Shown: one piece after another, positions 1-55,374 of the stretch | How the letters are laid out: each line of letters opens with the position of its first letter | Position numbering within the stretch: the first letter of the stretch is position 1 | Virus record (IMG/VR): IMGVR_UViG_3300005529_001081 | Span: 1 to 55,374 of that record | Source of the DNA: a virus | Length of the DNA stretch: 55,374 nt | Strand: one strand, 5' to 3' | Translations under genes and position numbers: made by a program | The notes under the pieces: model-generated | Seen by the model: the letters and a program-made list of their open reading frames with translations, nothing else | What the model was told of the DNA's origin: nothing | Database searches by the model: none

Positions 1-183
1 TCAAATTAGGACACTACCCAACAGACCGTTGGCCCTGATGTACGAATCCAGGAAGTCGTCGGCTGTAACCCACTGCTCGAAATAACCCTTCCCTTCACAG
101 GTCATGCACGTCGACCCGGAGCCTGGAGCCTCGCCGGTTCCGTTGCAGGCGTAGCATCGATCGCGCGTCAAAATCTCCGTCAT
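1..183 (-). CDS. Small DnaJ-type zinc-finger protein
   Basis: The 60-residue product carries two CxxCxGxG-type motifs, CYACNGTG near residue 10 and CMTCEGKG near residue 26. This is the arrangement of the zinc-binding cysteine-rich region of DnaJ. It has no J-domain, so it is not a DnaJ chaperone; small phage proteins with this finger are common and of unknown role. The stop codon lies at bases 1-3, so the gene is complete but ends at the window edge. Its ATG overlaps the stop of the upstream SPFH gene by 4 bases (ATGA), so the two are translated together. Confidence 0.75.
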   Translation of the reverse strand: MTEILTRDRCYACNGTGEAPGSGSTCMTCEGKGYFEQWVTADDFLDSYIRANGLLGSVLI

Positions 184-728
184 TTGGTCGCCTCCACGTT
201 CAGCGCCGCGCCCTGCGTGCCGTACCAGGTGTCCCCGATCAGCCGATAAGTTCGGACATTCATGAACTCGGTGATGTATACACGCGCTTCCGAAAGTCCG
301 TACTGCTCAAAGCTCAGCCGGGATTCGACAACGCTTTCGAGAGACCCGCGTTCTAGCTGAGCACTGTCGTGCTCGGAGATATATCGCGCGATCTCCGCGC
401 GCGCCAGGTTCTGCAGCGTGTCCTCGGCGTGGTGAAGACCGGTGTACAGCTTCTGGATGTTTTTGATCGAGTATCCGAGCGAGGCGGCATAGGTGATCGG
501 ACGCTGATCTTTCGACATCACCGTAGCCCGCCCGACCTGGCTGACTCGCAAGCGCACACTCTGCGTAAATACGCTGTCGATCGGAGAGAAGCGCCAGTGC
601 AGGCCTGGCTCAAGCAACTGCACCTCGGTTCCCAGGCGAACCCGCATCACCTGCTCCCAGGGCTGCACGATAACCCATAGCCTAAAGACATCCAGGAACT
701 GCCGGAGGGCCTGAATCAGTTCGTTCAC
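180..728 (-). CDS. SPFH/band-7 (stomatin-prohibitin-like) protein
   Basis: The 182-residue protein begins with a short hydrophobic stretch (LWVIVQPWEQ) and then matches the start of an SPFH/band-7 domain: V-RLG-E---L-PGLHWRF-P-D, followed by a beta-rich segment and an alpha-helical part with E-A-R pairs. SPFH proteins form oligomers on membranes and often modulate proteases or membrane microdomains. It is shorter than cellular stomatins (about 250-300 residues) and lacks the long C-terminal coiled coil. Its role in a phage is unknown; membrane remodelling, protease inhibition or superinfection exclusion are all inference. It overlaps both neighbours by 4 bases. Confidence 0.7.
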   Translation of the reverse strand: MNELIQALRQFLDVFRLWVIVQPWEQVMRVRLGTEVQLLEPGLHWRFSPIDSVFTQSVRLRVSQVGRATVMSKDQRPITYAASLGYSIKNIQKLYTGLHHAEDTLQNLARAEIARYISEHDSAQLERGSLESVVESRLSFEQYGLSEARVYITEFMNVRTYRLIGDTWYGTQGAALNVEATK

Positions 729-1126
729 GCGTATCTCCAGTGAATCAAATGCCCCTGAAACGGAAATGTCCGTTCGCGCCAGAACTCCGCGGCCTGGTGC
801 ATGTGCTGGTAGGTCTCACCGGTTTTGTCGCGAAATCCGTCCCTCTCAAACAGCGCATCGGCCTCTTCGTCTGTCAGCCGCACGGAATCGATCGTTACGA
901 CCAGCGGCGCGTGCACGTTCCACTCGCGATAATCGATGACGATCGCTTCGACGCGAACGCACGGGAAACGGCCGAGCAGCCGCATGGTCTTCTGGCGCGG
1001 ATCCACATAACAGTGGCATGTCTCGCCCACGCGCGGCTGATTCTTTCGCGCGCCGCGGATCGTGTGCGTTTTGGTCCCGTCCTCGACGAAGGGTGCGAAC
1101 CGGCGTTTGAATCCCAGCAGCATCAC
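725..1126 (-). CDS. ASCH-domain protein
   Basis: The 133-residue product starts LLGFKRRFAPFVEDGTKTHTIR, close to the N-terminal ASCH signature (F---F---I--G-KT-TIR), and continues with the small beta-barrel pattern including G-T-C-CYVDPR. ASCH domains are PUA-like RNA-binding folds; some members hydrolyse N4-acetylcytidine. The C-terminal part (D-FR----E-Y--M---AEFW) also resembles phage ASCH proteins. Function in the phage is unknown. It sits between the SPFH gene and integrase 1 and overlaps both by 4 bases. Confidence 0.7.
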   Translation of the reverse strand: MMLLGFKRRFAPFVEDGTKTHTIRGARKNQPRVGETCHCYVDPRQKTMRLLGRFPCVRVEAIVIDYREWNVHAPLVVTIDSVRLTDEEADALFERDGFRDKTGETYQHMHQAAEFWRERTFPFQGHLIHWRYA

Positions 1127-2436
1127 CCGGCCCCCGCAGCTCTTTGCTTCATGGTTTTGGGCTTTATCACTTTTTTGTTATACGGGCCCTCTTCGCGCGC
1201 CGGAGGCTTGCGCCCGGCAGCCCGGCCTGCGGACCGGGCCGCTCGCTTGAGCGCCGCATCCAGGCGCGCCGTAATCGTCCTCCTGAGATCGACATCGTCT
1301 CCGCCGTACATCATCGTCGTGCGGATGTCAGAGTGCCCTAGCATGGCCATCTGGTCGCTCGGGCTGGCGCGCTCGCGGCGCAAGAGCGCCGCGTGCGTGT
1401 GCCGAAAGACGTGCCAGCCCAGGCGCAGGCCCAGCTTCTGGCCCGCCGGGCGCAGCACCCGGTTCGACAGATTGTGGGCGTCAACCGGAGTCCCGCGGCG
1501 CGATACGAAGACCGGGTCCTCTGCCCCTGTGAACGTCCCGCGGCCATTCAATTCGCGGAGCGTCTTTTCCATCTCGGCCGTCACGGGCAGCGTCCGGCGC
1601 CGGGCCGAGGCTTTGAGCGTCCCTTCGGCGCCTTCGCGCCACTGCCGGCGCACGGCGATCGCCCGCGGCGGAACCGGCTCGCCGTCGACCATGATCCACT
1701 TCGTCCGCGAGAGATTTACGTGCTTCCATTGCAGGCCGCAAAGCTCGGCGATGTTCATCGACGTCATCACCGCCATGTAGGCCAGCTCGCGCGCAGGGCT
1801 CGATAGGAGGGCGAGCACTTGCTGGACCTGGTCTGCCGTCAGCGCCTGGCGCGGCGCGCGCTTCATCTGAGGCAGCCGGACGTACCGCGCCGGATTTTCG
1901 CCTGGATAGAGGCGGCAGGCCTTGGCGTGCTCGAACAGCGCGCTGGCGGCATTTTTCAGGTGCACCGCCGACTGGACACTGTAGGGGACCTCTGGCCCAT
2001 TTTTTGAGCGGCGGTACGTTTTCTTGAGTAGGTCGGAGCACAGCTGCTGGATGTGCTCGCGCCGTACTTCCCGCAAGGCCAACTTGCCGATCGCGCTCTC
2101 GATGTGAGCGAGCTGCACGCGATAGTGCACGCGGCCGCCTGGCTTGAGCATCATGACGTGCTCGGGTTCGAATTTCCGCGCGATGAAATCCGAGACGCGC
2201 ATCAGCGACTCGGGCTGCCGGTCGATCAGGTTGACTTCCTTCAGCTGCTCTGCGGCGCGCCGCCCGGCTTCCTTCTTCGTGATCCGCAGTTTTCCCCGCG
2301 CCAGGCCCACGACCGTCGACGGCCGCGCGCGCTTGACCGTGCCGTCCTCGAGCACGATGTCCTCATACCAGCGCAGGCGCCAGTAGTTGCCGTCTCTGTA
2401 GAGCGTTCCGGTGCGCTGGAAGCGGCGGCGAGCCAT
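1123..2436 (-). CDS. int: Tyrosine-type integrase 1
   Basis: A 437-residue phage integrase. The start at 2436 is chosen because AGGAGG stands 8-9 bases before this ATG; an in-frame extension upstream to 2625 overlaps the next gene and looks untranslated. An N-terminal SAM-like core-binding domain (about residues 75-185) precedes the catalytic domain. Catalytic residues seen are H342-x-x-R345 (WHVFRHTHAA), H368 (LGHSDIRTT) and nucleophile Y377 (MMYGG). The box I arginine, normally T-G-x-R-x-x-E-L, is replaced: the sequence is TSMNIAELCGL, with N228. A basic C-terminal tail follows. It probably integrates the phage into the host chromosome; no attP site was identified. Confidence 0.9.
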   Translation of the reverse strand: MARRRFQRTGTLYRDGNYWRLRWYEDIVLEDGTVKRARPSTVVGLARGKLRITKKEAGRRAAEQLKEVNLIDRQPESLMRVSDFIARKFEPEHVMMLKPGGRVHYRVQLAHIESAIGKLALREVRREHIQQLCSDLLKKTYRRSKNGPEVPYSVQSAVHLKNAASALFEHAKACRLYPGENPARYVRLPQMKRAPRQALTADQVQQVLALLSSPARELAYMAVMTSMNIAELCGLQWKHVNLSRTKWIMVDGEPVPPRAIAVRRQWREGAEGTLKASARRRTLPVTAEMEKTLRELNGRGTFTGAEDPVFVSRRGTPVDAHNLSNRVLRPAGQKLGLRLGWHVFRHTHAALLRRERASPSDQMAMLGHSDIRTTMMYGGDDVDLRRTITARLDAALKRAARSAGRAAGRKPPAREEGPYNKKVIKPKTMKQRAAGAG

Positions 2437-2530
2437 ATCCTGTTCCTCCTCGATTGGGGTGGGGAACAGCATATCGAAATCCGGGCGCTCTCTGTCGATC
2501 GCTCCCATATTGGTCGCCGCCGCGCTGACT

Positions 2531-2797
2531 CTACTCCGCGAATCCGTATAGCTGGGTGACAGCGATTTGAATCGTCTGCAACTCGCCTTCCTCCGACTTG
2601 CTGGCCGAGCCGTTGGCTTCGACACGCACCAGAATATCCTTGCGCGTGTTGCCCTCGACGGCTTTCTTCACCAGGGCAGCGGCAGAGTCTTTGAGTTCCG
2701 CCTCGGTTCCCTGCAAATAGGTGATGCGCGCCAGATCAGCTTCCACTTTCGCGGCCACGCGTGCGGGCTTGCCGATTGCGCTAATGCTCCATGACAT
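2531..2797 (-). CDS. Hypothetical phage protein (88 aa)
   Basis: An acidic, mostly helical 88-residue protein starting MSWSISAIGKP, with a mid-region of K-E-A-D-L-A-type helices and a Q-T-I-Q-I end. I do not recognise a named family. The start is supported by AAAGGAG about 9 bases upstream of the ATG. It lies between a 100-residue unknown protein and the integrase in the leftward operon; the gap of about 95 bases before the integrase ATG is the largest nearby and could hold separate expression signals. Confidence 0.65.
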   Translation of the reverse strand: MSWSISAIGKPARVAAKVEADLARITYLQGTEAELKDSAAALVKKAVEGNTRKDILVRVEANGSASKSEEGELQTIQIAVTQLYGFAE

Positions 2798-2845
2798 GCT
2801 GATTTTCTCCTTTCGCCTTGAAAATGCAAAGACCTCCCGGCCGGT

Positions 2846-3148
2846 TTACGCTCCCTTGGCGATGGCTTTGAGCCCCGGCTGCGGTTTCGATTGGCCCGCT
2901 GCGAGCTCGTGCCGCCGCGGGCCTTCTTCCGCCTGGAAGAAATGTGTTCCCGGAGCCACTCGCTCAAGATCCCGCGCATTCACCGCCTTGACCAGGTCGA
3001 CCTCGACCTTGGCCGAATTGATGATGGTCTGGGCGACGTCCGAGATCACCCGGGCGCGCTCGAGCTCCATCGGTTTGTCCGGGTCTTTCAGTGCCTCTAA
3101 CGTTTCGAACAGGTGATCACGCAGATCGCTGATTTTGTTCTTGGCCAT
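2846..3148 (-). CDS. Hypothetical phage protein (100 aa)
   Basis: The N-terminal half (MAKNKISDLRDHLFETLEAL, then M-L-ER-RVISDVAQTIINSAKVEV) is a helical pattern that recurs in small proteins of many temperate phages, none with an assigned function that I know of. The C-terminal 40 residues look disordered. A strong AGGAGG site lies 4 bases before the ATG. The first 32 bases overlap the end of the HNH nuclease gene, so the two are translationally coupled. Confidence 0.7.
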   Translation of the reverse strand: MAKNKISDLRDHLFETLEALKDPDKPMELERARVISDVAQTIINSAKVEVDLVKAVNARDLERVAPGTHFFQAEEGPRRHELAAGQSKPQPGLKAIAKGA

Positions 3149-3794
3149 GGGTCCTCCTTCTGATCTGGCGCTTCAGGGCGCCGGCTAGTTGAATGGTGCT
3201 GGCGAGCTCGGGCGGAAGATTCCAGATGCTGTTACGACGCGCATTTTCGGCCATCGAAATGAGCTCCAGGTTTTCGATCGCGCAGTGCGCGCGGTCTCGG
3301 TCTTTGAACCGGACAACGTGATTTGGCGGAATCGGTCCGTGGTGTTGCTCCCACACCTGGTGGTGTAGAAGTGGCCAGACCTGCTTGTCCCAGCCTGGCT
3401 TGTCGCCCGGCCTCCGTTCGCGCACCTTTATACGCAAGAAGCCTTCAGAGTCGGCCAGGATAGTTCCAACCGGTCTCCAGGTGTTGGTGCGCTGCCCCTT
3501 CTTGAATTGCGTCTCGCGCATGCGGCCGCGGAACCAGCCTGGCCGGCGCAGGCCCTTGTTCGCCGGAGCATGCCCTTTTTGAAATCGGAAGGCCGCGCCG
3601 ATCCGAGAGCCTTTCTGCAGCCGGCAGTATTTTCTTAGATACTGCGGATTCTTCTTGAGACCGAGCTTTCTTCCGATCCCCTGGATCGAACTGATCGTTC
3701 GCCGGACTCGCTTCGCAATCGCAGCCGCGGAATGGTTCGGCCAAAGCCCGGTGATGATGCGCAGCTCCGCGGGCGTAAAGGGGCGCCCGTTCAT
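3117..3794 (-). CDS. HNH endonuclease with N-terminal HTH
   Basis: A 225-residue protein. Residues 5-45 (TPAELRIITGLWPNHSAAAIA) form a helix-turn-helix-like GcrA/Myb-type DNA-binding segment. The C-terminal part has the HNH_3-type core: LLHHQVWEQHHGPIP-NHVVRFKDRDRAHCAIENLELIS, with paired histidines, N-H-V and the conserved N-L-E-L-I end. Free-standing HNH nucleases of this type are either homing endonucleases or phage DNA-processing enzymes. It is a regular, overlapping member of the operon rather than an insertion into a gene, which argues mildly for a phage function. It overlaps its upstream neighbour by 4 bases. Confidence 0.85.
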   Translation of the reverse strand: MNGRPFTPAELRIITGLWPNHSAAAIAKRVRRTISSIQGIGRKLGLKKNPQYLRKYCRLQKGSRIGAAFRFQKGHAPANKGLRRPGWFRGRMRETQFKKGQRTNTWRPVGTILADSEGFLRIKVRERRPGDKPGWDKQVWPLLHHQVWEQHHGPIPPNHVVRFKDRDRAHCAIENLELISMAENARRNSIWNLPPELASTIQLAGALKRQIRRRTHGQEQNQRSA

Positions 3795-4096
3795 GCTGAG
3801 ACCTTTCCGGTGCGGAGTCCCGCCTCATGCGCGATGTGCTTTTGGGCGAGTTTCCGGATTTCTAGAATCCGCTCGGCCACGCCGCACAGGTACCGCAGAT
3901 TCACTTTGCCCTTCCGAATTTCCTCGAGGCTCATGAAGTGCGGCAGGATCGCGTCCGCGGTTCCATCCCATTGCGGCCGGGATACTTCGACGTAGCGCTC
4001 GAGCAGCGCGGCGAGCTCTTCGTCGAGGCAGAAAGCCGCGAACAGCGAGATCCGCTCCTGGATCATCAGCGTTTCGGCTTCGGTGAGCTTCTTCAT
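3791..4096 (-). CDS. Hypothetical phage protein (101 aa)
   Basis: A helical 101-residue protein (MKKLTEAETLMIQERISLFA, then DEELAALLERYVEVSRPQWDG). No family recognised. It overlaps the ATPase gene upstream and the HNH gene downstream by 4 bases each, so it may act with them in DNA processing; that link rests on position only. Confidence 0.65.
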   Translation of the reverse strand: MKKLTEAETLMIQERISLFAAFCLDEELAALLERYVEVSRPQWDGTADAILPHFMSLEEIRKGKVNLRYLCGVAERILEIRKLAQKHIAHEAGLRTGKVSA

Positions 4097-5811
4097 CCGA
4101 ACAGCTCCGGAGCGGCGCGCACGCCGCCTTTTTCGGCGATCACCAGCTGGCGGGCGGCCAGGCGCTGAATGTAGGTATCGCGCGAGGACCGCTGGTATTC
4201 AGACAGCTCGCCGATGGTGTCGCGATCGACGAGCTCGCCTTGGGCGTCCGCCAGGATCTCGAGAATTCGCTTTTCCCCAGCCGGCAATCGATCGAGCCAA
4301 TGGGCCAGCAATTCGGATCCGGTGGGCAGCGGCTCGAAATCTCCCAGAGCGGCGATGCCCTCCTCGGTCGGCCGCGGGTCCGCGGACAGATCCACAAATC
4401 CTTTTGCAGCCAACCGCTGCAGATATGTATCGCGCGAGCTGCGCTTATAGCCGGTCAGAACGGTCAGCTGCGGCTTGGTGACCTGCCCGTGCTGCGCTAC
4501 CGCGGCGAGAATCTTGCGCTCGCCGGCCGGCAGCTCGGCTGTACCTTCGGAGCTATTACCAACCCGTATATTACGAGTTCGGGAAGGGGCGGGAGCCGCA
4601 GGCCTGGCCGGCCCCGGCTTGATGGGCGTACCTGTGCTTCGCTCGGGCCGTTGGCTCGCGCGCTGATACGCGGCCGCAGAGCGCGCGTTCGCGACCGCGT
4701 GCAGAATTTCCCGGCCGATGGTCTCGAGCCGCGCGAGCGCTTCCTCGGAGACCACCTGGACCTCGACCGGCTTCTCGATGATCTTCTCTATCGGAGTCTG
4801 CGGCCTGCGCTCGAGCTCGGCCTTGAGCCGCGCGGCCTCCTTCTGCGCATCGGCCAGCTTGCGGCGCAGCTCGCGCGGATCTTCAGCCTTCGCTTTCTCA
4901 ATGGTCTCGGCGAGGCGCTGCTCCAGGCGCGCCAAGTCGACCGCAGCCAGTTTCCGCGGCGCCGCGCGCGTGCCCCCGACCTCGGGAGTTGCCGAGGAGT
5001 CAAATGTTTCGAGCTTCCGGACCTTAACGCACTGAAACAGGTCAAGCCAGGCCGGGCTCCAGAACCAGGCTTTCTCGACCGCGAGCGATGCGAGCGAATT
5101 CATCATCAGCGCCTGCTTCTCCGGTGTCCCGTGCACTTTCACCCAGGCCTCGATCGCCGCGCGGTCCTGCGGCGCGATCGTGCGCTTGGCAATCAGCACT
5201 TCGATCTGCGTGAGCAGATCCTTGTTGATCGATGCCGACCGCTGCGTAATCATCGTGACCCCGATCCCGCGGGCCCGCCCTCGGCGAACCAGGTCTTCCA
5301 TCGCGCCCAGGAGTCGCGGGGCGAGATTCCCTACCGGCCGCTGCGGCGCCCAGGCGTCGGCCTCATCGATGAACAGGTGGAGTGCTTCGCGATTCAAACG
5401 GTAGAGCGATTCGGCGAAGCCGATCATGAACTGCGTCTGCTCGCCCTTGCGGAAGCGCGAGAGATCGATCACCACCGAAATCTTTTCTTCGACCAGGAAG
5501 CGCGCGATCTCCTCGCCGGCTTTCTCGGTTGCCTGGAGCGGCAGGTCGCCATAATCGCCGCCGAGAACGGTGATCGGCAGCCCAGGAGATTTGCCGGAAG
5601 CCGCCAGGCGCAGGCCCCACCAGTTGCCGATCGGATCCACAGCGCAGACGTGCGCATTGGCGCCGAGCATCTCCTCAGCCAGTACTTTGGCGGTGTAGGA
5701 TTTTCCGCCGCCGCGCTTCCCCAGAATCCCGAAGGTCTGCGTGACCGCCTCGAGCGGCAGAGTTAAGTCCGAAGCGATTTGTAGGGCATTCGGCGCCGCT
5801 GCCGGCATCAC
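4093..5811 (-). CDS. HerA-like P-loop ATPase with two C-terminal winged-helix repeats
   Basis: A 572-residue protein. Walker A is GKRGGGKSYT (residues about 31-40) and Walker B is LHLFIDEADAW (about 142-152), followed by RG-ARGIGVTMITQR, the sensor/arginine region typical of HerA/FtsK-like DNA translocases. Residues about 300-360 form a coiled coil (ARLEQRLAETIEKAKAED). The C-terminus has two tandem winged-helix-like repeats, each with A-GE--IL--- and Y-RSSRDTY-QRLAA. The family pumps DNA or assists end processing, usually with NurA, which is not present here. The start is GTG at 5811 followed at once by ATG. It could support replication, packaging-independent DNA handling or segregation. Confidence 0.8.
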   Translation of the reverse strand: MMPAAAPNALQIASDLTLPLEAVTQTFGILGKRGGGKSYTAKVLAEEMLGANAHVCAVDPIGNWWGLRLAASGKSPGLPITVLGGDYGDLPLQATEKAGEEIARFLVEEKISVVIDLSRFRKGEQTQFMIGFAESLYRLNREALHLFIDEADAWAPQRPVGNLAPRLLGAMEDLVRRGRARGIGVTMITQRSASINKDLLTQIEVLIAKRTIAPQDRAAIEAWVKVHGTPEKQALMMNSLASLAVEKAWFWSPAWLDLFQCVKVRKLETFDSSATPEVGGTRAAPRKLAAVDLARLEQRLAETIEKAKAEDPRELRRKLADAQKEAARLKAELERRPQTPIEKIIEKPVEVQVVSEEALARLETIGREILHAVANARSAAAYQRASQRPERSTGTPIKPGPARPAAPAPSRTRNIRVGNSSEGTAELPAGERKILAAVAQHGQVTKPQLTVLTGYKRSSRDTYLQRLAAKGFVDLSADPRPTEEGIAALGDFEPLPTGSELLAHWLDRLPAGEKRILEILADAQGELVDRDTIGELSEYQRSSRDTYIQRLAARQLVIAEKGGVRAAPELFG

Positions 5812-6074
5812 GCGTGATTCTCCTGGAAAAAAGCCGCCGGGCCCAGAATTCGCAGGCGCTCGAGGCCTGGCAAAACGTTCTGACGCTTGCGGGCCTGCTC
5901 TATAAGCACTGCATCCATTCGGCCACGAAGCACCTGGCGCGTGGATTCAGTGATCACCAGCGCTTGTACCAGGGCCTTCAGGGTGCATGGCGGCAGCAGG
6001 TCGAGACGGCATGGTTTCAGCAGCCGCAAAGATTCCTCGATGCGCGCTCGCAGGATGGATTCGGCCATGCTCAT
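5808..6074 (-). CDS. Hypothetical phage protein (88 aa)
   Basis: A helical, arginine-rich 88-residue protein (MSMAESILRARIEESLRLLK) with no recognised domain. Its stop overlaps the start of the ATPase gene (GTGA), so it is probably co-translated with it. A longer open frame on the opposite strand exists here but does not fit the unbroken overlapping chain of minus-strand genes. Confidence 0.55.
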   Translation of the reverse strand: MSMAESILRARIEESLRLLKPCRLDLLPPCTLKALVQALVITESTRQVLRGRMDAVLIEQARKRQNVLPGLERLRILGPAAFFQENHA

Positions 6075-6376
6075 GCCGGCGCCGCCTTCGATTTGGCTGG
6101 CTCAACTGGATCCGCATCGGCGAATGCTTCGGCCGTCTTCGCGAAGCGGGCCGCTGCGCGCGACATCACTCTTGCGCCCTCACGAGCCCCCTTCGAGGAC
6201 ATGCAGACTTCGTGGAACAAGAGAAGAAGATGCTTGAACTCGCTCTTCATCAGGAAGTAGAGCTCGAGCCGGCATGTTGGCAGAGACGTAGGATCGCCTG
6301 GCTGCTCTCGTAGCTCAGGCCGCTCCACACCGTGGAGCGGATCGGGAAAAGCATGGCCGTTGTGCACAGAGCTCAT
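6071..6376 (-). CDS. Hypothetical phage protein (101 aa)
   Basis: Residues 35-60 (CRLELYFLMKSEFKHLLLLFHEV) are hydrophobic and the C-terminus is alanine/lysine rich. No family recognised. Four-base overlaps on both sides (6071-6074 and 6373-6376) are the main support for it being real. Start choice is not certain because the first 30 residues look poorly conserved in style. Confidence 0.5.
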   Translation of the reverse strand: MSSVHNGHAFPDPLHGVERPELREQPGDPTSLPTCRLELYFLMKSEFKHLLLLFHEVCMSSKGAREGARVMSRAAARFAKTAEAFADADPVEPAKSKAAPA

Positions 6377-6618
6377 CGGGCGGATCGAACCTTTCTGGAT
6401 CCGGCAGATGCGATCGCCTTGGCCTGTGGCTTCCTGAGAAGCTGTAATTGCCGCGCGCGTGCGCCACGGGCGAGGGCGCTTTTTTGGGCTGATTCGTTAT
6501 CAAGAGCGGCGACCGCAAGGCGCTGTGTTTCGGCGGGAGGACCTGCGAAATAGCGCTCAAAAGTCAGGTCGTCGACTTCGCCGCGCTCGCCGTTTTCGAA
6601 TGTGACCGCGATCTGCAT
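6373..6618 (-). CDS. Hypothetical phage protein (81 aa)
   Basis: MQIAVTFENGERGEVDDLTFERYFAG suggests a small beta-sheet N-terminus followed by a basic alanine-rich helix. No family recognised. Part of the overlapping leftward operon. Confidence 0.55.
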   Translation of the reverse strand: MQIAVTFENGERGEVDDLTFERYFAGPPAETQRLAVAALDNESAQKSALARGARARQLQLLRKPQAKAIASAGSRKVRSAR

Positions 6619-6621
6619 GCT

Positions 6622-6891
6622 TCACGCGCTAAACACGCGGCTGCCAGATCGCCGCTTGCTGGAGAGATCAGACCCATTGCGCGCGGGAATATTGAGGCGC
6701 TTTTCCCACAGGGTCAGTGCCCTTATGTAAACATCGCGAGAGCGATCGAGAGCTTCCGCCCGCGCGAGATACCGCGCTGCGATCTTTCTGAGCGCCTCCG
6801 GGTGGTTCCACAGCCCAATCCACAGGGCGGCCGCACACAGCGCCGCGACAACTAGCATCCAGTTGATTCCAACGCCGAGGTCTGCCGTCAT
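6622..6891 (-). CDS. Small membrane protein (89 aa)
   Basis: One clear transmembrane helix at residues about 10-28 (INWMLVVAALCAAALWIGLW), followed by a basic cytoplasmic-type tail with ARYLARAEALDRSRDVYIRA. Family unknown. It overlaps the upstream gene by 4 bases. It could be a membrane anchor or exclusion factor; nothing in the sequence decides. Confidence 0.6.
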   Translation of the reverse strand: MTADLGVGINWMLVVAALCAAALWIGLWNHPEALRKIAARYLARAEALDRSRDVYIRALTLWEKRLNIPARNGSDLSSKRRSGSRVFSA

Positions 6892-7136
6892 ACGCGTTCG
6901 GCCTTCGCAGCTTGGTCGAGAAGGCCTGCGGATGCTAGGCGTCCATATTCTGCGCGATAAATGCGGATCGCTTCGGCGAGAGATCGCCGCGCCACCTGAA
7001 TCTGGATCCCGCCGCCTTCGCCTCCGGCCAGCATGTAGGTCTCGCCCCGCTTCTCGAGACGAATCTTAAGCTTTGGGCAGCCCATCGCGAGCTGCTCGAT
7101 CTTTTCGGATTCGTACGGAGTATTTCGGATCGCCAC
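6888..7136 (-). CDS. Hypothetical phage protein (82 aa)
   Basis: A compact alpha-beta protein: a beta-rich half (LKIRLEKRGETYMLAGGEGGG) followed by a helix (RSLAEAIRIYRAEYGRLASAG). No named family recognised. It is preceded by a 127-base gap containing a perfect hairpin at 7160-7188. Confidence 0.6.
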   Translation of the reverse strand: MAIRNTPYESEKIEQLAMGCPKLKIRLEKRGETYMLAGGEGGGIQIQVARRSLAEAIRIYRAEYGRLASAGLLDQAAKAERV

Positions 7137-7159
7137 GAAGGAAATGTGCTACTGAAGCA

Positions 7160-7188
7160 GGCCAGCTCGAACCCTCATCGAGCTGGCC
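7160..7188. other. Perfect 11-bp stem-loop in operon gap
   Basis: GGCCAGCTCGA and TCGAGCTGGCC form an 11-bp perfect stem with a 7-base loop in the gap 7137-7263. No T-run follows on either strand, so it is not a typical intrinsic terminator. It may be an RNA processing or stability element between two parts of the leftward operon, or a protein-binding palindrome. The rest of the gap shows nothing clear. Confidence 0.5.
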
Positions 7189-7263
7189 GACTGTTCATGG
7201 TTTGTCCGGGACATCCAGGCCGGCCCGGTTTCGCCTCTTTCCCGCATAGCCAGCGGAGAAATT

Positions 7264-7776
7264 CTATGGCGACGCAGGTTGCTGCGCCGCAGGCTTACAG
7301 TCGTCGAGATACCGCCCGAGCCTGAATCCGAGATTCCAAGCCCATCGCACCAGCGGAGTGTCGAACGGATTTCGAGCGTGCTGATTCTTCCCGTCCCGCA
7401 GGCGCCGATAACACCGCAGACCTTCGCGTTCGGAGAAGGCCAAGAAATCCTGCTCGCTCATCCCGTCCGGACTCTGCTCCTGATCGCGCGACAGGAAGTG
7501 ATAATGGACGCACTTCTCGCACGCCAGGCGAAGCCTGAACCCGTCGGCCTGGGAGTCGCGCCCGTTGAAGCCATCAATGCACAGCTCGCACAGCATCGCG
7601 CCCCAAGCGTCATGGGTGGGCTCGCAGCGGAAAAATACCTGCGCGCCGCCGAGAACGTGTACGCAGATTGCTACGCCCGAGACAGACTGCCCCGGATGGA
7701 TCCGGCATTCGACCTTTGGATGGTTGCACGGCCGAACCTCCGGCAGCTCCAGAACTTTTTCCGTGGAGCGTTTCAT
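7264..7776 (-). CDS. Cysteine-rich probable zinc-binding protein (170 aa)
   Basis: The 170-residue product holds Cys/His clusters: PCNHPKVECRIHPGQ near the N-terminus and LCELCIDGFNG followed by CEKCVHYHF in the middle, which fits one or two zinc sites. The C-terminal third is basic and aromatic. Family not recognised. It is translated directly after the replication protein (4-base overlap 7773-7776), so a role in replication or transcription is possible by position only. Confidence 0.6.
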   Translation of the reverse strand: MKRSTEKVLELPEVRPCNHPKVECRIHPGQSVSGVAICVHVLGGAQVFFRCEPTHDAWGAMLCELCIDGFNGRDSQADGFRLRLACEKCVHYHFLSRDQEQSPDGMSEQDFLAFSEREGLRCYRRLRDGKNQHARNPFDTPLVRWAWNLGFRLGRYLDDCKPAAQQPASP

Positions 7777-8915
7777 GACCCCTCTTCCACGATGAACTCC
7801 ACGCGCTGCACGCCGATCCCGAGATGGACAGCGGCGGCACGGATCTGGCCCGTGAATATTTCGCGGATATAATCCGCGGTCACTTGCTGCGGAACGCGAA
7901 TTGTTAGCACTGCACGCTCGTGCGAGCTGAAGGCGGTTTGCAGCAACCAGTTGCTGTATTCGGTCTCCGAAACCATTCGCTTCAGTTCGGCGCGGATTCG
8001 TGACCAGGGGCTCGACGAATCCTCCGGCTCAGCTTTGAAATTCTTCTTCTCTGCCGTAGCTTCCTGCTTCGGAGAAGGCGAAAGCACTTGCACCGCGGCG
8101 GCATATCCGTCGCGCGCCTCTTTCGCCAGCTTCGGGAAAAGGCCGCTTTGAACGCTGTGCCGGTCACGCCGGACGCGATTTCGTACGACCCCCATGAAAT
8201 GTTCAATGGGAGTCGGCCCCAGCTCGGCGGCGACGTCGTTGAGTAGCTTCTCATCAGGGACTTTGCCGAGGCCAAGATGGACGAACACCGGCGTCAAGGC
8301 TTCCCTGAGCTTCGGAACCAACACCGATACTGGAGTATCGGGGGTGGCCTTTAACCTGATGGAAACACTCAGACCATCGTCAGATATGGACTCGCTTACC
8401 CGAACCGATTCAGGAGCGTCGTATGTCACCGGAAGCTCGCCGCGCTCGACGATCGAACGAGGCAGCGAAACAACTACCGGAGCGGATGGCGTCCGCGACT
8501 TGTATTCCTGGCGGTCTAACGTCTTGGGCTCGAGCTTCGGAGCGGAGCGAAATTTTTCCACCAGAGCACGATACTCAAGACTGCGGCCCACGTCTCCGCG
8601 GGATTGGATAAGACCCAGCTCGTCCTCGAGCTGCCCGAGCGCCTTACGAACGCCGATGGCCGAAGCCGCGCACTCCTCCGCCAGCTCTGTGATCTCAAGC
8701 CTGGCCCAGTCTTGGTGTCCATCCGGAGATCCCCAGGTGTTCCGGAGAATAATCCCGACGATTTTGTAAGGAAGTCCGTCCAACCGCGCAGGAAGGAAAT
8801 CGAAATAATCGTTGGGTATCGAGGACCATCCGCCGCGAACCTTTGGGGATCTGCCACCGTTTTCGGAGCCGGCCTGCACGACGGATTTGCGCGCGGGAGC
8901 TGGTGCGGCGGCCAT
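7773..8915 (-). CDS. Putative replication initiator with DnaA-domain-I-like C-terminus
   Basis: A 380-residue protein; the start at 8915 forms a TAATG overlap with the upstream gene. Residues about 30-130 (IPNDYFDFLPARLDGLPYKIVGIILRNTWG then RLEITELAEECAASAIGVRKAL) look like the winged-helix N-terminus of phage replication proteins. The last 75 residues, W--I-AELKRMVSETEYSNWL ... LTIRVPQQVTADYIREIF, match DnaA domain I, the part that binds helicase or helicase loader. The AAA+ and DNA-binding domains of DnaA are absent. It would recruit the host helicase to the phage origin. A GATACTGGAGTATC palindrome lies inside the gene at 8326-8339. Confidence 0.7.
   Translation of the reverse strand: MAAAPAPARKSVVQAGSENGGRSPKVRGGWSSIPNDYFDFLPARLDGLPYKIVGIILRNTWGSPDGHQDWARLEITELAEECAASAIGVRKALGQLEDELGLIQSRGDVGRSLEYRALVEKFRSAPKLEPKTLDRQEYKSRTPSAPVVVSLPRSIVERGELPVTYDAPESVRVSESISDDGLSVSIRLKATPDTPVSVLVPKLREALTPVFVHLGLGKVPDEKLLNDVAAELGPTPIEHFMGVVRNRVRRDRHSVQSGLFPKLAKEARDGYAAAVQVLSPSPKQEATAEKKNFKAEPEDSSSPWSRIRAELKRMVSETEYSNWLLQTAFSSHERAVLTIRVPQQVTADYIREIFTGQIRAAAVHLGIGVQRVEFIVEEGS
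8326..8343. repeat. Copy of the GATACTGGAGTATC palindrome inside the replication gene
   Basis: GATACTGGAGTATCGGGG here is identical over 18 bases to the copy starting at 11385. On the coding strand it encodes Asp-Thr-Pro-Val-Ser. Phage origins often lie within the initiator gene, so this may be a binding site of the protein or of a regulator that acts at both places. Confidence 0.6.
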
Positions 8916-9145
8916 TAGCGTGTAGCTCCCGCGGCCGCAGTTCCGAGCGCGTTCGCCATCGCGGAAACCGCGGCTTTGTGATCGCGCTCCATCTGTGCTT
9001 CCAGCGCGACGCTCCAGTGCACCACGCCCCCAAAAACGCCGCTCGTGTCGGAGAAGCACAGATCGGTGATCTTCCGCCAGCCGCGATCCACAAGAAACTT
9101 TCCGATCGATTCGATGGTGATCTCTGGCGCCGAGCTCGGATGCAC
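8915..9145 (-). CDS. Hypothetical phage protein (76 aa)
   Basis: The start chosen is GTG at 9145 because AGGAGG stands 5 bases before it; an in-frame GTG at 9160 lacks a site. The product has an alpha-beta half (ITIESIGKFLVDRGWRKITDLCFSD) and an alanine-rich helical end. Family unknown. The stop overlaps the ATG of the replication gene (TAATG), so it is coupled to replication. Confidence 0.6.
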   Translation of the reverse strand: MHPSSAPEITIESIGKFLVDRGWRKITDLCFSDTSGVFGGVVHWSVALEAQMERDHKAAVSAMANALGTAAAGATR

Positions 9146-9193
9146 AAATCCCTCCTGCACTGATGGAGCACTTCCCGAGGCCCGCGATATAAA

Positions 9194-9712
9194 CTAGCGC
9201 GCGGCTCCGGCTTTTAACTGCTGCTGCCGGTTTCCCGGCTGTATTTCTGAAAACGGTTTCAGCTCGAGAACGTCCCGAGGGGCCAGGAGCCCTTCCTCAG
9301 AGGGACGGCGAAGCTTCGCCGCGACGGCGGCGTCACGCGCAAGGGACAAGAACATCGAGCTGTAAGCGAACCCAAGATTGGGGACCGCCTGAAAAACAAT
9401 TCGTTTGTATTCGGCAACCGCGGCGGCGCCGAGGGCGCGATCAATGCGCACCAGCTGGTAATCGTCGATGGGCCGGCCGTAGAGTTTTAGGAACAGCGAA
9501 TCGAGGAATTCGCGGAGCTCCACTATCCGGTAAATTTCCTGCGGAAGGGTGGCGCGCTCGGGATCGAGCCTGTCGGAATCCGGACTCCGCAGTCCATCGA
9601 GGATGCGCCAAGCGATGTAGGTGACGCCCATTCCGCCAATGATGATCGCGGCGATCGCGAGCCAGAACAGCGTCTCAACAAACACGGCCGACATCAGCAG
9701 ATCCTGCGTCAT
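9194..9712 (-). CDS. Membrane-anchored hypothetical protein (172 aa)
   Basis: Residues about 8-36 (SAVFVETLFWLAIAAIIIGGMGVTYIAW) are a transmembrane helix. The remaining cytoplasmic-type part is helical with a G-R-P-I-D-D-Y-Q-L-V motif. GGAGG lies 9 bases before the ATG. No family recognised. Next to another small membrane protein (4-base overlap), so they may form one membrane complex. Confidence 0.6.
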   Translation of the reverse strand: MTQDLLMSAVFVETLFWLAIAAIIIGGMGVTYIAWRILDGLRSPDSDRLDPERATLPQEIYRIVELREFLDSLFLKLYGRPIDDYQLVRIDRALGAAAVAEYKRIVFQAVPNLGFAYSSMFLSLARDAAVAAKLRRPSEEGLLAPRDVLELKPFSEIQPGNRQQQLKAGAAR

Positions 9713-9897
9713 GCGGCCTTCCTCCAGCTGCGTATGCTTCCACGCTCGTATCGCTTATTGGCGCGAGCGCGGTAGGTGGGCCGCGGGCGCCGGAGAGGCC
9801 GCACGAAAGCGATGGCCGCTGCGGCGAGCGACAATAGGACCGCGACGACCGCCAGCCAACGCGCCCAGCCGATCAGAAGATCGATTCCGCCGTTCAT
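9709..9897 (-). CDS. Small membrane protein (62 aa)
   Basis: One hydrophobic helix at residues about 6-33 (LLIGWARWLAVVAVLLSLAAAAIAFV) followed by a strongly basic tail (PLRRPRPTYRARANKRYERG). Positive-inside rule puts the tail in the cytoplasm. Function unknown; overlaps both neighbours by 4 bases. Confidence 0.55.
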   Translation of the reverse strand: MNGGIDLLIGWARWLAVVAVLLSLAAAAIAFVRPLRRPRPTYRARANKRYERGSIRSWRKAA

Positions 9898-10154
9898 GCG
9901 GCGACGTCTCCCTCCGGACGCACCGTCATTTCCCAGATGACCAGCTCGACCTCTTCGCGGCGCAGCTCGTACATGCGCGCCAGGTCTTTTTCCGGAACGC
10001 CGCGCGTGAAATCGCGATACAACCGCCGTTTGTTGTCGTGCAGCATGTTTACGAACGGGCGGATGCGAAGCCGAGCCATCGCCGGTTTCTTCCGAACGAG
10101 TTGCGGGCCCGCGGATCCGGGAACTGCGCTGCTAGGCGGTACGTTTGAGTTCAT
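9894..10154 (-). CDS. Small helix-turn-helix-like protein
   Basis: The second half (KRRLYRDFTRGVPEKDLARMYELRREEVELVIW) reads as a compact helix-turn-helix. The first 25 residues are proline-rich and may be untranslated: an internal ATG at 10079 with GGAAG 9 bases upstream would give a 61-residue protein (MARLRIRPF) and leave a normal gap. The long form overlaps the upstream gene by 23 bases. It may be a repressor or activator of this operon; DNA-binding role is inferred. Confidence 0.55.
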   Translation of the reverse strand: MNSNVPPSSAVPGSAGPQLVRKKPAMARLRIRPFVNMLHDNKRRLYRDFTRGVPEKDLARMYELRREEVELVIWEMTVRPEGDVAA

Positions 10155-10377
10155 CGGATTTTTGAGCTTCCAGTTCTAGGAGAGTTCTGGCTTTTGCGAG
10201 ACACGCCGCCGCAATGCGCGCAGATTTGGATTTTCCGTTCAGATACAGCCACACGGCCGTATCGCTGACGGGCGGATCAAGACCCTTGGCGATTTCACGA
10301 AACGAACCCGAATGCCGCTTGAGGATCTCGCGAACCTCTACCCGGCTTAGTTCCTTCGGTTGCGCTTGGCTGGCCAT
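10132..10377 (-). CDS. Cro/repressor-like HTH protein, first gene of leftward operon
   Basis: The 81-residue product has VREILKRHSGSFREIAKGLDPPVSDTAVWLYLNGKSKSARIAAACLAKA, a helix-turn-helix of the lambda-repressor/YdaS-like type with the recognition helix around S-D-T-A-V-W-L. It is the first gene after the leftward promoter at 10415-10442 and could bind the CTAG-containing operators beside it, acting as Cro or as the lysogeny repressor. No ribosome binding site is visible; the mRNA leader would be about 30 bases. Confidence 0.65.
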   Translation of the reverse strand: MASQAQPKELSRVEVREILKRHSGSFREIAKGLDPPVSDTAVWLYLNGKSKSARIAAACLAKARTLLELEAQKSDELKRTA

Positions 10378-10385
10378 GGCGTTAA

Positions 10386-10400
10386 AACTTAAAGCAAGTT
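10386..10400. promoter_or_regulatory. Inverted repeat in leader of leftward operon
   Basis: AACTT-AAAGC-AAGTT, a short dyad just before the first leftward gene. It falls between the predicted transcription start and the ATG, so it could be a regulator site or a weak RNA hairpin. Confidence 0.35.
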
Positions 10401-10412
10401 AAAGACAAGGAG

Positions 10413-10442
10413 ATGATATACCCTAGTGTCCTAGGAAGTCAA
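10413..10442 (-). promoter_or_regulatory. Leftward promoter overlapping operator
   Basis: Read on the minus strand: TTGACT (10442-10437), 16 bases, TATATC (10420-10415); an alternative -10, TATCAT, gives an 18-base spacer. The spacer contains the palindrome CCTAG-TGTC-CTAGG (10422-10435), so a protein bound there would block RNA polymerase. It would drive the whole leftward operon. Confidence 0.65.
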
Positions 10443-10474
10443 CAGGCATCACTGCTTGATACCTAGGTTGCTAG
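10422..10474. promoter_or_regulatory. Pair of inverted CTAG-N3-CCTAGG operators
   Basis: CTAGTGTCCTAGG at 10423-10435 and, on the opposite strand, CTAGCAACCTAGG at 10474-10462 share CTAG-N3-CCTAGG in inverted orientation, centres about 39 bases apart. They sit between two divergent genes encoding small DNA-binding proteins (10132-10377 and 10491-10808). This is the layout of a lambda-like immunity switch. CTAG is usually rare in bacterial DNA, so four CTAG sites in 53 bases stand out. Confidence 0.6.
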
Positions 10475-10490
10475 TGTAACCCGTTGATTC

Positions 10491-10808
10491 ATGGCCGAAA
10501 AAACTTTTGGCATTGACCTCGAAGAATCGCTCCACGAGCAGGCGAAGAAGCTCGCAATCGACCGCAAGGTGCCTGTGAAGCGGCTTTACGCCGAAGCCAT
10601 CGCAGCGCTTCTGGCCGCGCGCGCACCACACGTGCCAGAGAAACCGCGACCGGTGTCGCCCTTCGACCGTTGGCACAGGATGCTAGATGAGATCCTGGAA
10701 TCGGGCGATCGGGAAGCTATTTCCGCAGTCGAGCAGAATATCGTGGTCTTTCACCGCATCGTCGGAACAAGGACTACGACTGCGACGCTAAAGCGAAAGA
10801 GCCGCTGA
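10491..10808 (+). CDS. Ribbon-helix-helix-like regulator
   Basis: Residues 5-45 (TFGIDLEESLHEQAKKLAIDRKVPVKRLYAEAIAALL) have the beta-strand plus two-helix pattern of the Arc/MetJ ribbon-helix-helix fold. The C-terminal half (FDRWHRMLDEILESGDREAISAVEQNIVVFHRIV) is a separate helical segment. It starts 17 bases after the second CTAG operator and has no ribosome binding site, so it may be leaderless. Likely partner or rival of the HTH protein across the control region. Confidence 0.6.
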   Translation: MAEKTFGIDLEESLHEQAKKLAIDRKVPVKRLYAEAIAALLAARAPHVPEKPRPVSPFDRWHRMLDEILESGDREAISAVEQNIVVFHRIVGTRTTTATLKRKSR

Positions 10809-10833
10809 TTCACCGGTGGCGCACAAGGAGTGC

Positions 10834-11037
10834 ATGCTGGAAATCCTGATCTTCATCCTGAACGTAGCGTTTTATTTCTGGTTCGGAAAAACCATGAACT
10901 CGATCAACGAGCACCTTGCTAAGATCGAGGCGGAACAGTCCAAACAAACTCAGCTTCTAGCGTCAGCCGCCAACGATCTTGACCTGATCCGCGAGCAGGC
11001 TGCCAGTTCCCGTTCCCGATCCGTACCTCCGTACTAG
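10834..11037 (+). CDS. Small membrane protein with coiled coil
   Basis: The chosen ATG gives MLEILIFILNVAFYFWFGKT, a transmembrane helix at the very N-terminus, followed by a coiled coil (INEHLAKIEAEQSKQTQLLAS). AAGGAG lies only 3 bases before this ATG; an in-frame GTG at 10816 would add 6 residues. Family unknown. Such proteins in an immunity region sometimes act in superinfection exclusion; here that is a guess. Confidence 0.5.
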   Translation: MLEILIFILNVAFYFWFGKTMNSINEHLAKIEAEQSKQTQLLASAANDLDLIREQAASSRSRSVPPY

Positions 11038-11091
11038 GCGGCATGAGGCATTTCCCAAGGAATATCGCATAAATCGACGGATTGTCGTTTA

Positions 11092-11355
11092 GTGGCCTTT
11101 GGCATTCAATGGTCGATTGTGAACCTTTTCGTTGTGAGCAGCAGAGCCAAGGTCACAGTCAGTCAGAGCGACCTCGAGAACATCGTCAGCCTCGAAGCAC
11201 AGATCACTCGCCTTTCAGAACTCAGGGACCAGCTCGCCGAGCACGTCATGCGACGGTTGTCGGGCGGGGCGGAAATCGAGATCGGCCCGCGCACCGCCGA
11301 ATGCCGCGATGAATATCACGGATACGTAAGGACGCAGCGCCTGATCGTCCGCTGA
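11092..11355 (+). CDS. Small coiled-coil hypothetical protein
   Basis: The frame contains LENIVSLEAQITRLSELRDQLAEHVMRRLSGGAEIEIGPR, a convincing coiled coil followed by a short beta segment; small phage proteins with this pattern are common and of unknown role. The GTG start at 11092 is weak and GTG at 11119 is an alternative; no clear ribosome binding site. An overlapping frame (11082-11312) lacks protein-like character. Confidence 0.45.
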   Translation: MAFGIQWSIVNLFVVSSRAKVTVSQSDLENIVSLEAQITRLSELRDQLAEHVMRRLSGGAEIEIGPRTAECRDEYHGYVRTQRLIVR

Positions 11356-11384
11356 GGACGCAGGCCGCGGGGCCTACCTACCTG

Positions 11385-11445
11385 GATACTGGAGTATCGG
11401 GGTCACACTGATACTCCAGTATCGAAAAAGCGGTACCCGAGTATC
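11385..11445. repeat. Array of three GATACTGGAGTATC-type palindromes
   Basis: Copy 1 at 11385-11398 is GATACTGGAGTATC; copy 2 at 11410-11423 is its exact inverse GATACTCCAGTATC; copy 3 at 11432-11445, GGTACCCGAGTATC, matches 11 of 14 positions. Centres are 25 and 22 bases apart. A further exact copy is at 8326 in the replication gene. The spacing of about two helical turns suggests iterons or operators. An AT-rich stretch (TTAAATATTAA, about 11460) and a hairpin (ACTTCT/AGAAGT, 11484-11500) follow, as in many origins. Confidence 0.7.
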
Positions 11446-11576
11446 GGCCTTTCGAGCGATTAAATATTAAGGAAGAACACAACACTTCTACGAGAGAAGT
11501 ATTAGTGGGTGAGTGCGAGCGGCGCCGGGAAACCACCCACCCACATCCGGTATTCCAGGAGACGCAAAGGTAAAGA
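11446..11576. other. Origin-like or terminator-like spacer between convergent genes
   Basis: This gap holds an AT-rich core near 11460-11470, the hairpin ACTTCT-ACGAG-AGAAGT (11484-11500), and a second possible stem between GTGGGTG (11505-11511) and two CACCCAC copies (11534-11544). It separates the rightward gene ending at 11355 from the leftward recombinase ending at 11577, so transcription ends here from both sides. It may combine termination with an origin or partition site. Confidence 0.4.
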
Positions 11577-12176
11577 TCACCATTGGCCGGCAAGTCGCTG
11601 GCCGAGTTCGTCACGCCGTTTGTTGCGCACCTTGAGGTAGCGCATCGTGCTCCGTATATCGCGATGACCAAGGTGATCCTGGACTTCCTCGGCCGATGCT
11701 CTTTCTCCCAGCAGCGTTCCGGCCGAATGACGTAGACAATGGAAGTGGCGTTTGGATTCCGGAAGGCCTGCACGAGCTCCGTAGTGCTTCATGAGCTGGT
11801 CAAGCCTGCTCCTCGATACCGGCCGCCCACCTTGGCGAGACACAAACAGCGGTCCCGGCCCTGTTCCGCGGATCGCGATCCATTTCCGCAGCGCGCGCAC
11901 CTCGCGATCCGTCAGTAAATATTCTCCGGAGTTGCCGCCCTTCAGTCTCTCGATGTAGAGCCTCCTGGCAGTCATCCGCAGGCCCGAAACTTTTAGGCGG
12001 CCTACCTCGCTCGCGCGCAGCCCGCGGTGGAACGCGACCTCAAAGATCGCCAGGTCGCGGGGAGAGTCAATCGAGCGAAACAGCGCATCGAGCTCGTCTT
12101 CGTTCAGGTACTGCAGGTCTCGCCCGGAGTACTTTCGCGCGCGGGAAACGGGCGCTTTCCGCTTCTGTAAGTCCAT
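11577..12176 (-). CDS. Catalytic-domain-only tyrosine recombinase (recombinase 2)
   Basis: At 199 residues it holds only the catalytic domain, like FimB/FimE, with all catalytic residues: R54 (HRGLRASEVG), K79 (ERLKGGNS), H146-x-x-R149 (HFHCLRHSAG), H171 (DHLGHRD) and Y180 (TMRYLKV). The N-terminal core-binding domain of normal integrases is missing. It lies just downstream of a 28-bp palindrome (12196-12223) that has the 11-6-11 arrangement of Xer/dif-type sites, and of the Ku gene. It may invert or excise DNA at that site, resolve multimers, or simply be an old host-derived XerD-like gene. Confidence 0.85.
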   Translation of the reverse strand: MDLQKRKAPVSRARKYSGRDLQYLNEDELDALFRSIDSPRDLAIFEVAFHRGLRASEVGRLKVSGLRMTARRLYIERLKGGNSGEYLLTDREVRALRKWIAIRGTGPGPLFVSRQGGRPVSRSRLDQLMKHYGARAGLPESKRHFHCLRHSAGTLLGERASAEEVQDHLGHRDIRSTMRYLKVRNKRRDELGQRLAGQW

Positions 12177-12194
12177 TCATTTCAACATCGGTTC

Positions 12195-12224
12195 AGTTGG
12201 ACAGAATCTGCATTCTGTCCAACT
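12195..12224. repeat. Perfect palindrome, candidate recombinase site or operator
   Basis: AGTTGGACAGAAT (12195-12207), four bases, ATTCTGTCCAACT (12212-12224): 13-bp perfect arms. Counted as 11-bp arms it leaves a 6-bp centre (TCTGCA), the geometry of dif sites. It sits 19-48 bases upstream of the recombinase 2 start codon. It could be the crossover site or an operator controlling recombinase 2. Confidence 0.65.
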
Positions 12225-12287
12225 CGCGGGGTTTGCCGAACGTGTTTTGAACGGCTTAGCGGCGGCCGCGGAGGGCCTCCACTCGCA

Positions 12288-12302
12288 ATTCTGTCCAACT
12301 CG
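12288..12302. repeat. Direct repeat of one palindrome arm
   Basis: ATTCTGTCCAACTCG repeats 12212-12226 exactly, 76 bases away, just after the Ku stop codon. A degenerate arm (AGCTGGACAAAAC, 13091-13103) and a weaker one (GGTTGGAGAAGAT, near 13114-13126) occur in front of Ku. So the arm sequence brackets the Ku gene. Confidence 0.55.
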
Positions 12303-12308
12303 TGGAAT

Positions 12309-13052
12309 TCAGCCCCGGGCGGCAGTGCGCCGGCTCCGAGAGGGCTTCTCCCCGGCACCCAGGCCGGGTAGGGTACTCCCGGCGGCAGCTACCTTGGAAG
12401 CGATCAGGCGCTCCACGCGCTGCTGCTGGAGGTCGGGATAGTCCTGGTAGCCGAAATCGCCCGCGGCTCGTTTAAGCGCGCGCATCGCGGCCGTGATCTC
12501 CGATTCAGACGCTGCCTGTTCGTCGGTCCTGAACTCGTCGAGCGATCGCAGCTCATGGGAGAAGAAAAGCGTGTGAGCCACGATCCCCAATTTCCCGGCC
12601 CGGAAGATCATTGGACGCTCGCGGGAATAGAGCCTCATCAGCGCTATGCCCGCAAGCGACGTCCTACGGAGCGCACCGAAAAGAGCCGCGTAAGGTAGCT
12701 CGTCTTGCGCGGGCGCCACGTAGTAGGACGATTCAAACTGGGTCGGATCCATCTGCTCGAGCGGCACGAAACGAAGCTCGATCGAGTCGCCTGCGGCCGG
12801 AGCCAGGCTCTCGATTTCTTCTTCGGTGAGAGTAGCGAACTTGCCTTTCTCGTATTCGTAGCCTTTCACCAGCTCGGTGCGAGCGATCGGCTTGTCCTCG
12901 CCCTGGCAGTACAAGACCTGCTTCACGCGGGACAGGTCTGTGGCGTGGAGCTGATTGAAAGACGGATTCTCTCCCCGCGCTCCCGTCAGAATCCTGACTG
13001 CGACCGATCGGCCGCCGTAGACCAGTTGTCCCTTCCAGACCGGTGTGCCCAT
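12309..13052 (-). CDS. ku: Ku protein (non-homologous end joining)
   Basis: The 247-residue product matches bacterial Ku over its length: WKGQLVYGGRSVAVRI at the N-terminus, the core VKGYEYEKGKFATLTEEEIESLAP, DPTQFESSYYVAP and the beta-barrel end ERPMIFRAGKLGIVAHTLFF. The size is typical of bacterial Ku; the last 30 residues are basic. Ku homodimers ring DNA ends and recruit ligase LigD, which is not encoded here and would come from the host. A few actinobacteriophages carry Ku and use it for genome circularisation. AAAGG is about 7 bases before the ATG. Opposite in direction to the late operon, it is probably expressed early or in lysogeny. Confidence 0.93.
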   Translation of the reverse strand: MGTPVWKGQLVYGGRSVAVRILTGARGENPSFNQLHATDLSRVKQVLYCQGEDKPIARTELVKGYEYEKGKFATLTEEEIESLAPAAGDSIELRFVPLEQMDPTQFESSYYVAPAQDELPYAALFGALRRTSLAGIALMRLYSRERPMIFRAGKLGIVAHTLFFSHELRSLDEFRTDEQAASESEITAAMRALKRAAGDFGYQDYPDLQQQRVERLIASKVAAAGSTLPGLGAGEKPSRSRRTAARG

Positions 13053-13194
13053 ACCAGCCCTTTCGGCTCACGAGCAAATCCCTTCACTTGAGCTGGACAA
13101 AACGCTCTGACGCGGTTGGAGAAGATCCTTTTTCCTCCGAGATATTTAGGCCTCGAATTCGGGGCCATCGTGTCGGATTCCGCTGCCCGCTCCG

Positions 13195-13200
13195 TATAAT
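13195..13200 (+). promoter_or_regulatory. -10 element TATAAT
   Basis: A perfect -10 hexamer in GC-rich DNA, with transcription expected to start near 13207. No -35 consensus precedes it, which suggests activator-dependent expression or use of an alternative sigma factor. Confidence 0.5.
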
Positions 13201-13257
13201 CGGGTGCAAGTCAAAAGACGCAGATTCGAAGCACGTAGTTCTCCCACCTCTGTACCG

Positions 13258-13289
13258 GCGCCGGCCCTGCTAACCAGCGGGACCGGCGC
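13258..13289 (+). other. Stable leader hairpin
   Basis: GCGCCGGCCCTGCT and AGCGGGACCGGCGC pair over 14 positions with one mismatch and one G-U pair, loop AACC. No T-run directly follows, so it is better read as a leader RNA structure (regulatory, antitermination or stabilising) than as a terminator. Confidence 0.5.
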
Positions 13290-13360
13290 TCCCGCTTCAT
13301 TCCGCTCTTTTCTCTTCGCGTCGGCGCGGTTCCGGTCGACAAAACAAGGCGGGAGCAACC

Positions 13361-13918
13361 TTGGAATCCTCAACGTCGGCGCCAATCGGCCTGAGGCTAT
13401 GGCCGTTCTTCGTTCAAGCCAGCAAGAACAACCCACCGGACACGGATCCGTATCCGGCGCAATCGCGGGCGTGGACGGCCGACCAGGCGCGCGCATTGGC
13501 TTCGCGCAGCTGCTCAGGCTGCTGCGGATCCGGCCTTCGCGCCATCGCTGGCGACATCACTCCATGCGGCTGCGTTCTGCGCCGCATTTTCAATCATTGC
13601 TTTTCTCGTTACCTCGAGTGCATCGAACGGCCGCGCCGATTCGGGCCCAAGAACGAGGACTTCATATCCGATTTTGAGCTCGTTGGACTGCGTGCGCTCA
13701 GCAACGACAAGGAGCGGCAGCTTTTCCGGCTCATTTTCATTTCCGGCGTGGATCATCGGAGGAGCGCCGAGATTCTGGGCCTGGATAACGCCAGGTTCCG
13801 CGGGTGCCTTCGCCGGGTGCAAGAAAAAGCCGGGCGAGCCTTCCGCGAAATCAGACCATACGCTCTGTATCCCACCGGTTCGTATTTTCAGGCGCCCACG
13901 CGGAGGCCCGCGGCCTGA
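13361..13918 (+). CDS. Zinc-finger plus sigma-region-4-like regulator
   Basis: A 185-residue protein starting at TTG with GGGAG 5 bases upstream. Its middle has CSGCCGSGLRAIAGDITPCGCVLRRIF, a CxxCxGxG...CxC cluster found in a family of phage regulators. The C-terminal half, RALSNDKERQLFRLIFISGVDHRRSAEILGLDNARFRGCLRRVQEKAGRAF, matches the helix-turn-helix of sigma-70 region 4. Such proteins sit at the start of late operons in many siphoviruses and probably act as transcription activators or antiterminators. Its stop overlaps the next ATG (TGATG). Confidence 0.65.
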   Translation: MESSTSAPIGLRLWPFFVQASKNNPPDTDPYPAQSRAWTADQARALASRSCSGCCGSGLRAIAGDITPCGCVLRRIFNHCFSRYLECIERPRRFGPKNEDFISDFELVGLRALSNDKERQLFRLIFISGVDHRRSAEILGLDNARFRGCLRRVQEKAGRAFREIRPYALYPTGSYFQAPTRRPAA

Positions 13919-14256
13919 TGATTTGGCCGACGCAAGGCCAGTGGCCCTGGCCCTCCCCTCCGCCGTCGCCGTTCGACGTAATCGCGCGGCAAGAGCGGCT
14001 TGAGCTCATAGAGCTCTGCCTGATCGAGATAGGCCGCAAGCACGCCTCGGTTCTCCGGATGCGGTACTTCCGTGATCTGTCGTTCAAGGACATGGCTCGG
14101 GCGTTGGCGACATCTGAGGATGCCGTCGGGCAGATGCACGGGCGAGTCCTTGCAAGAGTGCGCGAGCTGCTGCAGACAGCCGGCCGCGAAGAAGGCCGTC
14201 TGGCTCTCAATCGCCCAGGCCATCGCGGCGTGAAACGAATCAAGGACGTCCTCTGA
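13918..14256 (+). CDS. Sigma-70 region-4-like DNA-binding protein
   Basis: The ATG at 13918 overlaps the previous stop and has GGAGG 11 bases upstream; an earlier in-frame start would lie inside the preceding gene. The 112-residue product has ERLELIELCLIEIGRKHASVLRMRYFRDLSFKDMARALATSEDAVGQMHGRVLARVRELL, a sigma region-4 helix-turn-helix. Region 2 is missing, so it cannot be a complete sigma factor. It may work with the preceding protein as an activator of the late genes. Confidence 0.65.
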   Translation: MIWPTQGQWPWPSPPPSPFDVIARQERLELIELCLIEIGRKHASVLRMRYFRDLSFKDMARALATSEDAVGQMHGRVLARVRELLQTAGREEGRLALNRPGHRGVKRIKDVL

Positions 14257-14260
14257 GCCA

Positions 14261-15013
14261 ATGCAAATCTTCGAGGTCAGCTGTCGAAAAAACGACGGCT
14301 GGCTGGGATCCCTGTTTGTGGGCGAATTGCGTTTCAGTTCGCTCGCGGGTCGTCCGATCGACCGTCAGGAATTCCTCGACCAGATCGCGGGCAAACGCGT
14401 GCTCAACGCCGCCCACGGGTACCATAACAAGGAATCCCAAGCCGACCATTTCGCCGAGACTGTCGCGGCGCGGATCGAGGAGGCGCAGCTCGGTTACGAC
14501 GCCCTTGTTCTGTTCTCCTGGTCCGGCGGCCTCACATACGCCGGATTCGGAATGGCAGTCGCGCGAACGAAGGCCTGCGGGCGGCGGCTGGCGGACCTTA
14601 TAGCCCTCGAGGGCGGCGCCGGCGCTCACGTCGACTGCGTCAGCCACTCTTTGGGAGCCGAAGTCAGCACCTATGCGCTGCAGAAATCCAGATCGGTCGG
14701 CCGATGGATCGCGCTCGCAGCGGCTATCTCCGACACGAGCCTAGGTCCCGGGCAGCAGTTCGACGCCAACGGGCTTGGAGTGGGCCGCGTTCTTGTGACT
14801 CACAGCGAACGCGATGAAGTGCTCCAATGGGCCTACCCGATCGGCTCTGGGCTCAAAGCAGCCCTCGGTCTGCACGGCCCGCGCATCGGCCAGTCCGCAG
14901 CCAAAGTTTCGGCTAGGAACGTCTCCGAATTCGTGTCGAGCCACAGTGAAGCCTATTCGGCGCCGAGAGTCTACGAGATCTGGGCCCAGTGGATGAAGGG
15001 CGATAAATGCTAG
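14261..15013 (+). CDS. Alpha/beta-hydrolase-fold protein
   Basis: The 250-residue product has a nucleophile-elbow motif VDCVSHSLGAEV near residue 130 (S-x-S-x-G form), preceded by beta strands (YDALVLFSWSG), and followed by VLVTHSERDEVL (probable acid) and a C-terminal SSHSEAY (possible histidine). The fold is that of DUF900-type or lipase-like serine hydrolases. In a phage it could be an esterase that attacks cell-envelope lipids, like LysB, or a virion component. No signal peptide is present. It follows the regulators by 4 bases. Confidence 0.55.
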   Translation: MQIFEVSCRKNDGWLGSLFVGELRFSSLAGRPIDRQEFLDQIAGKRVLNAAHGYHNKESQADHFAETVAARIEEAQLGYDALVLFSWSGGLTYAGFGMAVARTKACGRRLADLIALEGGAGAHVDCVSHSLGAEVSTYALQKSRSVGRWIALAAAISDTSLGPGQQFDANGLGVGRVLVTHSERDEVLQWAYPIGSGLKAALGLHGPRIGQSAAKVSARNVSEFVSSHSEAYSAPRVYEIWAQWMKGDKC

Positions 15014-15276
15014 CCGGCTACGTTCTTTTCCGCGACGGGAAGCATGTCGCCGGCGGCCGCGATATTCTCCTCGCTCACGACCTGGCCAAAGAAGCCAGCG
15101 CCGACGGCGGATCGCCTATCGCGATCGAGGGTCCAGGAATTCTCCGCGGGCGTGAAGTTATCGCCGTTTACGAGAACGGAAAGCTGGTTCTGAAGGGCCG
15201 CGGTCGGAGATCGATCCAGCGTGGCGTCATCTTGGCGAAAGCTCGAGCTGCTATGGCAGGGAGCATCGGTGCGTAA
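15007..15276 (+). CDS. Hypothetical phage protein (89 aa)
   Basis: A beta-rich 89-residue protein (MLAGYVLFRDGKHVAGGRD, EVIAVYENGKLVLKGRGRRS) with no recognised family. It overlaps the hydrolase gene by 7 bases and the next gene by 8. Confidence 0.6.
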   Translation: MLAGYVLFRDGKHVAGGRDILLAHDLAKEASADGGSPIAIEGPGILRGREVIAVYENGKLVLKGRGRRSIQRGVILAKARAAMAGSIGA

Positions 15277-15556
15277 GAAGAGCAGGCCGCGATTGCTGTT
15301 CCTCGTGGCCGCAGGCGCGCTCTACGCGCTCGAGCTGGGCGCAGGGCGTCCTTCAGATCAGGCGGATCACCACCGGTACGCGGAGACCGTTCTGTATCCC
15401 GCCTTCATTTCGAAGATGAACAATTGGGCGTTCGAGCACCCCATCAGCGATCCAAAGCACCTGGACAAGACCGATGCGCAGGACCTGGGCAGGCTCAACG
15501 CTGCGCGAAAGGCCTGGCGCGAGTTCGACCAGGAAATGAAGCTCGCCGGATACTGA
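15269..15556 (+). CDS. Small protein with N-terminal membrane segment (95 aa)
   Basis: The GTG at 15269 follows AGGGAG by 5 bases; a longer in-frame form would run through the previous gene. The product starts with basic residues and a hydrophobic stretch (RLLFLVAAGALYALELGAG), probably a signal anchor, then a charged helical part (DQADHHRYAETVLYPAFISKMNNW). Function unknown; with the neighbouring small membrane protein it could belong to a lysis set. Confidence 0.55.
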   Translation: MRKKSRPRLLFLVAAGALYALELGAGRPSDQADHHRYAETVLYPAFISKMNNWAFEHPISDPKHLDKTDAQDLGRLNAARKAWREFDQEMKLAGY

Positions 15557-15557
15557 C

Positions 15558-15866
15558 ATGCCTCCTTTAACTCCTCGCGAAAAGCAGGTCCACGAGCTCG
15601 TGGAACAGGGACGAACCATCGCTGAAATCGCCCACCAGCTCGGGATCGCTCCCGGGACAGTAAAGATTCACAAAAAGAACGTGGCGATAAAGCTTCGCCA
15701 GCACGCGGAAGACAGTCGCCCGATTGGGATCCAGGACGGAACCGTTCCGTGCAACGTCGTGGACGTTCACCGCGGGCCGTCCGTGCTGGCGTATCAGCAC
15801 GACGGCGAGCATCAGTTCAGCCTCGATCCGCTCAAAAATACAGACGAAGATCTGGCCGTTTCCTAG
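15558..15866 (+). CDS. LuxR/GerE-type HTH protein
   Basis: Residues 3-50 (LTPREKQVHELVEQGRTIAEIAHQLGIAPGTVKIHKKNV) are a LuxR C-terminal helix-turn-helix with the usual LTxRExxV and GTVKxH signatures. The remaining 50 residues are beta-rich and unlike receiver or autoinducer domains. Probably a transcription regulator of the phage; it is the third DNA-binding protein in this short operon. Confidence 0.7.
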   Translation: MPPLTPREKQVHELVEQGRTIAEIAHQLGIAPGTVKIHKKNVAIKLRQHAEDSRPIGIQDGTVPCNVVDVHRGPSVLAYQHDGEHQFSLDPLKNTDEDLAVS

Positions 15867-15873
15867 GGGCGAT

Positions 15874-16074
15874 ATGGACTTCTCGAATGCAGCGCACGTC
15901 ACGGCGATCGTAGCGACCGTCGCCGGCGGCGCCAATTTCATCATGATGCTGGTCATCAAAGCTGCGGTGAGCGACGTCAAGACTCAGATCGCCGAAGCTC
16001 GGCTGAAAGACGCGAACGAACTCCGGGAATGGGTCGAGCGCCATTTCGAAAGGAAGGAGCTTCGAGCAAGATGA
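15874..16074 (+). CDS. Small membrane protein with C-terminal coiled coil
   Basis: The ATG at 15874 follows a GGGG-rich site; the frame is open further upstream, but only inside the LuxR gene. The 66-residue product has one transmembrane helix (AAHVTAIVATVAGGANFIMMLVI) and a charged coiled-coil tail (DVKTQIAEARLKDANELREW). The topology fits a pinholin, an antiholin or a spanin-like partner, but no family match decides. Confidence 0.55.
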   Translation: MDFSNAAHVTAIVATVAGGANFIMMLVIKAAVSDVKTQIAEARLKDANELREWVERHFERKELRAR

Positions 16075-16191
16075 TCCGTGGGCTGCGGGTCCTTCCGGGG
16101 AGGGTCCCCATGAGCGGGGCGAAGCCTTGCTCGTTCGCGCTAGTCGCCGAACGCGTTTTCGAGTTACCACTGAACCGATATTGAGCCTTCC
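16075..16191. other. Intergenic region before sigma factor
   Basis: 117 bases with a GGGGA-GGG-TCCCC dyad near 16098-16110 and an AT-richer end (CCGATATTGAGCC) that could hold a weak -10 for the sigma gene. No clear -35 or ribosome binding site. Confidence 0.3.
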
Positions 16192-16926
16192 GTGCAATCA
16201 AAAGTCAGAAAGCGAAATCGCCTGGCCGAAGAACACCTCTGGCTGGCGACATCCATCGCGAATCAGATCTCGGAAACGCTTCCCGTCCACGTGGATTTCG
16301 ATGACTTGCGCCAAGCCGGTCTACTCGGCCTACTGGATGCCGCGGACAGGTATTCGCCCGATCGCGGCGTGAAGTTCTCCAGCTTTGCGAAGTTCCGGAT
16401 CCGTGGGGCGATTCTTGACTACCTCAGGGACCTGGATTGGGCGAGCCGGGACATGCGGCGCCAGCAGAAAGAACTGGCCTCGGTATACAACGACCTCGCC
16501 AACCGCCTCCAGCGCGAACCGGACCTGGCCGAACTCGCGGGGGAGTTAGGGATCGATGTGGAAAAGCTCGGCCAGAGAATCAAGGCGAGTATGCTCGAGC
16601 ACGGTCTGGTCTCCGCATCTTTCCGCACTGGCGGCGACGGGGACGACCTTCCGCCTTCCGATTTTGCGGCGCCTGGCGCGACCAGGCCCGACTCCGTGGC
16701 CTCTCAAAACGAACTTCGGGGATTCCTGGACAAGGCGTTGAACACGCTTCCAGAACGGTATCGCAGAGTCATTTCTCTCTATCACTTTCGTGAGCTCACG
16801 ATGCGCCAGGTCGGGGATGTTCTAGGCGTCAATGAAAGCCGGGTCTCGCAGATGCACCAAATAGCGCTCAAGCGAATGCGAGCAGTCCTCCTGGAAGAGG
16901 GCATTCCTTCCGCGCAGGCTTTCTAA
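16192..16926 (+). CDS. Phage RNA polymerase sigma factor (FliA/WhiG-like)
   Basis: A 244-residue complete sigma factor starting at GTG. Region 2 spans about residues 10-80 (DDLRQAGLLGLLDAADRYSPDRGVKFSSFAKFRIRGAILDYLRDLDW), region 3 about 85-135 (LQREPDLAELAGELGI) and region 4 about 185-235 (LPERYRRVISLYHFRELTMRQVGDVLGVNESRVSQMHQIALKRM). Overall it is sigma-28 type. Placed directly before the terminase genes, it probably directs host RNA polymerase to late promoters. Confidence 0.88.
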   Translation: MQSKVRKRNRLAEEHLWLATSIANQISETLPVHVDFDDLRQAGLLGLLDAADRYSPDRGVKFSSFAKFRIRGAILDYLRDLDWASRDMRRQQKELASVYNDLANRLQREPDLAELAGELGIDVEKLGQRIKASMLEHGLVSASFRTGGDGDDLPPSDFAAPGATRPDSVASQNELRGFLDKALNTLPERYRRVISLYHFRELTMRQVGDVLGVNESRVSQMHQIALKRMRAVLLEEGIPSAQAF

Positions 16927-16933
16927 GCGACCG

Positions 16934-17386
16934 GTGGCTTCGAACAAGCACGCGCCTCTCGGACTCCGGGCAGCGGCTAGCAAACTCAAAATCAGCCACG
17001 TCGCGCTGCTGAAGGCGGTCGAGTCGGGCAGGATTAAGCGGCGTGAGGATGGCAAATTCGACCTGGAAGCCTGTCGGCGAGAGCTGGCAGCCAACAGCAA
17101 TCCGAAGAAACAGAAATCGGCCCGCGCGCAGCAGCACAAGAAGCCGCTCAGTCCGGATGACACCTACAACGAGCTCTGCCGGCGCCGCGAAGCCGTAAAG
17201 CTTGAGAAGGATGAGTTAGACCTGGCGCGTAAGAAGGGCGAGTTGGTTCCGATCGGCGAGGTAAACGCATTCATTTCCGGAATGATCATTCGGGCGCGCG
17301 ATCGCTTGCTCGCAATCGAATGCGATGAGCGCACCGGCCACGAAATACGCGGCGCTCTCCGAGACCTCGCTCAGTACGTGGGCTAG
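16934..17386 (+). CDS. Terminase small subunit
   Basis: A 150-residue protein starting at GTG. The first 50 residues (LRAAASKLKISHVALLKAVESGRIKRREDGKFDLEACRRELA) are a winged/HTH domain like lambda Nu1. A coiled-coil middle (YNELCRRREAVKLEKDELDLARKKGELVPIGEV) and a C-terminal helix follow, the usual build of small terminases in this family. It recognises the packaging site and hands DNA to the large subunit, whose start overlaps it by 62 bases. Confidence 0.8.
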   Translation: MASNKHAPLGLRAAASKLKISHVALLKAVESGRIKRREDGKFDLEACRRELAANSNPKKQKSARAQQHKKPLSPDDTYNELCRRREAVKLEKDELDLARKKGELVPIGEVNAFISGMIIRARDRLLAIECDERTGHEIRGALRDLAQYVG

Positions 17387-19283
17387 CCTCTGGCTTCCGC
17401 CGGAACGGCTGCCGCTGTCGCAGTGGGCCGAGCAGAATTTGATTCTGTCCTCGGAATACTCCGCCAGCATCGGTCCAATAAAGCTGTACGGCTGGCAGAA
17501 GGAGCCACTCGATAGCTTCACGGATCCGCGCGTAGAAACGACCGTGCTGATGTGTTCGACGCAGATGCTCAAGACTCTGTTGATCCAGGCAGCCCTCGCC
17601 TACTCCATCAGCCAGCAGCCAGGGCCGACGCTTATCCTCGAGCCCAAGGACGCCGACGCCAAATCGTTCTCTAAAGAACGCCTGGCGCCCATGATCCGGG
17701 ACAATCCCTCTCTGAGCGTCGTCGCGGAATCGAAGGGGCGGTCCAGTTCAAACACGATCCAGGAAAAAACCTTCCCTGGCGGCACGTTGGCCTTGGTCGG
17801 AGCAATCGCGCCCGGCAATCTGGCCCGGAGATCGATCCGGTACCTCCTGTGCGACGAGATCGACAAGTACCCGGCCAGCGCAGGCGCCGAAGGCGATCCG
17901 ATCGACCTAGCCTGGGAACGGACAGTAACTTTCGGTGCGCGCCGTAAACGGGTGCTGGCCTGTTCCCCGACCGGCCTCGGGCGAAGCCGCATCGGCAAGG
18001 CTTATGAGGCGAGTGACCGGCGCCGGCCATGGATCCCGTGTCCCAAATGCGGAGAGTTCCAGGTCCTCAAATGGAGCCAGGTCGTTTTCGATCCTGTCGG
18101 CTACAAATGCGCAGCCTGTGGGGCCGTCTGGGCAGACGAGGAACGCTGGGCCGCTTGCGAGCGAACGGAATGGCGCCCGGAAGGCCCTTTTCGCGGCACG
18201 GCCGGATTCTGGATCTCGCATCTCTATTCGCCCTGGAAGCGAATGGCGGCAATGGTCGCTGACTACCTCGACCGGAAGGAAGACCGGCAGCGATACAAAG
18301 TTTTCGTCAACACGACGCTGGCCGAGCTCTGGGAAGAGCAGGGCGATACCCCAGATGACGAGATTCTGCTGGGCCGGAGAGAAGAGTACCCAGCAAATGA
18401 TCAGGCCGTTGTGCCAACGCGCGGTCTTTTCCTTACCTGCGCCGTCGACGTTCAGGAAAACCCTCCTCGGCTCGAGTACGAGGTCGTCGCCTGGGGCAGA
18501 AACCGGGAGAACTGGTCCATTGCCTACGGAGCCGTACAGGCTACGGCGTCAAACGGCCAGGCGCTTCCGGTAACGAGCCCCGAGCTCTGGGAAAAGCTCG
18601 ATCGCGAGGTGCTTCAGCGCGAATGGCAGCACGAGAGCGGCCAGAGCCTCCCCATTCTGGCAATGGGGATTGATACAGGTTCGAGGCCACAGCCGGTTTA
18701 TGAGTTCGCCAAACGTCACGCTCAGCCTGTATATTCCGCTGCCGGGTTGAAAGTGGCGGCGCCGCGTACCGTTGTCCCGCTCAAGGGCGTCAAGGACGAG
18801 ATCCGGGTCATCTCCAAGATCTCCAAAGAGGACGCGGCAAGGAAACGGCAGAATGTTCGAATCGTGAGCATCGGGACGCACCGGTGCAAGCAGGAACTTT
18901 ACGACGATCTCAGAGATTCCCGCCCGAGGCCTGACGGATCCGCCTCTCCTCGGTGTCACCATTTTCCGCAGGCCTATGGCAGCCAGTATTTCGAAGGGCT
19001 GTGCTCAGAGAAGCGGGTGCTGAAAGCCAGCGGAGACGTCTCCTGGCAGAAGGTGCCCGGCCGCCGCAACGAGCCCTTGGACCTTAAAGTTTACAACCGC
19101 GCATGCTATGCAATCGTCGGCGGTGACAGGTTTAACGAGGCTCAGTGGGCCAGTTTCGAGGAAGCCGTGGCTCCGGCCGTTGCTGAGCCGGAGTCTGAAC
19201 CCGAGCCTTCCGAACGGCTTGACGCGGAGCCGGAGACAGGGGGTTGGCTGGGCAGCAGAACGCGCAACTGGCTTCGCCGTTAG
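17325..19283 (+). CDS. Terminase large subunit, GpA family
   Basis: The 652-residue protein follows the lambda GpA family: LSQWAEQNLILSSEYSASIG-IKLYGWQKEPLD at the start, an ATPase with CSTQMLKTLL in place of Walker A and LLCDEIDKYP as Walker B, a four-cysteine zinc site (CPKCGEFQVLKW and YKCAACGAVW), and a C-terminal nuclease with FLTCAVDVQENPPRLEYEVVAWG and CHHFPQAYGSQYFEGL. The Walker A glycine before K-T is leucine here. GpA enzymes cut at cos sites, so the virion DNA probably has cohesive ends. The ATG lies inside the small-subunit gene. Confidence 0.95.
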   Translation: MSAPATKYAALSETSLSTWASLWLPPERLPLSQWAEQNLILSSEYSASIGPIKLYGWQKEPLDSFTDPRVETTVLMCSTQMLKTLLIQAALAYSISQQPGPTLILEPKDADAKSFSKERLAPMIRDNPSLSVVAESKGRSSSNTIQEKTFPGGTLALVGAIAPGNLARRSIRYLLCDEIDKYPASAGAEGDPIDLAWERTVTFGARRKRVLACSPTGLGRSRIGKAYEASDRRRPWIPCPKCGEFQVLKWSQVVFDPVGYKCAACGAVWADEERWAACERTEWRPEGPFRGTAGFWISHLYSPWKRMAAMVADYLDRKEDRQRYKVFVNTTLAELWEEQGDTPDDEILLGRREEYPANDQAVVPTRGLFLTCAVDVQENPPRLEYEVVAWGRNRENWSIAYGAVQATASNGQALPVTSPELWEKLDREVLQREWQHESGQSLPILAMGIDTGSRPQPVYEFAKRHAQPVYSAAGLKVAAPRTVVPLKGVKDEIRVISKISKEDAARKRQNVRIVSIGTHRCKQELYDDLRDSRPRPDGSASPRCHHFPQAYGSQYFEGLCSEKRVLKASGDVSWQKVPGRRNEPLDLKVYNRACYAIVGGDRFNEAQWASFEEAVAPAVAEPESEPEPSERLDAEPETGGWLGSRTRNWLRR

Positions 19284-19289
19284 AAAACC

Positions 19290-19499
19290 ATGGCCTTTTC
19301 ACAATCTGACCTTGATGCGATGGATGCGGCCGTGGTGGCAGCCGGTGGAAAGCGACGGGTTCGGTTCAAGGACGAGGAAGTGGAGTTCCAAAGCTTCGAC
19401 GAGTGGAAGAAGCTGCGGGATTTCATCGAAGGCCAGATACAGATTGCCGCCGGCACGACAAAAGATCGTTATTCCCTAGGCGAATTCTCCAAAGGCTAA
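19290..19499 (+). CDS. gpW-like head-tail joining protein
   Basis: A 69-residue protein (MAFSQSDLDAMDAAVVAAGGKRRVRFKDEEVEFQSFDEWKKLRDFI) with the pattern of the small gpW family found between terminase and portal genes. In lambda, W completes the head so that the tail can attach. Its position here is exactly that of lambda W. Confidence 0.75.
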   Translation: MAFSQSDLDAMDAAVVAAGGKRRVRFKDEEVEFQSFDEWKKLRDFIEGQIQIAAGTTKDRYSLGEFSKG

Positions 19500-19503
19500 C
19501 CCA

Positions 19504-21012
19504 TTGAACTGGATCGACCGGAGCGTGGCTTGGCTGGCGCCGCAGGCCGGCCTACGCCGTGCGCGCGCCCGGCTGGCCCTTCAGGCCGTCGAGCGATTCG
19601 CCTACGAGGGAGCCAAATCTGGCCGCCGGACCTCTGGCTGGACCACGCGCGGATCCGATGCCAACTCCGAAATCGGCTCCGGGCTGAGTTCGCTGCGCGA
19701 TCGCGCGCGCGACCTGGTCCGCAACAATCCGCACGCGGCCAGGGGCGTCATGGAGCTGGCCGGCGCGCAGATAGGGACGGGCATCATTCCGCGGGCCGAT
19801 ACGGGCGACAAGAATCTCGACAAGCTCATCGATGGCGAGTTCAGCCGGTGGGCGGAGCGCTGCGATGCTGACGGTCAGCTGGATTTCTACGGCGTGCAAT
19901 GGCAGGTCGTGAAGGCTGTCCCGGAGAGCGGCGAGGCGCTGGTTCGCTTTAAGATTTCCCGACCGTCCTCGGAGATCCGAGTTCCGCTACAGCTGCAGGT
20001 ACTCGAGTCGGATTTCCTGGACCACACCCGCACGATCCAGACCGAGACCGGGGGCTACATCCTCCAAGGCGTCGAATTCGACAAGAGCGGTCAGCGGAAG
20101 GCCTATTGGCTATGGACCACGCATCCGGGATCGGTGCTGCCCATCTCGCCGCGACTGTTGAGTCAGCCCGTGCCCGCAACAGACGTGCTCCATGTGTACA
20201 AGAAAGACCGTCCAGGGCAGGTTCGCGGGGCGAGCTGGTTTGCGCCTGTGATCATGAAGCTGCGCGACCTCGATGAATATGAGGACGCCGAGCTCATTCG
20301 AAAAAAGATCGAAGCCTGCGTCGTGGCCTTCATCGAATCGCCAGAGGGCGCCGATGCGGCAGGACTTGGAAAACCAAAAACAGATTCTTCCGGCAGGAAA
20401 GTCGAATCATTCGAGCCCGGCATGATCGAGCGCCTGTCGCCGGGCGAGAAGGCCACCTTCAACAGCCCCCAGGCTACCGGCGGGTATCGCGATTTCCGAA
20501 CGCCCCAGCTCCAGGCGATCGCCGCCGGCCTCGGCCCGACTTACGAGCAGCTCAGCGGAGACTTTTCGAACGTAAACTACAGCAGCTTCCGCGGAGCACG
20601 CCTCGGATTCAACACAGTGGTCGAGCAGTATCGCTGGTTGTGCCTGATCCCGATGTTTTTGCTGCCGGTCTGGCGCAAGTTTATCGACATGGCCTACTTG
20701 GCCGGCGTGATTCCTGAGCCGAACTACGGCGTCCGCTGGACGGCGCCCAAGCTCGAGTCCGTGGATCCGCTCAAAGACGCTCTGGCTGAACGTCAGCGTC
20801 TGCGCAACCTGACTCTAACCCTCCCAGAAGCCATCGCAGAGCACGGGTATGATCCCGCCAGCCAGCTCGAGGAAATCGCCGAGACGAACAAGACACTCGA
20901 CGAGCTCGGGCTGATCAGTGATGGCGACCCCAGGAAGGTAACCGCTGCCGGCGTGGGCCAGACCGTGGCCCTGGCCGCCGAGAAAGGGCACCTATTAGAT
21001 GCCAGCCATTAA
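19504..21012 (+). CDS. Portal protein, lambda family
   Basis: The 502-residue product starts at TTG 4 bases after the gpW-like gene. It has the lambda-B portal signatures: LRDRARDLVRNNPHAARGVMELAGAQIGTGI, QWQVVKAVPESGEALVRF, DVLHVYKKDRPGQVRGASWFAPVIMKLRDLDEYEDAELIRKKIEACVVAFI, and LSGDFSNVNYSSFRGARLGFN. It forms the dodecameric ring at one capsid vertex through which DNA enters and leaves. It overlaps the protease gene by 14 bases. Confidence 0.95.
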   Translation: MNWIDRSVAWLAPQAGLRRARARLALQAVERFAYEGAKSGRRTSGWTTRGSDANSEIGSGLSSLRDRARDLVRNNPHAARGVMELAGAQIGTGIIPRADTGDKNLDKLIDGEFSRWAERCDADGQLDFYGVQWQVVKAVPESGEALVRFKISRPSSEIRVPLQLQVLESDFLDHTRTIQTETGGYILQGVEFDKSGQRKAYWLWTTHPGSVLPISPRLLSQPVPATDVLHVYKKDRPGQVRGASWFAPVIMKLRDLDEYEDAELIRKKIEACVVAFIESPEGADAAGLGKPKTDSSGRKVESFEPGMIERLSPGEKATFNSPQATGGYRDFRTPQLQAIAAGLGPTYEQLSGDFSNVNYSSFRGARLGFNTVVEQYRWLCLIPMFLLPVWRKFIDMAYLAGVIPEPNYGVRWTAPKLESVDPLKDALAERQRLRNLTLTLPEAIAEHGYDPASQLEEIAETNKTLDELGLISDGDPRKVTAAGVGQTVALAAEKGHLLDASH

Positions 21013-21952
21013 AGTTCATCACACGCATACAACCGACACTTCCTGGGACGCGTCCGTCCAGAAAAGAAACCTGAAAGTCGACCAGGATCCTGCCTATTAC
21101 GAGGAAGCTTACGCTGAACGGCTTCCCGAGACAGACGGGAAAAACAAGAGCGATTTCGATTTTATTCACCACATGGTGAGCGCCGACGGAACCGTCGGCA
21201 GCGCGAATCTGACCGCGTGCTCAAACGCGATCGGCGTCCTTAATGGCGGCCGCGGCGGAACGACGATCCCCAAGGAGGACATCCAGGGCGTTTACGACCA
21301 CCTGGCCGCGCACCTGAAGGACGCTGGTAAGGAGGCGCCGCCTCTGAAGGCATCGGCAGAAGCCGGGCATGCCGTTGAGCGTTTCGCCGCTCCGTTTGCT
21401 CCGCAAACGGTGAACGAGAGCGATCGCATCGTCGACGTCGTGTGGTATACCGGCAAAGCCGTTCCGCGCGCGGATTTCTGGAGTGGAGACGGCTACGATC
21501 TTACGCTGAGTCTCAAGCCCGCCGACGTCAGACTTGATCGTCTGAATTCGGGCGCGGCTCTCCTTGACGACCACAACGACTTCGGAATCCTGAACCAGAT
21601 CGGCGTCGTTCTTAAGGCCTGGGTGGACGCCGGCGTGGCCAGAGCCACGGTTCAGTTCTCGAAACGCGACGACGTGACTCCGATCTGGGAGGATGTTCGC
21701 GCCGGCATCCTTCGCAATCTCAGTTTCGGCGCCTGGATCTATAACAAGATCGAAACCACTGCAAAGGATGCGCGCCGCAAGAGTTTTCTTGCGAACGATT
21801 GGGAGCCCTTCGAGGTCTCGCTCGTTCCCGTGCCGGCGGACGCGGATACGGCATTCCTCTCGGCGAAAGGACGTCGCCCGATCTCTCCCAGTGAGCAGAT
21901 CGACCTGGCGGCCGCTCGCAAACGGGAATTGGACATTTTGAAGTTGCGTTAG
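20999..21952 (+). CDS. Prohead maturation protease (U35-like) with N-terminal extension
   Basis: A 317-residue protein. The first 115 residues form a separate domain (FDFIHHMVSADGTVGSANLTACSNAIGVLNGGRGGTTIPKEDIQGVYDHLAAHLKDAGKEAPPL) often fused to phage proteases. The protease core has LLDDHNDFGILNQIG (probable catalytic His), GILRNLSFGAWIY (probable Ser) and WEPFEVSLVPVPADADT, typical of prohead proteases. It cleaves scaffold segments of the capsid protein during maturation. A terminator-like hairpin follows. Confidence 0.85.
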   Translation: MPAIKVHHTHTTDTSWDASVQKRNLKVDQDPAYYEEAYAERLPETDGKNKSDFDFIHHMVSADGTVGSANLTACSNAIGVLNGGRGGTTIPKEDIQGVYDHLAAHLKDAGKEAPPLKASAEAGHAVERFAAPFAPQTVNESDRIVDVVWYTGKAVPRADFWSGDGYDLTLSLKPADVRLDRLNSGAALLDDHNDFGILNQIGVVLKAWVDAGVARATVQFSKRDDVTPIWEDVRAGILRNLSFGAWIYNKIETTAKDARRKSFLANDWEPFEVSLVPVPADADTAFLSAKGRRPISPSEQIDLAAARKRELDILKLR

Positions 21953-21960
21953 GGCAGTAA

Positions 21961-21990
21961 CCCCGCCCGCGAAGGCGGCCGGGCATTTTT
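21961..21990 (+). terminator. Rho-independent terminator before capsid gene
   Basis: CCCGCCCGC, loop GAAG, GCGGCCGGG pair over 9 positions with one mismatch, followed by CATTTTT. It lies between the protease and major capsid genes with no new promoter in the 23 bases left, so it probably attenuates or stabilises mRNA ends rather than stopping all transcription. Confidence 0.75.
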
Positions 21991-22013
21991 CCAAAGTACA
22001 TGGAGGAAGTGAA

Positions 22014-23570
22014 ATGAACCGAATCGAACGCCTTCGGCAAATGAAAAAGAAGGCGGTGGACCGTATGGAAGCGATCCATGCTACCGCGACAGCGGCCAAG
22101 CGGGATCTGACGGAGACCGAGAAAACCGAATACGAGCAGCTCAGGGCGGAAGCCGAAGACCTCTCGTTGACGATCGCCGATCTAGAAAAACTCGGGAGCC
22201 CAGCTCCCATGCCCGCTCCGGCGGCAAACCAGAAGGACGAAGCGACGCTCAAGGCCGAGGGGCGCCAGGAAGAGCGCCTGCGGGCAAAGACGATCGAAGA
22301 TCTCGTCGCCACGGCGAAACTTGGGGCGGATTTTGCCAAGCAGCTCGTCGAGTCCGGGGCGAGCATCGACCAGGCCCGGGAAAAGATCCTGAACAAGATG
22401 CGCGAAGACCAGGGTAAGCAGCCCGAAACCACCGCGCACGTGGCTGCCGGTGCGGATGCCCGCGACAAAGGCCGCGCCGCAATGACGGAGGCTCTGCTCC
22501 ATCGGATCAGCCCGCGCCAACATCAGCTCAAGGGCGCTAACGAGTATGCCGGCTTCACGCTGCTGGACTTCGCGCGCGAATCGCTGTCCCTTGCCGGCGT
22601 CAAGGTTCGGGGGATGAACCGCGACGAAATCGCCCGCGCGGCGCTGTTCGGCCGCAATGGAGCCGAACAGTATTTCGCCGGCCTGTCGGGGACCTCGGAT
22701 TTCCCGGCAATCACGGCCGACGTCGCCAACAAGCGGCTGCGGATGGCGTACGAGGCGGCTCCCCGGACGTTCGTTCCGTTCTGCCGCCAGGCTACGTCGC
22801 CTGACTTCAAGACCGTGAATCCGGTCCAGTTGAGCGACGTTTCGTCTTTCCAGAAAGTAAACGAGAACGGTGAGTTCAAGACATTCACCGCGTCGGACGG
22901 CAAGGAAAGCTACCGGCTGGCCACCTACGGCGGGATTTTCCGCATGACCCGCCAGCTGGTCATCAACGACGACCTCCGCGCTTTCGACCGGATCACCCAG
23001 GGGATCGGGACCTCGGCCGCGCGCCTGGAGAACGAGACCGTGTGGGCTGTGATCACCGCGAATCGGGCGATGGCGGACACGGTGGCTCTGTTCCATGCGA
23101 ACCACTCGAACCTGAATTCCGGCGGGACCAGCGTGTTGGATCTCGACGGACTCTCCGCCGCCCGCACGGCGCTGCGCAAGCAGACCGCGCCCAAGGGGCA
23201 AAAACTGAACCTCTCCGCGCGTTACATTCTGCTGCCTGCGGCGCTCGAGACAGCCTTCGATCAGCTCTACAACTCGCTGCAGCTTCTGGCTGCTCCGGCC
23301 CCCACAGACATCGTTCCGCCGGATCTCGTGCGTAACCTGACCAAGATCGTCGAGCCGATTCTGGACGATAGCAGCGCCACAGCCTGGTATCTGGCGGCGG
23401 ATCCGGCGACCATCGACACCATCGAGTACTGCTATCTGGAGGGTCAGGAAGGCGTCTACGTCGAGACCCGAAACGGCTTCGAAGTGGACGGAGTGGAAAT
23501 CAAGGGCCGGCTGGATTTTGCCGCCGCGGCGATCGACTACCGCGGTCTGCAAAAGAACGCCGGAGCCTAA
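22014..23570 (+). CDS. Major capsid protein with N-terminal scaffold domain
   Basis: The 518-residue protein has a strong site (TGGAGGAAGTGAA) before its ATG. Residues 1-140 are a charged coiled coil (RIERLRQMKKKAVDRMEAI, KTEYEQLRAEAEDLSLTIADLEKL), probably a built-in scaffold (delta domain) removed by the prohead protease. The remainder has the pattern of HK97-fold capsids of the Mu gpT-like group: YGGIFRMTRQLVINDDLRAF, LFHANHSNLNSGG, LSAARTALRKQTAPKGQKLNL and ARYILLPAALE. It is flanked by terminators, as expected for the most abundant product. Confidence 0.92.
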   Translation: MNRIERLRQMKKKAVDRMEAIHATATAAKRDLTETEKTEYEQLRAEAEDLSLTIADLEKLGSPAPMPAPAANQKDEATLKAEGRQEERLRAKTIEDLVATAKLGADFAKQLVESGASIDQAREKILNKMREDQGKQPETTAHVAAGADARDKGRAAMTEALLHRISPRQHQLKGANEYAGFTLLDFARESLSLAGVKVRGMNRDEIARAALFGRNGAEQYFAGLSGTSDFPAITADVANKRLRMAYEAAPRTFVPFCRQATSPDFKTVNPVQLSDVSSFQKVNENGEFKTFTASDGKESYRLATYGGIFRMTRQLVINDDLRAFDRITQGIGTSAARLENETVWAVITANRAMADTVALFHANHSNLNSGGTSVLDLDGLSAARTALRKQTAPKGQKLNLSARYILLPAALETAFDQLYNSLQLLAAPAPTDIVPPDLVRNLTKIVEPILDDSSATAWYLAADPATIDTIEYCYLEGQEGVYVETRNGFEVDGVEIKGRLDFAAAAIDYRGLQKNAGA

Positions 23571-23596
23571 GGCGGTTCAGGCGTAGTTCGAAACCG

Positions 23597-23646
23597 GGAG
23601 GAGGCCGCGCGGCACACGCTAACGCGGCCGTCTCCTTCAATTTTTG
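23597..23646 (+). terminator. Rho-independent terminator after capsid gene
   Basis: GGAGGAGGCCGCG (23597-23609) pairs with CGCGGCCGTCTCC (23623-23635) over 13 positions with one mismatch and one G-U pair, then TTCAATTTTTG. It lies between capsid and decoration genes and probably sets the capsid mRNA end. Confidence 0.8.
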
Positions 23647-23659
23647 TGGAGGAAAGCAA

Positions 23660-23998
23660 ATGACGAATTTTGTGCAAAACGGCAGGGTCGTCACTTTGAC
23701 GGCGCCGTACACCCGAACCGCCAACCAGGGTGCGTTGGTGGGGTCCATCTTCGGCGTGGCGGAGAACGATGTCACCAGCGGCTCCGAGGGAGAGTTCGCG
23801 ATAGAGGGGGTCTTCGATTTAACGAAGGCCGCCGGGGTCGACTTCGCTCAAGGCGACAAGTGCTATTGGGATGACAGCGCCAAAGAAGTGGCGGACACCG
23901 ATTCGGCCAACAGCTATTTGATCGGCGTGGCCGTGAAAGCTGCTGCTGTCGGCGATTCGACGGTCCGGGTGCGCCTGAATGGGACGTCGGTCAGCTAG
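23660..23998 (+). CDS. Capsid decoration protein (DUF2190-like)
   Basis: A 112-residue beta-rich protein: FVQNGRVVTLTAPYTRTANQGALVGSIFGVA, then G--GEFAIEGVFDLTKAAGVDFAQGDKCYWDD and SYLIGVAVKAAAVGDSTVRVRLNG. This is the pattern of DUF2190 proteins, found directly after capsid genes and known or suspected to decorate the head. GTGGAGG lies before the ATG. Confidence 0.85.
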   Translation: MTNFVQNGRVVTLTAPYTRTANQGALVGSIFGVAENDVTSGSEGEFAIEGVFDLTKAAGVDFAQGDKCYWDDSAKEVADTDSANSYLIGVAVKAAAVGDSTVRVRLNGTSVS

Positions 23999-24464
23999 CC
24001 GGTCGCTCGTTGTCGCACTGCTGGCGCTTCTGGCGCCAGTGTGGGCTCAGGAGACGAAGTACACCTATTTCGTCTCCCGCTCTGTCACCGGACAGACCAA
24101 CAGGATCACCATCCGCCAACCTACTGCTGGCGGCCGGGATCTGAAGCTCGATGGAGTCTACTTTTGCTGCTCCGTCGCGTGCAGCCCGGTAATCAGCAAG
24201 GGAGGCTCGGTCTCGGGGGGCACAGCGGGCACGATCGTAAATCTTGACGATCGTTCGCCGTCGGCCACCTCGTCAGCTACCTTGGACGGCACGGTGACCG
24301 GGGCGACGTCGATATCCTTCCCGACGATCAGCGCCGGCGCAGACAGGACCCACGGGGGCGGCCTCTACCTGCACTGGACAGGAACGCCAAGCCAGTTCAC
24401 CGTGGAGCTCACATCGGGGTCCAGCGGAACTCTCTACATACTGCTCAACTTCTCAGAACCGTGA
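23979..24464 (+). CDS. Secreted beta-rich protein with signal peptide (161 aa)
   Basis: The N-terminus (RRSASRSLVVALLALLAPVWAQETKY) is a clear Sec signal peptide with likely cleavage after A-Q or W-A. The mature part is serine/threonine/glycine rich and beta-like (TKYTYFVSRSVTGQTNRITI; LYLHWTGTPSQFTVELTSG), with one cysteine pair (CCSVAC). No family recognised. A signal peptide in the middle of the head operon is odd; the protein is probably exported by the infected or lysogenic cell. It overlaps the decoration gene by 20 bases. Confidence 0.6.
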   Translation: MGRRSASRSLVVALLALLAPVWAQETKYTYFVSRSVTGQTNRITIRQPTAGGRDLKLDGVYFCCSVACSPVISKGGSVSGGTAGTIVNLDDRSPSATSSATLDGTVTGATSISFPTISAGADRTHGGGLYLHWTGTPSQFTVELTSGSSGTLYILLNFSEP

Positions 24465-25111
24465 CGTATTGGACGGTTCCGAGGGAGTGGCCTGGGGAGA
24501 CCATATTTGTCCTGGCCGGCGGACCAAGCCTGCGCGGTTTCGACTCGAGCCCGCTGGCCGGCCGCCGGGTGATCGCGATCAATAATTCCTGGGAGCTTAA
24601 ACCAGATTGTGACGTCCTGCACTTTTGCGATCGCCGCTGGTGGGATCCGAATGGTTTGGGGCACGGTGAGCGGGTGAAAGCGGGATTTACTGGACGCTGG
24701 ATCACCACCGTCGCTGCCTTGGTTCACGATCCGGCGGTCAAGCGCCTTCGCCAGTCGATGCGCGAGAGCGGAGTCTCAGAGGATCCTTCCGCGCTGGTAC
24801 ACGGCGGTCACGGAGGGTATCAGGCGATCGGGCTGGCCTTCCTGTTTGGCGCCAAGAGGATCGTTCTCTTGGGCTATGACATGCGGTCGCTTCCCCTCGA
24901 GGAAGCAATTCCGGGCGACGGAACCCATTGGCACCACGGGCACTCCGGCCAGAGACGGGATCACTTCGAGCATCGGCTCAGGACTTGCTTTCTGCCCTCG
25001 ATGCGCAGGCTGGTAGAACCGCTCGCGCGGGCCGGAGTCGAAGTGCTTAACGCCACGCCCGATTCAGCGCTTGATTGCTGGCCGAGAGTGCGCCTGGAAG
25101 AAACGCTGTAG
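24461..25111 (+). CDS. DUF115-like phage protein, possible sugar-modifying enzyme
   Basis: The 216-residue product, starting at GTG in a 4-base overlap, begins FVLAGGPSLRGFDSSPLAGRRVIAINNSWEL-PDCDVLHFCDRRWW and continues GYQAIGLAFLFGAKRIVLLGYDM. The GGPSL and AINNS motifs and the Y-D-M end are those of DUF115/MptE-like proteins, which in other systems resemble glycosyltransferases that modify flagellin or surface sugars. It opens the glycan-modification cassette, which supports such a role. Confidence 0.65.
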   Translation: MTYWTVPREWPGETIFVLAGGPSLRGFDSSPLAGRRVIAINNSWELKPDCDVLHFCDRRWWDPNGLGHGERVKAGFTGRWITTVAALVHDPAVKRLRQSMRESGVSEDPSALVHGGHGGYQAIGLAFLFGAKRIVLLGYDMRSLPLEEAIPGDGTHWHHGHSGQRRDHFEHRLRTCFLPSMRRLVEPLARAGVEVLNATPDSALDCWPRVRLEETL

Positions 25112-25113
25112 CC

Positions 25114-25569
25114 GTGTTAGCCGGCAAGACCTGGTGCGCGCTGTACCCGACGAGCCGCCGCGTCGAGGATTTGATCGAACCGTTCAGATCGAATTGCTCT
25201 GGGTTCCTGGCTGATCTTAAGTCCTCCGGCGCCACGGTGCTGATCGCGGCTACGCGCCGGCCGGAAGAGAGAGCCTGGCTCATGCACTGGGCCTGGAGAA
25301 TTGGCCGAGAGGGATATGACCCGGCGAAAGTCCCTACTCGATCAGGTATTTCGATCGAATGGACCAGGCCGGGAGCCCTGGAGATGGTCGCCGGATACGG
25401 GATAGCCTACCGTCCGGCTTTGACGTCGCGGCACATTCAGGGCCGGGCGATCGACATGCGGATTACCGGATGGAAGGGAACCGAGCAGGAGCTCTACGCG
25501 CGGGGAGCCAGCTTCGGCGTCCGGAAGCTGATTAAAGACCCGCCCCACTGGAGCGACGACGGTACATGA
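25114..25569 (+). CDS. M15-like peptidase (probable endolysin)
   Basis: The GTG at 25114 starts 3 bases after the previous stop; the frame upstream of it lies within that gene. The 151-residue product has a peptidase M15-type zinc motif: SRHIQGRAIDMRITGW (H and D ligands) and PPHWSDDG (second H), with TRRPEERAWLMHWAWRIGREG before it. M15 enzymes cut L-Ala-D-Glu or D-Ala-D-Ala bonds in peptidoglycan. It is the best endolysin candidate, although it lies among glycosylation genes rather than in a lysis cluster; it could also be a virion-associated lysin. Confidence 0.7.
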   Translation: MLAGKTWCALYPTSRRVEDLIEPFRSNCSGFLADLKSSGATVLIAATRRPEERAWLMHWAWRIGREGYDPAKVPTRSGISIEWTRPGALEMVAGYGIAYRPALTSRHIQGRAIDMRITGWKGTEQELYARGASFGVRKLIKDPPHWSDDGT

Positions 25570-26138
25570 TTTCGGTGGTCATCCCGGTCCGCCGCGGCGG
25601 ATCTGCGCGTACGACACTCGTCTCGCTTGCAGCCCAAACGATGCAGGATTTCGAAATCATCGTTTCCTGGGACGAGGAGCTGCGGGGCGCAAATTGGGCC
25701 AGGAATCGCGGTGCCGAACTGGCAACGGGAGACCTCTTGCTGTTCTCGGACGACGACGTCTCCTGGTCGCACGACGCCCTTGAGCGATTGACCGGTGCGC
25801 TCGCCGCCGACCAGGCTGCCAGCTGGGCCTACGGTGCCTACGAAATGGGAGGTCGGATCCAATGCGACCTGCCGTTTGACGCCCGGCGCCTCCGGAGAGG
25901 GAATTACATTTCCACGATGAGCCTGGTCAAGCGAGCGGACTTTCCTGGCTTTGATGAGTCCGTCGCTCGACTTCAGGACTGGGATCTGTGGCTCACGATG
26001 ACGGAGCGGGGGCATCGGGGCGTGTACTGCGGCGGAGTTATCTTTTCGACCGTCGAGAAGCCTGGGATCACGCTTGATGGACCCGTCAGCTGGGAGGAAG
26101 CCCGCATGATCGTGGCGCGGAAACACGGTATTGCATGA
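25566..26138 (+). CDS. Glycosyltransferase family 2 (A)
   Basis: A 190-residue GT-A fold enzyme: MISVVIPVRRGGSARTTLVSLAAQ at the nucleotide-binding start, N-R-GAELATGDLLLFSDDDVSW with the D-D-D metal site, and a later F-G-FDESVARLQDWDLWL, the acceptor-side ED-like motif. It transfers a sugar from a nucleotide donor; the acceptor is unknown. The absence of membrane segments fits a cytoplasmic enzyme acting on virion proteins or phage DNA. Confidence 0.85.
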   Translation: MISVVIPVRRGGSARTTLVSLAAQTMQDFEIIVSWDEELRGANWARNRGAELATGDLLLFSDDDVSWSHDALERLTGALAADQAASWAYGAYEMGGRIQCDLPFDARRLRRGNYISTMSLVKRADFPGFDESVARLQDWDLWLTMTERGHRGVYCGGVIFSTVEKPGITLDGPVSWEEARMIVARKHGIA

Positions 26139-26836
26139 AAATCGCGGTCTACACACTTACCCGTGATCGCCTGGCTTACACGAAAGCCTGTTTTTCGGAA
26201 CTTCGCGAGAAGGCTGGAATATCGTTTGACCATTTCGTGGTGGACAACGGATCCCAGGACGGCACGGCAGATTGGCTCTCCGATGAGCTCAGAGCGCGCC
26301 GGCTAAAGGGACTCACTCTTAATCCAGCGAACGAGGGGATCTCGGCGGGTTCGAATACCGCTCTCGAGCATATCCGGAAGATAGGCTCGCCGTACGATCT
26401 CGTTGTCAAGTTCGATAACGATTGCTTCGTGAAATCGGAGAACGTGCTGGGGCAGATGGCCGAGATCTTCGAATCGATCGGCCCTTTTGCTTCGCGGTTC
26501 GTGCTGAGCCCCCGCGTCGAGGGCATAAATCGACAGCCATCGCGCGGTCGAATGACCCAGCTCGCCGGCCGCCGCATCGGATTGACGGCGATCGTCGGCG
26601 GACTCTTTCACTGTGTTCCTGCGGACGTGTATCGCCGCTACCGTTACCCCACAGAGCTGCCGCTCGCCAGCGGCCAGGATGATCACTTCTGCCACTGGTT
26701 CAAGGACAACGGCGGCGAAGTCGGCTACGTGGAGGGGCTGATCGTCGAGCACTACCGCGGCACCGACCAGCAGGCGCTCGACTATCCCGCGTATTTCGAA
26801 CGCAAGTGGCAAGAGGAAAAGACCGTGTCCCGATGA
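26135..26836 (+). CDS. Glycosyltransferase family 2 (B)
   Basis: A 233-residue GT2 enzyme: MKIAVYTLTRDRLAYTKACFSEL, FVVDNGSQDGTADWL, NEGISAGSNTALEHI, then LVVKFDNDCFV as the D-x-D site and SGQDDHFCHWFKDNGGEVGYVEGL. The 4-base overlaps on both sides place it in one translational unit with the other cassette genes. Confidence 0.88.
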   Translation: MKIAVYTLTRDRLAYTKACFSELREKAGISFDHFVVDNGSQDGTADWLSDELRARRLKGLTLNPANEGISAGSNTALEHIRKIGSPYDLVVKFDNDCFVKSENVLGQMAEIFESIGPFASRFVLSPRVEGINRQPSRGRMTQLAGRRIGLTAIVGGLFHCVPADVYRRYRYPTELPLASGQDDHFCHWFKDNGGEVGYVEGLIVEHYRGTDQQALDYPAYFERKWQEEKTVSR

Positions 26837-27804
26837 AGACCGAAAAGGCGAAAGTCTCGATTTCAGCTCGCGCGGAGAAGGCCATCAAATGGCTGGATCA
26901 CGTGATAGAAGCCGATGGAGGAGTGCACCGCAACCTGGACGTCGTCTCCGAAGCCAAAGGACCCGTCTCGACGGAAATTACGGGATATGCCGCCCACCTG
27001 TTCGCCTGGCTGGGCCTGGTCACAGGAGAAAAGGAGTTCATCAGCCGAGCGGAACTGCACGCGGATTGGATTGTGCGGCTCTGGTCTTCACAGACCACTT
27101 TCCTTACCTTCGAGCCTGGCGCCGATCTCACGTATTTCTTCGACACCGGGATCGTTGCTAGGGCTTTGGCGCTATGCGCCAGGGCGGCCGGCTCTTCGCT
27201 TTACGAGGCGATCGCGCGAAAGCTGGCTGAGTACATGAAGCATTTCCGGGGGCCTGCCGGCTCGTACCGACCCATCCATGATCGAAATGGGGAGCCACAC
27301 GATTCGGAATCGACCTGGTGGTCCCGCTCAGCGGGTCCGTATCAGCTCAAGGCAGCGCTGATCTGGAGATACTTCGGGGATCCGGCCTGGAGCGAGTTGC
27401 TCCAGCGCTATCTATCCTCTGAGGTTGAGGCTCCGACGGACTTCTATGAAGCCGGCGACAGGCTCCATCCCGCGTCTTATTTCAGCGAAGCCCTGGCACA
27501 GGGAGGCGAACCGGACCGTGCGCTCGAAATTGCCGGTGAAATCCGGCCCTGGGCGAATTACAAGCTGTGTCGTACCGATGCATTGGCACAGCGCGTTCGA
27601 GTCGAGCGCCTGCTCAGGTCCAAGGCCGCGGCATCCGGCTACCTGCTGCACCAGGACGTCAAGTCCGGCGGCTTTTGGTTTGCGTCCCGGGACGGCGTTG
27701 TGCCGCCGGTTCTGAGCGCACACGCGACGATGTTCGCGATCCAGGCCATGGTTATGGAACAGCCCACAGCTCGCTGTGGTGTCGAGGAACTCGAAATCGT
27801 ATGA
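26833..27804 (+). CDS. Alpha/alpha-barrel carbohydrate-active-type protein
   Basis: The ATG at 26833 overlaps the previous stop (ATGA). The 323-residue protein is built of helix pairs: STEITGYAAHLFAWLGLVTG, FFDTGIVARALALCARA, WWSRSAGPYQLKAALIWRYFG, and a last STxFAIQAM-type helix. This is the pattern of six-hairpin or (alpha/alpha) toroid enzymes, such as glycan epimerases, lyases or unsaturated-sugar hydrolases. The exact activity cannot be told from the sequence. It belongs to the glycan cassette. Confidence 0.6.
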   Translation: MKTEKAKVSISARAEKAIKWLDHVIEADGGVHRNLDVVSEAKGPVSTEITGYAAHLFAWLGLVTGEKEFISRAELHADWIVRLWSSQTTFLTFEPGADLTYFFDTGIVARALALCARAAGSSLYEAIARKLAEYMKHFRGPAGSYRPIHDRNGEPHDSESTWWSRSAGPYQLKAALIWRYFGDPAWSELLQRYLSSEVEAPTDFYEAGDRLHPASYFSEALAQGGEPDRALEIAGEIRPWANYKLCRTDALAQRVRVERLLRSKAAASGYLLHQDVKSGGFWFASRDGVVPPVLSAHATMFAIQAMVMEQPTARCGVEELEIV

Positions 27805-28559
27805 GCCGGCCGCAGTGCATAGTCACGAGCTACCAGCGCCCGAAGTATCTGGAGCCTTGCCTGGACTCGATGCGCCAGGACGATATCGAGTTGTATGTCG
27901 TTGACGGCGGATCCGACCAGCAGACACGCTCGATTATCGAGCGCCTGGCGGATGGCTGGATATTTCTAGAGGGCAACCCGGGCGCGGACGTTTTGAAGAA
28001 CGCCGGCATCGAACGTTTCGTGACTCAGTCTCAGTTCATCATTGGCAGCGACGACTACCTGTTCCCCAAGGGCTGGTCGGGCCTGGCAACTGAGCAGTAC
28101 AGGGCTCTTAACGCGAACGGACTGAAATACGCCATGATGGCGTGCCCGACCGAACAAGTGATCGCCCGCCACACCCAGCCTGAGGGCCTCAACGGCGGTG
28201 CCGGAATTCACTATTTCCGCGAATCTCGCACAGGGATCGAGATCATGACCACCAGTTGCGCCATGGTTGCCGGGACGGTAATGGATGCGGACGTTGTGCG
28301 CCGGGTCGGAGGGTTCCCGGTTTACGGCAAGAGCGGCCAGGGCGACTGGGCCATATCGAAACGGATCCGGCGGCTGGGATACGAAGTCGGGTACCTCAGC
28401 GAGCCCGTGATCGTTCACTTAGGGCAGCAGAAGTTCGAGGATTATCCCGAATATTCCGCCGACTTTGCCGCGGACGAGGCGGTCTGGCTCAAGCGGGCGC
28501 GCCAGGACCAATGGAGACCTGCGCGGCCGAATCAGGATGGCGAGGCAGCGAGATGCTGA
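27801..28559 (+). CDS. Glycosyltransferase family 2-like (C)
   Basis: The ATG at 27801 overlaps the previous stop by 4 bases. The 252-residue product has PQCIVTSYQRPKYLEPCLDSM, ELYVVDGGSDQQTRSII, NPGADVLKNAGI and FIIGSDDYLFPKGW, in which the S-D-D segment replaces the usual D-x-D, and later GGFPVYGKSGQGDWAISKRIRRLGYEVGYL. It is a GT-A enzyme by fold; donor and acceptor are unknown. Confidence 0.8.
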   Translation: MSRPQCIVTSYQRPKYLEPCLDSMRQDDIELYVVDGGSDQQTRSIIERLADGWIFLEGNPGADVLKNAGIERFVTQSQFIIGSDDYLFPKGWSGLATEQYRALNANGLKYAMMACPTEQVIARHTQPEGLNGGAGIHYFRESRTGIEIMTTSCAMVAGTVMDADVVRRVGGFPVYGKSGQGDWAISKRIRRLGYEVGYLSEPVIVHLGQQKFEDYPEYSADFAADEAVWLKRARQDQWRPARPNQDGEAARC

Positions 28560-29140
28560 GAATCCATCAGGAAAACCTGAACACTCCCGCGTACTTCGAT
28601 CAGATCTGGTCGACGCCGGACTTTCACCGTTTCGACCGGGTCCGGATGGAGGCCTTCGTCGAGAAAGTCCGGGAAGGAGATCTGGTACTGGACGTCGGCT
28701 GCGGTTTGTTCGGATGGGCCGAATACCTGATGACGTTGCGCCGCCCTCGCGCGATCGCGCATGCCGTGGACTTCTCGCCTTATGCTCTTCAGACACTCGG
28801 GGAACGGTGTCCCGGGCTGATCCTTGCCCACGCCGACATCCGTGAGGGCCTGCCGTACGCTTCTGGTTCGTTCGATATGGTCGGCGCCGGTGAGCTGATC
28901 GAACACATGGAGCATCCCCAGGCCCTGGTCGACGAGCTCGCCCGGGCAACCAAGCCGGGCGGCTGGATCGTGGTAGGTACGGTCGATCCTCACTGCGAGG
29001 ACGGCAAGGATCTCGAGTACCCGGAACATCTCTGGGAGTTCACGCCGGCCGAGCTCGCCGCGTTTTCAGCAAAACACGGACCGACCCAGTACAAACGCGT
29101 CGGCAATTACGATTTCACGTTCTGCCGGAAGGGCTTCTGA
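28553..29140 (+). CDS. SAM-dependent methyltransferase (class I)
   Basis: The ATG at 28553 overlaps the end of the preceding gene by 7 bases. The 195-residue protein has motif I VLDVGCGLFGWAEYL, an acidic residue after the second strand (AHAVDFSPYA), ADIREGLPYASGSFDMVGAGELIEH as motifs II/III, and TKPGGWIVVGT. This is a Methyltransf_11-like enzyme. In a glycan cassette it most likely methylates sugars, as in O-methylated capsular or virion glycans. Confidence 0.85.
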   Translation: MLRIHQENLNTPAYFDQIWSTPDFHRFDRVRMEAFVEKVREGDLVLDVGCGLFGWAEYLMTLRRPRAIAHAVDFSPYALQTLGERCPGLILAHADIREGLPYASGSFDMVGAGELIEHMEHPQALVDELARATKPGGWIVVGTVDPHCEDGKDLEYPEHLWEFTPAELAAFSAKHGPTQYKRVGNYDFTFCRKGF

Positions 29141-29143
29141 GGG

Positions 29144-29683
29144 ATGGTCCTCCTGGATCTCGATGATTTCTGCGAAGGGAATAGCCGGCTTCATGAACTC
29201 TGCTTGCTGCGCAGGCAGATTCCCGGGTTCAAGGTCACGCTGTTCACGATCGTAGGCCGCTGCTCTCCGGCATACCTGAGCGCGATCGCCAGCCTGGATT
29301 GGATCGACCTGGTCCCGCACGGGGAAATGCACGAAACCTCGCGGGAATGTCAGGGATGGACTTATGACCGGTCTGTCCGCTATCTCGACTGGGTCGAACC
29401 ACTCGGTCTCACCAGGGGTTTCAAAGCACCTGGATGGCAGATTAGCGATGGCATGTACCAGGCGCTCCTCGAGCGGGACTGGTGGGTCGCCGACCAGGAG
29501 TACAACGACGGCCGCCGGCCCGCAGGGTTGAGAAATTACGTGCTCGGCCGGGGAGAGAACGTGCAGATACACGGGCATGTCGGTCACCTGGGCGGCCACA
29601 ACCTGAACGAGCTCGAGTTCATCACCGAGCAAATCCTGTCCATGAAAGGCCAGGAATTCGGTTTCGTGAAGGATTTCGTCTGA
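29144..29683 (+). CDS. Polysaccharide deacetylase-like protein
   Basis: The 179-residue product has a NodB-like core: LLDLDDFCEGNSRLHELCLLRRQIPGFKVTLFTI (acidic metal site), WIDLVPHGEMHETSRECQGW (two histidines), RGFKAPGWQISDGMYQALLERDWWVADQ, and a final HGHVGHLGGHN. It probably removes acetyl groups from N-acetyl sugars, making free amines in the glycan. It could also be inactive; the catalytic pattern looks intact by eye. Confidence 0.75.
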   Translation: MVLLDLDDFCEGNSRLHELCLLRRQIPGFKVTLFTIVGRCSPAYLSAIASLDWIDLVPHGEMHETSRECQGWTYDRSVRYLDWVEPLGLTRGFKAPGWQISDGMYQALLERDWWVADQEYNDGRRPAGLRNYVLGRGENVQIHGHVGHLGGHNLNELEFITEQILSMKGQEFGFVKDFV

Positions 29684-29686
29684 GCT

Positions 29687-30370
29687 GTGACCTACGACAT
29701 CGTCGTCCCCCATTACGGGAAAGGGCGTCTCACCGAGCTCTGCAAGCGATGCCTCGAAACGGTTCGGGACTACTCGGCCGACTACCGGCTGATATTCGTT
29801 GACAACGGTTCTCCGGAATTTCCCCGCATCTACCCGGAGCTTCGCCAGCACCGAACCGCCACAGTCTTGCGGAATACGAAAAACGTGGGGTTCGTGAGGG
29901 CGGTAAATCAGGGCATCGCCATGGCCCGAGCCCCGTATGTGGTTCTGCTGAACAACGACGCCGAAGCCGTCCCCGGCTGGCTCGAGGCCCTAAGAGCGCC
30001 GCTTGACGCCGGCGCTGCGCTCAGCGGGCCCAGGACCACCGCCGCCGGGAGCTGGCAGGGACGAACTCATGCTGGCCCGGGCTGGGAGTTCCTGCACAGC
30101 CGGGCGATGTTGGCTTTCTTCTGCACCATGTTCCGGCGCGAAGTTTTCGAGCAGCTGGGAGCACTGGACGAGGATTTCGGACCAGGTCTTGGGGATGACG
30201 ATCATTTTTGCTGGCTGGCCCAGCGTGCAGGCATGAGACTGGCTCTGGTCCGCAGCCTGGTGATCCCGCATCATCACCGGTCGACGTTCAAGGAAGTGTA
30301 CGGATCAGAAGCCATACCGGCCATGCAGGAGCGCGCGATGGCTCTTTTTCGAGAAAAGTCAAGCAGATGA
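29687..30370 (+). CDS. Glycosyltransferase family 2 (D)
   Basis: A 227-residue enzyme from a GTG start: YDIVVPHYGKGRLTELCKRCLETV, LIFVDNGSPEFPRIY, TKNVGFVRAVNQGIAMARAPYVVLLNNDAE (D-x-D-like NND), then FGPGLGDDDHFCWLAQRAGMRLAL. The layout matches rhamnosyl/galactofuranosyl-type GT2 enzymes. It overlaps the next gene by 4 bases. Confidence 0.88.
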   Translation: MTYDIVVPHYGKGRLTELCKRCLETVRDYSADYRLIFVDNGSPEFPRIYPELRQHRTATVLRNTKNVGFVRAVNQGIAMARAPYVVLLNNDAEAVPGWLEALRAPLDAGAALSGPRTTAAGSWQGRTHAGPGWEFLHSRAMLAFFCTMFRREVFEQLGALDEDFGPGLGDDDHFCWLAQRAGMRLALVRSLVIPHHHRSTFKEVYGSEAIPAMQERAMALFREKSSR

Positions 30371-31038
30371 TCACGCTGATTACATGCACCGGCGGCCGTC
30401 CGGAGGCCTTCGCATTATGCGAGCGGTGGATGTCGCGCCAGACGCTCGACGCCGACATGCAGTGGATCGTCGTCGACGATTGTGATCCAGCTACGCCCGC
30501 GAATCGAGGCCAGATCATCCTCCGACCGCAGCCCCGGTGGGAGCCTGGCACACTGACGCTGGCGCGGAACCTGGCCGCGGCGTTGACCATGGCGCGCGGC
30601 GACAAGATCATTTTCATTGAGGATGACGACTGGTACGGACCAACCTATCTGGCCGACATGAGCGCTCGCCTGGATGGGGTTCCGCTGGCCGGGGAGATTC
30701 CGGCCAGATACTACCACGTTCCGGAGAGACGGTACTTCGAGGTTGGCAACGCGCATCACGCGAGCCTTTGCCAAACCGGAATTCGAGGTGACATGGTACC
30801 GGCGCTTCTGTCAGCGTGCCAAGCCGAATCGAAATTCCTCGACCTGCTTCTTTGGCAGAAATTCGGAAAGAAAGGCCGGCTGGAAGTGGGCTCCGGATCC
30901 GTCGGCATCAAGGGCATGCCCGGGCGGCCAGGCATTGGAGTCGGCCACCGGTCATCTGGCTCGCGATGGAAGGCGGATCCGTCTGGCGAAGGCCTGCGAA
31001 GTTGGATCGGCTTGGACGCCGTCGCCTATGGGGTTTGA
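30367..31038 (+). CDS. Glycosyltransferase family 2-like (E)
   Basis: The ATG at 30367 overlaps the previous stop. The 223-residue protein has MITLITCTGGRPEAFALCERWM, QWIVVDDCDPATPANRG, LTLARNLAAALTMARGDKIIFIEDDDWYGPTYLADM with the E-D-D-D metal site, and a C-terminal part without the usual acceptor helix. It closes the cassette and overlaps the connector gene by 11 bases. Confidence 0.75.
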   Translation: MITLITCTGGRPEAFALCERWMSRQTLDADMQWIVVDDCDPATPANRGQIILRPQPRWEPGTLTLARNLAAALTMARGDKIIFIEDDDWYGPTYLADMSARLDGVPLAGEIPARYYHVPERRYFEVGNAHHASLCQTGIRGDMVPALLSACQAESKFLDLLLWQKFGKKGRLEVGSGSVGIKGMPGRPGIGVGHRSSGSRWKADPSGEGLRSWIGLDAVAYGV

Positions 31039-31330
31039 TTTTTCTCCGCTCAGGAACGCCGAGCTCGCCGTGTTCGGGGATCCAGCTACGTTTCAGCCAG
31101 CCGATTCCGATTTGGACGACCTCGAGCACTCGGTCATCGAAGTGGATCCCGCAACGCTTCCGCCCGACACTTCGGGTGCACCGGTTAAGGTCCTATGGAC
31201 CGCACGCACGGTTTTTTCGGGATCCAGATTGCCAGCCAAGAACGATCGCTATTCGAAGGACGGCGACCAGTACCGGGTGTACGACGTGAAGACGGATAAG
31301 GCCGGCGGAGTATTGATTTTCCTCACATAG
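31028..31330 (+). CDS. Head-tail connector / head closure protein (gpFII-like)
   Basis: The ATG at 31028 gives a 100-residue protein: MGFDFSPLRNAELAVFGDPATFQ, EVDPATLPPDTSGAPVKVLW, DRYSKDGDQYRVYDVKTDKAGGVLIFL. This beta-barrel pattern and position, before the tail terminator and tube, fit the FII/head-completion family. The longer open frame upstream belongs to the glycosyltransferase region in another frame. Confidence 0.65.
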   Translation: MGFDFSPLRNAELAVFGDPATFQPADSDLDDLEHSVIEVDPATLPPDTSGAPVKVLWTARTVFSGSRLPAKNDRYSKDGDQYRVYDVKTDKAGGVLIFLT

Positions 31331-31337
31331 ATTCGAA

Positions 31338-31790
31338 ATGACAAATACGCTTCGCGGCAAGCTTGCAGGAAAGCTCGCCGCGATCTCTTCACTGACATCG
31401 CTCTTCGCGACCGGTTCGATCGAGGAGTACATCGAGGAAGAGAATGGTGACCTCTTCGCAGCAATCGCCAACCTGAAGCCACCCAGACTTCTCGTTTACG
31501 TTGCCGGGATTTCGACCGGTAGGCAGATGGGATTGTTCTCCCAGCGCTTGGCCATGGCCATTCGTGGCGACGTCGATCCTTTGGCGGTCTACGCCGCAAT
31601 CGTGAATGAAGCGCCGTCCGGAGATTCGCTGGCGCTGCCATTTCAGGAGCTCGACGCGCATTACGAGCCAATGGGGATCCCCGAGCTCGAGCGCCAGTTC
31701 ATTCAGGTGGGCGAGGGATCTTCACTCAGCTATTGGAACTTATCCGTAGTTTTCAGAAGTCGTTCAAGCGACACGACGTTCGTCGCCTAA
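31338..31790 (+). CDS. Probable tail terminator protein
   Basis: The 150-residue product (LVYVAGISTGRQMGLFSQRLAMAIRGDVDPLAVYAAIVN) lies between connector and tail tube genes, which is the normal place for the tail terminator (lambda U-like) that stops tube growth and binds the head. The sequence itself gives no sharp family signature, so the call rests largely on position. Confidence 0.5.
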   Translation: MTNTLRGKLAGKLAAISSLTSLFATGSIEEYIEEENGDLFAAIANLKPPRLLVYVAGISTGRQMGLFSQRLAMAIRGDVDPLAVYAAIVNEAPSGDSLALPFQELDAHYEPMGIPELERQFIQVGEGSSLSYWNLSVVFRSRSSDTTFVA

Positions 31791-31852
31791 AAACCAGATC
31801 AAAAGCAGACCACACGAAAGAGCCGGGCGCCCCTTAGTCCGGAAGGAGAAAT

Positions 31853-32932
31853 ATGCCAGCAAGAATTCAAGAGCTTAAAATCGGCATCGGGTTTCACCGC
31901 CAGACGGGCACCGGCGCCAGCGGAACGACCAAAACGCAGCTACAGACCGCCTTGGCGGCCATCGATCTGTGGAATCTCGGCCTGAACGCGTTTAACGCAC
32001 CCTTCCCTCAATTCAAAGCCGAAGACGATTCGGACTTCTTCGGCAAGGGCGACGAATGGGTGCGCCAGGTCTTTCCGACCTCGCTCGACGTGCCGTGGGA
32101 GTGGCCTTACTTCCTGACGAGTCAAAACTTCGCCCAGGTGATCGCTTTCGCGCTGGGGAAAACCACGAAGACTCCCGCGGGAAGCGGATTCCAGTACGTG
32201 GCCACTCCGATGGATCCCGTGACCGACGGAGTAAATCTGCCGGCCACGACTGTCGTTGCGGGCATCCGTCAGGCGACCGCAGGCGAAATGCTCGACATGG
32301 CTATCATCGGCATGGTCTGCACCGGATTCACCTTCCGGCTGACCAAGGGGTCTGGCCTTCAGAATAGCTCGCTAGTGTCGAGGTGGTCCGGCTGCGGCAA
32401 GTTCTCGAACAATTCAGGGGTTACGATCCCGGCGCGCTCAAACGAGGCTCGACTCGGCGCCGGCTCGGCCACAGCGATCAACATCAATGGTGTCGATTAC
32501 ATCACAAATGCCCGCTTTGTGGATCTCGAGTTCACCTACGATAACGGGTACAACCCGGAAGCGGGCAAGTTCCCCGGATCTGGATCCCAGAGCGGTTACG
32601 ACATCGGTGGGCGCGCGCGATTCGGGAAACGCACCGCTTCCCTGGTCTGGACCGTCGAACTGGAGCAAGATTCGCAAGAGCTTTCTGACCTAACAAGCCA
32701 GGTGGTCGGGTCCAGCCACATCCAACTGGTTGGCGCGGCGATCGGCGGCGGATCTTTCCACACCGCCGATATCTTGCTGCCGCAAACGATTCACAAAGAG
32801 TTCTCCATGCAGGACTCTGGCGACGGCTTCGTTGCTGCCAAGGTGGTGACAGCGATCGAATTCAACGACAGCCTCGGACCGATGGTTCTCACCGCCATCA
32901 CCGACAAAGACGAGATCGGAGAAGACGCGTAA
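31853..32932 (+). CDS. Major tail tube protein
   Basis: A strong site (GGAAGGAG) precedes the ATG. The 359-residue protein is beta-rich: IGIGFHRQTGTGASGTTKT, DVPWEWPYFLTSQNFAQVIAFALG, ARLGAGSATAININGVDYITNARFVDLEFTYDNG, and FSMQDSGDGFVAAKVVTAIEFND. Position before the tail chaperone pair and tape measure identifies it as the tail tube subunit, equivalent to lambda V. It is longer than the usual 150-250 residues and may carry an outward-facing extra domain. Confidence 0.75.
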   Translation: MPARIQELKIGIGFHRQTGTGASGTTKTQLQTALAAIDLWNLGLNAFNAPFPQFKAEDDSDFFGKGDEWVRQVFPTSLDVPWEWPYFLTSQNFAQVIAFALGKTTKTPAGSGFQYVATPMDPVTDGVNLPATTVVAGIRQATAGEMLDMAIIGMVCTGFTFRLTKGSGLQNSSLVSRWSGCGKFSNNSGVTIPARSNEARLGAGSATAININGVDYITNARFVDLEFTYDNGYNPEAGKFPGSGSQSGYDIGGRARFGKRTASLVWTVELEQDSQELSDLTSQVVGSSHIQLVGAAIGGGSFHTADILLPQTIHKEFSMQDSGDGFVAAKVVTAIEFNDSLGPMVLTAITDKDEIGEDA

Positions 32933-32933
32933 A

Positions 32934-33530
32934 ATGTTCAATTCCCGCGAGCCGTTCAAGGTCCGGATCCTTTCAGGGACCGAGAAGATTTGCGAGGTCA
33001 ACTACCCCTCGGACAGGCAATGGTGCGAGCTGGCACGCAAAAAGAAGAGCATCAAGCGACAGACCGGCCGTGGCCTCTCGGAATGGGAGGACGCGCCCGG
33101 TCAGGAGTCGCTCGACAAGGAGCTGCTCGACGGGCTCCGGCCTCCGGAGGCCTCGCCCGAGTTCGACAAGTACGAGGCCTCCAAGATCGTCGGCCGCCTG
33201 GCCAGGGCTTCTCTCATTTCGATCGAGAGAAGCCTGGATCTGTTCCGTATCGAGCTGAGAGTGTTCGGCGGTGAAGTCGTGCACACGCTCAAGATGCCGA
33301 CGGAACAGGACAAAGCGGAGCACGAGCGCCTTTCATCGAAGCTGGCCTCCGGTAAGCGGCACATGGAGTACCGGATCGACCTCGAGCCGTCTGGCGCGAT
33401 CTGGGACCGACTGAAGTCAGAAATCTCTGGTTATGCGGAGGAGAGCGCTGTCCCGATCGTTCACAAGGCTGCCGCCTTGGCTGAGCTCATCGCCTATGTG
33501 CAGGAGCTCGAGGCCGAAGACCCGGAATAG
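32934..33530 (+). CDS. Tail assembly chaperone (G-like)
   Basis: A 198-residue helical protein (DRQWCELARKKKSIKRQTGRGLSE; LARASLISIERSLDLFRIELRVFGGEVVHTLKMPTEQDKAE) between tail tube and tape measure, where lambda G lies. It should bind the tape measure protein and control tail assembly. The -1 frame opens at 33485, before its stop at 33528-33530, and stays open to 33802, giving a G-T-like frameshift product. Confidence 0.75.
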   Translation: MFNSREPFKVRILSGTEKICEVNYPSDRQWCELARKKKSIKRQTGRGLSEWEDAPGQESLDKELLDGLRPPEASPEFDKYEASKIVGRLARASLISIERSLDLFRIELRVFGGEVVHTLKMPTEQDKAEHERLSSKLASGKRHMEYRIDLEPSGAIWDRLKSEISGYAEESAVPIVHKAAALAELIAYVQELEAEDPE

Positions 33531-33802
33531 CGTCGGGCCCGGCGATTCGCAGCACCATCCGGGCCCTCCTCGAAGGCCAGCCTGTCGAGGATACATCTTT
33601 ACTGTCAAGACTTCGGAGGCTGGATATTGCCCTGAAGCTCGGGTTCACGCTCACTCTGGCAGATGTCACGGCCGAGGAGTTCCTCGGCCTAACCATTCTC
33701 AACGAAGAACGCGATCGCATGCGCGCCCTCAGCCAGCAGAGGGATAACTCGATGGAAGAGCTCAGGTCAAAACGCGATTCCGCGGAGTTCGGAACTTTCT
33801 AA
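33485..33802 (+). CDS. -1 frameshift extension of tail assembly chaperone (GT-like)
   Basis: The -1 frame relative to the chaperone is open from 33485 (after TGA at 33482) to TAA at 33800-33802. It reads protein-like, with IRSTIRALLEGQPVEDTSLL, LRRLDIALKLGFTLTLADVT and EEFLGLTILNEERDRMRALS, and has no ATG, GTG or TTG until deep inside. It therefore needs a ribosomal -1 slip in 33485-33530. No perfect X-XXY-YYZ heptamer is present; CCCGGAA before the stop (CCG slipping to CCC in the P site) is the best candidate. The total GT-like product would be about 300 residues. Confidence 0.7.
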   Translation, partial: AHRLCAGARGRRPGIASGPAIRSTIRALLEGQPVEDTSLLSRLRRLDIALKLGFTLTLADVTAEEFLGLTILNEERDRMRALSQQRDNSMEELRSKRDSAEFGTF

Positions 33803-33807
33803 ACAAA

Positions 33808-34230
33808 GTGGCCTTTCAGATCAAAATCACGCGCGCGCGGTTCCACGTGTCCGGTTACAGTCCACAGCAGATGGTCGCAATCGGTCAGGCTTTGATCAGC
33901 CGCGGAATCGTCCCGCGGGTCCGAGCCGGCGGGACGGTCGCCGATTCGCCGGCGCCAGCTCTCAGGCCCGGATACGCCAGATTCAAGGAACGCCGCGGCG
34001 TTCCGGCAATCAGGAATTGGACTTTGACCGGCCGCACCCTCCGAAGCCTGAAGGTACTTCGTGCCTCCGCGAACCGCGCCGTGATCGGGTTCACCGACGC
34101 CTTAACGAATCTTCGTGCGGTTCTTAACAACCGGCGAGCTCGCCAATTTGGCGTGTCGCCGGCGGACCGCAACGTAGTCGCTCAAGAAATCCAGGCGCAG
34201 GACAGCCCAGTTAGCGCGAAAGCAGCATAA
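33808..34230 (+). CDS. Virion morphogenesis-like minor tail protein
   Basis: A 140-residue basic protein starting at GTG: FQIKITRARFHVSGYSPQQMVAIGQALISRGI at the start and NRRARQFGVSPADRNVVAQEIQ at the end. The R-x-F-G-x-S-x-x-D-R ending resembles Mu gpG/virion morphogenesis and HK97 gp10-type tail completion proteins. These normally lie before the tail tube, so the place between chaperone and tape measure is unusual. Confidence 0.55.
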   Translation: MAFQIKITRARFHVSGYSPQQMVAIGQALISRGIVPRVRAGGTVADSPAPALRPGYARFKERRGVPAIRNWTLTGRTLRSLKVLRASANRAVIGFTDALTNLRAVLNNRRARQFGVSPADRNVVAQEIQAQDSPVSAKAA

Positions 34231-34233
34231 CCC

Positions 34234-37200
34234 ATGCCGAACCAGGTCGAGACGATTGAGCTGACGGTCGACGACCGCCCGGCAGTTCAGGGAGCTGATC
34301 GGGCCAACGCCAGGCTTGAGCAGTTCGAAAAGACCGGCGCGCGCGCGGCTCAGTCCACATCCAAGGCCTTCGAAGACGTCGGCGCGACTGTTGTGCGTTT
34401 CGCTGACCGGTCTGCGTCCGGCATGGAGCGTAGCCTGGCATCACTGCAGAGGCGGCTTGCCCAATTCAGCAGTCCCGCCGAAAGGCTTGCTTCGGAGCGG
34501 GTCGCGGCTCTTCCGCGGTTCGCCGGAGACGAAGAAAGGCTGAGACGAGCGACCGAGCTGTATGACCAGCTGGCGGCCGCCCAGAAGCGGGCGGATAATA
34601 CCGCACTGCTTGAGCGTGCCCAACGTGCCTCGCGGGCTGCGGAGGGAGCAACGAGCGCCTTTCAAGTCGCGCTTTCTCGATCGAATGCAGAGCGTCAGCG
34701 AGAGGCGAAACTCGCCGAACAGGAATCTCGCGCTATAGAAGGCCAAGTGCGGCAGATCGAGCGAAGCAGGGCGCTGTCCGACGCCGGAGCGGTGGATCGC
34801 CTCCGGCTGCAGCGCAAGTTTGCGCTCGAGGATCTCGGACCCAAGGCCTCTCCGGAACAAGTGGCCAGGGTGCAACGAGCGTTTCAGAGCGCAATTGAGG
34901 CCGAGGAAAAACTAGGCGAGGCGGCCGGCTTGAAGGGGTTCGGTGACAGGCTTCGGGGATTCGTGGAGGATCCGCTCGGATCCGCGCGCAATCTATTACA
35001 GAGCGTTTTCGGCGGAATCACAGCCGGCGGCCTGGCGGCTGCCGCGGGCTTGGCGGTGCTGGCGACGGCCGCTGAAAAAGCTTTCGGCATCGTCGCGGAC
35101 GCCGGAAAGAAAGCGGAAACCAGCCTGAATCTGGCTGAGCGGCTGGGTACCACGGTTGCGGAAGCTCAGACACTGTCGGCGGTAGCCCGCATCACCTCGG
35201 TAGACATCGGCAGCGTGGAATCGTCGGTCAAGAAGCTTTCATCGGCGCTCGCCGAAGGCGGAAACGAAGGCAAGCAGGGCGCAGATGCTCTCAAATCGAT
35301 TGGAGTGTTCGCCCGCGACTCTCAGGGGAATCTGAAGGGATTCTATCAGCTCTTCGGCCAGATCGCTGACGGGATCGACAAGCTTCCGGACCACGCCCAG
35401 AAGGTTAGCGTTCTGGAGAATCTGTTCGGCAAGGGCGCGGTATCGATGCTGCCGATGATCCGCAATTTCCGGGAGCTCGAGGAGGAAGCAAGAAGGCTGG
35501 GGCTGACCCTCGACGAGGATCTCGTCCGCAGACTGGGCAAGGCCGATGACACCATCGACAAGCTCGGCTTGGCCTGGGACGCGCTCAAGGCGCGCTTCGC
35601 CGGCCGCCTGGAGCCGATCGTAATTCCGCTCGTTATCGAGGCCACAAACATCCTCGGGAAGAGCCCCACGGAAATTCTGAAGAACGAGTTCGACAACACA
35701 ATTGGGAACCCGTTTCTGAATCCAATCGCGCTGGCGATCCAGCACATTAAAGCCGATCTCGCGGACGTAAAACCAAAGGCAGTCTCAGCCACCGCGGCCG
35801 TGGCGACGCTGTCCAAATCCGAGGTTAATTTCGAGGACCAGCGGCGAGCACAGGTTCTGCGAGCCCAATTTGAGGCGCGCAGCACACTCGATTCCTTGAA
35901 GCGCGAGATCGATGACAAGGACAAGGACCTCCGCGAGGCCCAGGCGAAACTGGATCAGTTACCGAAGGACGCCAGTTCCGCTGTGGTCGCTTCCACGATC
36001 CGCACGATCGAGGCTCTGCGTTCCGAGGACGACGCGCTTAAGCTCAAGGCGAAAGTCCTTTCAGAGCTGCCCGATCGCCAGAAGCAGGCGCGCGACGCGG
36101 CGCTCGAGGCCGACGCCGCGGAGCTCAGCGGAATTTCGAAAATACTCGCCGAGCGGCAACGGCAGATAGACCAGATTTCCACGTTCAGCGAGCATGGCCA
36201 GACCGTACGAATCGACCTTGCAAAACAAGCCCCCGACATTCTCGCGAGCATCGAGGCGTCGACTCAGGCCAAAATCCGCGCCGAGCAGCGCAAAACCCAG
36301 CAGGAGCTGGCCGAGCTCAGCCAGAAAACCGCCGAATCCGTGGCTGCCGGGGAGAGGGCCACTCTTGGGGAGCGCGAGGCCGCCGAGGAGCGATTTAACG
36401 AAAGGCGCCTGGCGAGTGGCGCCATCTCTCTTCGGGAGCTCGAGAACGCCCGCCTTCAGCTCCACGTTGAAACTTTGAATAAGATCGCCGAACTGGACCG
36501 CCGCCAGGCCGCCGCCCAATTCGATCTTCAGATTGGGCAGCTGAAAAAGCAGCGCGATCTGGCGACGGCGCCGGAAGACAAACAGACGTTCAGCGCACGG
36601 ATCCGGGAGCTCGAGGCCCAACGCGAGCAGGCCATCAAAGGAGTAAACGACCGGGTTTCAGCCGCCTCGGCAGCGAGCGCCGAGGATCTGGACAATCTGC
36701 GGATCCGTCGCGATCGCGAATTCTCCGATCGCACGAAGTCCCTGCAATTCGACAATATCGAGGCGATTGGGCAAGCCCAACAGCGGGCGCTTGAGCACGC
36801 CCGGGATTCCCAGCTCGAGGCGCTTGCACTGGTGGACACCCAGACCCTGAGCGGCAAGCTGAGCGTCGAAGCTCGCAAATTCGAGATTGAATCGCAGTTT
36901 CTACGCCTGTCGGAAACGCTCCAGCGGGAATCGCTCGATCGCCGCCTCAAACGTGAGCTGGATCTCCTCGATATACAGGCCCGAGCAGAAGGGATTTCAG
37001 ACGAAGAGGCCGCGAAACGGCGCCTGGAGATTGAGGAGCAGTTCCAGATCCAGAGACAGGGCATCGCCGAAGATGCGAACGCTGCGATCGCGGCGAGCGC
37101 CACGCGGGCGGCCGCAGCACAGCTCGAAGCCATCAGGTCCCAGACGCGCTCGGTTTTCGACACTTTCAAGCGGGAATCCGAAGGCGTGTTCGATGCGTTG

Positions 37201-38802
37201 CTGACCAAGTCAAAGAACATCTTCCAGGCCATCGGAGACTCGCTCAAGAATGCTCTACTGACCGCCATCAAGGACGCCGTGTCGTCTCGCGTCGCCGCGA
37301 GCCTGACTCAGATCTTCACAGGGCAACGCGTCAGGCTCCAAACGGAGAACACCGGCGGAATTCTGGGGGGCATCCGGCAGGCGCTGGGCATCGGAGCTAC
37401 CCCGGTTATCACTCCATCCCAGCAGCTGCGGATCCAGACCAAGCTGGATCAGCCCAATCACCTCGGGGATGTACTGCTTGCGGGCGGAGCCGTACCGGTG
37501 GTGGTGGCAAACCCCATACAATTCGCGCGCTCGGGCTCCGGCTTGCCGTTCGCTATCGGCGGCGCCACGGCCGCCCTGGCTGCTGCGCTAGGTCTTGGCG
37601 CGCTCGCGGCGCCGACCCAGGCGGCGAGTTCTGTTCCTGCAGGCGTCGTGCAGTCGACGATCAATTTCGGATCCGGAGAGAGCTTCACGGGAGCACCGCA
37701 GGTCTTCGGAGCAGGGAGTGTTCTCGGCGGACCAGGCGGGACCCCTGGCTTCAGCGGCCCGGTGACCGGCGGAACATTCCCGGGGGTTCCTTCGACTCCG
37801 CCGTTCGTCCCAGCTCAAACCGCACAGCACGCGGGCATTCTTGGCTCACTGAAGGACAGCCTCTCTGGCTTGAAGGGAATCCTGAGCGGCCTGGGGAATA
37901 TTGGTCTTCCGGGCGTCTCATCGCTGCCGGTCGGAATCGGGGGCGATACGGCGGCGCAGGCGGCGGGAATTCCCGGTCTGGGGTCGATAGCGCCGTTAAA
38001 GAGCGGAAGCTTCCTCGGCAACATCTTTGGGGGCAGCCACGCCATCGGCGGAACTCTGGGCGGCGCGCTGCTTGCCGGAGGAGGCCTGCTATTTGCCCAC
38101 GGCTTGCAGCAGGGCGGCGTCTCCGGCCTGCTCCAAACCACCGCCGGCGGGGCGGCGATCGGTCTGAAGTTCGGAGGCCCGATCGGAGGACTCATCGGGG
38201 CGGGAGTGGGAGCCGTAGCTGGCTTGTTCGGGCTGTTCCGCCAAAGCGCCGAGGAGAAGATTCAGAAGAAGGTCAAAGAGATCTACAAGATCGATATCGA
38301 CAAGAAGTTCGCCAAAGACCCGCTGTTCGGGATCATCAAGCAGAATTTCGGGGGGAATATCGACGTCGGCGTGCGGTCGCCCCAGGTTCGCGAGCTGCTC
38401 GAGCTCTACGCCATGAGCACCGGCCAAAACTTTGCCGGCATCGTCCCGCGTGTCCAGGCGGTGACTTTCGCGAACCAGGGCGGCCAATTGACGCGGCTCC
38501 CCAACATCGTCAATGGCCAGGCTCAGCCATTCACCGGCGGTTCAGCGATCGGAAACGGCGTGGTCTCGGCCGTGAGCGCCGGATCGGTGCAATCACCAGC
38601 GCCAGTGATTGCTGGCGCTACCGCAATCACCCTGCAGCTCGACCCGGCGGCGACGAAAGCGGTACTTGAGGGCCGCGCGGCGGAGGCCTTGAAGAACAAT
38701 CCGCGCGCTGTTTCGCAAGCCGCGGTCTCCGGTCAGCGCGCCTCTTCCGGCCGGCGCGAAAGCGCCGTGCTCGCGCTTCAACCAAATCGAATCACTGCCT
38801 GA
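34234..38802 (+). CDS. Tape measure protein
   Basis: A 1522-residue protein, the largest in the window, directly after the tail chaperones. It has an N-terminal coiled-coil part with many A-R-A and Q-A-E repeats, a hydrophobic segment near residue 270 (GGITAGGLAAAAGLAVLATAA), a long helical rod of charged E/R/Q/A residues (about residues 540-980), and a glycine-rich, hydrophobic C-terminus (GGALLAGGGLLFAHG; GGLIGAGVGAVAGLFGLF). It sets tail length and may help DNA cross the membrane. At about 0.15 nm per residue it predicts a tail of roughly 220 nm. Confidence 0.92.
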   Translation: MPNQVETIELTVDDRPAVQGADRANARLEQFEKTGARAAQSTSKAFEDVGATVVRFADRSASGMERSLASLQRRLAQFSSPAERLASERVAALPRFAGDEERLRRATELYDQLAAAQKRADNTALLERAQRASRAAEGATSAFQVALSRSNAERQREAKLAEQESRAIEGQVRQIERSRALSDAGAVDRLRLQRKFALEDLGPKASPEQVARVQRAFQSAIEAEEKLGEAAGLKGFGDRLRGFVEDPLGSARNLLQSVFGGITAGGLAAAAGLAVLATAAEKAFGIVADAGKKAETSLNLAERLGTTVAEAQTLSAVARITSVDIGSVESSVKKLSSALAEGGNEGKQGADALKSIGVFARDSQGNLKGFYQLFGQIADGIDKLPDHAQKVSVLENLFGKGAVSMLPMIRNFRELEEEARRLGLTLDEDLVRRLGKADDTIDKLGLAWDALKARFAGRLEPIVIPLVIEATNILGKSPTEILKNEFDNTIGNPFLNPIALAIQHIKADLADVKPKAVSATAAVATLSKSEVNFEDQRRAQVLRAQFEARSTLDSLKREIDDKDKDLREAQAKLDQLPKDASSAVVASTIRTIEALRSEDDALKLKAKVLSELPDRQKQARDAALEADAAELSGISKILAERQRQIDQISTFSEHGQTVRIDLAKQAPDILASIEASTQAKIRAEQRKTQQELAELSQKTAESVAAGERATLGEREAAEERFNERRLASGAISLRELENARLQLHVETLNKIAELDRRQAAAQFDLQIGQLKKQRDLATAPEDKQTFSARIRELEAQREQAIKGVNDRVSAASAASAEDLDNLRIRRDREFSDRTKSLQFDNIEAIGQAQQRALEHARDSQLEALALVDTQTLSGKLSVEARKFEIESQFLRLSETLQRESLDRRLKRELDLLDIQARAEGISDEEAAKRRLEIEEQFQIQRQGIAEDANAAIAASATRAAAAQLEAIRSQTRSVFDTFKRESEGVFDALLTKSKNIFQAIGDSLKNALLTAIKDAVSSRVAASLTQIFTGQRVRLQTENTGGILGGIRQALGIGATPVITPSQQLRIQTKLDQPNHLGDVLLAGGAVPVVVANPIQFARSGSGLPFAIGGATAALAAALGLGALAAPTQAASSVPAGVVQSTINFGSGESFTGAPQVFGAGSVLGGPGGTPGFSGPVTGGTFPGVPSTPPFVPAQTAQHAGILGSLKDSLSGLKGILSGLGNIGLPGVSSLPVGIGGDTAAQAAGIPGLGSIAPLKSGSFLGNIFGGSHAIGGTLGGALLAGGGLLFAHGLQQGGVSGLLQTTAGGAAIGLKFGGPIGGLIGAGVGAVAGLFGLFRQSAEEKIQKKVKEIYKIDIDKKFAKDPLFGIIKQNFGGNIDVGVRSPQVRELLELYAMSTGQNFAGIVPRVQAVTFANQGGQLTRLPNIVNGQAQPFTGGSAIGNGVVSAVSAGSVQSPAPVIAGATAITLQLDPAATKAVLEGRAAEALKNNPRAVSQAAVSGQRASSGRRESAVLALQPNRITA

Positions 38803-38809
38803 AACGAAA

Positions 38810-39229
38810 ATGCCTGGATCTTCGGGAGGCGGCAGCGTCGTCGCTGCAAATCCGTCCCTGGTGATGCCGTGGACGCTCGCCCGCGCCTTTCAGCGCCAGC
38901 AGCAATATGCGGTCGACCGGAACGATTACGCGAACGGAGAGACGCAGCCGAACGCTCTCACCACCACCTCGCGCAAGCAATGGAAGCTCACTTTCCCGCT
39001 CACGTCTTCCCAGAAGACGGCCCTGCTTTCGTTCTTCAATTCTGTCGCCGGCGGCCTGAATGAGTTCATTTTCTACGACGTGCTCGAGACCGATCCGCAG
39101 TTCAGCTACGACGTCACCGGCTCGGCTCTCGACGGAAGATACTCGGTCCGATTCGATGGCCCGTGGCAATCGGCCTTCCTTTCCGGATCGATCGCGGAGA
39201 CAGATCTCGCGCTAATCGAAGTCAGTTAA
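38810..39229 (+). CDS. Minor tail protein (distal tail, M-like)
   Basis: A 139-residue beta-rich protein: NALTTTSRKQWKLTFPLTSSQKTALLSFFNSVAGGLNEFIFYDVLETDPQFSYDVTGS. Its layout resembles DUF2460/lambda M-type minor tail proteins. It starts 7 bases after the tape measure, where lambda M lies, and probably forms part of the tail tip ring. Confidence 0.65.
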   Translation: MPGSSGGGSVVAANPSLVMPWTLARAFQRQQQYAVDRNDYANGETQPNALTTTSRKQWKLTFPLTSSQKTALLSFFNSVAGGLNEFIFYDVLETDPQFSYDVTGSALDGRYSVRFDGPWQSAFLSGSIAETDLALIEVS

Positions 39230-39252
39230 AACCCTCCGAATATCCAGCAGCC

Positions 39253-42200
39253 GTGCCTGACCAGATTGGGAACATCAACGTCCCGAGCGTGTCTCCTTCG
39301 GGAACGTTCCCGCTCGACGTGCCTTTCGGCTTCTCAACGGTCGTAGAGCCCAAGATCGTCACGCATCAGTTTGGCGCGGGCAACACGAAGCGAGAACAGC
39401 GGTTCTATTTGGGCGACGGCGCCAGAAGGTTCCAGATCGATGGCGAATTCACGCTGGCCGAGCTCGAGTCGCTCCGCGATTTCTACGAGCTACGGAAGGG
39501 CAGCTACCAGCCTTTTACTTTCAACCTCCCGCTGGAGTCCGGAGGCACATCAGCTGTTACCGTTCGTTTCGATTCTGAACCGATCGCCTGGCAGAAGGCA
39601 TCCTCAGGCACGTGGTTTCAAATTTCGCTCACCCTAGTAGAAGTAAACACGGTTTCTGGCGTCGGCCCGACGTACTCCGTAACTCGCACGTCGACGCGAT
39701 TCCCCTCCTCGACGCTCGCGGACTCGCTTCTCGAGCAGGCCCAGACGGTCATCCCACTTGTCCACATCGTCCCGACCAAGGCCGGCTATCCGAATAACAT
39801 CTTTTTGTCAGACCGGCGATGCACCGTCGGGGGCCAGCTCTATCTGCCCCGCTTGGTGCGATGGGAAGGCATCCAGCAGACTGCGGTAGGACTTCCCGGT
39901 GCATCCGCGGCCGGCGGTCAGTCCGACGACGTCACGCTCGTCTTCGGAAACGCGGACCGGGTAATGCGCCAGCTCGCCGACGACGTCCAGCTCGACCACG
40001 CCGACCTCCAGTTCTCGCTTTTCTTCACCGCTACGGGAGAGAAGCTCGATCTGTGGGCCGGCGAAATCGTGCCCGGGGGATGGCAGTCTAACGTCGGCCC
40101 GGAATTCGTAATAAAGGCCAGCGACCGGCTGTCCTCGCCTTTCATGGTCTTCCCTGACCGCGTTTTCAGCCGGACGTGCTCGGCGCTGTTTGACGACGGC
40201 GTCGAGTGCCCTTTTTCCTCAGAAGGGGCGTTGGACACGACGCACTTTCCGAGCGCTGACGCTGGATCCTGCGATCGAGGGTACGAGACTCCCAACGGTT
40301 GCCTCGCACACACGATGCAGAAGCGCTATCGCGGCGTCGCGATCGTTCCCCAGGCGGTCCGCTTCAAGGACAATTCGACCGGCTTTGCCGGCTTCAATCG
40401 GAATCAGATCACCTCTGTTTCGCTCGTCTCGGATTCGATCTTCGGGCTGGCGATCCCGCAGATCTACACGGACATTCCAATGCCTGTGCAGGCCCTCATT
40501 GCCGCGGGCCGCGACGAAGGCGATTTCTACGAAGCACTGGGGATCCTGGGCGAAGGCCCGCTTGGCCAGATCGCATCCGCGAAACTCGACGGCCAATATT
40601 CGCATACTTACCCGGCGTCAAAGGGCCGGCTGATCCCTGGAAAGGATCCCGCGGACCTGAACGAGCCAATGTCGCTCGACTACAACGGGAACCAGACTGC
40701 AGGCTTGGGATGGCGATACGTCTACCTCGGCAATTCCACGTACCTTGCGAACTTCTCCGCCGGCATCGCCTTCGTTGTCGTGCGCAGGACCGACCAGAAA
40801 GGCCTGCAGCTAACGCGACTCGATGAGCACTCCATGGAGGCCGTCGTTGCACAGGGGCTGGCTGGCTGGGTCTGGACTGCACCTGGCTCCCGCTCCTCGG
40901 CCGTTTTAACGAACCCCGTTTGGGTAGCGATCAACGCGTACCTGAGATCTCTTGGGCTCAAGAACGCCGATGCCTCCACGCAGGAGGCCACCTTCGACGT
41001 CGACGCTGCGGTGGCGGCGGCCGCCATTTGCGACCTGAGAGTCGATCGCCTGGTCGACGATACAGAGGGCGCGCCTGGCGGAGTCATCCTCTCGGCTTCT
41101 GTAAACAGCGGAACGGGCTATTCCACTGGAGATCAGATCGCGGTCTCGGGAGGCGATAACAACGCTCTGCTGACCGTCATCTCCGTGGACGGATCCGGAA
41201 CTCCAACCGCTCTCGAGATCGACAATCCAGGGACTGGCTACGCTGCGGGCACGACCTCAGGCTCCGGCGGGGCGGGATCCGGCCTCTCGCTCACGCTGAC
41301 AGTGTCGGAGGCCGACGACGGCAAGGAGACTCAGTTCAAATTCATCGGACGGATCGACCAGGTTCGCGCTACGCGCGATTGGCTTAACGACATCCTCCAG
41401 AATTGCCTCGGGTTCTACACGTTCTTTTTCGGAAAGCTCTACATCGGGATCCGTGAAAACTCCTCCGCGATCGCCGCGTTTACCGATGGATCGATGCTCT
41501 GGCGATCGCTGAGCGTCGAGGGCCACGCCCCGCAGTTCAACCGCCTGCGCGCGACTTTCGCGGATCCGCTCCAGGACCCGGCAACGCAAGAGAACCAATT
41601 CCTGCCAAACACAGCCACGTTCCAGGATGACGACTACGCGCAGGAGCTGGGGAAAGGCCTCAGGCCTATTTACCGGGATGCTGATATCAACCTGGTCGGT
41701 ACGGCGAATATTTCGCAGGCCGCGCGCATCGTCAACACCCGCGGCCGCGAAGAGGTTGGCGGAGTAAACGCGACAGAGCGTAAGGCCGCGCGCCGGGTTT
41801 CATTCCGAACGACGATCATGGCCGCGGACTGTTTCCCTGGAGCGATCATTTCGATCACAGACGCGGAAATACCCGGCGGATCGGGCGAGTTCCGGATTGA
41901 ATCCTGGAAGCTCAACTCGGACTATTCGGTCGAAATCACAGCCAGGTCGACCACGGACGCGATGTACAACCTGGTGATGGGGCCCAAGCCAGCCGACGTA
42001 CTCCCTGGTCCGGTCCCGCCCGAGCTGTTTCCGCAAGCAGTGCAACCGCGCTGGTTCCCGGATGAAATAGCTCCGAATTCAGCGGATGCCGTCTATGACG
42101 AAAACGATTTGATCTTCGATCTTGGGCAGCTCTACGAGGTTCAGGGGGACGGCGGGATTCACGCGGCGCTTCAGGTTATTGGAAAGCTGCCCGTAAATCG

Positions 42201-43581
42201 GTTCGTCGAGGACATGCTTCCGCCCGTGATCAAGTCCCAATCGCAGGCCTCAACCGGGGGATCTCTCGACGGGGAAGAGAGCTATTGGGCGTGCGTGGCT
42301 TTCCGCGCATCGTCAGGTGAATTCTCGCCGCCATCGAACATCCGGCACTTTCGGTTCCACGGATCCGCGAATACTTGCCAGTTCACGCTGTCAGATATCG
42401 TATGGCCTCCCACGGCAGGGGTTGGGGGATATGTCCTGTTTGTCGGCCGCGCAGATCGCCTGATGTGCGCCCAGCTCGAGGAAACACCCAGCGCGCTACC
42501 GGATTCCATCACGTTTTCCGGCCCTCTCAAACGCGCTACATACGGCCCGCCATCGACGAAGTATCGAAAGGTGCGCGCGAAAGCCAAGCTCGTGGAGCAT
42601 GGCGGAGTTCTGGGTCTTCCGATAGACGCGCTCCTCGGGAACAACCAGATCAAGTGCTATCGGGCGATCGACGTGGCCGGCATCGATGATTGGGCCGGGC
42701 GAAAAGTCTTGGCCATCGGGAGGCAGCAGGGATTCTGCCCGTTTGAAGCTTACGCCTGCACCGCCTTCGATCCGGCCACAGGCATCTTCACGCTCGATCG
42801 GGCGACGACCGGCCTAGTCGTGGGTGACGTCATCGTCGTGTGCATGCAGGGTTACGACAATTCTTCGGATCCTCGGGTCTTCGCGGACGACGGGCTCTCC
42901 AATGCTGCGAACTATGACAAGGCGAGTCTGACGCCCACTCCCCATTCCGGGCTGAAGCCGGACTTCGAAGTTGGCCTATTTGCGCGGATCATCGCCGGAA
43001 CCGGTCGGGATCAGCCGCCGGCGAAGATCATCGCCAACACGCCGACCTCCTATCTGTTCGATTCGGATTTGGTGATGGGCATCGATTCGATTCTGATCAT
43101 CGAGGCGGCGCCGTGGCAGTATGCGGCGGAATCCTCGCCGGTTTCAAACGGCGATAAAGACAAGGACGTCACGATCGAAATTCAGACGACGAACTTCCTT
43201 CAGAAGACCATGCTGGTCGGCGGATTCATCGTAAACGACCTGGATCAGGAATCCCTCGACAACGAGGCGCCGGTCCGGATGATTTATGTGTTTGGAGCCG
43301 GGTTACGCGTCATCTTCATCAGCGCCGACACAGAACTCGGAGCTTACGACCAGCAGGTCAATGTAGACAGCAGCGCTGGGCCCGTCCTGGTGCTGTTGCC
43401 GAGAGCCGCGCTGATGATCGGCCGGAGAATCGTCATCTTCAAAATCTCGGATGACGACAATCTGGTCACGATCGCTACTCAGACCGTAAATGGGGTTCAA
43501 GAGACGATCGATGGAGAGACTCAGTGGACTCTGTCTTCCAAGTTCGATGAGCCCCTGGAGATCGTTGGCAATCTCGCTTAG
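39253..43581 (+). CDS. Tail tip hub / central host-recognition protein
   Basis: A 1442-residue protein from a GTG at 39253 (the frame is open to 39163, but that overlaps the previous gene). The N-terminus (FQIDGEFTLAELESLRDFYELRKGSYQPFTF) resembles the M-like protein before it. A DUF2163/BR0599-like part follows, with CSALFDDGVECPFSSEG ... CDRGYETPNGCLAH. Residues about 720-950 resemble a phage hub beta domain (IDQVRATRDWLNDILQNCLGFYTFFFGKLYIG; AARIVNTRGREEVGGVNATERKAARRV), and fibronectin-like beta segments end the protein. It seems to merge what lambda spreads over M, L and J. Confidence 0.75.
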   Translation: MPDQIGNINVPSVSPSGTFPLDVPFGFSTVVEPKIVTHQFGAGNTKREQRFYLGDGARRFQIDGEFTLAELESLRDFYELRKGSYQPFTFNLPLESGGTSAVTVRFDSEPIAWQKASSGTWFQISLTLVEVNTVSGVGPTYSVTRTSTRFPSSTLADSLLEQAQTVIPLVHIVPTKAGYPNNIFLSDRRCTVGGQLYLPRLVRWEGIQQTAVGLPGASAAGGQSDDVTLVFGNADRVMRQLADDVQLDHADLQFSLFFTATGEKLDLWAGEIVPGGWQSNVGPEFVIKASDRLSSPFMVFPDRVFSRTCSALFDDGVECPFSSEGALDTTHFPSADAGSCDRGYETPNGCLAHTMQKRYRGVAIVPQAVRFKDNSTGFAGFNRNQITSVSLVSDSIFGLAIPQIYTDIPMPVQALIAAGRDEGDFYEALGILGEGPLGQIASAKLDGQYSHTYPASKGRLIPGKDPADLNEPMSLDYNGNQTAGLGWRYVYLGNSTYLANFSAGIAFVVVRRTDQKGLQLTRLDEHSMEAVVAQGLAGWVWTAPGSRSSAVLTNPVWVAINAYLRSLGLKNADASTQEATFDVDAAVAAAAICDLRVDRLVDDTEGAPGGVILSASVNSGTGYSTGDQIAVSGGDNNALLTVISVDGSGTPTALEIDNPGTGYAAGTTSGSGGAGSGLSLTLTVSEADDGKETQFKFIGRIDQVRATRDWLNDILQNCLGFYTFFFGKLYIGIRENSSAIAAFTDGSMLWRSLSVEGHAPQFNRLRATFADPLQDPATQENQFLPNTATFQDDDYAQELGKGLRPIYRDADINLVGTANISQAARIVNTRGREEVGGVNATERKAARRVSFRTTIMAADCFPGAIISITDAEIPGGSGEFRIESWKLNSDYSVEITARSTTDAMYNLVMGPKPADVLPGPVPPELFPQAVQPRWFPDEIAPNSADAVYDENDLIFDLGQLYEVQGDGGIHAALQVIGKLPVNRFVEDMLPPVIKSQSQASTGGSLDGEESYWACVAFRASSGEFSPPSNIRHFRFHGSANTCQFTLSDIVWPPTAGVGGYVLFVGRADRLMCAQLEETPSALPDSITFSGPLKRATYGPPSTKYRKVRAKAKLVEHGGVLGLPIDALLGNNQIKCYRAIDVAGIDDWAGRKVLAIGRQQGFCPFEAYACTAFDPATGIFTLDRATTGLVVGDVIVVCMQGYDNSSDPRVFADDGLSNAANYDKASLTPTPHSGLKPDFEVGLFARIIAGTGRDQPPAKIIANTPTSYLFDSDLVMGIDSILIIEAAPWQYAAESSPVSNGDKDKDVTIEIQTTNFLQKTMLVGGFIVNDLDQESLDNEAPVRMIYVFGAGLRVIFISADTELGAYDQQVNVDSSAGPVLVLLPRAALMIGRRIVIFKISDDDNLVTIATQTVNGVQETIDGETQWTLSSKFDEPLEIVGNLA

Positions 43582-43587
43582 AGCCTT

Positions 43588-45435
43588 ATGCCGATTCCGA
43601 ATTACAAGCGCCTCGGCGGCGCAGCCTCGGCCGCCGCGGCGGAGGGCCTAGTCGTCTTTCGCGAGAAGCCGCTGCAATTGGATTCAGCTGGTCTGGTGTG
43701 GCAGTTGAAGTATACACCGGATCCGCAGTACGTGTGGCCTGTGCTCAACGGTGTAGAGTTGGACCCCTACTACCCGACTGGCGCGCCGCAATTCACGCTT
43801 GACGGCAACGTGCTTACATTGGCTGAGCCTGTGATTCCAAGTGACTCAGACGATTGGTGGTGGGTCTGGTATTTCCGCAAGGGAAAGAAGGGCGGCTCGG
43901 GCAATCGCAGCGGCAAGGCGCGGCAATTTGGCGCGCCGGCTGACGTAGGAGGCCCGGGAACGGCCGTCGCACTCGGCAGGATGGCGGGCAACGTCTGGCT
44001 GCAAGCTAGGCTCGTTCCCAATCTGGCGACGCCTCTGATGGCTGGCAACTCGCTGCAAATCGGTTCGGCAGGAACCTACTCAGTTGTAAACACGCTTAAC
44101 AACAGCAATCCATACGAATTAAAGGCCGGCCCGATGCCTCTCTGGGCTCTGATCGATGCCATCAACGGAGATGCATCGAACGGCGCCGCGGGCGTGTGGT
44201 TCTCGAGCGCTACGCCGCCGAATCAAGACGTGGTGGCGTCCATCACTTCCGGCGGAATTCTGCTTCAGGTGATCGCTGGAGCGGTGGACGGATCGATCAC
44301 GGTCGACATGGGCGGGACGGGCGGCCGGATCCAGATCACACTTCCCGATTCGAATACGACCTACTATCCGAGCGTCACCCTGACCGGCGGATATATGCTC
44401 GATGGCGACACGGTGACCATCGGCTCAGTCACCTACACGTTCAAGGGATCACTCGGGTTCGACAACGCAGTCGCTGGCCACGTTCTGATCGACACGTCCG
44501 ACGGTCCCGGCCTGTCGCTCGATTACGCAATCCCGAGACTGGTAGCGGCCATCAACGGTGGACCGGGGGCGGGGACCGTGTATTCCTCAGCGACAACTCC
44601 TCACCCGGATGTGACCGCGGCCTACGAGACTTCGTCGATGAACATGGCGGTGACAGCGAAGCAAGCAGGTGAAGTCTCGATCGCGCTTTCCACTTCGAGC
44701 GGGGGACGATTCTTCTGGACAGCATGGAGCGGCGGAACGACAAGTGGCGGCGGATCGGGCAGTGACACTGATGTCGTCAACTTCGGGAGCAATCCTGACC
44801 AACGGGTAACGGGCAATTGTTCAATTGGCATCTGGATTCGCATCCCGTCCAATTGCAACGGCAAGAGCACTCTTATCGTTCGCGGCGTTTCTGATCCAGC
44901 GTCCGCAAAGAACTCAGTCTACGCGTTGACCGTGCAAGGCGAGTCAGACGATTGGGCCATCAAATACTGGCACGACTACGGCACTGATGCTGTGGAGAAG
45001 CATCTCTTCGAGACCCACATCAAAAACGACGTCTGGTACTACGTCGGGATGAGCCGCAATGTGACCGCGAAGACGGTCACACTGTACATAGGAAACGGTT
45101 CTTCGGTAACCCTGGTTGACACGTGGACTTATTCCAACAACCCGGACGGCGGGACGGACTCTGCTTGCGAATTGGCTATCGGCAACTACCCAGGCGGTGA
45201 AGGAGTGCTCGGAGATGGCACCCGCACCGGGCCGTGCATAGGCACGATTGAGGAGCAGTACATCTGGAGTCGAGAATTATCAAGCGCCGAACACCGAGAT
45301 GCGATGAAGGGCAATCCATCGCTGACCGGCTTGGTGCATGGGTGTTATATGGGGGACGATCCGGAAGTCGACTTCTCGGCTATAGGCGCATCGGGACAAG
45401 TCACAGGAACGACGTTAGTCCAGGGTCACCCGTAG
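43588..45435 (+). CDS. Tail fibre with repeats and LamG-like C-terminus
   Basis: The 615-residue product has an N-terminal virion-binding part (GLVWQLKYTPDPQYVWPVLNGVEL), two filament-type repeats around residues 188 and 320 (AINGDASNGAAGVWFSSATPPNQDV and AINGGPGAGTVYSSATTPHPDV), and a LamG/concanavalin-like C-terminal domain (residues about 400-600: IGIWIRIPSN, DVWYYVGMSRNVTAKTVTLYIGNG, GPCIGTIEEQYIWSRELSSAEH). LamG domains bind sugars, which suits receptor recognition on a polysaccharide coat. Confidence 0.75.
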   Translation: MPIPNYKRLGGAASAAAAEGLVVFREKPLQLDSAGLVWQLKYTPDPQYVWPVLNGVELDPYYPTGAPQFTLDGNVLTLAEPVIPSDSDDWWWVWYFRKGKKGGSGNRSGKARQFGAPADVGGPGTAVALGRMAGNVWLQARLVPNLATPLMAGNSLQIGSAGTYSVVNTLNNSNPYELKAGPMPLWALIDAINGDASNGAAGVWFSSATPPNQDVVASITSGGILLQVIAGAVDGSITVDMGGTGGRIQITLPDSNTTYYPSVTLTGGYMLDGDTVTIGSVTYTFKGSLGFDNAVAGHVLIDTSDGPGLSLDYAIPRLVAAINGGPGAGTVYSSATTPHPDVTAAYETSSMNMAVTAKQAGEVSIALSTSSGGRFFWTAWSGGTTSGGGSGSDTDVVNFGSNPDQRVTGNCSIGIWIRIPSNCNGKSTLIVRGVSDPASAKNSVYALTVQGESDDWAIKYWHDYGTDAVEKHLFETHIKNDVWYYVGMSRNVTAKTVTLYIGNGSSVTLVDTWTYSNNPDGGTDSACELAIGNYPGGEGVLGDGTRTGPCIGTIEEQYIWSRELSSAEHRDAMKGNPSLTGLVHGCYMGDDPEVDFSAIGASGQVTGTTLVQGHP

Positions 45436-45450
45436 AGCGAACCGATTCTC

Positions 45451-46089
45451 ATGTCTCGTGGAAACATTAAGCCGGACCAGATTTCTGGGAACACTGGCGA
45501 TTCGGCTCAGTTTCTGTCTCAGACGGGATGGGCTATCCCCTCGGGCGGAGGGGGTGGAGGCGGGGGAAGCTCTTCGCCTCTAGAGTCACACGCCGCCTCC
45601 TCCTCGCCAGAGATTGTATTCAACGGTTTCGTCGGAGCATTCACCAGATATCAGTTGGTGATTTCCGGACTCCGCCCTGCAAACGACTCCGGCGTGCTGA
45701 GAATGGAGGTCTCAACCGACGGCGGCTCTACCTGGAGCGCCGCCAATTATCAGTGGCAGGCAAGAGGCCAGGACGACGGTGGCGGTGTTGGGGGAAGGCA
45801 GAACGCTTCCGATTCCAGCTTTGTGTTGCAGGAAAATGGGCTTGGAATCAGAACAGCTTCGGGCACAGCATCCTATGCCGCGGTCATCGAGTTATTCAGC
45901 CTGAATCAGTCCACGCTCTACATGGAGTACTTAGGGCGGGCTTTCTGCTCAGAATCCGGCGCCGACCACAGGGCGCGCCAGTGGAATATTGCAGGCTCCT
46001 GGAGAACAGCCGGCTCCGTTAATGCGCTGCGATTCAAGATCGACAACGGCAACATCGCCAGTGGCGTCTTTTCGATCTACGGATTCTGA
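45451..46089 (+). CDS. Receptor-binding-type fibre tip protein (212 aa)
   Basis: A short N-terminal part ends in a glycine linker (PSGGGGGGGGSSS). The C-terminal domain (EIVFNGFVGAFTRYQLVISGLRPANDSGVLRMEVSTDGGSTWSAANYQ ... NIASGVFSIYGF) shares its pattern, V-STDG-S and a final I-YGF/I, with the end of the protein encoded at 46256-47314. This beta domain recurs at the C-terminus of many phage fibre proteins. It is likely the sugar- or receptor-binding tip. Confidence 0.65.
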   Translation: MSRGNIKPDQISGNTGDSAQFLSQTGWAIPSGGGGGGGGSSSPLESHAASSSPEIVFNGFVGAFTRYQLVISGLRPANDSGVLRMEVSTDGGSTWSAANYQWQARGQDDGGGVGGRQNASDSSFVLQENGLGIRTASGTASYAAVIELFSLNQSTLYMEYLGRAFCSESGADHRARQWNIAGSWRTAGSVNALRFKIDNGNIASGVFSIYGF

Positions 46090-46255
46090 GAGCGTTCATC
46101 GCTCGAAGCCGCCGGCCTTGGGAAACTACTACCGAAGCGTTCAAGGAAACTGCAGCATCTTTTAGCCGACGTATCCAACAGTTACAGCGCCGGCCTTCCA
46201 TCTGTTGGCGTACTCGCCTTATTGGAAGTGACCATTACGTAGGAGACAAATTCAG
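46090..46255. other. Gap between tail genes and accessory region
   Basis: 166 bases with a GAGCG-TTCAT-CGCTC hairpin right after the fibre stop (no T-run) and AGGAG 10 bases before the next ATG. A promoter may lie here (TTGGCG near 46204), but no convincing -10 is seen. Confidence 0.35.
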
Positions 46256-47314
46256 ATGAAAAAGATGTCTTTAAAAGCGGGCCTATGCCTGCTTGGGTTG
46301 TCTATAACGCTGAGCGCGCAATTCCCCAAACCGGGTGGCGGCGCGACGGGAGGCGGCGCTCCATCCGGTTCTGCCGGCGGTGATCTTTTCGGAACATACC
46401 CGAATCCCGCTGTTGCCAAGATCAATGGTGTCTCCTGGGGCGCAGACTGCGTCGTCATGGTGACCAACAGCAGCGGAGTGCCAAAATGCATCGGGTCAGT
46501 CGATGGCTCCAATAACGTGCTGCTGCCGAGCGGAGTCCAGACCGGCGTCGGTTCGGGTGTCGCTGGATTCCACAGCCTTGTTCAAGGGACCGATCCGAGC
46601 GCGAGCTTCCCAGCGAACTCCTTCACTCTCTATGCGCCCACATCAGTTACCAAGTACGCATGGAAAGTCCCAGCGGCTGACGGAGTAGGAGCCGTGGTCA
46701 GCGACGGGGCCGGGAATCTGTCGCTCAAAGGCTACAGCGGGACAGGCTCGATTTGTCTGGCCTCCGGTTCGGCGTGCAGCGGAGGGGCCGCCGGAGCGCT
46801 CGTTCTCCGAGAGCAACACACCACCAGCTCGTCGACGACGGTCGACTTCGCGACCTGCATAAGTTCGACGTATGATGACTATCTCTTAGAATTCCAGAAT
46901 GTGAACCCGGCGAGCGACGGCGCGAATCTCCGGTGGCGGGTTTCGACGGATGGATCGACATACGACGCCGGGAGCAACTACCGATACAACAACATCGTCG
47001 GCGGGGCCGGCATCAGCCTTGATAGCAGCAACCCGAGTACGGAAGTCGCGCTCACCTACACCGGGACTGGCCAGGATAACTCGACCAACCTTGGATTCGT
47101 TAACGCTCTCCGGTTGATAGGTCCAGCGTCTTCCGCATACAAACGGATCGTCGGGCAGGTCTCTTACCTTGGGAATGACAACGTCATCCACAATTATTTC
47201 GTCAACGGGGCTTATCTCAGTGGCACCGCTGTGGTCAAGTTCCGGTTCCAGTATTCCACCGGGAACTTCGCTGATGGCGGCACCATCCGTTGCTACGGGA
47301 TCGCGAAATCATGA
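46256..47314 (+). CDS. Secreted fibre-like protein with signal peptide
   Basis: The first 21 residues (MKKMSLKAGLCLLGLSITLSA) are a Sec signal peptide. Then comes GGDLFGTYPNPAVAKINGV, a motif known from phage tail fibres and surface proteins, a beta-rich middle, and a C-terminal domain (VDFATCISSTYDDYLLEFQNVNPASDGANLRWRVSTDGSTYD ... GTIRCYGIAKS) related to the fibre protein just before it. A fibre-like protein with an export signal is unusual: it may be displayed on the lysogen, or be a host-gene recombinant. Confidence 0.6.
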   Translation: MKKMSLKAGLCLLGLSITLSAQFPKPGGGATGGGAPSGSAGGDLFGTYPNPAVAKINGVSWGADCVVMVTNSSGVPKCIGSVDGSNNVLLPSGVQTGVGSGVAGFHSLVQGTDPSASFPANSFTLYAPTSVTKYAWKVPAADGVGAVVSDGAGNLSLKGYSGTGSICLASGSACSGGAAGALVLREQHTTSSSTTVDFATCISSTYDDYLLEFQNVNPASDGANLRWRVSTDGSTYDAGSNYRYNNIVGGAGISLDSSNPSTEVALTYTGTGQDNSTNLGFVNALRLIGPASSAYKRIVGQVSYLGNDNVIHNYFVNGAYLSGTAVVKFRFQYSTGNFADGGTIRCYGIAKS

Positions 47315-48888
47315 AGACCATTCTCTTCTTCGCTTTCCTCGTTCTATCGCTGAACCTCGGCGCGATCGATATCCCGACGGTGAACTACGACTCGTCGAGG
47401 ACGAACGCTAATGGCGCCGAGGCGTCTCTTACTCCCACAAACGTTGCCGCTGGCCGCGTCAGTCTCCTGGGGCGCTGGTCCACCGATGGGTACGTCTTTG
47501 CGCAACCGCTCGTGGTGACTGGCGTTACCGTTTCCGGGGTCTTACGGAATCTGCTTATTGCGGTGACGATGAACAACAGCGTCTATGCATTCGATGCGGA
47601 TCATCCTGGCGTAACGGTTTGGAGCAATCTGGCGTTCGCGACGCCATATGCCGGCTATCCAGTGGCCGAGGCCGCGCTGTACGGTGTCTCTCAGGGCTGT
47701 CTATCGACTCCCGCCGCTGACACTTCTGCGCTGAAGTTGTATGTGGTCTGCCAGAACAATACGCCTAATTGGATCTTGCGATCAATCGATCTGACGACGG
47801 GCTCGACATTGAGCAGCGTCACGATCTCCGGCCAAGTGACGGGGACCGGCGATCCCGGAGACACAACAAGCGGAGCCAATCTCGTCTTTAACCCAGGCCG
47901 TGAGTTTCAGAGAGTTGGTATCACACTAGCCAACGGAAACGTGTATATAGGGTTCGCAGGATTGGACGATTCGCGTCCCTACCACGGGTGGGTGTTCGCC
48001 TATACTGGCTCTGACTTCTCGCAAGTTGGCGTTTGGTGCGGCTCGCCCAACAGTTGGGGCGCCGGGATCTGGATGTCGGGCGGCGGCATCGCGGTTGACG
48101 GAAGCGGCAATCTGTACGTCACGACCGGCAACGACGGCGGCTATGACGGCGTTACCAATTTCTCTGAGAGCGTAGTCAAGCTTTCACCCACGTTGATCGT
48201 TCTTGATTGGTTCACGCCGTCCAATAACTCCGCCCTCGACAGCGCTGATGCGGACGTGTCATCGAATCGCGCGCTGCTGATCCCGGGAACAACGCTGGCG
48301 GTCGTAGCGGGCAAGGACTTCAACGTGTACGTGATCGACACGACATGTATGGGGCACCTGCAAGGGTCAAGCGGTTGCCCGTTGCAGACTTTTAAAACCA
48401 ACGCCTCCGGGACACCCGGTCCCGCTTCTGGTGCCTACGGCATGACCTTCATGAACAACGTGCTGTATGTTCCGACGACGGCGGGATCGCTCTACGCCTT
48501 CACTTATTCCGGCGGCACGTTCAACGCGACACCGCTGGCGACGGAAACGACATCTTACGGAACGCCAGGACCGGCACAGATCGCGGGAAGTATCAACGGA
48601 ACGTCGAACGGGATCATCTGGGTGGTTACCGCGGCCGCCAGTGCCCACGCGACCGTTCGCGCCGGGATTCTTCACGCCTGGAACCCGACCACGCTGGCCG
48701 AGTATTGGAACAGTTCGACCAGCGGAGTCGATGACCTCGGAAATATGACGAAGTTTGCGGCGCCGGTGGTTGCGAATGGTCGCGTGTACGTTTCAGCCCT
48801 TGATGGAGGTGTCGCGGTTTACGGATTGCGGACTAGCGCGGAATCCGGCGGGACCGCGACGTTGGGCGGATCGGCTGTGTTCCGATAG
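47311..48888 (+). CDS. Secreted PQQ-type beta-propeller protein
   Basis: The ATG at 47311 overlaps the previous stop. The 525-residue product has a signal peptide (KTILFFAFLVLSLNLGAIDI) and then repeats of the PQQ/WD-like propeller (LIAVTMNNSVYAFDADHPG; GNLYVTTGNDGGYDG; NVLYVPTTAGSLYAFTYSGG; GRVYVSALDGGVAVYGL). Such proteins are abundant in Acidobacteriota. It is probably a host-derived cargo gene (moron) secreted by the lysogen; its ligand is unknown. The C-terminal end (SGGTATLGGSAVFR) looks truncated. Confidence 0.75.
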   Translation: MKTILFFAFLVLSLNLGAIDIPTVNYDSSRTNANGAEASLTPTNVAAGRVSLLGRWSTDGYVFAQPLVVTGVTVSGVLRNLLIAVTMNNSVYAFDADHPGVTVWSNLAFATPYAGYPVAEAALYGVSQGCLSTPAADTSALKLYVVCQNNTPNWILRSIDLTTGSTLSSVTISGQVTGTGDPGDTTSGANLVFNPGREFQRVGITLANGNVYIGFAGLDDSRPYHGWVFAYTGSDFSQVGVWCGSPNSWGAGIWMSGGGIAVDGSGNLYVTTGNDGGYDGVTNFSESVVKLSPTLIVLDWFTPSNNSALDSADADVSSNRALLIPGTTLAVVAGKDFNVYVIDTTCMGHLQGSSGCPLQTFKTNASGTPGPASGAYGMTFMNNVLYVPTTAGSLYAFTYSGGTFNATPLATETTSYGTPGPAQIAGSINGTSNGIIWVVTAAASAHATVRAGILHAWNPTTLAEYWNSSTSGVDDLGNMTKFAAPVVANGRVYVSALDGGVAVYGLRTSAESGGTATLGGSAVFR

Positions 48889-48966
48889 TTCGTTCGTTTT
48901 TTCGCGGCTGTTATCGGTGGCGCGGCGGGTCCAATCCCGCGAGCAGTTGAGGCCTCGTCACTTTGT

Positions 48967-49608
48967 CTACTCTAAGCGGGAAACCAAGGACGGACTGGCA
49001 AACCAGAAGCACATCCGGCTTTCTTCTACGTGAAACACGGGCTTGTTGAGCGCATCGAGGAATTGTTTTACGTCTGGATATTCGGGATTGTCGTAATCGT
49101 GCCACGCAATGCAGCCGTTGGGAGCCATCAAAAAGGCGTTACGCGTGTCTGCATCGAGCGTGGCGTGATCATGGCCGCCGTCTACGAAGACTAAATCCAT
49201 GCTCCCGTGATATTGCGATGAATCGAAGCGCAGCGACTCATCTTCGATTCTCTGAATCCGCGCGCCGTGCTTTGCGGAATTGAATTCCATCGTGTCCGTT
49301 TCGAAGTGCTGACGGGAGATTGCGGCGTGGTAGTGATCCTGCTTCACAGATCCGGCTAGTTCTGGAGCCAGATCAAACGTGAAGATTTCAGCGCCGGGAA
49401 AATTTAGGGCCAGATTCAAGGTTGTCGCGCCTCGGAAGGTCCCGAACTCGAATATACGGCGGGCTCCGACGATCTTCCCAGCGGCGAGAAGCAGAGCGGT
49501 TTCGATCAGATAGTTTTCAGTACGAAACGGCAGCTTGATCTGAACGAGCCTCTCCGGGATTTCCGGCGAAAGCAGATCGAACAGCTTATGCGGCCTGATG
49601 TGCAGCAT
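48967..49608 (-). CDS. Class I methyltransferase, opposite strand
   Basis: A 213-residue protein (start at ATG 49608; a longer frame to 49689 is possible). Motif I is RIFEFGTFRGATTLNLAL, followed by EIFTFDLAPEL, then SMDLVFVDGGHDHATLDADTRNAFL and GCIAWHDYDNPEYPDVKQFL. This is the Methyltransf_24 pattern of sugar or small-molecule O-methyltransferases. It runs against the flanking late genes and looks like an independent cargo gene. Confidence 0.8.
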   Translation of the reverse strand: MLHIRPHKLFDLLSPEIPERLVQIKLPFRTENYLIETALLLAAGKIVGARRIFEFGTFRGATTLNLALNFPGAEIFTFDLAPELAGSVKQDHYHAAISRQHFETDTMEFNSAKHGARIQRIEDESLRFDSSQYHGSMDLVFVDGGHDHATLDADTRNAFLMAPNGCIAWHDYDNPEYPDVKQFLDALNKPVFHVEESRMCFWFASPSLVSRLE

Positions 49609-49695
49609 GATCAACCAATTATCCAGGCCGGCCCGGACAGGCGCAATCCTCCATCTCGTCCAGTACTTGGGTACCGGTCTGGGTAGCACGACGCT

Positions 49696-49782
49696 TCATT
49701 TCGCCAGATCGTAGGCCAGAACTACCAAAGCAGCTGCCAGCAATGTGACGACGGCTATAAGCAAGAAGCGCTGACTGTCCAC
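49696..49782 (-). CDS. Possible 28-residue membrane peptide
   Basis: GTG at 49782 gives a 28-residue peptide with one hydrophobic helix (RFLLIAVVTLLAAALVVLAY) ending D-L-A-K. No good ribosome binding site is visible, only a TGGAAA-like one. It lies upstream of the methyltransferase on the same strand. It could be a tiny membrane protein of the lysogen or chance. Confidence 0.3.
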   Translation of the reverse strand: MDSQRFLLIAVVTLLAAALVVLAYDLAK

Positions 49783-49862
49783 GGGTTTCCATTATCGCAA
49801 TGAAGGATCGTTCGGCTCGGAGATTAGACGCACTTCGAGACCTTTCATAAAGGAGAAGCAAG

Positions 49863-50750
49863 ATGCAGCAATTGATTCAGGTCCAACAACTCGTCCCTCC
49901 TGGAGTCATCGCATACACAGGCCGCGGCGACTACCAGACTAGAACAGGCCAACAGGCGCCGGCGTACGATGCCAATCTGCTCGGATCGGGCGTCGGAGCG
50001 ATCAAACGCTGGGTCGCAAGCGGACTCAATCCGGCCAATCCAAATGCGCCCTATGCGTTCCAATACCTCGGGCTCGACGCCCAAGGCCAGCCCGCGGTTC
50101 TGAAGATGACGATTCCTGCGGGAATTGCCATGAAGCTCAATCTGCCTGGTGCGCTGGCCTACCAGGACTACAGTTCGTGGCTCCAGGCGCGCGGGGGAAC
50201 GAACAGCGTGCACGTCTTTAGCTTCATGGACCAGCAGATCCGCCGGCCGATCACCCAGGCCGAGTGGCCCCTGCTTTTGACCCCGCAGGAGGCCTCCGCT
50301 CTGGCCGCGGAAATCGGCAATGGCGCGAAGGTGGTAGACGTATCCACGGATGCCTTCAATCAGGGCTTCGTTTGGGATCCGACCGATCCGCGCAGGGTTC
50401 AGGACATCGTCGTCGGCAGCTGGCGGGGATCGGCCGGCTACCTGTTCCGCGATCGCTCGGCGGCAGCCGGCGTGGGCGCGCCTGGCTCCTGGACGATCAC
50501 GGCCGACGGGCCAAAATTCACGGCGACGACTCCGGCGACGGGCCAAACCGAGACGCGCGTGATTCCGCTCCCGATTCGCGACCTGGCAGCCGATGAAAAG
50601 CCGGTCTTCGGTGGCCCGTTCATCCCGGACCAGATCGTGGTCCAGAAGGGCAGCGACGCCATCGGCGCGGCGATCCCGGCCGATCTCGAGCAACTCATCC
50701 GCGACACGCATGACCGTGTGGTCCGGATCGACAACCTGCTTCCGCGATGA
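49863..50750 (+). CDS. Hypothetical protein, possibly structural (295 aa)
   Basis: AAAGGAG precedes the ATG by 7 bases, the best site in this region. The 295-residue product (QQLVPPGVIAYTGRGDYQTR; YAFQYLGLDAQGQPAVLKMTIPAGIAMKLNLPG; AEWPLLLTPQEASALAAEIG; WTITADGPKFTATTPATGQTETRVIPLP) has no family I recognise. No signal peptide. It overlaps the next gene by 4 bases. It may be a late virion or host-interaction protein. Confidence 0.6.
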   Translation: MQQLIQVQQLVPPGVIAYTGRGDYQTRTGQQAPAYDANLLGSGVGAIKRWVASGLNPANPNAPYAFQYLGLDAQGQPAVLKMTIPAGIAMKLNLPGALAYQDYSSWLQARGGTNSVHVFSFMDQQIRRPITQAEWPLLLTPQEASALAAEIGNGAKVVDVSTDAFNQGFVWDPTDPRRVQDIVVGSWRGSAGYLFRDRSAAAGVGAPGSWTITADGPKFTATTPATGQTETRVIPLPIRDLAADEKPVFGGPFIPDQIVVQKGSDAIGAAIPADLEQLIRDTHDRVVRIDNLLPR

Positions 50751-51322
50751 AAGTCCTCATCTCGTTTTGGTTTGCGGCCGTTTCCTGCCTGGGCCAGCTC
50801 GCAGTGACGGCCGCCCCGACGCCGGCAGCAGTGGCGAAGGCGTTCCTCGATCGCAAGATCGCTGGAGTGGGCGTGTGGGCAGTCACCGCCTGCGCTCCGG
50901 TGCCTTTCCATGCCGGCGCCGGCGAAATTGTTCGGCAGGCCTTTGAGAAGCAGGGAATCGTGCTCTTTCCTTCCGCGGCCGTCGACGCCGTCACGAACGT
51001 GGCGATCGTGCGTTCGCGTGCCTCGATCGCGATGGACGTCGGGGAAGGAATCAGCCTCGGGGGGGCGGCGCTGACTTCGTCGAAGATCATCAACGCCGAC
51101 GAACGAATGACGGCCGGCATGGTCTTCGCGGCCGGCGCCGCGCACTGGGCCGCAAGTAAGTTTCAGCGGACGTCGCCCGATCCCTCGCGCCTCAAATCAC
51201 TCACTCTCCCCGACTCGATCGACGTTCCGGTAGCCGGCTGCTGGACCGGCCTCGCCCTCGGCCGCCTCGATCGCGTTTCACCGCAAATAAACATTCAGGC
51301 GCCGCCGAAGTCCGTCGACTAG
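50747..51322 (+). CDS. Secreted hypothetical protein (191 aa)
   Basis: A signal peptide (KVLISFWFAAVSCLGQLAVTAA) precedes an alanine/valine-rich mature part (GVWAVTACAPVPFHAGAGEIVRQAFEKQGIVLF). No family recognised. The mature protein has two cysteines (C near residue 50 and C near 165), possibly a disulfide. Confidence 0.55.
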   Translation: MKVLISFWFAAVSCLGQLAVTAAPTPAAVAKAFLDRKIAGVGVWAVTACAPVPFHAGAGEIVRQAFEKQGIVLFPSAAVDAVTNVAIVRSRASIAMDVGEGISLGGAALTSSKIINADERMTAGMVFAAGAAHWAASKFQRTSPDPSRLKSLTLPDSIDVPVAGCWTGLALGRLDRVSPQINIQAPPKSVD

Positions 51323-51372
51323 CCGGTTGCGGCCCGCCCGGATTTCCTCCTCGGACCGCGAAAGAAAGAAGG

Positions 51373-51960
51373 ATGAAGCTCTTGAACACGATCTATGGAA
51401 TTTGCGTAAAGATTCTCTCGGCCGTGACCAGCGGTTTCTCCTCGATGATCCAGAGGCTCATCGGGGTCAAGAGCGAGCTCGACGAGATAAAGAACGAACA
51501 GGCTCAACAGCGCAGCTTGCTCGAAAAGCTTTTGGCTGCCGTAACGCCCGGCCCGACAGCCTCCGCGGTAGTGACCTTCTACAAGGACGGGCAACCCATA
51601 GAAGGAAGGAACATGGTTCTCAAAGACAATGAGCAAGTAACATTCACGATTTCGCCGACCGATGCCAAGGGCCAGCCCAGCAACATCGACCCGGCCAAAA
51701 CCGTCGTAACCGCCGACAGGCCGGACGTGGCTATCATCACACTCAACCCCGATGGGCTGAGCGGGACGGTGAAAGCCGGCGCGATCGGCGCCGCGCAGCT
51801 GACCGGATCGGTCACGGATTTGAATAATCCGAACGACACGATCCAGTTGACGATCGATGCAATCCAGGTGGTTCCCGGCGACACCGCCAACGTGGTGGTG
51901 AATTTCTCGCAGCCGACTCCGCAGGATGCGGGCTCGGGCGGTGGCGGAGGCCAGGCCTAG
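51373..51960 (+). CDS. Coiled-coil plus Ig-like protein (195 aa)
   Basis: The first 60 residues contain an amphipathic helix and coiled coil (KSELDEIKNEQAQQRSLLEKLLA). The rest is an Ig/Big_2-like beta domain (ASAVVTFYKDGQPIEGRNMVLKDNEQVTFTISPTDAKGQPSNI; VTADRPDVAIITLNPDGLSGTVKAGAIGAAQLTGSVTD), ending in a glycine-rich tail. Phage head and tail proteins often carry such Ig domains to stick to polysaccharides. A strong terminator follows. Confidence 0.65.
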   Translation: MKLLNTIYGICVKILSAVTSGFSSMIQRLIGVKSELDEIKNEQAQQRSLLEKLLAAVTPGPTASAVVTFYKDGQPIEGRNMVLKDNEQVTFTISPTDAKGQPSNIDPAKTVVTADRPDVAIITLNPDGLSGTVKAGAIGAAQLTGSVTDLNNPNDTIQLTIDAIQVVPGDTANVVVNFSQPTPQDAGSGGGGGQA

Positions 51961-52002
51961 AAAGCCATGCGCAGGGCGGTCCTTTGACCGGCCTTGAGAT
52001 CA

Positions 52003-52039
52003 AGCCGCGGAGCGGGTATCCCGTTCCGCGGCTTTTTTT
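52003..52039 (+). terminator. Strong rho-independent terminator
   Basis: AGCCGCGGA (52003-52011) pairs with TCCGCGGCT, with an inner CGGG/CCCG stem and loop TAT, followed by seven T residues. It is the most perfect terminator in the window and probably ends the late operon; the secreted protein at 52062 would then need its own promoter or read-through. Confidence 0.9.
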
Positions 52040-52061
52040 GTTTCCAGGAAGGATTTCGAAC

Positions 52062-52682
52062 ATGAAACGATTACTATCGAGCCTCATCGTGCTGGCGAGC
52101 TGCTGCGTTGCTCAGACCACTGACACGCCCCTTACTCTCGACGCCTCCGGCATGGCCAAGTACTGCACGGTAGGCGGACTGCCGGCGCCCGTTTACACCT
52201 CGGCTCAGCAGGCCGACATGGATGCCTTCGCGGCTCCTTTCAACAACCTGATCTACGGCCAGCGGATCACGTGCGCGATTCCCGTGTCGTGCACCGTTTG
52301 TGACGTCATTCTCGGCTTCGTAGAGAACCGCGGCGGACCCGGCGACACGCCAATCGCGGCCGGCGGGCGCGTATTCACGGTGAGCTTTAACGGGACCGTC
52401 TCAGACCCGATCGATTTGGCGAAGCTCGCGGGCGCCCGGAACCCGTGGCAGAAGTCCTGGAAGGTAGCCGGGTTCGATGGCCTGCTACGCATCAATTTTC
52501 AGACCCTTATTCCTGGAATGAACGCGATCGCGAGCTCGGCGCGCATCTCGAATGCAGTTATGCCGTCCAACCCGGTGATGATCATGCCGATCCCGATCTT
52601 GCCCAACTGCCTTGCGCCGATCGCGTGCATTTACGACGTCAGCTCCAACCGTTGGACCTTCACGATTACGACGGCTCAGTAG
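52062..52682 (+). CDS. Secreted malectin-like protein (206 aa)
   Basis: The ATG at 52062 gives a signal peptide (KRLLSSLIVLASCCVAQ). The mature middle (VILGFVENRGGPGDTPIAAGGRVFTVSFNGTVSDPIDLAKLAGARNPWQKSWKVAGFDGLLRINF) resembles a malectin-type carbohydrate-binding beta sandwich (R-F-x-V-x-x-N-G ... D-G-x-L-x-I-x-F). Several cysteines fit periplasmic disulfides. Probably a lysogen-expressed cargo protein; the fold assignment is moderate. Confidence 0.55.
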   Translation: MKRLLSSLIVLASCCVAQTTDTPLTLDASGMAKYCTVGGLPAPVYTSAQQADMDAFAAPFNNLIYGQRITCAIPVSCTVCDVILGFVENRGGPGDTPIAAGGRVFTVSFNGTVSDPIDLAKLAGARNPWQKSWKVAGFDGLLRINFQTLIPGMNAIASSARISNAVMPSNPVMIMPIPILPNCLAPIACIYDVSSNRWTFTITTAQ

Positions 52683-53254
52683 AGCGATAGCTCGCGTTCC
52701 AGGGCGCCGCACGAGAGCCTCTGGCCGAACCTCCGGAGGCGCTCTAGAGCCCGCCTTTTGGCCGCCGCAGCCTCGGCCTCGCTCAGATCAAGGCGTTCTG
52801 CGGCCGTCCCCAGGGTCAGTCCATCCAGAAACACGAGGCGAAGGACAGCTCGCTCCTTCTCCGAGAGCAGGCCCAGAGCGCGGCGGGCGATTTGCTGATC
52901 CGAGGACAGAATCGCCGAGTCCTCCGGACTCGGAAAGTTTCCTGCCGGCGTAAAGTCGAGCCTTGCGTGTTTGGCCTCCCGGAAAGGCCGTCGCTTGATC
53001 GAATCGATCATGGCCGCCCGGATCCGGAATTTGGCCCAGATCTCGAATGGGACGCCGCGGCCAGGGTCGTAGGAGCGCGCGAGCTTAACCAGCGCAAGCC
53101 TGCCGGCGCCGACGAGGTCTTCAGTCTCAATCGATGCCGGCAGCCTGCGCCGCAAAGAATCTGCGATCGGGCGCACAAGTGCGAGCCCGCGCTCCACCCA
53201 GTCGGCCGCGGTGTCCAACCCTTGAATTTTCGCGGCAGACGTTGAAAGTGGCAA
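52676..53254 (-). CDS. Second sigma-70 family protein
   Basis: A 192-residue protein on the minus strand from a TTG start. Region 2 is clear (IETEDLVGAGRLALVKLARSYDPGRGVPFEIWAKFRIRAAMIDSIKRRP) and so is region 4 (LLSEKERAVLRLVFLDGLTLGTAAERLDLSEAEAAAAKRRALERLRR). Region 3 is short, so it is nearer to ECF-like or minimal FliA-type factors. With the sigma factor at 16192 this is the second in the genome. Being leftward and next to the lysogeny side, it may act earlier than the other. Confidence 0.8.
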   Translation of the reverse strand: MPLSTSAAKIQGLDTAADWVERGLALVRPIADSLRRRLPASIETEDLVGAGRLALVKLARSYDPGRGVPFEIWAKFRIRAAMIDSIKRRPFREAKHARLDFTPAGNFPSPEDSAILSSDQQIARRALGLLSEKERAVLRLVFLDGLTLGTAAERLDLSEAEAAAAKRRALERLRRFGQRLSCGALERELSLY

Positions 53255-53271
53255 CAGTTTCGGCGGATAAT
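53242..53271 (+). promoter_or_regulatory. Promoter for excisionase-like gene
   Basis: TTGAAA (53242-53247), 18-base spacer, GATAAT (53266-53271). Transcription would start near 53278, 17 bases before the GTG at 53295. It overlaps the start of the divergent sigma gene, so the two are probably mutually affected. Confidence 0.6.
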
Positions 53272-53294
53272 GTCCTGTAAAGCCAAATGTTTCC

Positions 53295-53498
53295 GTGAAA
53301 AGCAGCGAATCTACGGCTGCTGAAGAGCAGCTTTGGGGTCCGAAAGAGCTCGCGCACTACCTGGGGGTGTGCGAGCGGACGGCGATTCGTCTGATGGCGC
53401 GCGGCGAGCTGCCTGGCTTCCGGATCGGCAAGCTCTGGCGGATCCGCCCGGAAGAAGCGCGGGCGGCTTCGGGGCGTGCGGCCGCCGCTCGAGCATAA
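53295..53498 (+). CDS. xis: Excisionase-like HTH_17 (MerR-type) protein
   Basis: The 67-residue product has EEQLWGPKELAHYLGVCERTAIRLMARGELPGFRIGKLWRI, the winged HTH_17 domain typical of excisionases and small recombination directionality factors (L-x-x-x-E-x-A-x-x-L-G-V...G-x-L-P...G-x-x-W-R). Starts at GTG and ends in an alanine/arginine tail. It probably controls excision by one of the integrases, though other HTH_17 roles are possible. It is a single-gene transcript, since the next genes face it. Confidence 0.7.
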   Translation: MKSSESTAAEEQLWGPKELAHYLGVCERTAIRLMARGELPGFRIGKLWRIRPEEARAASGRAAAARA

Positions 53499-53502
53499 AA
53501 AC

Positions 53503-53549
53503 GTCAAATAAAATTGACTATCGCGCGTCGCTTGTCTACTCAAGTTGAC
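53503..53549. other. AT-rich inverted repeats after excisionase gene
   Basis: GTCAA-ATAAAA-TTGAC (53503-53518) and a further TTGAC (53545-53549) lie in an unusually AT-rich patch between convergent genes. It may be a bidirectional terminator or a binding site of the excisionase; no core att sequence could be proven. Confidence 0.35.
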
Positions 53550-53552
53550 AGT

Positions 53553-53834
53553 TCAGTCGGCTCCCTCGCGTCTCGACAGGCACCAGGTAAAATGGCGGCC
53601 CCAGGCTTTTCGACTCGGAAAATAGAGAGCGCAGTTCGCGCAGGTCTTTGGAACCGGAGGCGGGGCAGCTCGCCGGGGCCCTACCGCAGGCGCTGGCCTG
53701 GCCAGAGGAGGCTTGATCGCCGCGGGTTGCCAGGGCCGTGGCCCGACGAGCGCTGCTGCGCCCAGCATCACGTAATGCATGCCCTTGCCGCCGCGGCTGT
53801 GGCGACGGCTACGCGTGTCAAACAGCAACGGCAT
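53553..53834 (-). CDS. Small zinc-finger-like protein (93 aa)
   Basis: The ATG at 53834 lies 2 bases after the stop of the Gp37-like gene. The C-terminal part has CANCALYFPSRKAWGRHFTWCLSRRE, a possible C2-H-C zinc site, after a proline/alanine-rich linker. The start at 53834 follows from the break in the preceding gene; the frame is also open upstream because of the frameshift there. Confidence 0.5.
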   Translation of the reverse strand: MPLLFDTRSRRHSRGGKGMHYVMLGAAALVGPRPWQPAAIKPPLARPAPAVGPRRAAPPPVPKTCANCALYFPSRKAWGRHFTWCLSRREGAD

Positions 53835-53836
53835 GG

Positions 53837-54632
53837 TTAGCGGCCGGGCGCGACGGGAAACTCGTTCCATTCGCGCCCATCGAGCAGGCGGCCCGCGGCT
53901 TTCTTTCCGAGTCTGACCATGTCCTGCTTGCCTGCGAATTCCCTCGGGGCCCATGCGCCCCATTGTTTGAAGAAGAACGGAATCCCGGCGGCCAGGCACT
54001 GATCGCGAATCGATCGCGCCCACTGCGGATCCATCGGCCTGGCGCCCGGCCCGGACTCGCCTCCGACGATGACCCAGTGCGATTCCCGTCAGATCGAGCT
54101 TGCCGAGGTCCTCGAGCAATGGCTCGATGCTCAGGAAGCGCACGGCCGCGGGCGTCTGCCGCAGGTCATCGATGCGCGACAGAGCGCCGCGATTCTCGAC
54201 TGAGACGCCCAGCCAGACGTGCTGCAGTTGGCCGAACGTCTTCCAGATATGGGGAACCAGGTCGAGCATTCTCTTTGAACGCTTGGTCAGGATCTGGTAG
54301 GTGTGCCAGTCCGCGCGTGCGATCGAACGGAAGACCTGAGCGACGTCGAAGTCCGGAAGACCTTCGTGAAACAGATCGCTCATCGTGTTCACGAAAATGC
54401 GCCGCGGCTTTTTCCAATGAAGCGGCGCCGTGAGCTTCGGCGTGATCAGCTCGACGCGTCCGGTCCAGGCCGGATGGCCATTGAGGATCGTCACGAATCC
54501 CGAATAGCCGGCGTGCTTCTGCCGGATCGCCTGGCGCTCGGCGTAGCAGTTCCGGCAGCCCTCTGAGACCCGCGAGCAGCCGCGCACGGGATTCCAGTTC
54601 TCGTCGGTCCACTCGATCGAGGTTCGTCCCAT
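53837..54632 (-). pseudogene. Gp37/Gp68-like (DUF5131) protein, frameshifted
   Basis: From the ATG at 54632 the frame reads [98 protein letters not shown] and then loses sense. The expected continuation [40 protein letters not shown] lies in another frame, ending at 53837. The total length is 796 bases, one more than a multiple of three. Removing one base near 54075-54080 would restore G-I-D-W-V-I. The CxxCxxxC-type N-terminus suggests a radical-SAM-like or metal-binding enzyme. It may be a real mutation or a sequencing error. Confidence 0.8.
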
Positions 54633-54853
54633 CAGGCGCGTGCCTCGAACTCGTCCAGCGCGGCGTGCCATTCAGCGAGCTGGTCAGGGGTCAGCCGCGT
54701 GACATTCTGTTCGGTCACGATCATGCCGGTTTTTTCCGTGGCGTAGATGATGCGGGCATCGACGCCGATCTGTTTCATGGCTTGGACGATGTCGCGCATG
54801 CAGCGATCATGGAGCGGCTCTAATGGCTGCTGACGCGGGCGGCACTGCGTCAC
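54632..54853 (-). CDS. Hypothetical phage protein (73 aa)
   Basis: A 73-residue protein with an alpha-beta body (RDIVQAMKQIGVDARIIYATEKTGMIVTEQNVTRLTPDQLAEWHAALDEFE). No family recognised. It overlaps both neighbours by 1-4 bases, continuing the leftward operon. Confidence 0.55.
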   Translation of the reverse strand: MTQCRPRQQPLEPLHDRCMRDIVQAMKQIGVDARIIYATEKTGMIVTEQNVTRLTPDQLAEWHAALDEFEARA

Positions 54854-55374
54854 GGCTCTACTCCCTCGATCTCTGAACTCGCGTGCGCTTGGACTGGATC
54901 GGCGCCGTAGAGAGGAATCACCCTCTGGACCGCGCGCGCGTTCCAGATGCAGCCGCTTGCGCAGTCCCAGGTGTAGTACCAGGGCGCATCACCGCAGAGC
55001 CGTCGCGCCCAGATATACGGCGCAATGATGATGCCGTCGAAGGACGACGCCACCGCGCCCCAGTCGATCCGGTAGCCGGACAGAAAGCCTCCTGCGTCGC
55101 TGAGATATCGACGGCTGAAATCGTCAATTCCTTTCGCATCGCGGATTCTCAGAATATTGGCTGTATCTTCCAAGACGATTTCGTGCGGGTGCGTCAGGCA
55201 ATCGAGCATGAAAGCCCGGTCTTCGCACCATGCCTTCCAATCGTCATCTCCTTCGACGGAGACCCACAGTCCTGTCGGCTTGAAGTGGGCTGGTTGCAAG
55301 CCCGCAGGCACCGAGCGAACCTCTAGCAACGGTTCCCGGCTGTAATGGATCAGGCGTTGCTTCGGCCGGTTCAC
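54850..55374 (-). CDS. Conserved-looking phage protein (174 aa)
   Basis: The 174-residue frame starts at GTG on the last base of the window. RLIHYSREPLLEVRSV, HFKPTGLWVSVEGDDDWKAWCED, HEIVLEDTANILRIRDAKGIDDFSRRYL and DWGAVASSFDGIIIAPYIWARRL match a pattern I know from uncharacterised phage and plasmid proteins. Function unknown. The start may lie further upstream beyond the edge, but in a circular molecule the upstream sequence is the stop of the gene at 1-183, which fits this GTG. Confidence 0.65.
   Translation of the reverse strand: MNRPKQRLIHYSREPLLEVRSVPAGLQPAHFKPTGLWVSVEGDDDWKAWCEDRAFMLDCLTHPHEIVLEDTANILRIRDAKGIDDFSRRYLSDAGGFLSGYRIDWGAVASSFDGIIIAPYIWARRLCGDAPWYYTWDCASGCIWNARAVQRVIPLYGADPVQAHASSEIEGVEP

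Follow-up and report, generated by a model that had tools for sequence, protein, structure and literature searches.

The locus considered here raises the question of what a small group of palindromes does between two convergent genes of a virus, and what it means that the same sequence recurs inside a putative replication initiator gene. It lies in IMG/VR virus record IMGVR_UViG_3300005529_001081, the 55,374 bases of which were analysed as one stretch, referred to below as the window. A sequence-only reading had described two exact 14-bp copies in inverted order, a third copy matching at 11 of 14 positions and an 18-base exact match inside the putative initiator gene, and had offered three functions: a phage origin, a partition site, or operators of a regulator. 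The repeats were recovered as described (Table 1), with start-to-start spacings of 25 and 22 bp in the array and the 18-mer GATACTGGAGTATCGGGG common to the sites at 8326 and 11385. Among the three functions, origin iterons are clearly favoured by comparative evidence. From the sequences compared here, we consider it very probable that the palindromes are iterons bound by the phage's own lambda-O-like initiator and that the intergenic array is the likely origin.

Palindromes and their surroundings in the window

That such a pair should arise by chance had been judged improbable, and simulation bears this out. The 14-mer has 11 matches at three or fewer mismatches on both strands of the window versus a mean of 2.27 in dinucleotide shuffles (0 of 100 shuffles reach 11), and a near-palindromic 14-mer pair within 100 bp, identical outside its centre, appeared in one of 300 windows simulated under a Markov model. 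Outside the array and the in-gene site, merely two further places in the window match the 14-mer within three mismatches. A database search with the array as a paired pattern gave no match elsewhere. The exact 15-mer GATACTGGAGTATCG was tried as a marker and abandoned, because its 50 loci in viral contigs are near chance expectation and none has a second nearby exact-type cluster.

Table 1. Positions of the palindromes, adjoining elements and associated genes in the window
Feature	Position	Strand	Remarks
Candidate iteron 1	11385..11398	+	exact GATACTGGAGTATC
Candidate iteron 2	11410..11423	-	exact GATACTGGAGTATC, reverse orientation
Candidate iteron 3	11432..11445	+	degenerate 11/14 copy, GGTACCCGAGTATC
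In-gene candidate iteron	8326..8339	+	exact GATACTGGAGTATC, codon ~192 of 380 of the initiator
Predicted replication initiator, 380 aa	7773..8915	-	winged helix at residues ~35-117; DnaA_N (PF11638) near C terminus
AT-rich, pyrimidine-asymmetric tract; candidate unwinding element	11446..11504	.	holds the AT maximum of the surrounding 0.9 kb
CA/GT-rich element with imperfect hairpin GTGGGTGAGTG / CACCCACCCAC	11505..11544	.	counterpart of a TACCTACMCAC-like element next to the relatives' arrays
Small tyrosine recombinase/integrase, 199 aa	11577..12176	-	syntenic neighbour of the array; not taken as binder

The AT-rich patch and the hairpins that had been noticed after the array are both real. 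A scan of the surrounding 0.9 kb places the AT maximum (70% over 40 bp) directly beside the array, and the hairpins lie between the integrase stop (11577) and the end (11355) of a weakly supported 87-aa plus-strand ORF on the other flank. A GC-skew minimum had also been expected near 11.4 kb; the cumulative skew does have a minimum, in the 13-14 kb bin and hence about 2 kb off, where it is confounded by a switch in gene direction.

Several other genes of the window were noted. A Ku70/80-domain protein (PF02735, E 2.5e-26; 12309-13052, minus strand) adjoins the integrase, and an ORF resembling a complete alternative sigma factor (16192-16926, plus strand) is located near a terminase-like gene at 17325, with further sigma-like ORFs, matched in several relatives, at 13361-13918 and 52676-53254. 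A HerA/DUF87-type ATPase with a terminase-like PHROG match occupies 4093-5811 on the minus strand, and is also found near the initiator in the relative G001 (37% identity).

The initiator gene and recurrence of the layout

The product of the gene that harbours the in-gene copy is predicted to be a replication initiator. Its DnaA_N match (E 1.4e-8) is over the Pfam cut-off, a GntR-type helix-turn-helix match in Pfam is weak, as is the match to the 'O-like' PHROG 391 (E 0.014), and RepA_N (PF06970) is absent among its Pfam matches at E<=0.1. A structure model is confident solely for the winged helix (residues 35-117), with low confidence in the C-terminal part; its best viral fold match is the N-terminal part of lambda GpO (E 3.3e-6), and its PDB fold matches include, at weak E-values, the plasmid Rep initiators 4pt7 (named as an initiator) and 5kbj (named as a Rep-DNA complex). 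Searches by tblastn with the initiators gave no match among known phages and, among plasmids, none beyond a DnaA_N-domain match in Caulobacter.

Relatives were collected by similarity to the integrase or the initiator and without using the motif, so that the sharing of an initiator among them is partly by construction. The comparison set, partly gathered by the same genes, consists of six cases (the window and five relatives) with small alignments. The layout of an array plus in-gene copies recurs in all five relatives with motif letters that differ between phages, and in six of six phages or prophages it is an initiator with a DNA-binding domain that is linked to the repeats and carries copies in its gene. 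The window has three array copies and one in-gene copy of GATACTGGAGTATC. L004, with an integrase 58% identical and a winged helix 36% identical to those of the window, has CACTGGAGTG / ACACTGGAGTGT-type palindromes in a 3+2 arrangement, with a cluster at 6445-6516 and two inside its own winged-helix initiator. L058/G003 carries GGGTCTGCAGACCC-type palindromes, three beyond the integrase and two in the initiator gene, and these five are the sole matches at two or fewer mismatches in the full 47.9-kb record. G002, a Bryobacterales metagenome-assembled genome (MAG), has three copies of CACACTGGTGTGTG at an exact 23-bp period plus one or two in the initiator gene. G001, a Bryobacteraceae MAG, has CCACAGCGGGCTGTGG-type repeats beyond the integrase and one copy matching at 13 of 16 positions in the initiator gene. 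Finally, G115, which was found by its initiator alone and whose integrase is a different, full-length one, has in the middle of the initiator gene a 16-bp palindrome that is perfect (central CC aside), CCCAACTCCAGTTGGG, and an array of two degenerate copies 23 bp apart beside an AT tract and a TACCTAC-CACC element. Counting the motif in relatives, as the earlier reading had proposed, thus found it neither frequent in the host nor missing from the relatives: in the 4.2-Mb G002 MAG, the four matches to CACACTGGTGTGTG at one or no mismatch are the three array copies and one in the initiator gene. The hosts of the relatives are Acidobacteriota, and from these relatives alone we infer a host for the window.

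Two observations were made alongside this comparison. L058 has a second, full-length integrase-like ORF (13672-14946, plus strand) next to its small recombinase. A remote winged-helix initiator in G510 (L097:5704-6003, minus strand) contains two in-gene direct repeats, TTTGAGGGGTCAAA, with a 15-bp period, in the manner of a lambda-like in-gene origin; a second array was not found within the 16 kb examined.

The intergenic modules of all six cases share a common anatomy, consisting of a CA-rich element, a pyrimidine/AT tract and then two or three palindromes about 22-34 bp apart. Spacing within an array is regular (22-25 bp for the three copies of the window, exactly 23 bp in L057), and the AT maximum of about 1 kb adjoins the array in four of the six (the window, L057, L004 and L077), the adjoining tract not being the maximum in L056 and L058. 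L058 and L077 have nearly the same 22 bp, CAATAAGGATGCGSRGGCCGAA, at the border between AT tract and array. Within the initiator genes, one or two copies are found at 0.47-0.58 of the gene length in each of the six, at a distance of 0.7-5 kb from the array across the group. The DNA around these in-gene sites is locally AT-rich (Fisher combined p 7e-5), the individual values being below 0.1 in four of six and not significant in L058 (0.34) and L076 (0.24). In L058, the two in-gene copies are 97% identical and are read in two different frames; therefore DNA, not peptide, is conserved there, an argument that comes from one relative.

Binding, start site and the attachment site

The initiator is the DNA-binding protein that accompanies every array. 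L004 and L075 share the half-site CACACT, and their initiators are 55% identical and nearly alike in the recognition helix. The integrase of the window is closest to that of L058 (61%), yet the L058 motif is the most different. Motif letters thus track the DNA-binding domain of the initiator rather than the integrase. Since half-sites follow the initiator, and since L060, L061 and L062, which have related integrases, show neither a clear initiator of this type nor, in a palindrome scan, an array, the predicted binding by the initiator is supported. A pair at 5398/5422 in L060 was discounted as a tandem duplication, apparently within coding sequence.

Were the palindromes operators of a phage repressor or regulator, the in-gene copy could act as a roadblock that keeps replication off in the lysogen. 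Dyads of 14 bp at 22-25 bp intervals do recall regions with three operators, of which lambda OR is an example, the arrays of L004 and L057 are followed by promoter-like sequence, and the window has an HTH-like ORF (10132-10377, judged from sequence) and an Arc-like gene (10491-10808) nearby. However, the divergent intergenic region between these two regulators (10378-10490) contains zero copies of the motif, and the array sits between convergent genes; neither regulator is matched in the relatives (E 1e-5), although all six have the initiator, and in the L058 record and the G002 MAG every site belongs to either the array or the initiator gene. We therefore regard operators as improbable. A parS-like partition centromere, as might be guessed from a short array of palindromes in a phage that is possibly plasmid-like, is scarcely credible, as ParA (PF13614) was not found in the window, G003 or G004, ParB_N was not found in the window, and the ParB_N domains in G003 and G004 lie nowhere near the arrays.

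For palindromes acting as iterons, one can propose by analogy with lambda and Stx O, SPP1 gp38, pSK41 Rep and PLE RepA that a dimer of the initiator's winged-helix domain binds them as double-stranded sites, that the iteron-bound initiator would then melt the adjoining AT tract, and that it would recruit the host replicative helicase, which the DnaA-domain-I-like C terminus of the window initiator could contact directly. This contact step is drawn from established knowledge of DnaA domain I. The in-gene iterons would form a second or accessory initiator-binding cluster, being either a second origin, on the model of SPP1 oriL/oriR, or a handcuffing/autoregulatory site. With its larger number of iterons and stronger AT tract, the intergenic module is the favoured start site; the in-gene cluster could itself be the origin or a second one. 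It could also be that the initiator sites serve mainly in autoregulation or copy control through handcuffing and that the true origin is elsewhere, for example only in the gene as in lambda. The in-gene sites are indeed placed where the lambda and pSK41 origins sit, and upstream of the initiator in L004 and L057 there is promoter-like sequence with the array in front of it. Set against this is the fuller origin anatomy of the intergenic array, with its more numerous copies, its stronger AT tract (the maximum in four of six) and its conserved CA element, and we rate a mainly regulatory array as possible but rather unlikely. An intergenic origin built on iterons is thus retained as the preferred reading, with several points that weigh against it: there is a single in-gene copy in the window, versus four or more in lambda, the GC-skew minimum, itself confounded, is displaced by about 2 kb, and degeneracy affects both the array of G115 and the third copy of the window.

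The location of the array 130-190 bp past the integrase stop in the window could also indicate that the neighbouring tyrosine recombinase has its attP or arm sites here. This is most improbable, since the palindromes occur inside the initiator gene too, the G115 array accompanies the different integrase, and the att cores common to relatives (TATGTATTATCGGCG..., ATAATATCTGTTATCGGAA) sit between array and initiator. In G002, one contig runs from host genes to the initiator and another from the integrase through the array to host genes, with TATGTATTATCGGCGTTTT at both junctions, and the corresponding prophage ends of G001 have ATAATATCTGTTATCGGAA in common; in both MAGs the end contigs are not physically linked. 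Because of these matching cores, it seems that the integrated prophage has the array at one end and the initiator at the other, and that excision brings the two together. Near the array and initiator of the window, the att core of the relatives was not found. Tentatively, then, the origin may be split across attP, with the array and promoter-like sequence at one prophage end and the initiator with its in-gene iterons at the other, so that excision and circularisation would reassemble the origin, join the initiator to a promoter and thereby gate replication; as the contigs are unlinked and no such core was found in the window, we put this forward as a hypothesis for the group. The att-like cores at L075:7777, L057:3504, L004:6879, L076:8554 and L056:11704 (approximate positions) have a dif-like look, CATAA-6-TTATCGG, and the small recombinases of 199-242 aa may use an Xer-like site. 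Two of the prophages adjoin a HAD-family hydrolase gene.

Significance and relation to known replicons

Acidobacteriota are a soil phylum whose viruses are, to our knowledge, poorly known, and our literature search, which may have missed some work, found no earlier description of the origin of this phage group. The present analysis names a concrete candidate origin, and an initiator to go with it, in a group of temperate phages with relatives among Bryobacterales (Acidobacteriota) prophages. The natural pairs of an initiator winged-helix domain and divergent iterons offer material on the evolution of initiator specificity, and the attP-split arrangement, if true, would tie prophage replication directly to excision.

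The in-gene sites have a close parallel in the O protein of lambda and Stx phages, whose gene has iterons at its middle, next to an AT-rich tract (PMC7466680). An N-terminal winged-helix initiator, mid-gene inverted-repeat iterons and an AT-rich tract are found in both systems. Here, however, there are one or two in-gene iterons versus four or more in lambda, an extra intergenic array of two or three iterons with its own AT tract is present 0.7-5 kb away, and the C-terminal domains differ, that of the window initiator being DnaA_N. In the Bacillus phage SPP1, whose initiator is gp38, oriL lies within gene 38 and oriR between genes (PMC6316719); this initiator, too, has one in-gene and one intergenic binding region, both of them containing repeats and AT-rich DNA. 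The two SPP1 origins are separated by about 13 kb and built on direct repeats, in contrast to the elements described here, which are palindromes and lie about 1.3-5 kb from each other in the phage records. Among plasmid-type initiators, the RepA_N protein Rep of pSK41 has its ori centrally in rep, in the linker region (PMC5703833), and RepA of the Vibrio PLE uses a noncoding iteron array (PMC7145576). Both bind semi-palindromic iterons as winged-helix dimers, as is predicted here. The window initiator differs in not being detected as RepA_N by Pfam and its relatives in having Acidobacteriota as hosts, and the phages of this group, unlike either of these replicons, have in-gene and noncoding sites both present.

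Follow-up and report, generated by a model that had tools for sequence, protein, structure and literature searches.

Which protein acts on a perfect palindrome that lies just upstream of a small tyrosine recombinase gene in a phage genome, and what part, if any, does the neighbouring ku gene play? The window, by which we mean the whole stretch of DNA analysed, spans an entire IMG/VR virus record (55,374 bases), although the virus itself may be a fragment. The initial annotation described a module of recombinase, palindrome and ku with arm repeats bracketing ku. It proposed that either the recombinase acts on these sites, for excision or inversion of ku or for multimer resolution, or that one regulator controls both genes. 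Our analysis puts the recombinase and its predicted folded site, not ku, at the centre of the finding.

The window encodes a terminase large subunit, a portal, a tape measure protein and tail proteins. Its early region additionally holds, besides the normal terminase, an ATPase gene (4093-5811) with the P-loop GKRGGGKSYT and a weak likeness to terminases and HerA-type translocases. The features of the locus are collected in Table 1.

Table 1. Positions of the recombinase gene, its candidate sites and the other genes discussed, in window coordinates
Feature	Position	Strand	Evidence
Full-size tyrosine integrase, 500 aa	1123..2625	-	phrog_1 integrase 2.5e-48; PF00589
Catalytic-domain-only tyrosine recombinase, 199 aa	11577..12176	-	PF00589 2.8e-29; AlphaFold model
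Candidate core site, 30-bp palindrome AGTTGGACAGAAT-CTGC-ATTCTGTCCAACT	12195..12224	-	Sequence; 30-bp geometry upstream of most relatives
IHF-like box TAAGCCGTTCAAA, degenerate	12246..12258	-	2 mismatches to IHF consensus, opposite strand
Putative accessory half-site, exact 13-mer arm	12288..12300	-	Sequence; half-site 74-77 bp up in most relatives
ku, 247 aa	12309..13052	-	TIGR02772 169 bits vs cut-off 150

The recombinase consists of a catalytic domain

The 199-aa protein is a tyrosine recombinase, matching the Phage_integrase family PF00589 with 102.5 bits against a cut-off of 27.1. Its RKHRH..Y active site is complete (R54, K79, H146, R149, H171 and Y180). The AlphaFold model, made with 31 relatives and having a pLDDT of 88.8, consists of a single catalytic domain and contains neither an N-terminal core-binding nor an arm-binding domain, which confirms the initial description of a catalytic-domain-only enzyme. 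Among solved structures its fold is closest to XerA and XerH, and FimB/FimE-type proteins are among the best sequence matches (35-39% identity). NCBIfam models of FimB-like, XerA, XerC and XerD proteins match as well, all well under their cut-offs. In bits, the protein scores 68.4 of the 335 required for XerC, 61.5 of 329.6 for XerD, 93.5 of 220 for XerA and 53.5 of 267 for XerS, and for FimB/FimE 96.7 of 221 (PRK09870) and 70 of 222 (PRK09871). Telomere resolvases were considered and set aside, the site being short and no matching family being hit.

Searches of IMG/VR and of GTDB genomes yielded about 55 loci with relatives of this recombinase, and the named genomes among them are Bryobacterales (Acidobacteriota) MAGs. 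Across 31 relatives R54, K79, H146, H171 and Y180 are invariant. Position 149, in box II, is arginine in the window and its near kin and lysine (HxxK) in about two thirds of the other relatives, so recombinase activity is not assured in all of them. The HxxK form, found at L008, L009, L010, L021-L024 and other loci, is an unusual natural variant of the active site.

The recombinase gene often lies within 3 kb of a gene for a RecB-like nuclease-type protein (loci L005, L009, L010, L011, L016, L043 and L058) and of another shared early gene, in what is a phage recombination region. At L040 (record G286, 32350-33554) a second tyrosine recombinase gene is divergent from the small one, and the half-site and palindrome lie between the two.

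The palindrome and a distant half-site keep a conserved geometry

The palindrome of the window has perfect 13-bp arms around a 4-nt loop (13-4-13), is equally readable as 12-6-12, and ends 18 bp from the ATG of the recombinase gene. By simple arithmetic, about 0.0008 palindromes of this length and loop are expected in 55 kb. The motif GTTGGACA occurs five times in the window, where 0.79 occurrences are expected. An exact copy of one arm, in left-arm orientation, lies 76 bp upstream of the left arm and 8 bp past the ku stop codon. The palindrome and this copy were both noted at the outset, and both are real. Two degenerate arms that had been placed in front of ku do not stand up in the same way. 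The one at 13091-13103 has 3 mismatches, and the window holds 17 matches at this level (at most 3 mismatches) against an expectation of 8.1, spread across the entire record and including the three exact copies at the recombinase; the one at 13114 fails even the 3-mismatch level. All genuine arm copies are confined to the region upstream of the recombinase gene, and no further palindrome or site of this kind was found elsewhere in the window.

A separate perfect palindrome of 14 bp, GATACTGGAGTATC, occurs three times in the window, at 8326, 11385 and 11410 (spans 8326-8341 and 11385-11423). One copy falls within a gene with a DnaA_N domain (7773-9059) and two lie downstream of the recombinase gene; they look like a phage operator or a replication iteron. 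Locus L013 carries similar TGGAGTTGGG repeats at 3980-4040, in the same relative place.

We compared the upstream regions of 45 non-redundant relatives of the recombinase. The common pattern is a 30-bp palindrome (12-6-12 with a TNNNNA centre) directly upstream of the recombinase gene, together with one half-site in left-arm orientation 74-77 bp further up. When palindrome and half-site at this distance were scored together (summed score at least 20 of 26), 27 of the 45 relatives carried the combination, against 2 of 752 control windows taken from the same loci (p 5e-36). The complete site is not recognisable in about a third of the loci, some of which are truncated contigs and others degenerate, as at L006.

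The arm sequences themselves vary from locus to locus (AGTTGGACA, AACCGCCCA, AGTTGAACA, AACCGGACA, AATTGGTGA and others), and the three copies vary together: they agree at 7.9 of 9 positions within a locus compared with 4.7 of 9 between loci, a sum that none of 20,000 shuffles reached. Arm sequence does not simply follow the recombinase tree, as L013 (73% identity) has different arms and L021 (51%) has those of the window. The spacing class tracks this tree, needing 10 changes where shuffles give 23.4. The recombinase gene alone is common to all loci, and no other neighbour is generally shared. Since the site copies co-vary, the spacing follows the recombinase tree and no other gene is generally shared, the recombinase is most likely what binds both palindrome and half-site.

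An operator for an unrelated phage or host repressor, close to the recombinase gene only through promoter placement, is a highly improbable reading of the palindrome. A perfect palindrome close to a promoter is often an operator, and repressor operators, like these arms, vary between phages. However, the loci have no repressor gene in common and the window has no further copies of the site, while the half-site at fixed spacing, the box at the midpoint and the spacing class that follows the tree all point to the recombinase.

Core and half-site differ at one telling position. Of 66 core arms 63 carry T at position 13, whereas 22 of 33 half-sites carry C (that of the window ends in T, unlike this majority), and no second arm was found at the half-sites. 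Because half-sites end in C and lack a second arm, and core arms end in T, the half-site is probably an accessory site that is bound and left uncut. The palindrome is present once per genome in the window, in the complete genome G150, and in G001, G002, G003 and G266. Among distant plasmid relatives (pCL1, Pukyongiella p5, Sphingobium and Nostoc) no matching site geometry was found; the palindrome of pCL1 falls within an apparently Fic-like coding stretch.

A candidate bending site lies at the midpoint

Midway between half-site and core, the window carries a box that resembles a binding site for IHF. The window falls into the 76-bp spacing class, and 12 of the 13 loci in this class have TAAGTnnTTGATT, exact or degenerate, at one constant position 29 nt into the spacer. 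Read on the opposite strand the box becomes AATCAAnnACTTA, in agreement with the IHF consensus WATCAANNNNTTR; on that strand five loci of this class, as well as L017 of the 77-bp class, match the consensus perfectly. The centre of the box lies 48.5 bp from the start of the half-site, compared with a geometric midpoint of 48.8 bp in the 76-bp class. Loci of the 74-bp class conserve another box, GAAAAACATTGGG (A-rich CATTGGG), at their own midpoint, and the IHF-like box is absent from the 77-bp loci L025, L029, L030 and L041. A promoter was considered for the TAAGTnnTTGATT box; there is no -10 hexamer at a plausible distance, and we prefer the IHF reading. The hosts encode three or four HU/IHF-family (DNABII) proteins, none of which scores above the IHF-alpha cut-off. 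The bending protein may for this reason be HU, or else an IHF-like protein.

A half-site with a bend at the midpoint is also the typical layout of a repression loop, and in most loci the palindrome lies within the leader of the recombinase gene, just before its start codon. The protein might accordingly be read as a recombinase-derived regulator that uses palindrome and half-site as operators and represses its own promoter through an IHF-assisted loop, strand exchange not being its role. The precedent is MrpR of phage SPbeta, a repressor with a tyrosine-recombinase fold that has lost the catalytic residues and controls many sites (PMC10516654). MrpR and the protein studied here share the fold and act, or would act, at repeated DNA elements in phages, but here five catalytic residues are invariant in 31 relatives, and the window, having no further sites, offers no regulon. 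Strand exchange is also in keeping with the constant TNNNNA centre of 6 bp and with the base that distinguishes core arms from half-sites at the cleavage-proximal position. We therefore regard a purely regulatory role as unlikely, although it is the alternative that deserves most attention.

ku is an occasional neighbour

The ku gene is the upstream neighbour of the recombinase gene and has the same orientation. Among 39 virus records that carry the recombinase or a relative, the window included, ku occurs in three (the window, L013 and L014) and is absent from 36 of the 38 others, which rules out an obligatory pairing of the two genes. At L013 and L014 the recombinase is 73% identical to that of the window, and ku, at 40.6% identity, lies directly upstream. 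The palindrome is kept in these relatives with both genes, in the same order and at the same 76-bp spacing and with a different arm sequence, as the initial annotation had required of a genuine module. The window and L013 form one supported clade in the recombinase tree. As the window and L013 group in this way and the other 36 records lack the gene, ku most likely joined the module once, in the window/L013 branch, and does not belong to the mechanism of the site.

Excision or inversion of ku by the recombinase, at sites bracketing the gene, has next to no probability. The half-site does lie just past the ku stop codon, and ku and recombinase genes are neighbours at L013 and L014 too. But the copies before ku in the window are chance-level matches, and in L013, the closest relative that carries the two genes, no arm copies precede ku, so the arms do not bracket the gene. 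The half-site of L013 falls inside the 3' end of the ku reading frame (2595-2607, with the stop codon at 2639), most relatives have the site and no ku, and each genome tested has one full palindrome. The suggested common regulator of both genes fares no better on the side of ku, which has no site of its own; autoregulation of the recombinase is still likely because the palindrome usually lies just before its start codon.

No partner (ATP-dependent) ligase for Ku was found in the window or in the L013 and L014 records. Divergent from ku is a small gene (13361-13918), perhaps for a sigma-like regulator, with homologues near the recombinase gene at L013, L014, L021 and L049.

Prophage context

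The separate 500-aa integrase means that the small recombinase of the window need not be the integrase, and because 9 of the 39 virus records, the window among them, hold a full-size integrase, it is often not the sole candidate. Some loci nevertheless place it close to tRNA-derived ends. In the complete genome G150, the gene at L056 lies at the prophage end, the last before a duplication of the tRNA-Gly 3' end about 70 bp away. The gene of L017 is followed, at the contig end, by the 3' end of a tRNA; less clearly, L011 has a tRNA-like 3' fragment that separates the element from enolase. These loci suggest a partner in excision or integration, with the palindrome part of an attP-like complex at the attachment site. 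Against this, the opposite prophage end in G150 carries a canonical integrase-like gene of 372 aa, assigned from its sequence; prophages keep a single, intact palindrome, which integration has thus not split; and the window gene adjoins neither an integrase gene nor a contig end. We consider such a role improbable. At tRNA-Gly(CCC), G150 also holds two elements in tandem, both terminating in a copy of the 3' end of this tRNA (L079, 1454-1528; L075, 15329; L069, 13487).

Comparison with known recombination systems

By analogy, the closest working model would be the TnpI/irs system of Tn4430 and Tn5401. The irs site lies upstream of tnpI and has a core, IR1-IR2, and accessory repeats, DR1/DR2; these extra same-orientation copies are bound by TnpI itself, and TnpI binding modulates expression (PMC7157771). 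The phage module resembles it in having a site directly upstream of its own recombinase gene, an inverted-repeat core and extra copy in the same orientation. It differs in that one half-site 74-77 bp away stands in place of two accessory direct repeats, the gene belongs to phages and prophages, its product has no domain besides the catalytic one, and core and half-site have a putative bending box between them. TnpI/irs systems form part of Tn3-family transposons with TnpA, and resolve directly repeated sites in supercoiled DNA.

In the single-recombinase systems XerS/difSL and XerH/difH, the gene of the one recombinase is linked to a single, nearly palindromic site some 30 bp long (PMC5357621). 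The phage recombinase, whose fold is nearest to XerA and XerH, likewise has a gene-linked single site, and its 30-bp single-copy palindrome agrees with the Xer/dif pattern of a two-arm site of 28-31 bp, one per replicon. XerS and XerH differ in having N-terminal domains (about 355 aa). We know of no accessory half-site or IHF-like box described for either system.

FimB/FimE invertases share the catalytic-domain-only size of about 200 aa, and IHF takes part at fimS (PMC6083910). Their pattern of two inverted repeats flanking an invertible element is not found here, where each genome has a single core and the half-site is in direct orientation. The likeness to lambda-type attL/attP is that an IHF site separates the core from a distal site for the recombinase and lies about 42 bp from either one. 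The distal site here differs in having the sequence of the core half-sites, and the 199-aa protein, modelled as a catalytic domain only, lacks the separate N-terminal arm-binding and core-binding domains of lambda-type enzymes. Judged by these parallels, the module may work like TnpI/irs or a minimal lambda attL, yet it belongs to neither, and it departs from the Xer and FimB/FimE systems too in at least one tested feature each. A search of the literature in an open library found no description of this arrangement.

A model for the recombination module

We favour, with moderate confidence, a self-contained site-specific recombination module with a core palindrome, an accessory half-site, an IHF/HU-dependent fold, autorepression and, as its likely task, multimer resolution. 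The 199-aa protein would be an active tyrosine recombinase, with its own recombination complex assembled on the DNA directly upstream of the gene. Two protomers would occupy the 12-6-12 palindrome as the crossover core, and one further protomer the single half-site 74-77 bp away. An IHF/HU-family protein at the exact midpoint would fold the DNA and bring the half-site against the core. Binding of the recombinase at the core would also repress its own synthesis, since the core overlaps the promoter or leader of the gene. ku would have no role in the mechanism and at most profit from a common early DNA-metabolism operon.

Strand exchange would pair two phage DNA copies, and its most plausible result is the conversion of dimers or concatemers to monomers. 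Since each genome tested has one palindrome, any exchange has to involve two copies of the element; this points to dimer or concatemer resolution and favours it over inversion or excision of ku. As with resolvases, the folded accessory site could serve as a topological filter. Why these phages would need multimer resolution is not obvious, given that several of them integrate. That the recombinase acts on these sites, with multimer resolution as the outcome, is the part of the initial proposal that the conserved geometry, the co-changing arm copies and the lack of any other shared gene support well.

More tentatively, the module could represent a new class: a minimal complex in which a catalytic-domain-only enzyme reads one motif three times, twice in the core and once in the distal half-site, around an IHF/HU bend at the midpoint, and a third protomer regulates both exchange and expression without an arm-binding domain.

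Implications

The arrangement looks like a previously undescribed, self-contained recombination switch, found in many phages of soil Acidobacteriota at near-exact distances. If the model is right, it would explain a puzzling phage arrangement and separate it from ku. The module would be among the simplest regulated tyrosine-recombinase systems, with a gene of about 600 bp and a site of about 110 bp, and would show how control by core and accessory sites can arise with no additional protein domains. More than 30 natural pairs of enzyme and site, with visibly different targets, would then be available for learning how recombinase specificity is determined and for small genetic tools.

Follow-up and report, generated by a model that had tools for sequence, protein, structure and literature searches.

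A host-derived Ku without the LigD-recruiting helix in a phage with a lambda-type terminase, possibly a cap for DNA ends

What use would a phage with a lambda-type packaging system have for a bacterial Ku protein? Lambda-type cohesive ends normally need only annealing and a housekeeping ligase. The genome in which we met this combination is IMG/VR virus record IMGVR_UViG_3300005529_001081, a linear sequence of 55,374 bases in which end repeats are absent and which we refer to, over its whole length, as the window. Both of its ends fall inside leftward genes and homologues of the two end regions are adjacent in a relative (G001), which suggests that the ends are probably assembly cuts and not virion ends; an SPFH/Band 7 membrane protein and a DUF5131 protein are encoded near the contig ends (180-728 and 53553-54671). 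The virus comes from soil and most likely infects Acidobacteriota bacteria.

The packaging genes follow the order putative small terminase subunit, GpA large terminase subunit, lambda-family portal, protease-like protein and capsid protein. The large subunit (17325..19283, plus strand, matching phrog_15) contains both a GpA_ATPase (PF05876, 9.6e-68) and a GpA_nuclease domain (PF20454, 2.1e-71) in Pfam, and with the lambda-family portal (19504..21012, plus strand, PF05136, 3.1e-110), where the late operon begins, this bears out the initial annotation of a GpA (cos) type terminase. The small subunit (16934..17386, plus strand) gives no match in Pfam and is assigned by its position, upstream of the large subunit gene and overlapping it, sharing 40-43% identity with the gene in the same place in relatives. 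The major capsid protein is encoded at 22014..23570 (plus strand, PF25209, 2.6e-54). The terminase genes lie upstream of ku, which occupies the minus strand, so that it is indeed transcribed away from the late operon as had been proposed. The phage was also said to lack a ligase, and this too holds: the ATP-ligase profile PF01068 found no match in the window or in three relatives, and no ligase was present among the larger window open-reading frames scanned with Pfam. A comparison of the ku-to-terminase DNA of the window with that of the relatives G002, G003 and G004 returned no conserved non-coding block that could represent cos, with all strong matches falling within the terminase genes, and sigma-70-like promoters were not found between 11.3 and 17 kb of the window (0 against 1.0 expected). 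A phage-encoded sigma factor, a possible late-operon switch, is located directly upstream of the terminase genes (16192-16926), and several family-2 glycosyltransferase-like open-reading frames between the capsid and tail genes (24461-31038) may modify the virion or the host surface.

The open-reading frame at 12309-13052 on the minus strand (247 aa) encodes a true bacterial-type Ku, exactly where the initial annotation had placed it. The profile check suggested there matches PF02735 (Ku) at E=2.5e-26 and 93 bits (cut-off 25), PHROG 4873 ('Ku-like DNA end binding') matches at 1.6e-25, and NCBIfam TIGR02772 (Ku_bact) scores 169 bits, above the equivalog cut-off of 150, with profile positions 2-228 of 259 matched. 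The AlphaFold2 model (pLDDT 78) has a DNA-binding beta-barrel core at residues about 5-225, and the bacterial Ku PDB chains 9vnq, 8v53 and 9i91 match both by sequence and by predicted fold, the best solved fold match being the B. subtilis Ku-DNA structure 9vnq (E 1.6e-17, as a single chain and with a high rmsd over the whole chain). The Mu Gam profile (PF07352) gave no match, and Pfam returned Ku and one unrelated, sub-threshold match for this protein.

Phage-borne Ku is already known from the mycobacteriophages Omega and Corndog (Pitcher 2006, as cited in PMC4351075 and PMC3706429). Searching annotated phages by tblastn with the window Ku recovered 50 records, 49 of them Mycobacterium phages and one a dubious 5.5-kb record, and an Omega-type Ku recovered 84; in keeping with the claim that Ku is rare in phages, it was confined to mycobacteriophages among the cultured, annotated phages searched. 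The window Ku shares 25-28% identity with these mycobacteriophage Kus and up to 46% with chromosomal Acidobacteriota Kus from the family to which a Candidatus Sulfopaludibacter MAG belongs; among 297 genomes drawn evenly from the phylum of that family the maximum was 47%, with five genomes at 43-47% and the rest at 37% or less. In the Ku tree, where Omega Kus were included and the Corndog-type Ku itself was left out, the three phage Kus (from the window and its closest relatives) form one clade (96/88) within the acidobacterial Kus (100/96). Support for the trio drops to 78 when a quick tree is built from fewer rows, each phage Ku alone is also placed among acidobacterial Kus, and the branches are long. 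A common clade with the Omega Kus was rejected (AU p about 0.001). On these phylogenetic grounds the phage ku was captured from an Acidobacteriota host, in a second capture independent of the mycobacteriophage Kus. A case of the Omega/Corndog type by descent is thus not borne out, by the AU test for the Omega Kus and by the GpA terminase, which was not found in three complete Omega/Corndog-group phages tested. Two sets of viral records were of doubtful origin: the 'Bacteriophage sp.' record MT838252.1 (L004), with Ku beside a formamidopyrimidine-glycosylase-like gene, was set aside as probably a bacterial chromosome fragment, and the 'viral' contigs L089, L090 and L091, with tandem Kus on short branches near rhizobial plasmid Kus, are possibly pieces of plasmids.

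The Candidatus Sulfopaludibacter family is rich in related prophage terminases (up to 47% identical, in 46 of 237 genomes), which makes it the best lead to the host, though not proof. Among 200 genomes of this family Ku was found in 127, the LigD polymerase in 128 and both in 122, and neither was found in the genome of the best prophage relative (G083). By eye, none of the Kus listed for the family lay close to a listed terminase on the same contig; weak Kus without LigD in two host genomes (G136 and G137) were considered as prophage Kus and rejected, the matches being partial only.

The closest relatives by terminase (66-68% identity) are G001, G002, G003 and G004, of which the first three are a single species (99.98-99.99% DNA identity over shared stretches). 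The upstream part of G002 is too short to show ku, and in all three informative relatives (G001, G003 and G004) ku adjoins the terminase genes but is encoded on the other strand, just as it is in the window. The pairing of ku with a GpA terminase, for which a survey of related prophages had been suggested, therefore recurs in the closest relatives but not further afield: no Ku turned up on the viral contigs, many of which are fragments, of 63 relatives with more distant terminases, and a GpA terminase was found on none of 15 other Ku-bearing viral contigs, which may be partial. Searching for further viral Kus with a close three-sequence alignment returned the known clade alone, and this clade is known from three lineages (the window, G001/G003 and G004).

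The initial annotation proposed that the phage Ku recruits host LigD and circularises the injected genome, which is what the mycobacteriophage Kus are thought to do (Pitcher 2006, as cited in PMC4351075 and PMC3706429), a precedent in its favour. LigD is recruited by the minimal C-terminal helix of Ku (PMC13201618, PMC9638933), which in host Kus carries the motif V-I-D-I-M-E-A-L-K-x-S. The motif is present in 62 of 62 acidobacterial Ku loci (a few loci repeat a gene) and in none of the three phage Kus of the clade, and reading the other viral and plasmid Kus by eye, those of the Omega type among them, showed it in every one. AlphaFold2 places the helix at residues 243-254 of a host Ku, and ends the phage protein in a short, disordered, basic tail (residues 226-247, 12312..12377, minus strand, pLDDT about 33). 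No remnant of the host helix follows the ku stop in any frame in the three phages, and a frameshifted C-terminus was accordingly rejected as the cause of its loss. The LigD-recruiting helix is missing from each phage Ku of the clade, judged by the motif and, for the window, by the model too.

A second surface, the beta1-beta2 synapsis loop (ku residues 9-24, 12981..13028, minus strand), is also altered. The loop is identical to that of a close host Ku (L259) at only 4 of 16 residues, against 37 of 45 for residues 25-69, and GGRSVA at residues 13-18 stands for host GLVSLP (G29-P34 in the numbering of B. subtilis Ku, bsKu, used throughout; PMC12784961). This stretch reads GLVNIP in bsKu, GLVSLP or GLVSFP in hosts, GDVRIP in G001 and AGVAIP in G004; the L30 position is L or M in 31 of 31 aligned acidobacterial Kus and G, D and G in the window, G001 and G004, respectively. 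The loop lies at the centre of the dimer-dimer interface and functions in Ku-Ku synapsis (PMC12784961, PMC12658125). Filaments are abolished without significant loss of DNA binding in bsKu L30G (PMC12784961), the very substitution carried by the window Ku, M. tuberculosis Ku L13A/V14A likewise binds DNA with filaments abolished, and the matching M. smegmatis mutant fails survival tests (PMC12658125). All three phage Kus are thus without the hydrophobic L30 residue of an NHEJ-competent Ku; rhizobial-type plasmid Kus have E here, so the change is no proof of lost synapsis. Across the oligomer interface, the window keeps 5 of 13 host-invariant columns, an excess of change against all other invariant columns (Fisher p=0.02) that is seen in the window only and is not significant in the relatives by the same comparison. 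DNA contacts fared better: the window Ku keeps W22, K23, K60, K79, Y128 and R188, and position 36 is still positively charged. K106 is replaced by D and R161 by Y, two less conserved positions at which the usual host residues are K/R and H, respectively. Of the 9 DNA-contact columns that are invariant in hosts, the window retains 8 and the relatives 6 and 5.

Taken against these results, LigD-dependent circularisation as in Omega and Corndog is not supported and we regard it as unlikely. None of the three phage Kus has the recruiting helix, which the Omega Kus retain, the synapsis loop is altered, GpA/lambda-type ends normally need annealing and a housekeeping ligase alone, and the genome of the best prophage relative showed neither partner. 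It retains some probability because the Ku core alone binds LigD and stimulates ligation in M. tuberculosis and P. aeruginosa (PMC9638933, PMC13201618) and because of the E at L30 in the rhizobial-type plasmid Kus; a LigD polymerase is, moreover, available in 128 of the 200 candidate-family genomes, with Ku in 122.

We favour a different reading, whose probability we judge evenly balanced, in which a host-derived Ku has been kept for binding DNA ends and not for LigD-dependent joining, as a Gam-like end cap. With the ligase arm and the partner-Ku surface lost and most DNA contacts kept, end-capping fits better than LigD joining. Sequence and model back the host origin of the core, the largely retained DNA contacts, the loss of the helix and the synapsis leucine, and the conserved position of the gene. 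The phage Ku would be made early from the leftward strand and would dimerise, and the ring-shaped dimer would thread onto free phage ends, those of the injected linear genome and/or rolling-circle tails. Ends bound in this way would be shielded from host RecBCD/AddAB-type exonucleases, as by Mu Gam, which stops RecBCD loading at DNA ends (PMC12407980); the cohesive ends could then anneal and be sealed by an ordinary host ligase, or the GpA terminase could cut and package the DNA. Counting against the end cap are the LigD binding by the bare Ku core in other species, the E at L30 in the rhizobial-type plasmid Kus, the changes at K106 and R161, the internal deletion and missing K79 of the G004 Ku, and the small number of lineages, three in all. 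Put as a general statement, that a captured NHEJ Ku was turned into a stand-alone, non-joining end cap or NHEJ blocker, with the LigD arm and synapsis surface discarded, the idea is a tentative one that we hold at somewhat below even.

The lost surfaces could also serve a dominant-negative inhibitor of NHEJ, whereby the phage Ku, dimerised with its host counterpart or sitting on ends, would keep the host Ku-LigD pair from trimming, filling or mis-joining the phage cos ends. Exactly the joining surfaces are lost with the core kept, likely hosts usually own an intact Ku-LigD pair, and identity of up to 47% to host Ku makes mixed dimers conceivable, but both the harm of NHEJ to the phage and the dimer interface are conjectural, and we consider this quite unlikely. 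Mu Gam can also help a host ligase to join ends, promoting NHEJ with E. coli ligase according to Bhattacharyya 2018 (as cited in PMC8136500), and so a Gam-like role in which the phage Ku holds the cohesive ends while a host NAD-dependent ligase seals them is a further rival; no ligase was found in the phage, as this would suit, but the altered synapsis loop speaks against end-bridging and makes it very unlikely.

The proposal that ku, once taken from a host, is now decaying or is carried along for a time without serving the phage is equally hard to believe: Ku has evolved fast (41% and about 30% identity between the window and its relatives, vs 66-68% for the terminase) and the copy in G004 is down to 191 aa, with an internal deletion and no K79, but the gene is open in three lineages at near-saturated dS (about 1.5-2.3, with dN about 0.6-0.8 and dN/dS about 0.35, a ratio that near saturation is only rough), and its place, its strand and conserved motifs such as EFRT are kept. 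From these open frames, ku is judged to be maintained in the phage clade despite near-saturated synonymous change.

Compared with known systems, the phage Ku resembles the chromosomal NHEJ Ku (TIGR02772) of Acidobacteriota in its core fold, most DNA-contact residues, identity (up to 47%) and tree position, and differs in being phage-encoded, with no LigD helix, a changed synapsis loop and a short tail. Omega-type (cluster J) and Corndog-type (cluster O) phages, for whose LigD-dependent circularisation virion ends with a short (4-base) 3' overhang would be expected, likewise carry Ku away from the structural genes; in Omega phages it is near an FtsK-like translocase, and the leftward region of the window encodes a HerA/FtsK-like ATPase with a MarR-like C-terminal part (4093-5811). 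The Omega Kus, by contrast, are of separate origin and keep the C-terminal motif, and a GpA terminase like that of the window was not found in the three such phages tested. With Mu Gam the phage Ku would share a role as a phage-made, end-binding dimer that shields DNA from RecBCD, but it belongs to another family, and an NHEJ-type Ku would have reached this role separately. RecBCD inhibitors such as lambda Gam would be alike in protecting the linear or rolling-circle DNA of a phage with a lambda-type terminase, though the target of lambda Gam, a DNA mimic, is RecBCD and that of Ku is the end of the DNA. Judging by the papers searched, two things are new: the independent capture of Ku by a phage clade that is linked to Acidobacteriota and has a lambda-type terminase, and the absence of both joining surfaces from a phage Ku. 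If true, a second capture with the joining surfaces lost separates Ku for joining from Ku for shielding, provides a natural separation-of-function Ku to compare with the new bacterial Ku structures, and brings NHEJ proteins into the contest for free DNA ends in which RecBCD, Gam and Gabija take part; it is a warning, too, that not every phage Ku means LigD-dependent circularisation.

The next gene downstream of ku encodes a small tyrosine recombinase (11577..12176, minus strand, 199 aa, PF00589 2.8e-29) that consists of the catalytic domain only and is FimB/XerA-like, with a match to the NCBIfam tyrosine-type DNA invertase that falls below the cut-off. It is 73% identical in G001/G003, where it is again beside ku (with one small open-reading frame between them in G001), and in G004 (L110) a serine recombinase adjoins ku in its place (5197-5937 and 6165-6740), ku thus staying near a site-specific recombinase though the recombinase family switches. 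The gap between ku and the recombinase gene holds a 30-bp perfect dyad, AGTTGGACAGAAT-4-ATTCTGTCCAACT (12195..12224, 13-bp arms and a 4-bp centre), and a third copy of the half-site at 12288-12301, giving three half-sites against 0.28 expected; these form a candidate recombinase core site, attP or operator. The matching place in G001 has a different dyad, CGGTCAAAA-6-TTTTGACCG. The strongest perfect dyad of the window lies on the far side of the small recombinase gene (11384-11423, 14-bp arms and an 11-bp centre), which is therefore bracketed by the two best dyads of the window. Elsewhere, a protein at 7773-9059 carries a DnaA N-terminal domain at its C-terminal end and may be a replication initiator or an interactor of the helicase loader, and a second, larger tyrosine integrase (500 aa) is encoded at 1123-2625.

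Follow-up and report, generated by a model that had tools for sequence, protein, structure and literature searches.

A ten-gene glycan-modification cassette among the head genes of a phage and its probable role in virion glycosylation

Glycosylation of phage virions is known experimentally from a few mycobacteriophages. In O-antigen and capsule loci the ends are fixed, and the transferase, epimerase and methyltransferase genes between them can be exchanged. In phage Corndog, genes for an O-methyltransferase and three transferases (gp35-38) lie between the portal and protease genes (PMC4351075). Glycans of Corndog and Che8 are reported on the capsid and the tail tube (PMC4351075, PMC11600133, PMC12363180), and the four Corndog genes are reported to be responsible for this modification (PMC11600133). 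For the transferase Maf, the proposed mechanism is cytoplasmic transfer onto flagellin, a self-assembling protein (PMC4065374). In PBCV-1, the major capsid protein bears a complex glycan made by virus-encoded transferases, apparently without the host ER/Golgi, and one of these transferases is fused to an O-methyltransferase-like domain (PMC4691112).

The window, by which we mean the whole 55,374-nucleotide stretch of viral DNA that was analysed, carries a set of ten genes at 24461-31038. Nine encode sugar-handling enzymes: five GT2 glycosyltransferases, a "DUF115" protein with the Maf/sialyltransferase fold, a SAM-dependent methyltransferase, a CE4-type deacetylase and a probable toroid enzyme. 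The tenth is an M15-peptidase-like ORF (Table 1). The first-pass annotation had delimited this block exactly, as it begins where DUF115 starts and ends where the final GT2 gene stops, and its placement between the head decoration gene and a connector gene also holds, the latter through a weak head-closure match. Every junction from decoration gene to connector overlaps or leaves at most 3 b, in line with the overlapping block described there; the connector gene overlaps GT2e by 11 b, and the unannotated ORF upstream overlaps the decoration gene by 20 b and DUF115 by 4 b. The proposed sharing of one transcript with the head genes is supported by every structural sign, and expression of the cassette would be late, together with these genes.

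Table 1. Coordinates of the cassette genes and flanking virion genes in the window.
Feature	Coordinates	Strand	Evidence and remarks
Major capsid protein	22014..23570	+	phrog_4523, E 1.1e-149; upstream flank
Head decoration protein	23660..23998	+	phrog_122, E 2.5e-28; upstream flank
Unannotated 161-aa ORF	23979..24464	+	26% Ser/Thr, hydrophobic N-terminus
DUF115 / Maf-like (GT42-fold) glycosyltransferase	24461..25111	+	phrog_4603, E 2.1e-36; first cassette gene
M15-peptidase/endolysin-like ORF (tentative)	25075..25569	+	phrog_894 endolysin, E 0.014; between DUF115 and GT2a
GT2a glycosyltransferase	25566..26138	+	PF00535, E 2.5e-11; orthologues in same order elsewhere
GT2b glycosyltransferase	26135..26836	+	PF00535, E 9.3e-7
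Probable alpha/alpha-toroid sugar-active enzyme	26824..27804	+	PF03663 GH76, E 5e-4, below cut-off
GT2c glycosyltransferase	27801..28559	+	PF00535, E 6.1e-9
SAM-dependent methyltransferase	28556..29140	+	PF08241, E 3.7e-16
CE4-type deacetylase	29144..29683	+	Structural model and conserved motif residues
GT2d glycosyltransferase	29687..30370	+	PF00535, E 4.7e-19
GT2e glycosyltransferase	30367..31038	+	PF00535, E 1.5e-6; last cassette gene; module hallmark
Probable connector gene	31028..31330	+	phrog_82 head closure, E 0.03 (weak); downstream flank
Tail-tube-like protein	31853..32932	+	Position conserved in 29 capsid relatives; downstream flank

The families and folds of the encoded enzymes support the claimed glycan-modification pathway. 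All five GT2-like transferases exceed the curated PF00535 cut-off of 23.3 bits, with scores of 28.7-69.4 bits. DxD-like metal/nucleotide motifs are present as an invariant EDD core in GT2e and as NND and GDD in GT2d, and direct reading gives DDD for GT2a, DND for GT2b and SDD for GT2c. The DUF115-like protein is borne out by its match to PHROG 4603, which is annotated as "alpha-2,3-sialyltransferase", and by its AlphaFold model (pLDDT 92.8), which superimposes on the flagellin transferase Maf (PDB 5mu5) with Z 15.5 and rmsd 3.7 over 188 of 216 residues. The sialyltransferases CstII (Z 11.8) and CstI follow as the next structural matches. The alignment covers 5mu5 residues 260-510 only, hence the full three-domain Maf architecture is absent. 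The model also resembles the pyrophosphokinase fold (HPPK, Z 10.9), and since this fold is common to such enzymes, transferase activity of DUF115 is not certain.

The predicted methyltransferase agrees with its Pfam family. The deacetylase was called correctly despite the lack of any match in Pfam or in a single-sequence PDB search, a profile and a model having settled the assignment: the model (pLDDT 96.9) matches CE4 deacetylases of the NodB-type fold (Foldseek E 3e-6, Z 13.2), and the CE4 motifs (DD, H-x3-H, K/R-x-P and a C-terminal His) are found as D7, D8, H59, H63, K94-A95-P96 and H145, residues that are invariant or at least 90% conserved across 45 relatives. The toroid assignment is weaker, as its GH76 similarity lies below the cut-off and a PDB profile search gave no match; a homologue with 28% identity occupies the same place in another phage contig (L091). 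The M15-like ORF sits inside the block and was missing from the gene list of the first-pass annotation. It displays H-x-x-G-x-A-x-D and P-H-W motifs on reading of the sequence, with no Pfam, NCBIfam or meaningful single-sequence PDB match and no relative found in viral contigs. A methylated, partly deacetylated oligosaccharide as the product follows from the enzyme list, the substrates being putative.

Comparison with relatives of the major capsid gene, of which 77 were found in viral contigs, demonstrates that the cassette is an insertion into the head-to-tail gene slot. The distance from the decoration gene to the tail-tube gene amounts to 7,855 b in the window versus 1,031-1,898 b in 29 capsid relatives, and no PF00535 match turned up in any of 48 records of capsid relatives. 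In two contigs with a full-length capsid match (L002, L014), DUF115 occupies the slot that it has in the window, accompanied in L014 by other candidate glycan genes. The notion of an optional block thus stands as far as absence from all 29 measurable relatives is concerned, but a GC boundary was looked for and none was present (0.611 in the cassette, 0.615 and 0.613 in the flanks).

Similar sets recur in uncultivated phages, where the order GT2a-GT2b-GT2c-deacetylase-GT2d-GT2e is repeated; because this order is conserved in other phages, chance is excluded. A second phage (L091/L170/L284) with the same gene order has a tail tube 55% identical to that of the window, and in L170 a homologue of the connector gene likewise comes after GT2e. 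The same order is found in L099 and L183-L185, yet these have no detectable structural-gene homology to the window. Across many phages, at identities of about 40-66%, gene order is retained and the deacetylase and GT2d keep their catalytic motifs; the interior genes vary. The minimal pair of DUF115 and GT2e occurs in many more phages, where it follows the capsid gene or immediately precedes the tail-tube gene. One lineage has connectors (phrog_5, phrog_2595) before the cassette and a major tail protein (phrog_158) after it, and a further lineage holds the pair between head-decoration-side genes and minor-head/connector genes. The matches of genes that flank the cassettes are mainly to methyltransferases/glycosyltransferases or to virion proteins, in a tally without a matched control, because much of each locus itself consists of virion genes. 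A virion gene could be annotated within 5 kb at only 31 of 55 dereplicated GT2e loci, the remainder being unannotated rather than contradictory.

GT2e is essentially virus-specific, with 213 viral loci versus 4 in 84,980 bacterial/archaeal genomes; the deacetylase profile had no match in the four genomes with GT2e. At least one of these genome loci, that of a Phycisphaeraceae MAG (L237), looks non-phage. Among 50,697 phage records, GT2e had no match, and megablast with 15 kb revealed no near-identical phage. By sequence comparison, most cassette genes appear to lack a match in cultured phages, and a literature search found no paper on the cassette family. The size, described in the first-pass annotation as unusual, is so relative to cultured phages, but comparable sets are repeated in uncultivated ones.

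Taken together, we consider it likely that the locus is a phage virion-glycosylation cassette, whose soluble enzymes act in the cytoplasm to modify a protein of the capsid or tail. Location and gene anatomy indicate the virion as the most likely target, as had been claimed, and the case is stronger than it could have seemed to the earlier reader, since cassettes of this kind also lie among capsid, connector and tail-tube genes in phages that are unrelated. Alternatively, the enzymes might alter surface polysaccharides (LPS, capsule or exopolysaccharide) of a host that is infected or lysogenised, leading to a superinfection block or serotype change. Polysaccharide loci commonly hold GT2 transferases, CE4 deacetylases and methyltransferases, weak similarities of this kind were found by search, and the phage, which has two tyrosine recombinases, may be temperate. 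We nevertheless regard host-surface modification as unlikely. The families matched by the cassette proteins include no flippase, polymerase, lipid-carrier transferase or oligosaccharyltransferase, nor do these proteins contain a transmembrane segment, the highest hydrophobic 19-mer scoring 1.45 against the usual threshold of 1.6. Moreover, the overlapping genes lie within a late virion operon, a position that unrelated phages repeat.

Glycosylation of modified bases in the phage genome, conferring nuclease resistance, is a still slimmer prospect. Other phage glycosyltransferases do act on DNA (Pyle et al. 2024, as cited in PMC12619734), but neither the Maf-like partner nor the virion-operon placement fits, and the larger ORFs scanned and the ORF lists of this possibly incomplete record contain no base-hydroxylating, thymidylate-synthase-like or TET/JBP genes. 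Least probable of all is a chance cargo or decaying insertion of polysaccharide genes with no virion role: the cassette is dispensable for assembly, because nearly all capsid relatives do without it, but its ORFs are all intact, its GC is ameliorated, its order and catalytic motifs are kept across phages, and GT2e hardly occurs outside viruses.

If the virion is indeed glycosylated, the soluble enzymes would act in the host cytoplasm on host-derived nucleotide sugars. DUF115 and GT2e, which occupy the two ends of the cassette as its fixed pair, would probably initiate the glycan, or anchor it, on a capsid, decoration or tail-tube protein, either ahead of assembly or while it proceeds. GT2a-d might then lengthen the glycan, with trimming or capping by the methyltransferase, the CE4 deacetylase and the toroid enzyme. 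As interior genes are swapped between phages, each lineage would show a different glycan. Speculatively, the Ser/Thr-rich ORF upstream of DUF115, which has no PHROG match, could be an acceptor or virion protein. The tail-tube-like protein carries a Thr/Ser-rich insertion near residues 20-29, and such a stretch, seen in the window and by eye in L170, is no more than suggestive of an acceptor; comparison with relatives revealed no notable window-specific insertion in the capsid or decoration proteins. The phage may benefit through protection against defences or antibodies, through stability or through adhesion.

More tentatively, the cassette could belong, as one allele, to a hitherto unrecognised "virion antigen" locus that is specific to viruses. 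Such a locus, with a fixed Maf-like/GT2e pair and an exchangeable interior, would spread horizontally among unrelated uncultivated phages, land among capsid and tail-tube genes, and diversify the sugar coats of particles as bacterial O-antigens do. If virion glycosylation is the correct reading, it would be larger, modular and widespread in uncultivated phages while nearly absent from cultured collections. The Maf-like transferase and GT2e would then offer a defined enzyme set for testing the function of phage sugar coats (bacterial/environmental binding shield, stability, adhesion). The laboratory-growable phages D3 and PAJU2 would provide small testable systems.

The DUF115 genes of D3, PAJU2 and CcrColossus are neighbours of capsid, connector or tail genes, and a methyltransferase gene is close by. 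In D3, DUF115 is orf7 and stands just after the major head gene, and the methyltransferase is orf13; in PAJU2, DUF115 comes after head closure. In both, the methyltransferase precedes the tail terminator. Unlike in the window, neither GT2e nor any other cassette gene was matched in the D3/PAJU2 mini-cassettes, and the literature searched contains no report on the function of these genes. The window DUF115 shares the central, GT42-like fold with Maf of flagellin O-glycosylation. However, it consists of this central domain only (216 aa, compared with a 5mu5 chain of 632 residues), the cassette has no genes for nonulosonic acid synthesis, and the acceptor would be a virion protein. Fixed ends and a varying interior resemble O-antigen/capsule loci. 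In contrast to these and to the gtr loci of lysogenic conversion, the cassette has no flippase, polymerase or lipid-carrier enzyme, and it sits in a virion operon. PBCV-1 likewise encodes its own glycosylation, but this chlorovirus infects eukaryotes, and there is no evidence of common descent.

Among the closest known systems are also Corndog and Che8, in which methyltransferase and glycosyltransferase genes are embedded in the virion operon, as in the window, and no membrane apparatus is reported. The window differs from Corndog in having ten genes rather than four and in the slot that they occupy; a deacetylase, a DUF115 and a toroid gene, all present here, are not reported in Corndog/Che8. 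No mycobacteriophage was among the matches listed when seven of the ten cassette proteins (GT2b, GT2c, GT2d, GT2e, deacetylase, toroid and DUF115) were compared by tblastn with the 50,697 phage records, a set that may or may not include Corndog and Che8; 28 further DUF115 records lie beyond those listed. Virion glycosylation as such is already known; what would be added here is a larger, modular version with recurrent gene order in uncultivated phages.

Eleven genes separate the head decoration gene from the probable connector gene in the window, an IMG/VR virus record of 55,374 bases: an unannotated ORF and the ten genes of the cassette. The latter follow the order DUF115, M15-like ORF, GT2a, GT2b, toroid-like enzyme, GT2c, methyltransferase, CE4-type deacetylase, GT2d and GT2e, with GT2a-GT2e denoting the five GT2 glycosyltransferases. 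All junctions from the decoration gene through the connector overlap or leave a gap of at most 3 bases; judged from this anatomy, the cassette genes are therefore almost certainly co-transcribed and translationally coupled. The glycan-modification block described by the first-pass annotation is borne out, with one ORF (M15-like) that had been omitted; the block shows no GC boundary, the cassette value of 0.611 being close to that of both flanks. Upstream, protease and capsid are encoded by separate ORFs (20999-23570), and most relatives have a single longer protease-capsid-type ORF. The same phage record also encodes a Ku-domain DNA end-binding protein (12309-13052, minus strand; PF02735, E 2.5e-26) and two separate tyrosine recombinases (1123-2625 and 11577-12176, both minus strand).

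Coordinates of the cassette, its M15-like ORF and its flanks in the window
Feature	Position	Location	Basis
Head decoration gene	23660-23998	upstream flank	phrog_122
Unannotated ORF	23979-24464	between decoration gene and cassette	
Ten cassette genes	24461-31038		
M15-peptidase/endolysin-like ORF	25075-25569	between DUF115 and GT2a	two sequence motifs plus a weak match to an endolysin
Probable connector gene	31028-31330	downstream flank	

Relative to its capsid relatives, the window carries the cassette as an insertion. The major capsid protein, used as query, identified 77 related viral loci with strong synteny. The distance from decoration to tail-tube gene is 7,855 bases in the window versus 1,031-1,898 (median 1,776) in the 29 relatives in which both genes could be placed, and 48 records of capsid relatives yielded no PF00535 match. 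Two loci with full-length capsid matches, L002 and L014, hold DUF115 at the equivalent position. Downstream of it in L014 come further putative glycan-related genes, read from sequence and without Pfam support; a protein similar to these candidates (L092:8866) has no Pfam match.

Each of the five GT2 proteins scores above the Pfam cut-off for PF00535 and displays DxD-like motifs (by direct reading for GT2a-c). The DUF115 model, built from a 59-sequence alignment (pLDDT 92.8), best matches the Magnetospirillum flagellin glycosyltransferase Maf (5mu5; Z 15.5, 188 residues), followed by the sialyltransferases CstII and CstI (Z about 12), pointing to a predicted transferase of Maf fold. It also resembles hydroxymethylpterin pyrophosphokinase (Z 10.9), so the fold by itself is no proof of transferase activity. 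The deacetylase has no Pfam match; CE4 deacetylases make up most of the best structural matches to its model (45 sequences; pLDDT 96.9), and the CE4 catalytic motif residues are kept across its relatives. The putative identity of the toroid enzyme rests on a GH76 match below the Pfam threshold and a homologue, 28% identical, at the equivalent place in another phage. None of the proteins encoded by the cassette contains a convincing transmembrane segment. A lone methyltransferase (PF13578; 48967-49689, minus strand) lies on the opposite strand amid the tail-side genes, and in L132 and L165 its homologues lie close to glycan genes. The M15-like ORF has no counterpart in the other cassettes compared; it may be the endolysin of the phage, since no other lysis gene is annotated among the right-hand window genes scanned.

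The proposed search for matching cassettes revealed the same gene order in other viral contigs. Scanning with the DUF115 alignment gave at least 559 confirmed viral relatives, and whole cassettes emerged on comparing window genes with their loci; scans with GT2e (best 80 of 213 confirmed) and the deacetylase (80) added further loci. The order GT2a-GT2b-GT2c-deacetylase-GT2d-GT2e is common to the window, contig 3300044457_000011 (loci L091/L170/L284, toroid gene placed as in the window), L099/L178 and the closely similar L184 and L185. L183 keeps the window order with GT2c undetected, and L241, L243, L245-L248 and L268 contain shorter same-order runs, some perhaps reflecting contig-end loss. 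Positions of the methyltransferase and toroid genes differ among lineages, and interior genes of other loci encode NAD-dependent epimerases/dehydratases, radical-SAM/B12 enzymes, other transferases and methyltransferases; in L179-L181, only DUF115 and GT2e are left. DUF115 lies within 8 kb of GT2e in 29 of 55 dereplicated GT2e loci, and adjacent to it in 17. Thirteen virion genes of the window were looked for in L099/L178 and L183-L185 and none was detected, indicating that the module travels separately from the genes of the particle. Within L091, the closest full cassette, a HicA-like small protein (16905-17105) and, by eye, a ParB-like protein (18115-18996) sit between GT2d and GT2e, which gives the impression of a cassette split by another insertion.

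GT2e occurs at 213 viral loci versus 4 among 84,980 genomes; this ratio is approximate, since the patterns used to scan the genomes exceeded those of the viral scan by one or two residues. Of these four, at least L237 does not resemble a prophage. In this Phycisphaeraceae MAG, DUF115-like and GT2e-like domains stand side by side (7820-10699) outside any obvious prophage, within longer proteins with extra Cys-rich parts. A search of 50,697 phage records found no match to GT2b, GT2c, GT2e, the deacetylase or the toroid gene, and only three matches, all weak, to GT2d.

An annotated virion gene lies within 5 kb in at least 31 of the 55 GT2e loci. The most frequent families among 117 flanking genes, tallied without a matched control, include methyltransferases, glycosyltransferases, decoration, major tail, adaptor, Neck1 and terminator; portal and head proteins matched once each. 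One lineage has the cassette between Neck1/head-tail connector genes (phrog_5, phrog_2595) and the major tail protein (phrog_158), and another has the DUF115-GT2e pair after a gene adjoining the decoration gene and before minor head and connector genes. In L170, a connector homologue and then a tail-tube gene 55% identical to that of the window follow downstream. DUF115 is also present in the cultured phages D3, PAJU2 and CcrColossus, where it adjoins capsid, connector or tail genes and a methyltransferase is encoded nearby; in P1, pmgP falls within a region that matches DUF115. In D3 (NC_002484.2; orf7, orf12, orf13) and PAJU2 (NC_011373.1; gp10-12), a DUF115-hypothetical-methyltransferase set is seen amid head-tail genes; these Pseudomonas phages offer a laboratory model for the cassette question.

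What the analysis shows is a set of soluble transferases with a partner of Maf fold and modifying enzymes, located in the virion operon and recurring as a module. We infer that the enzymes would act in the cytoplasm, using host nucleotide sugars as donors, on the capsid, decoration or tail-tube protein. The only clue to the acceptor comes from the tail-tube protein, which has a stretch rich in Thr and Ser near its N-terminus in the window and, as judged by eye, also in L170. The same enzymes could alternatively modify the host surface, but the membrane and lipid-carrier parts needed for this are absent. DNA hypermodification is another alternative, though no partner enzymes were found among the ORFs examined, in a record that may be incomplete. 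Carriage as cargo is unlikely, the genes being intact and conserved. The earlier interpretation of the block as a whole is supported in part, and is extended here.

Fixed ends and a variable middle give the cassette a layout similar to that of an O-antigen locus, whose membrane machinery it lacks. Flagellin glycosylation by Maf is cytoplasmic (PMC4065374). Corndog has an O-methyltransferase and three transferases between its portal and protease genes (PMC4351075), and two further reports describe capsid and tail tube as modified by Corndog-type enzymes (PMC11600133; PMC12363180). Phage virion glycosylation is already known; the modular, virus-specific and widely distributed version of it proposed here is new.
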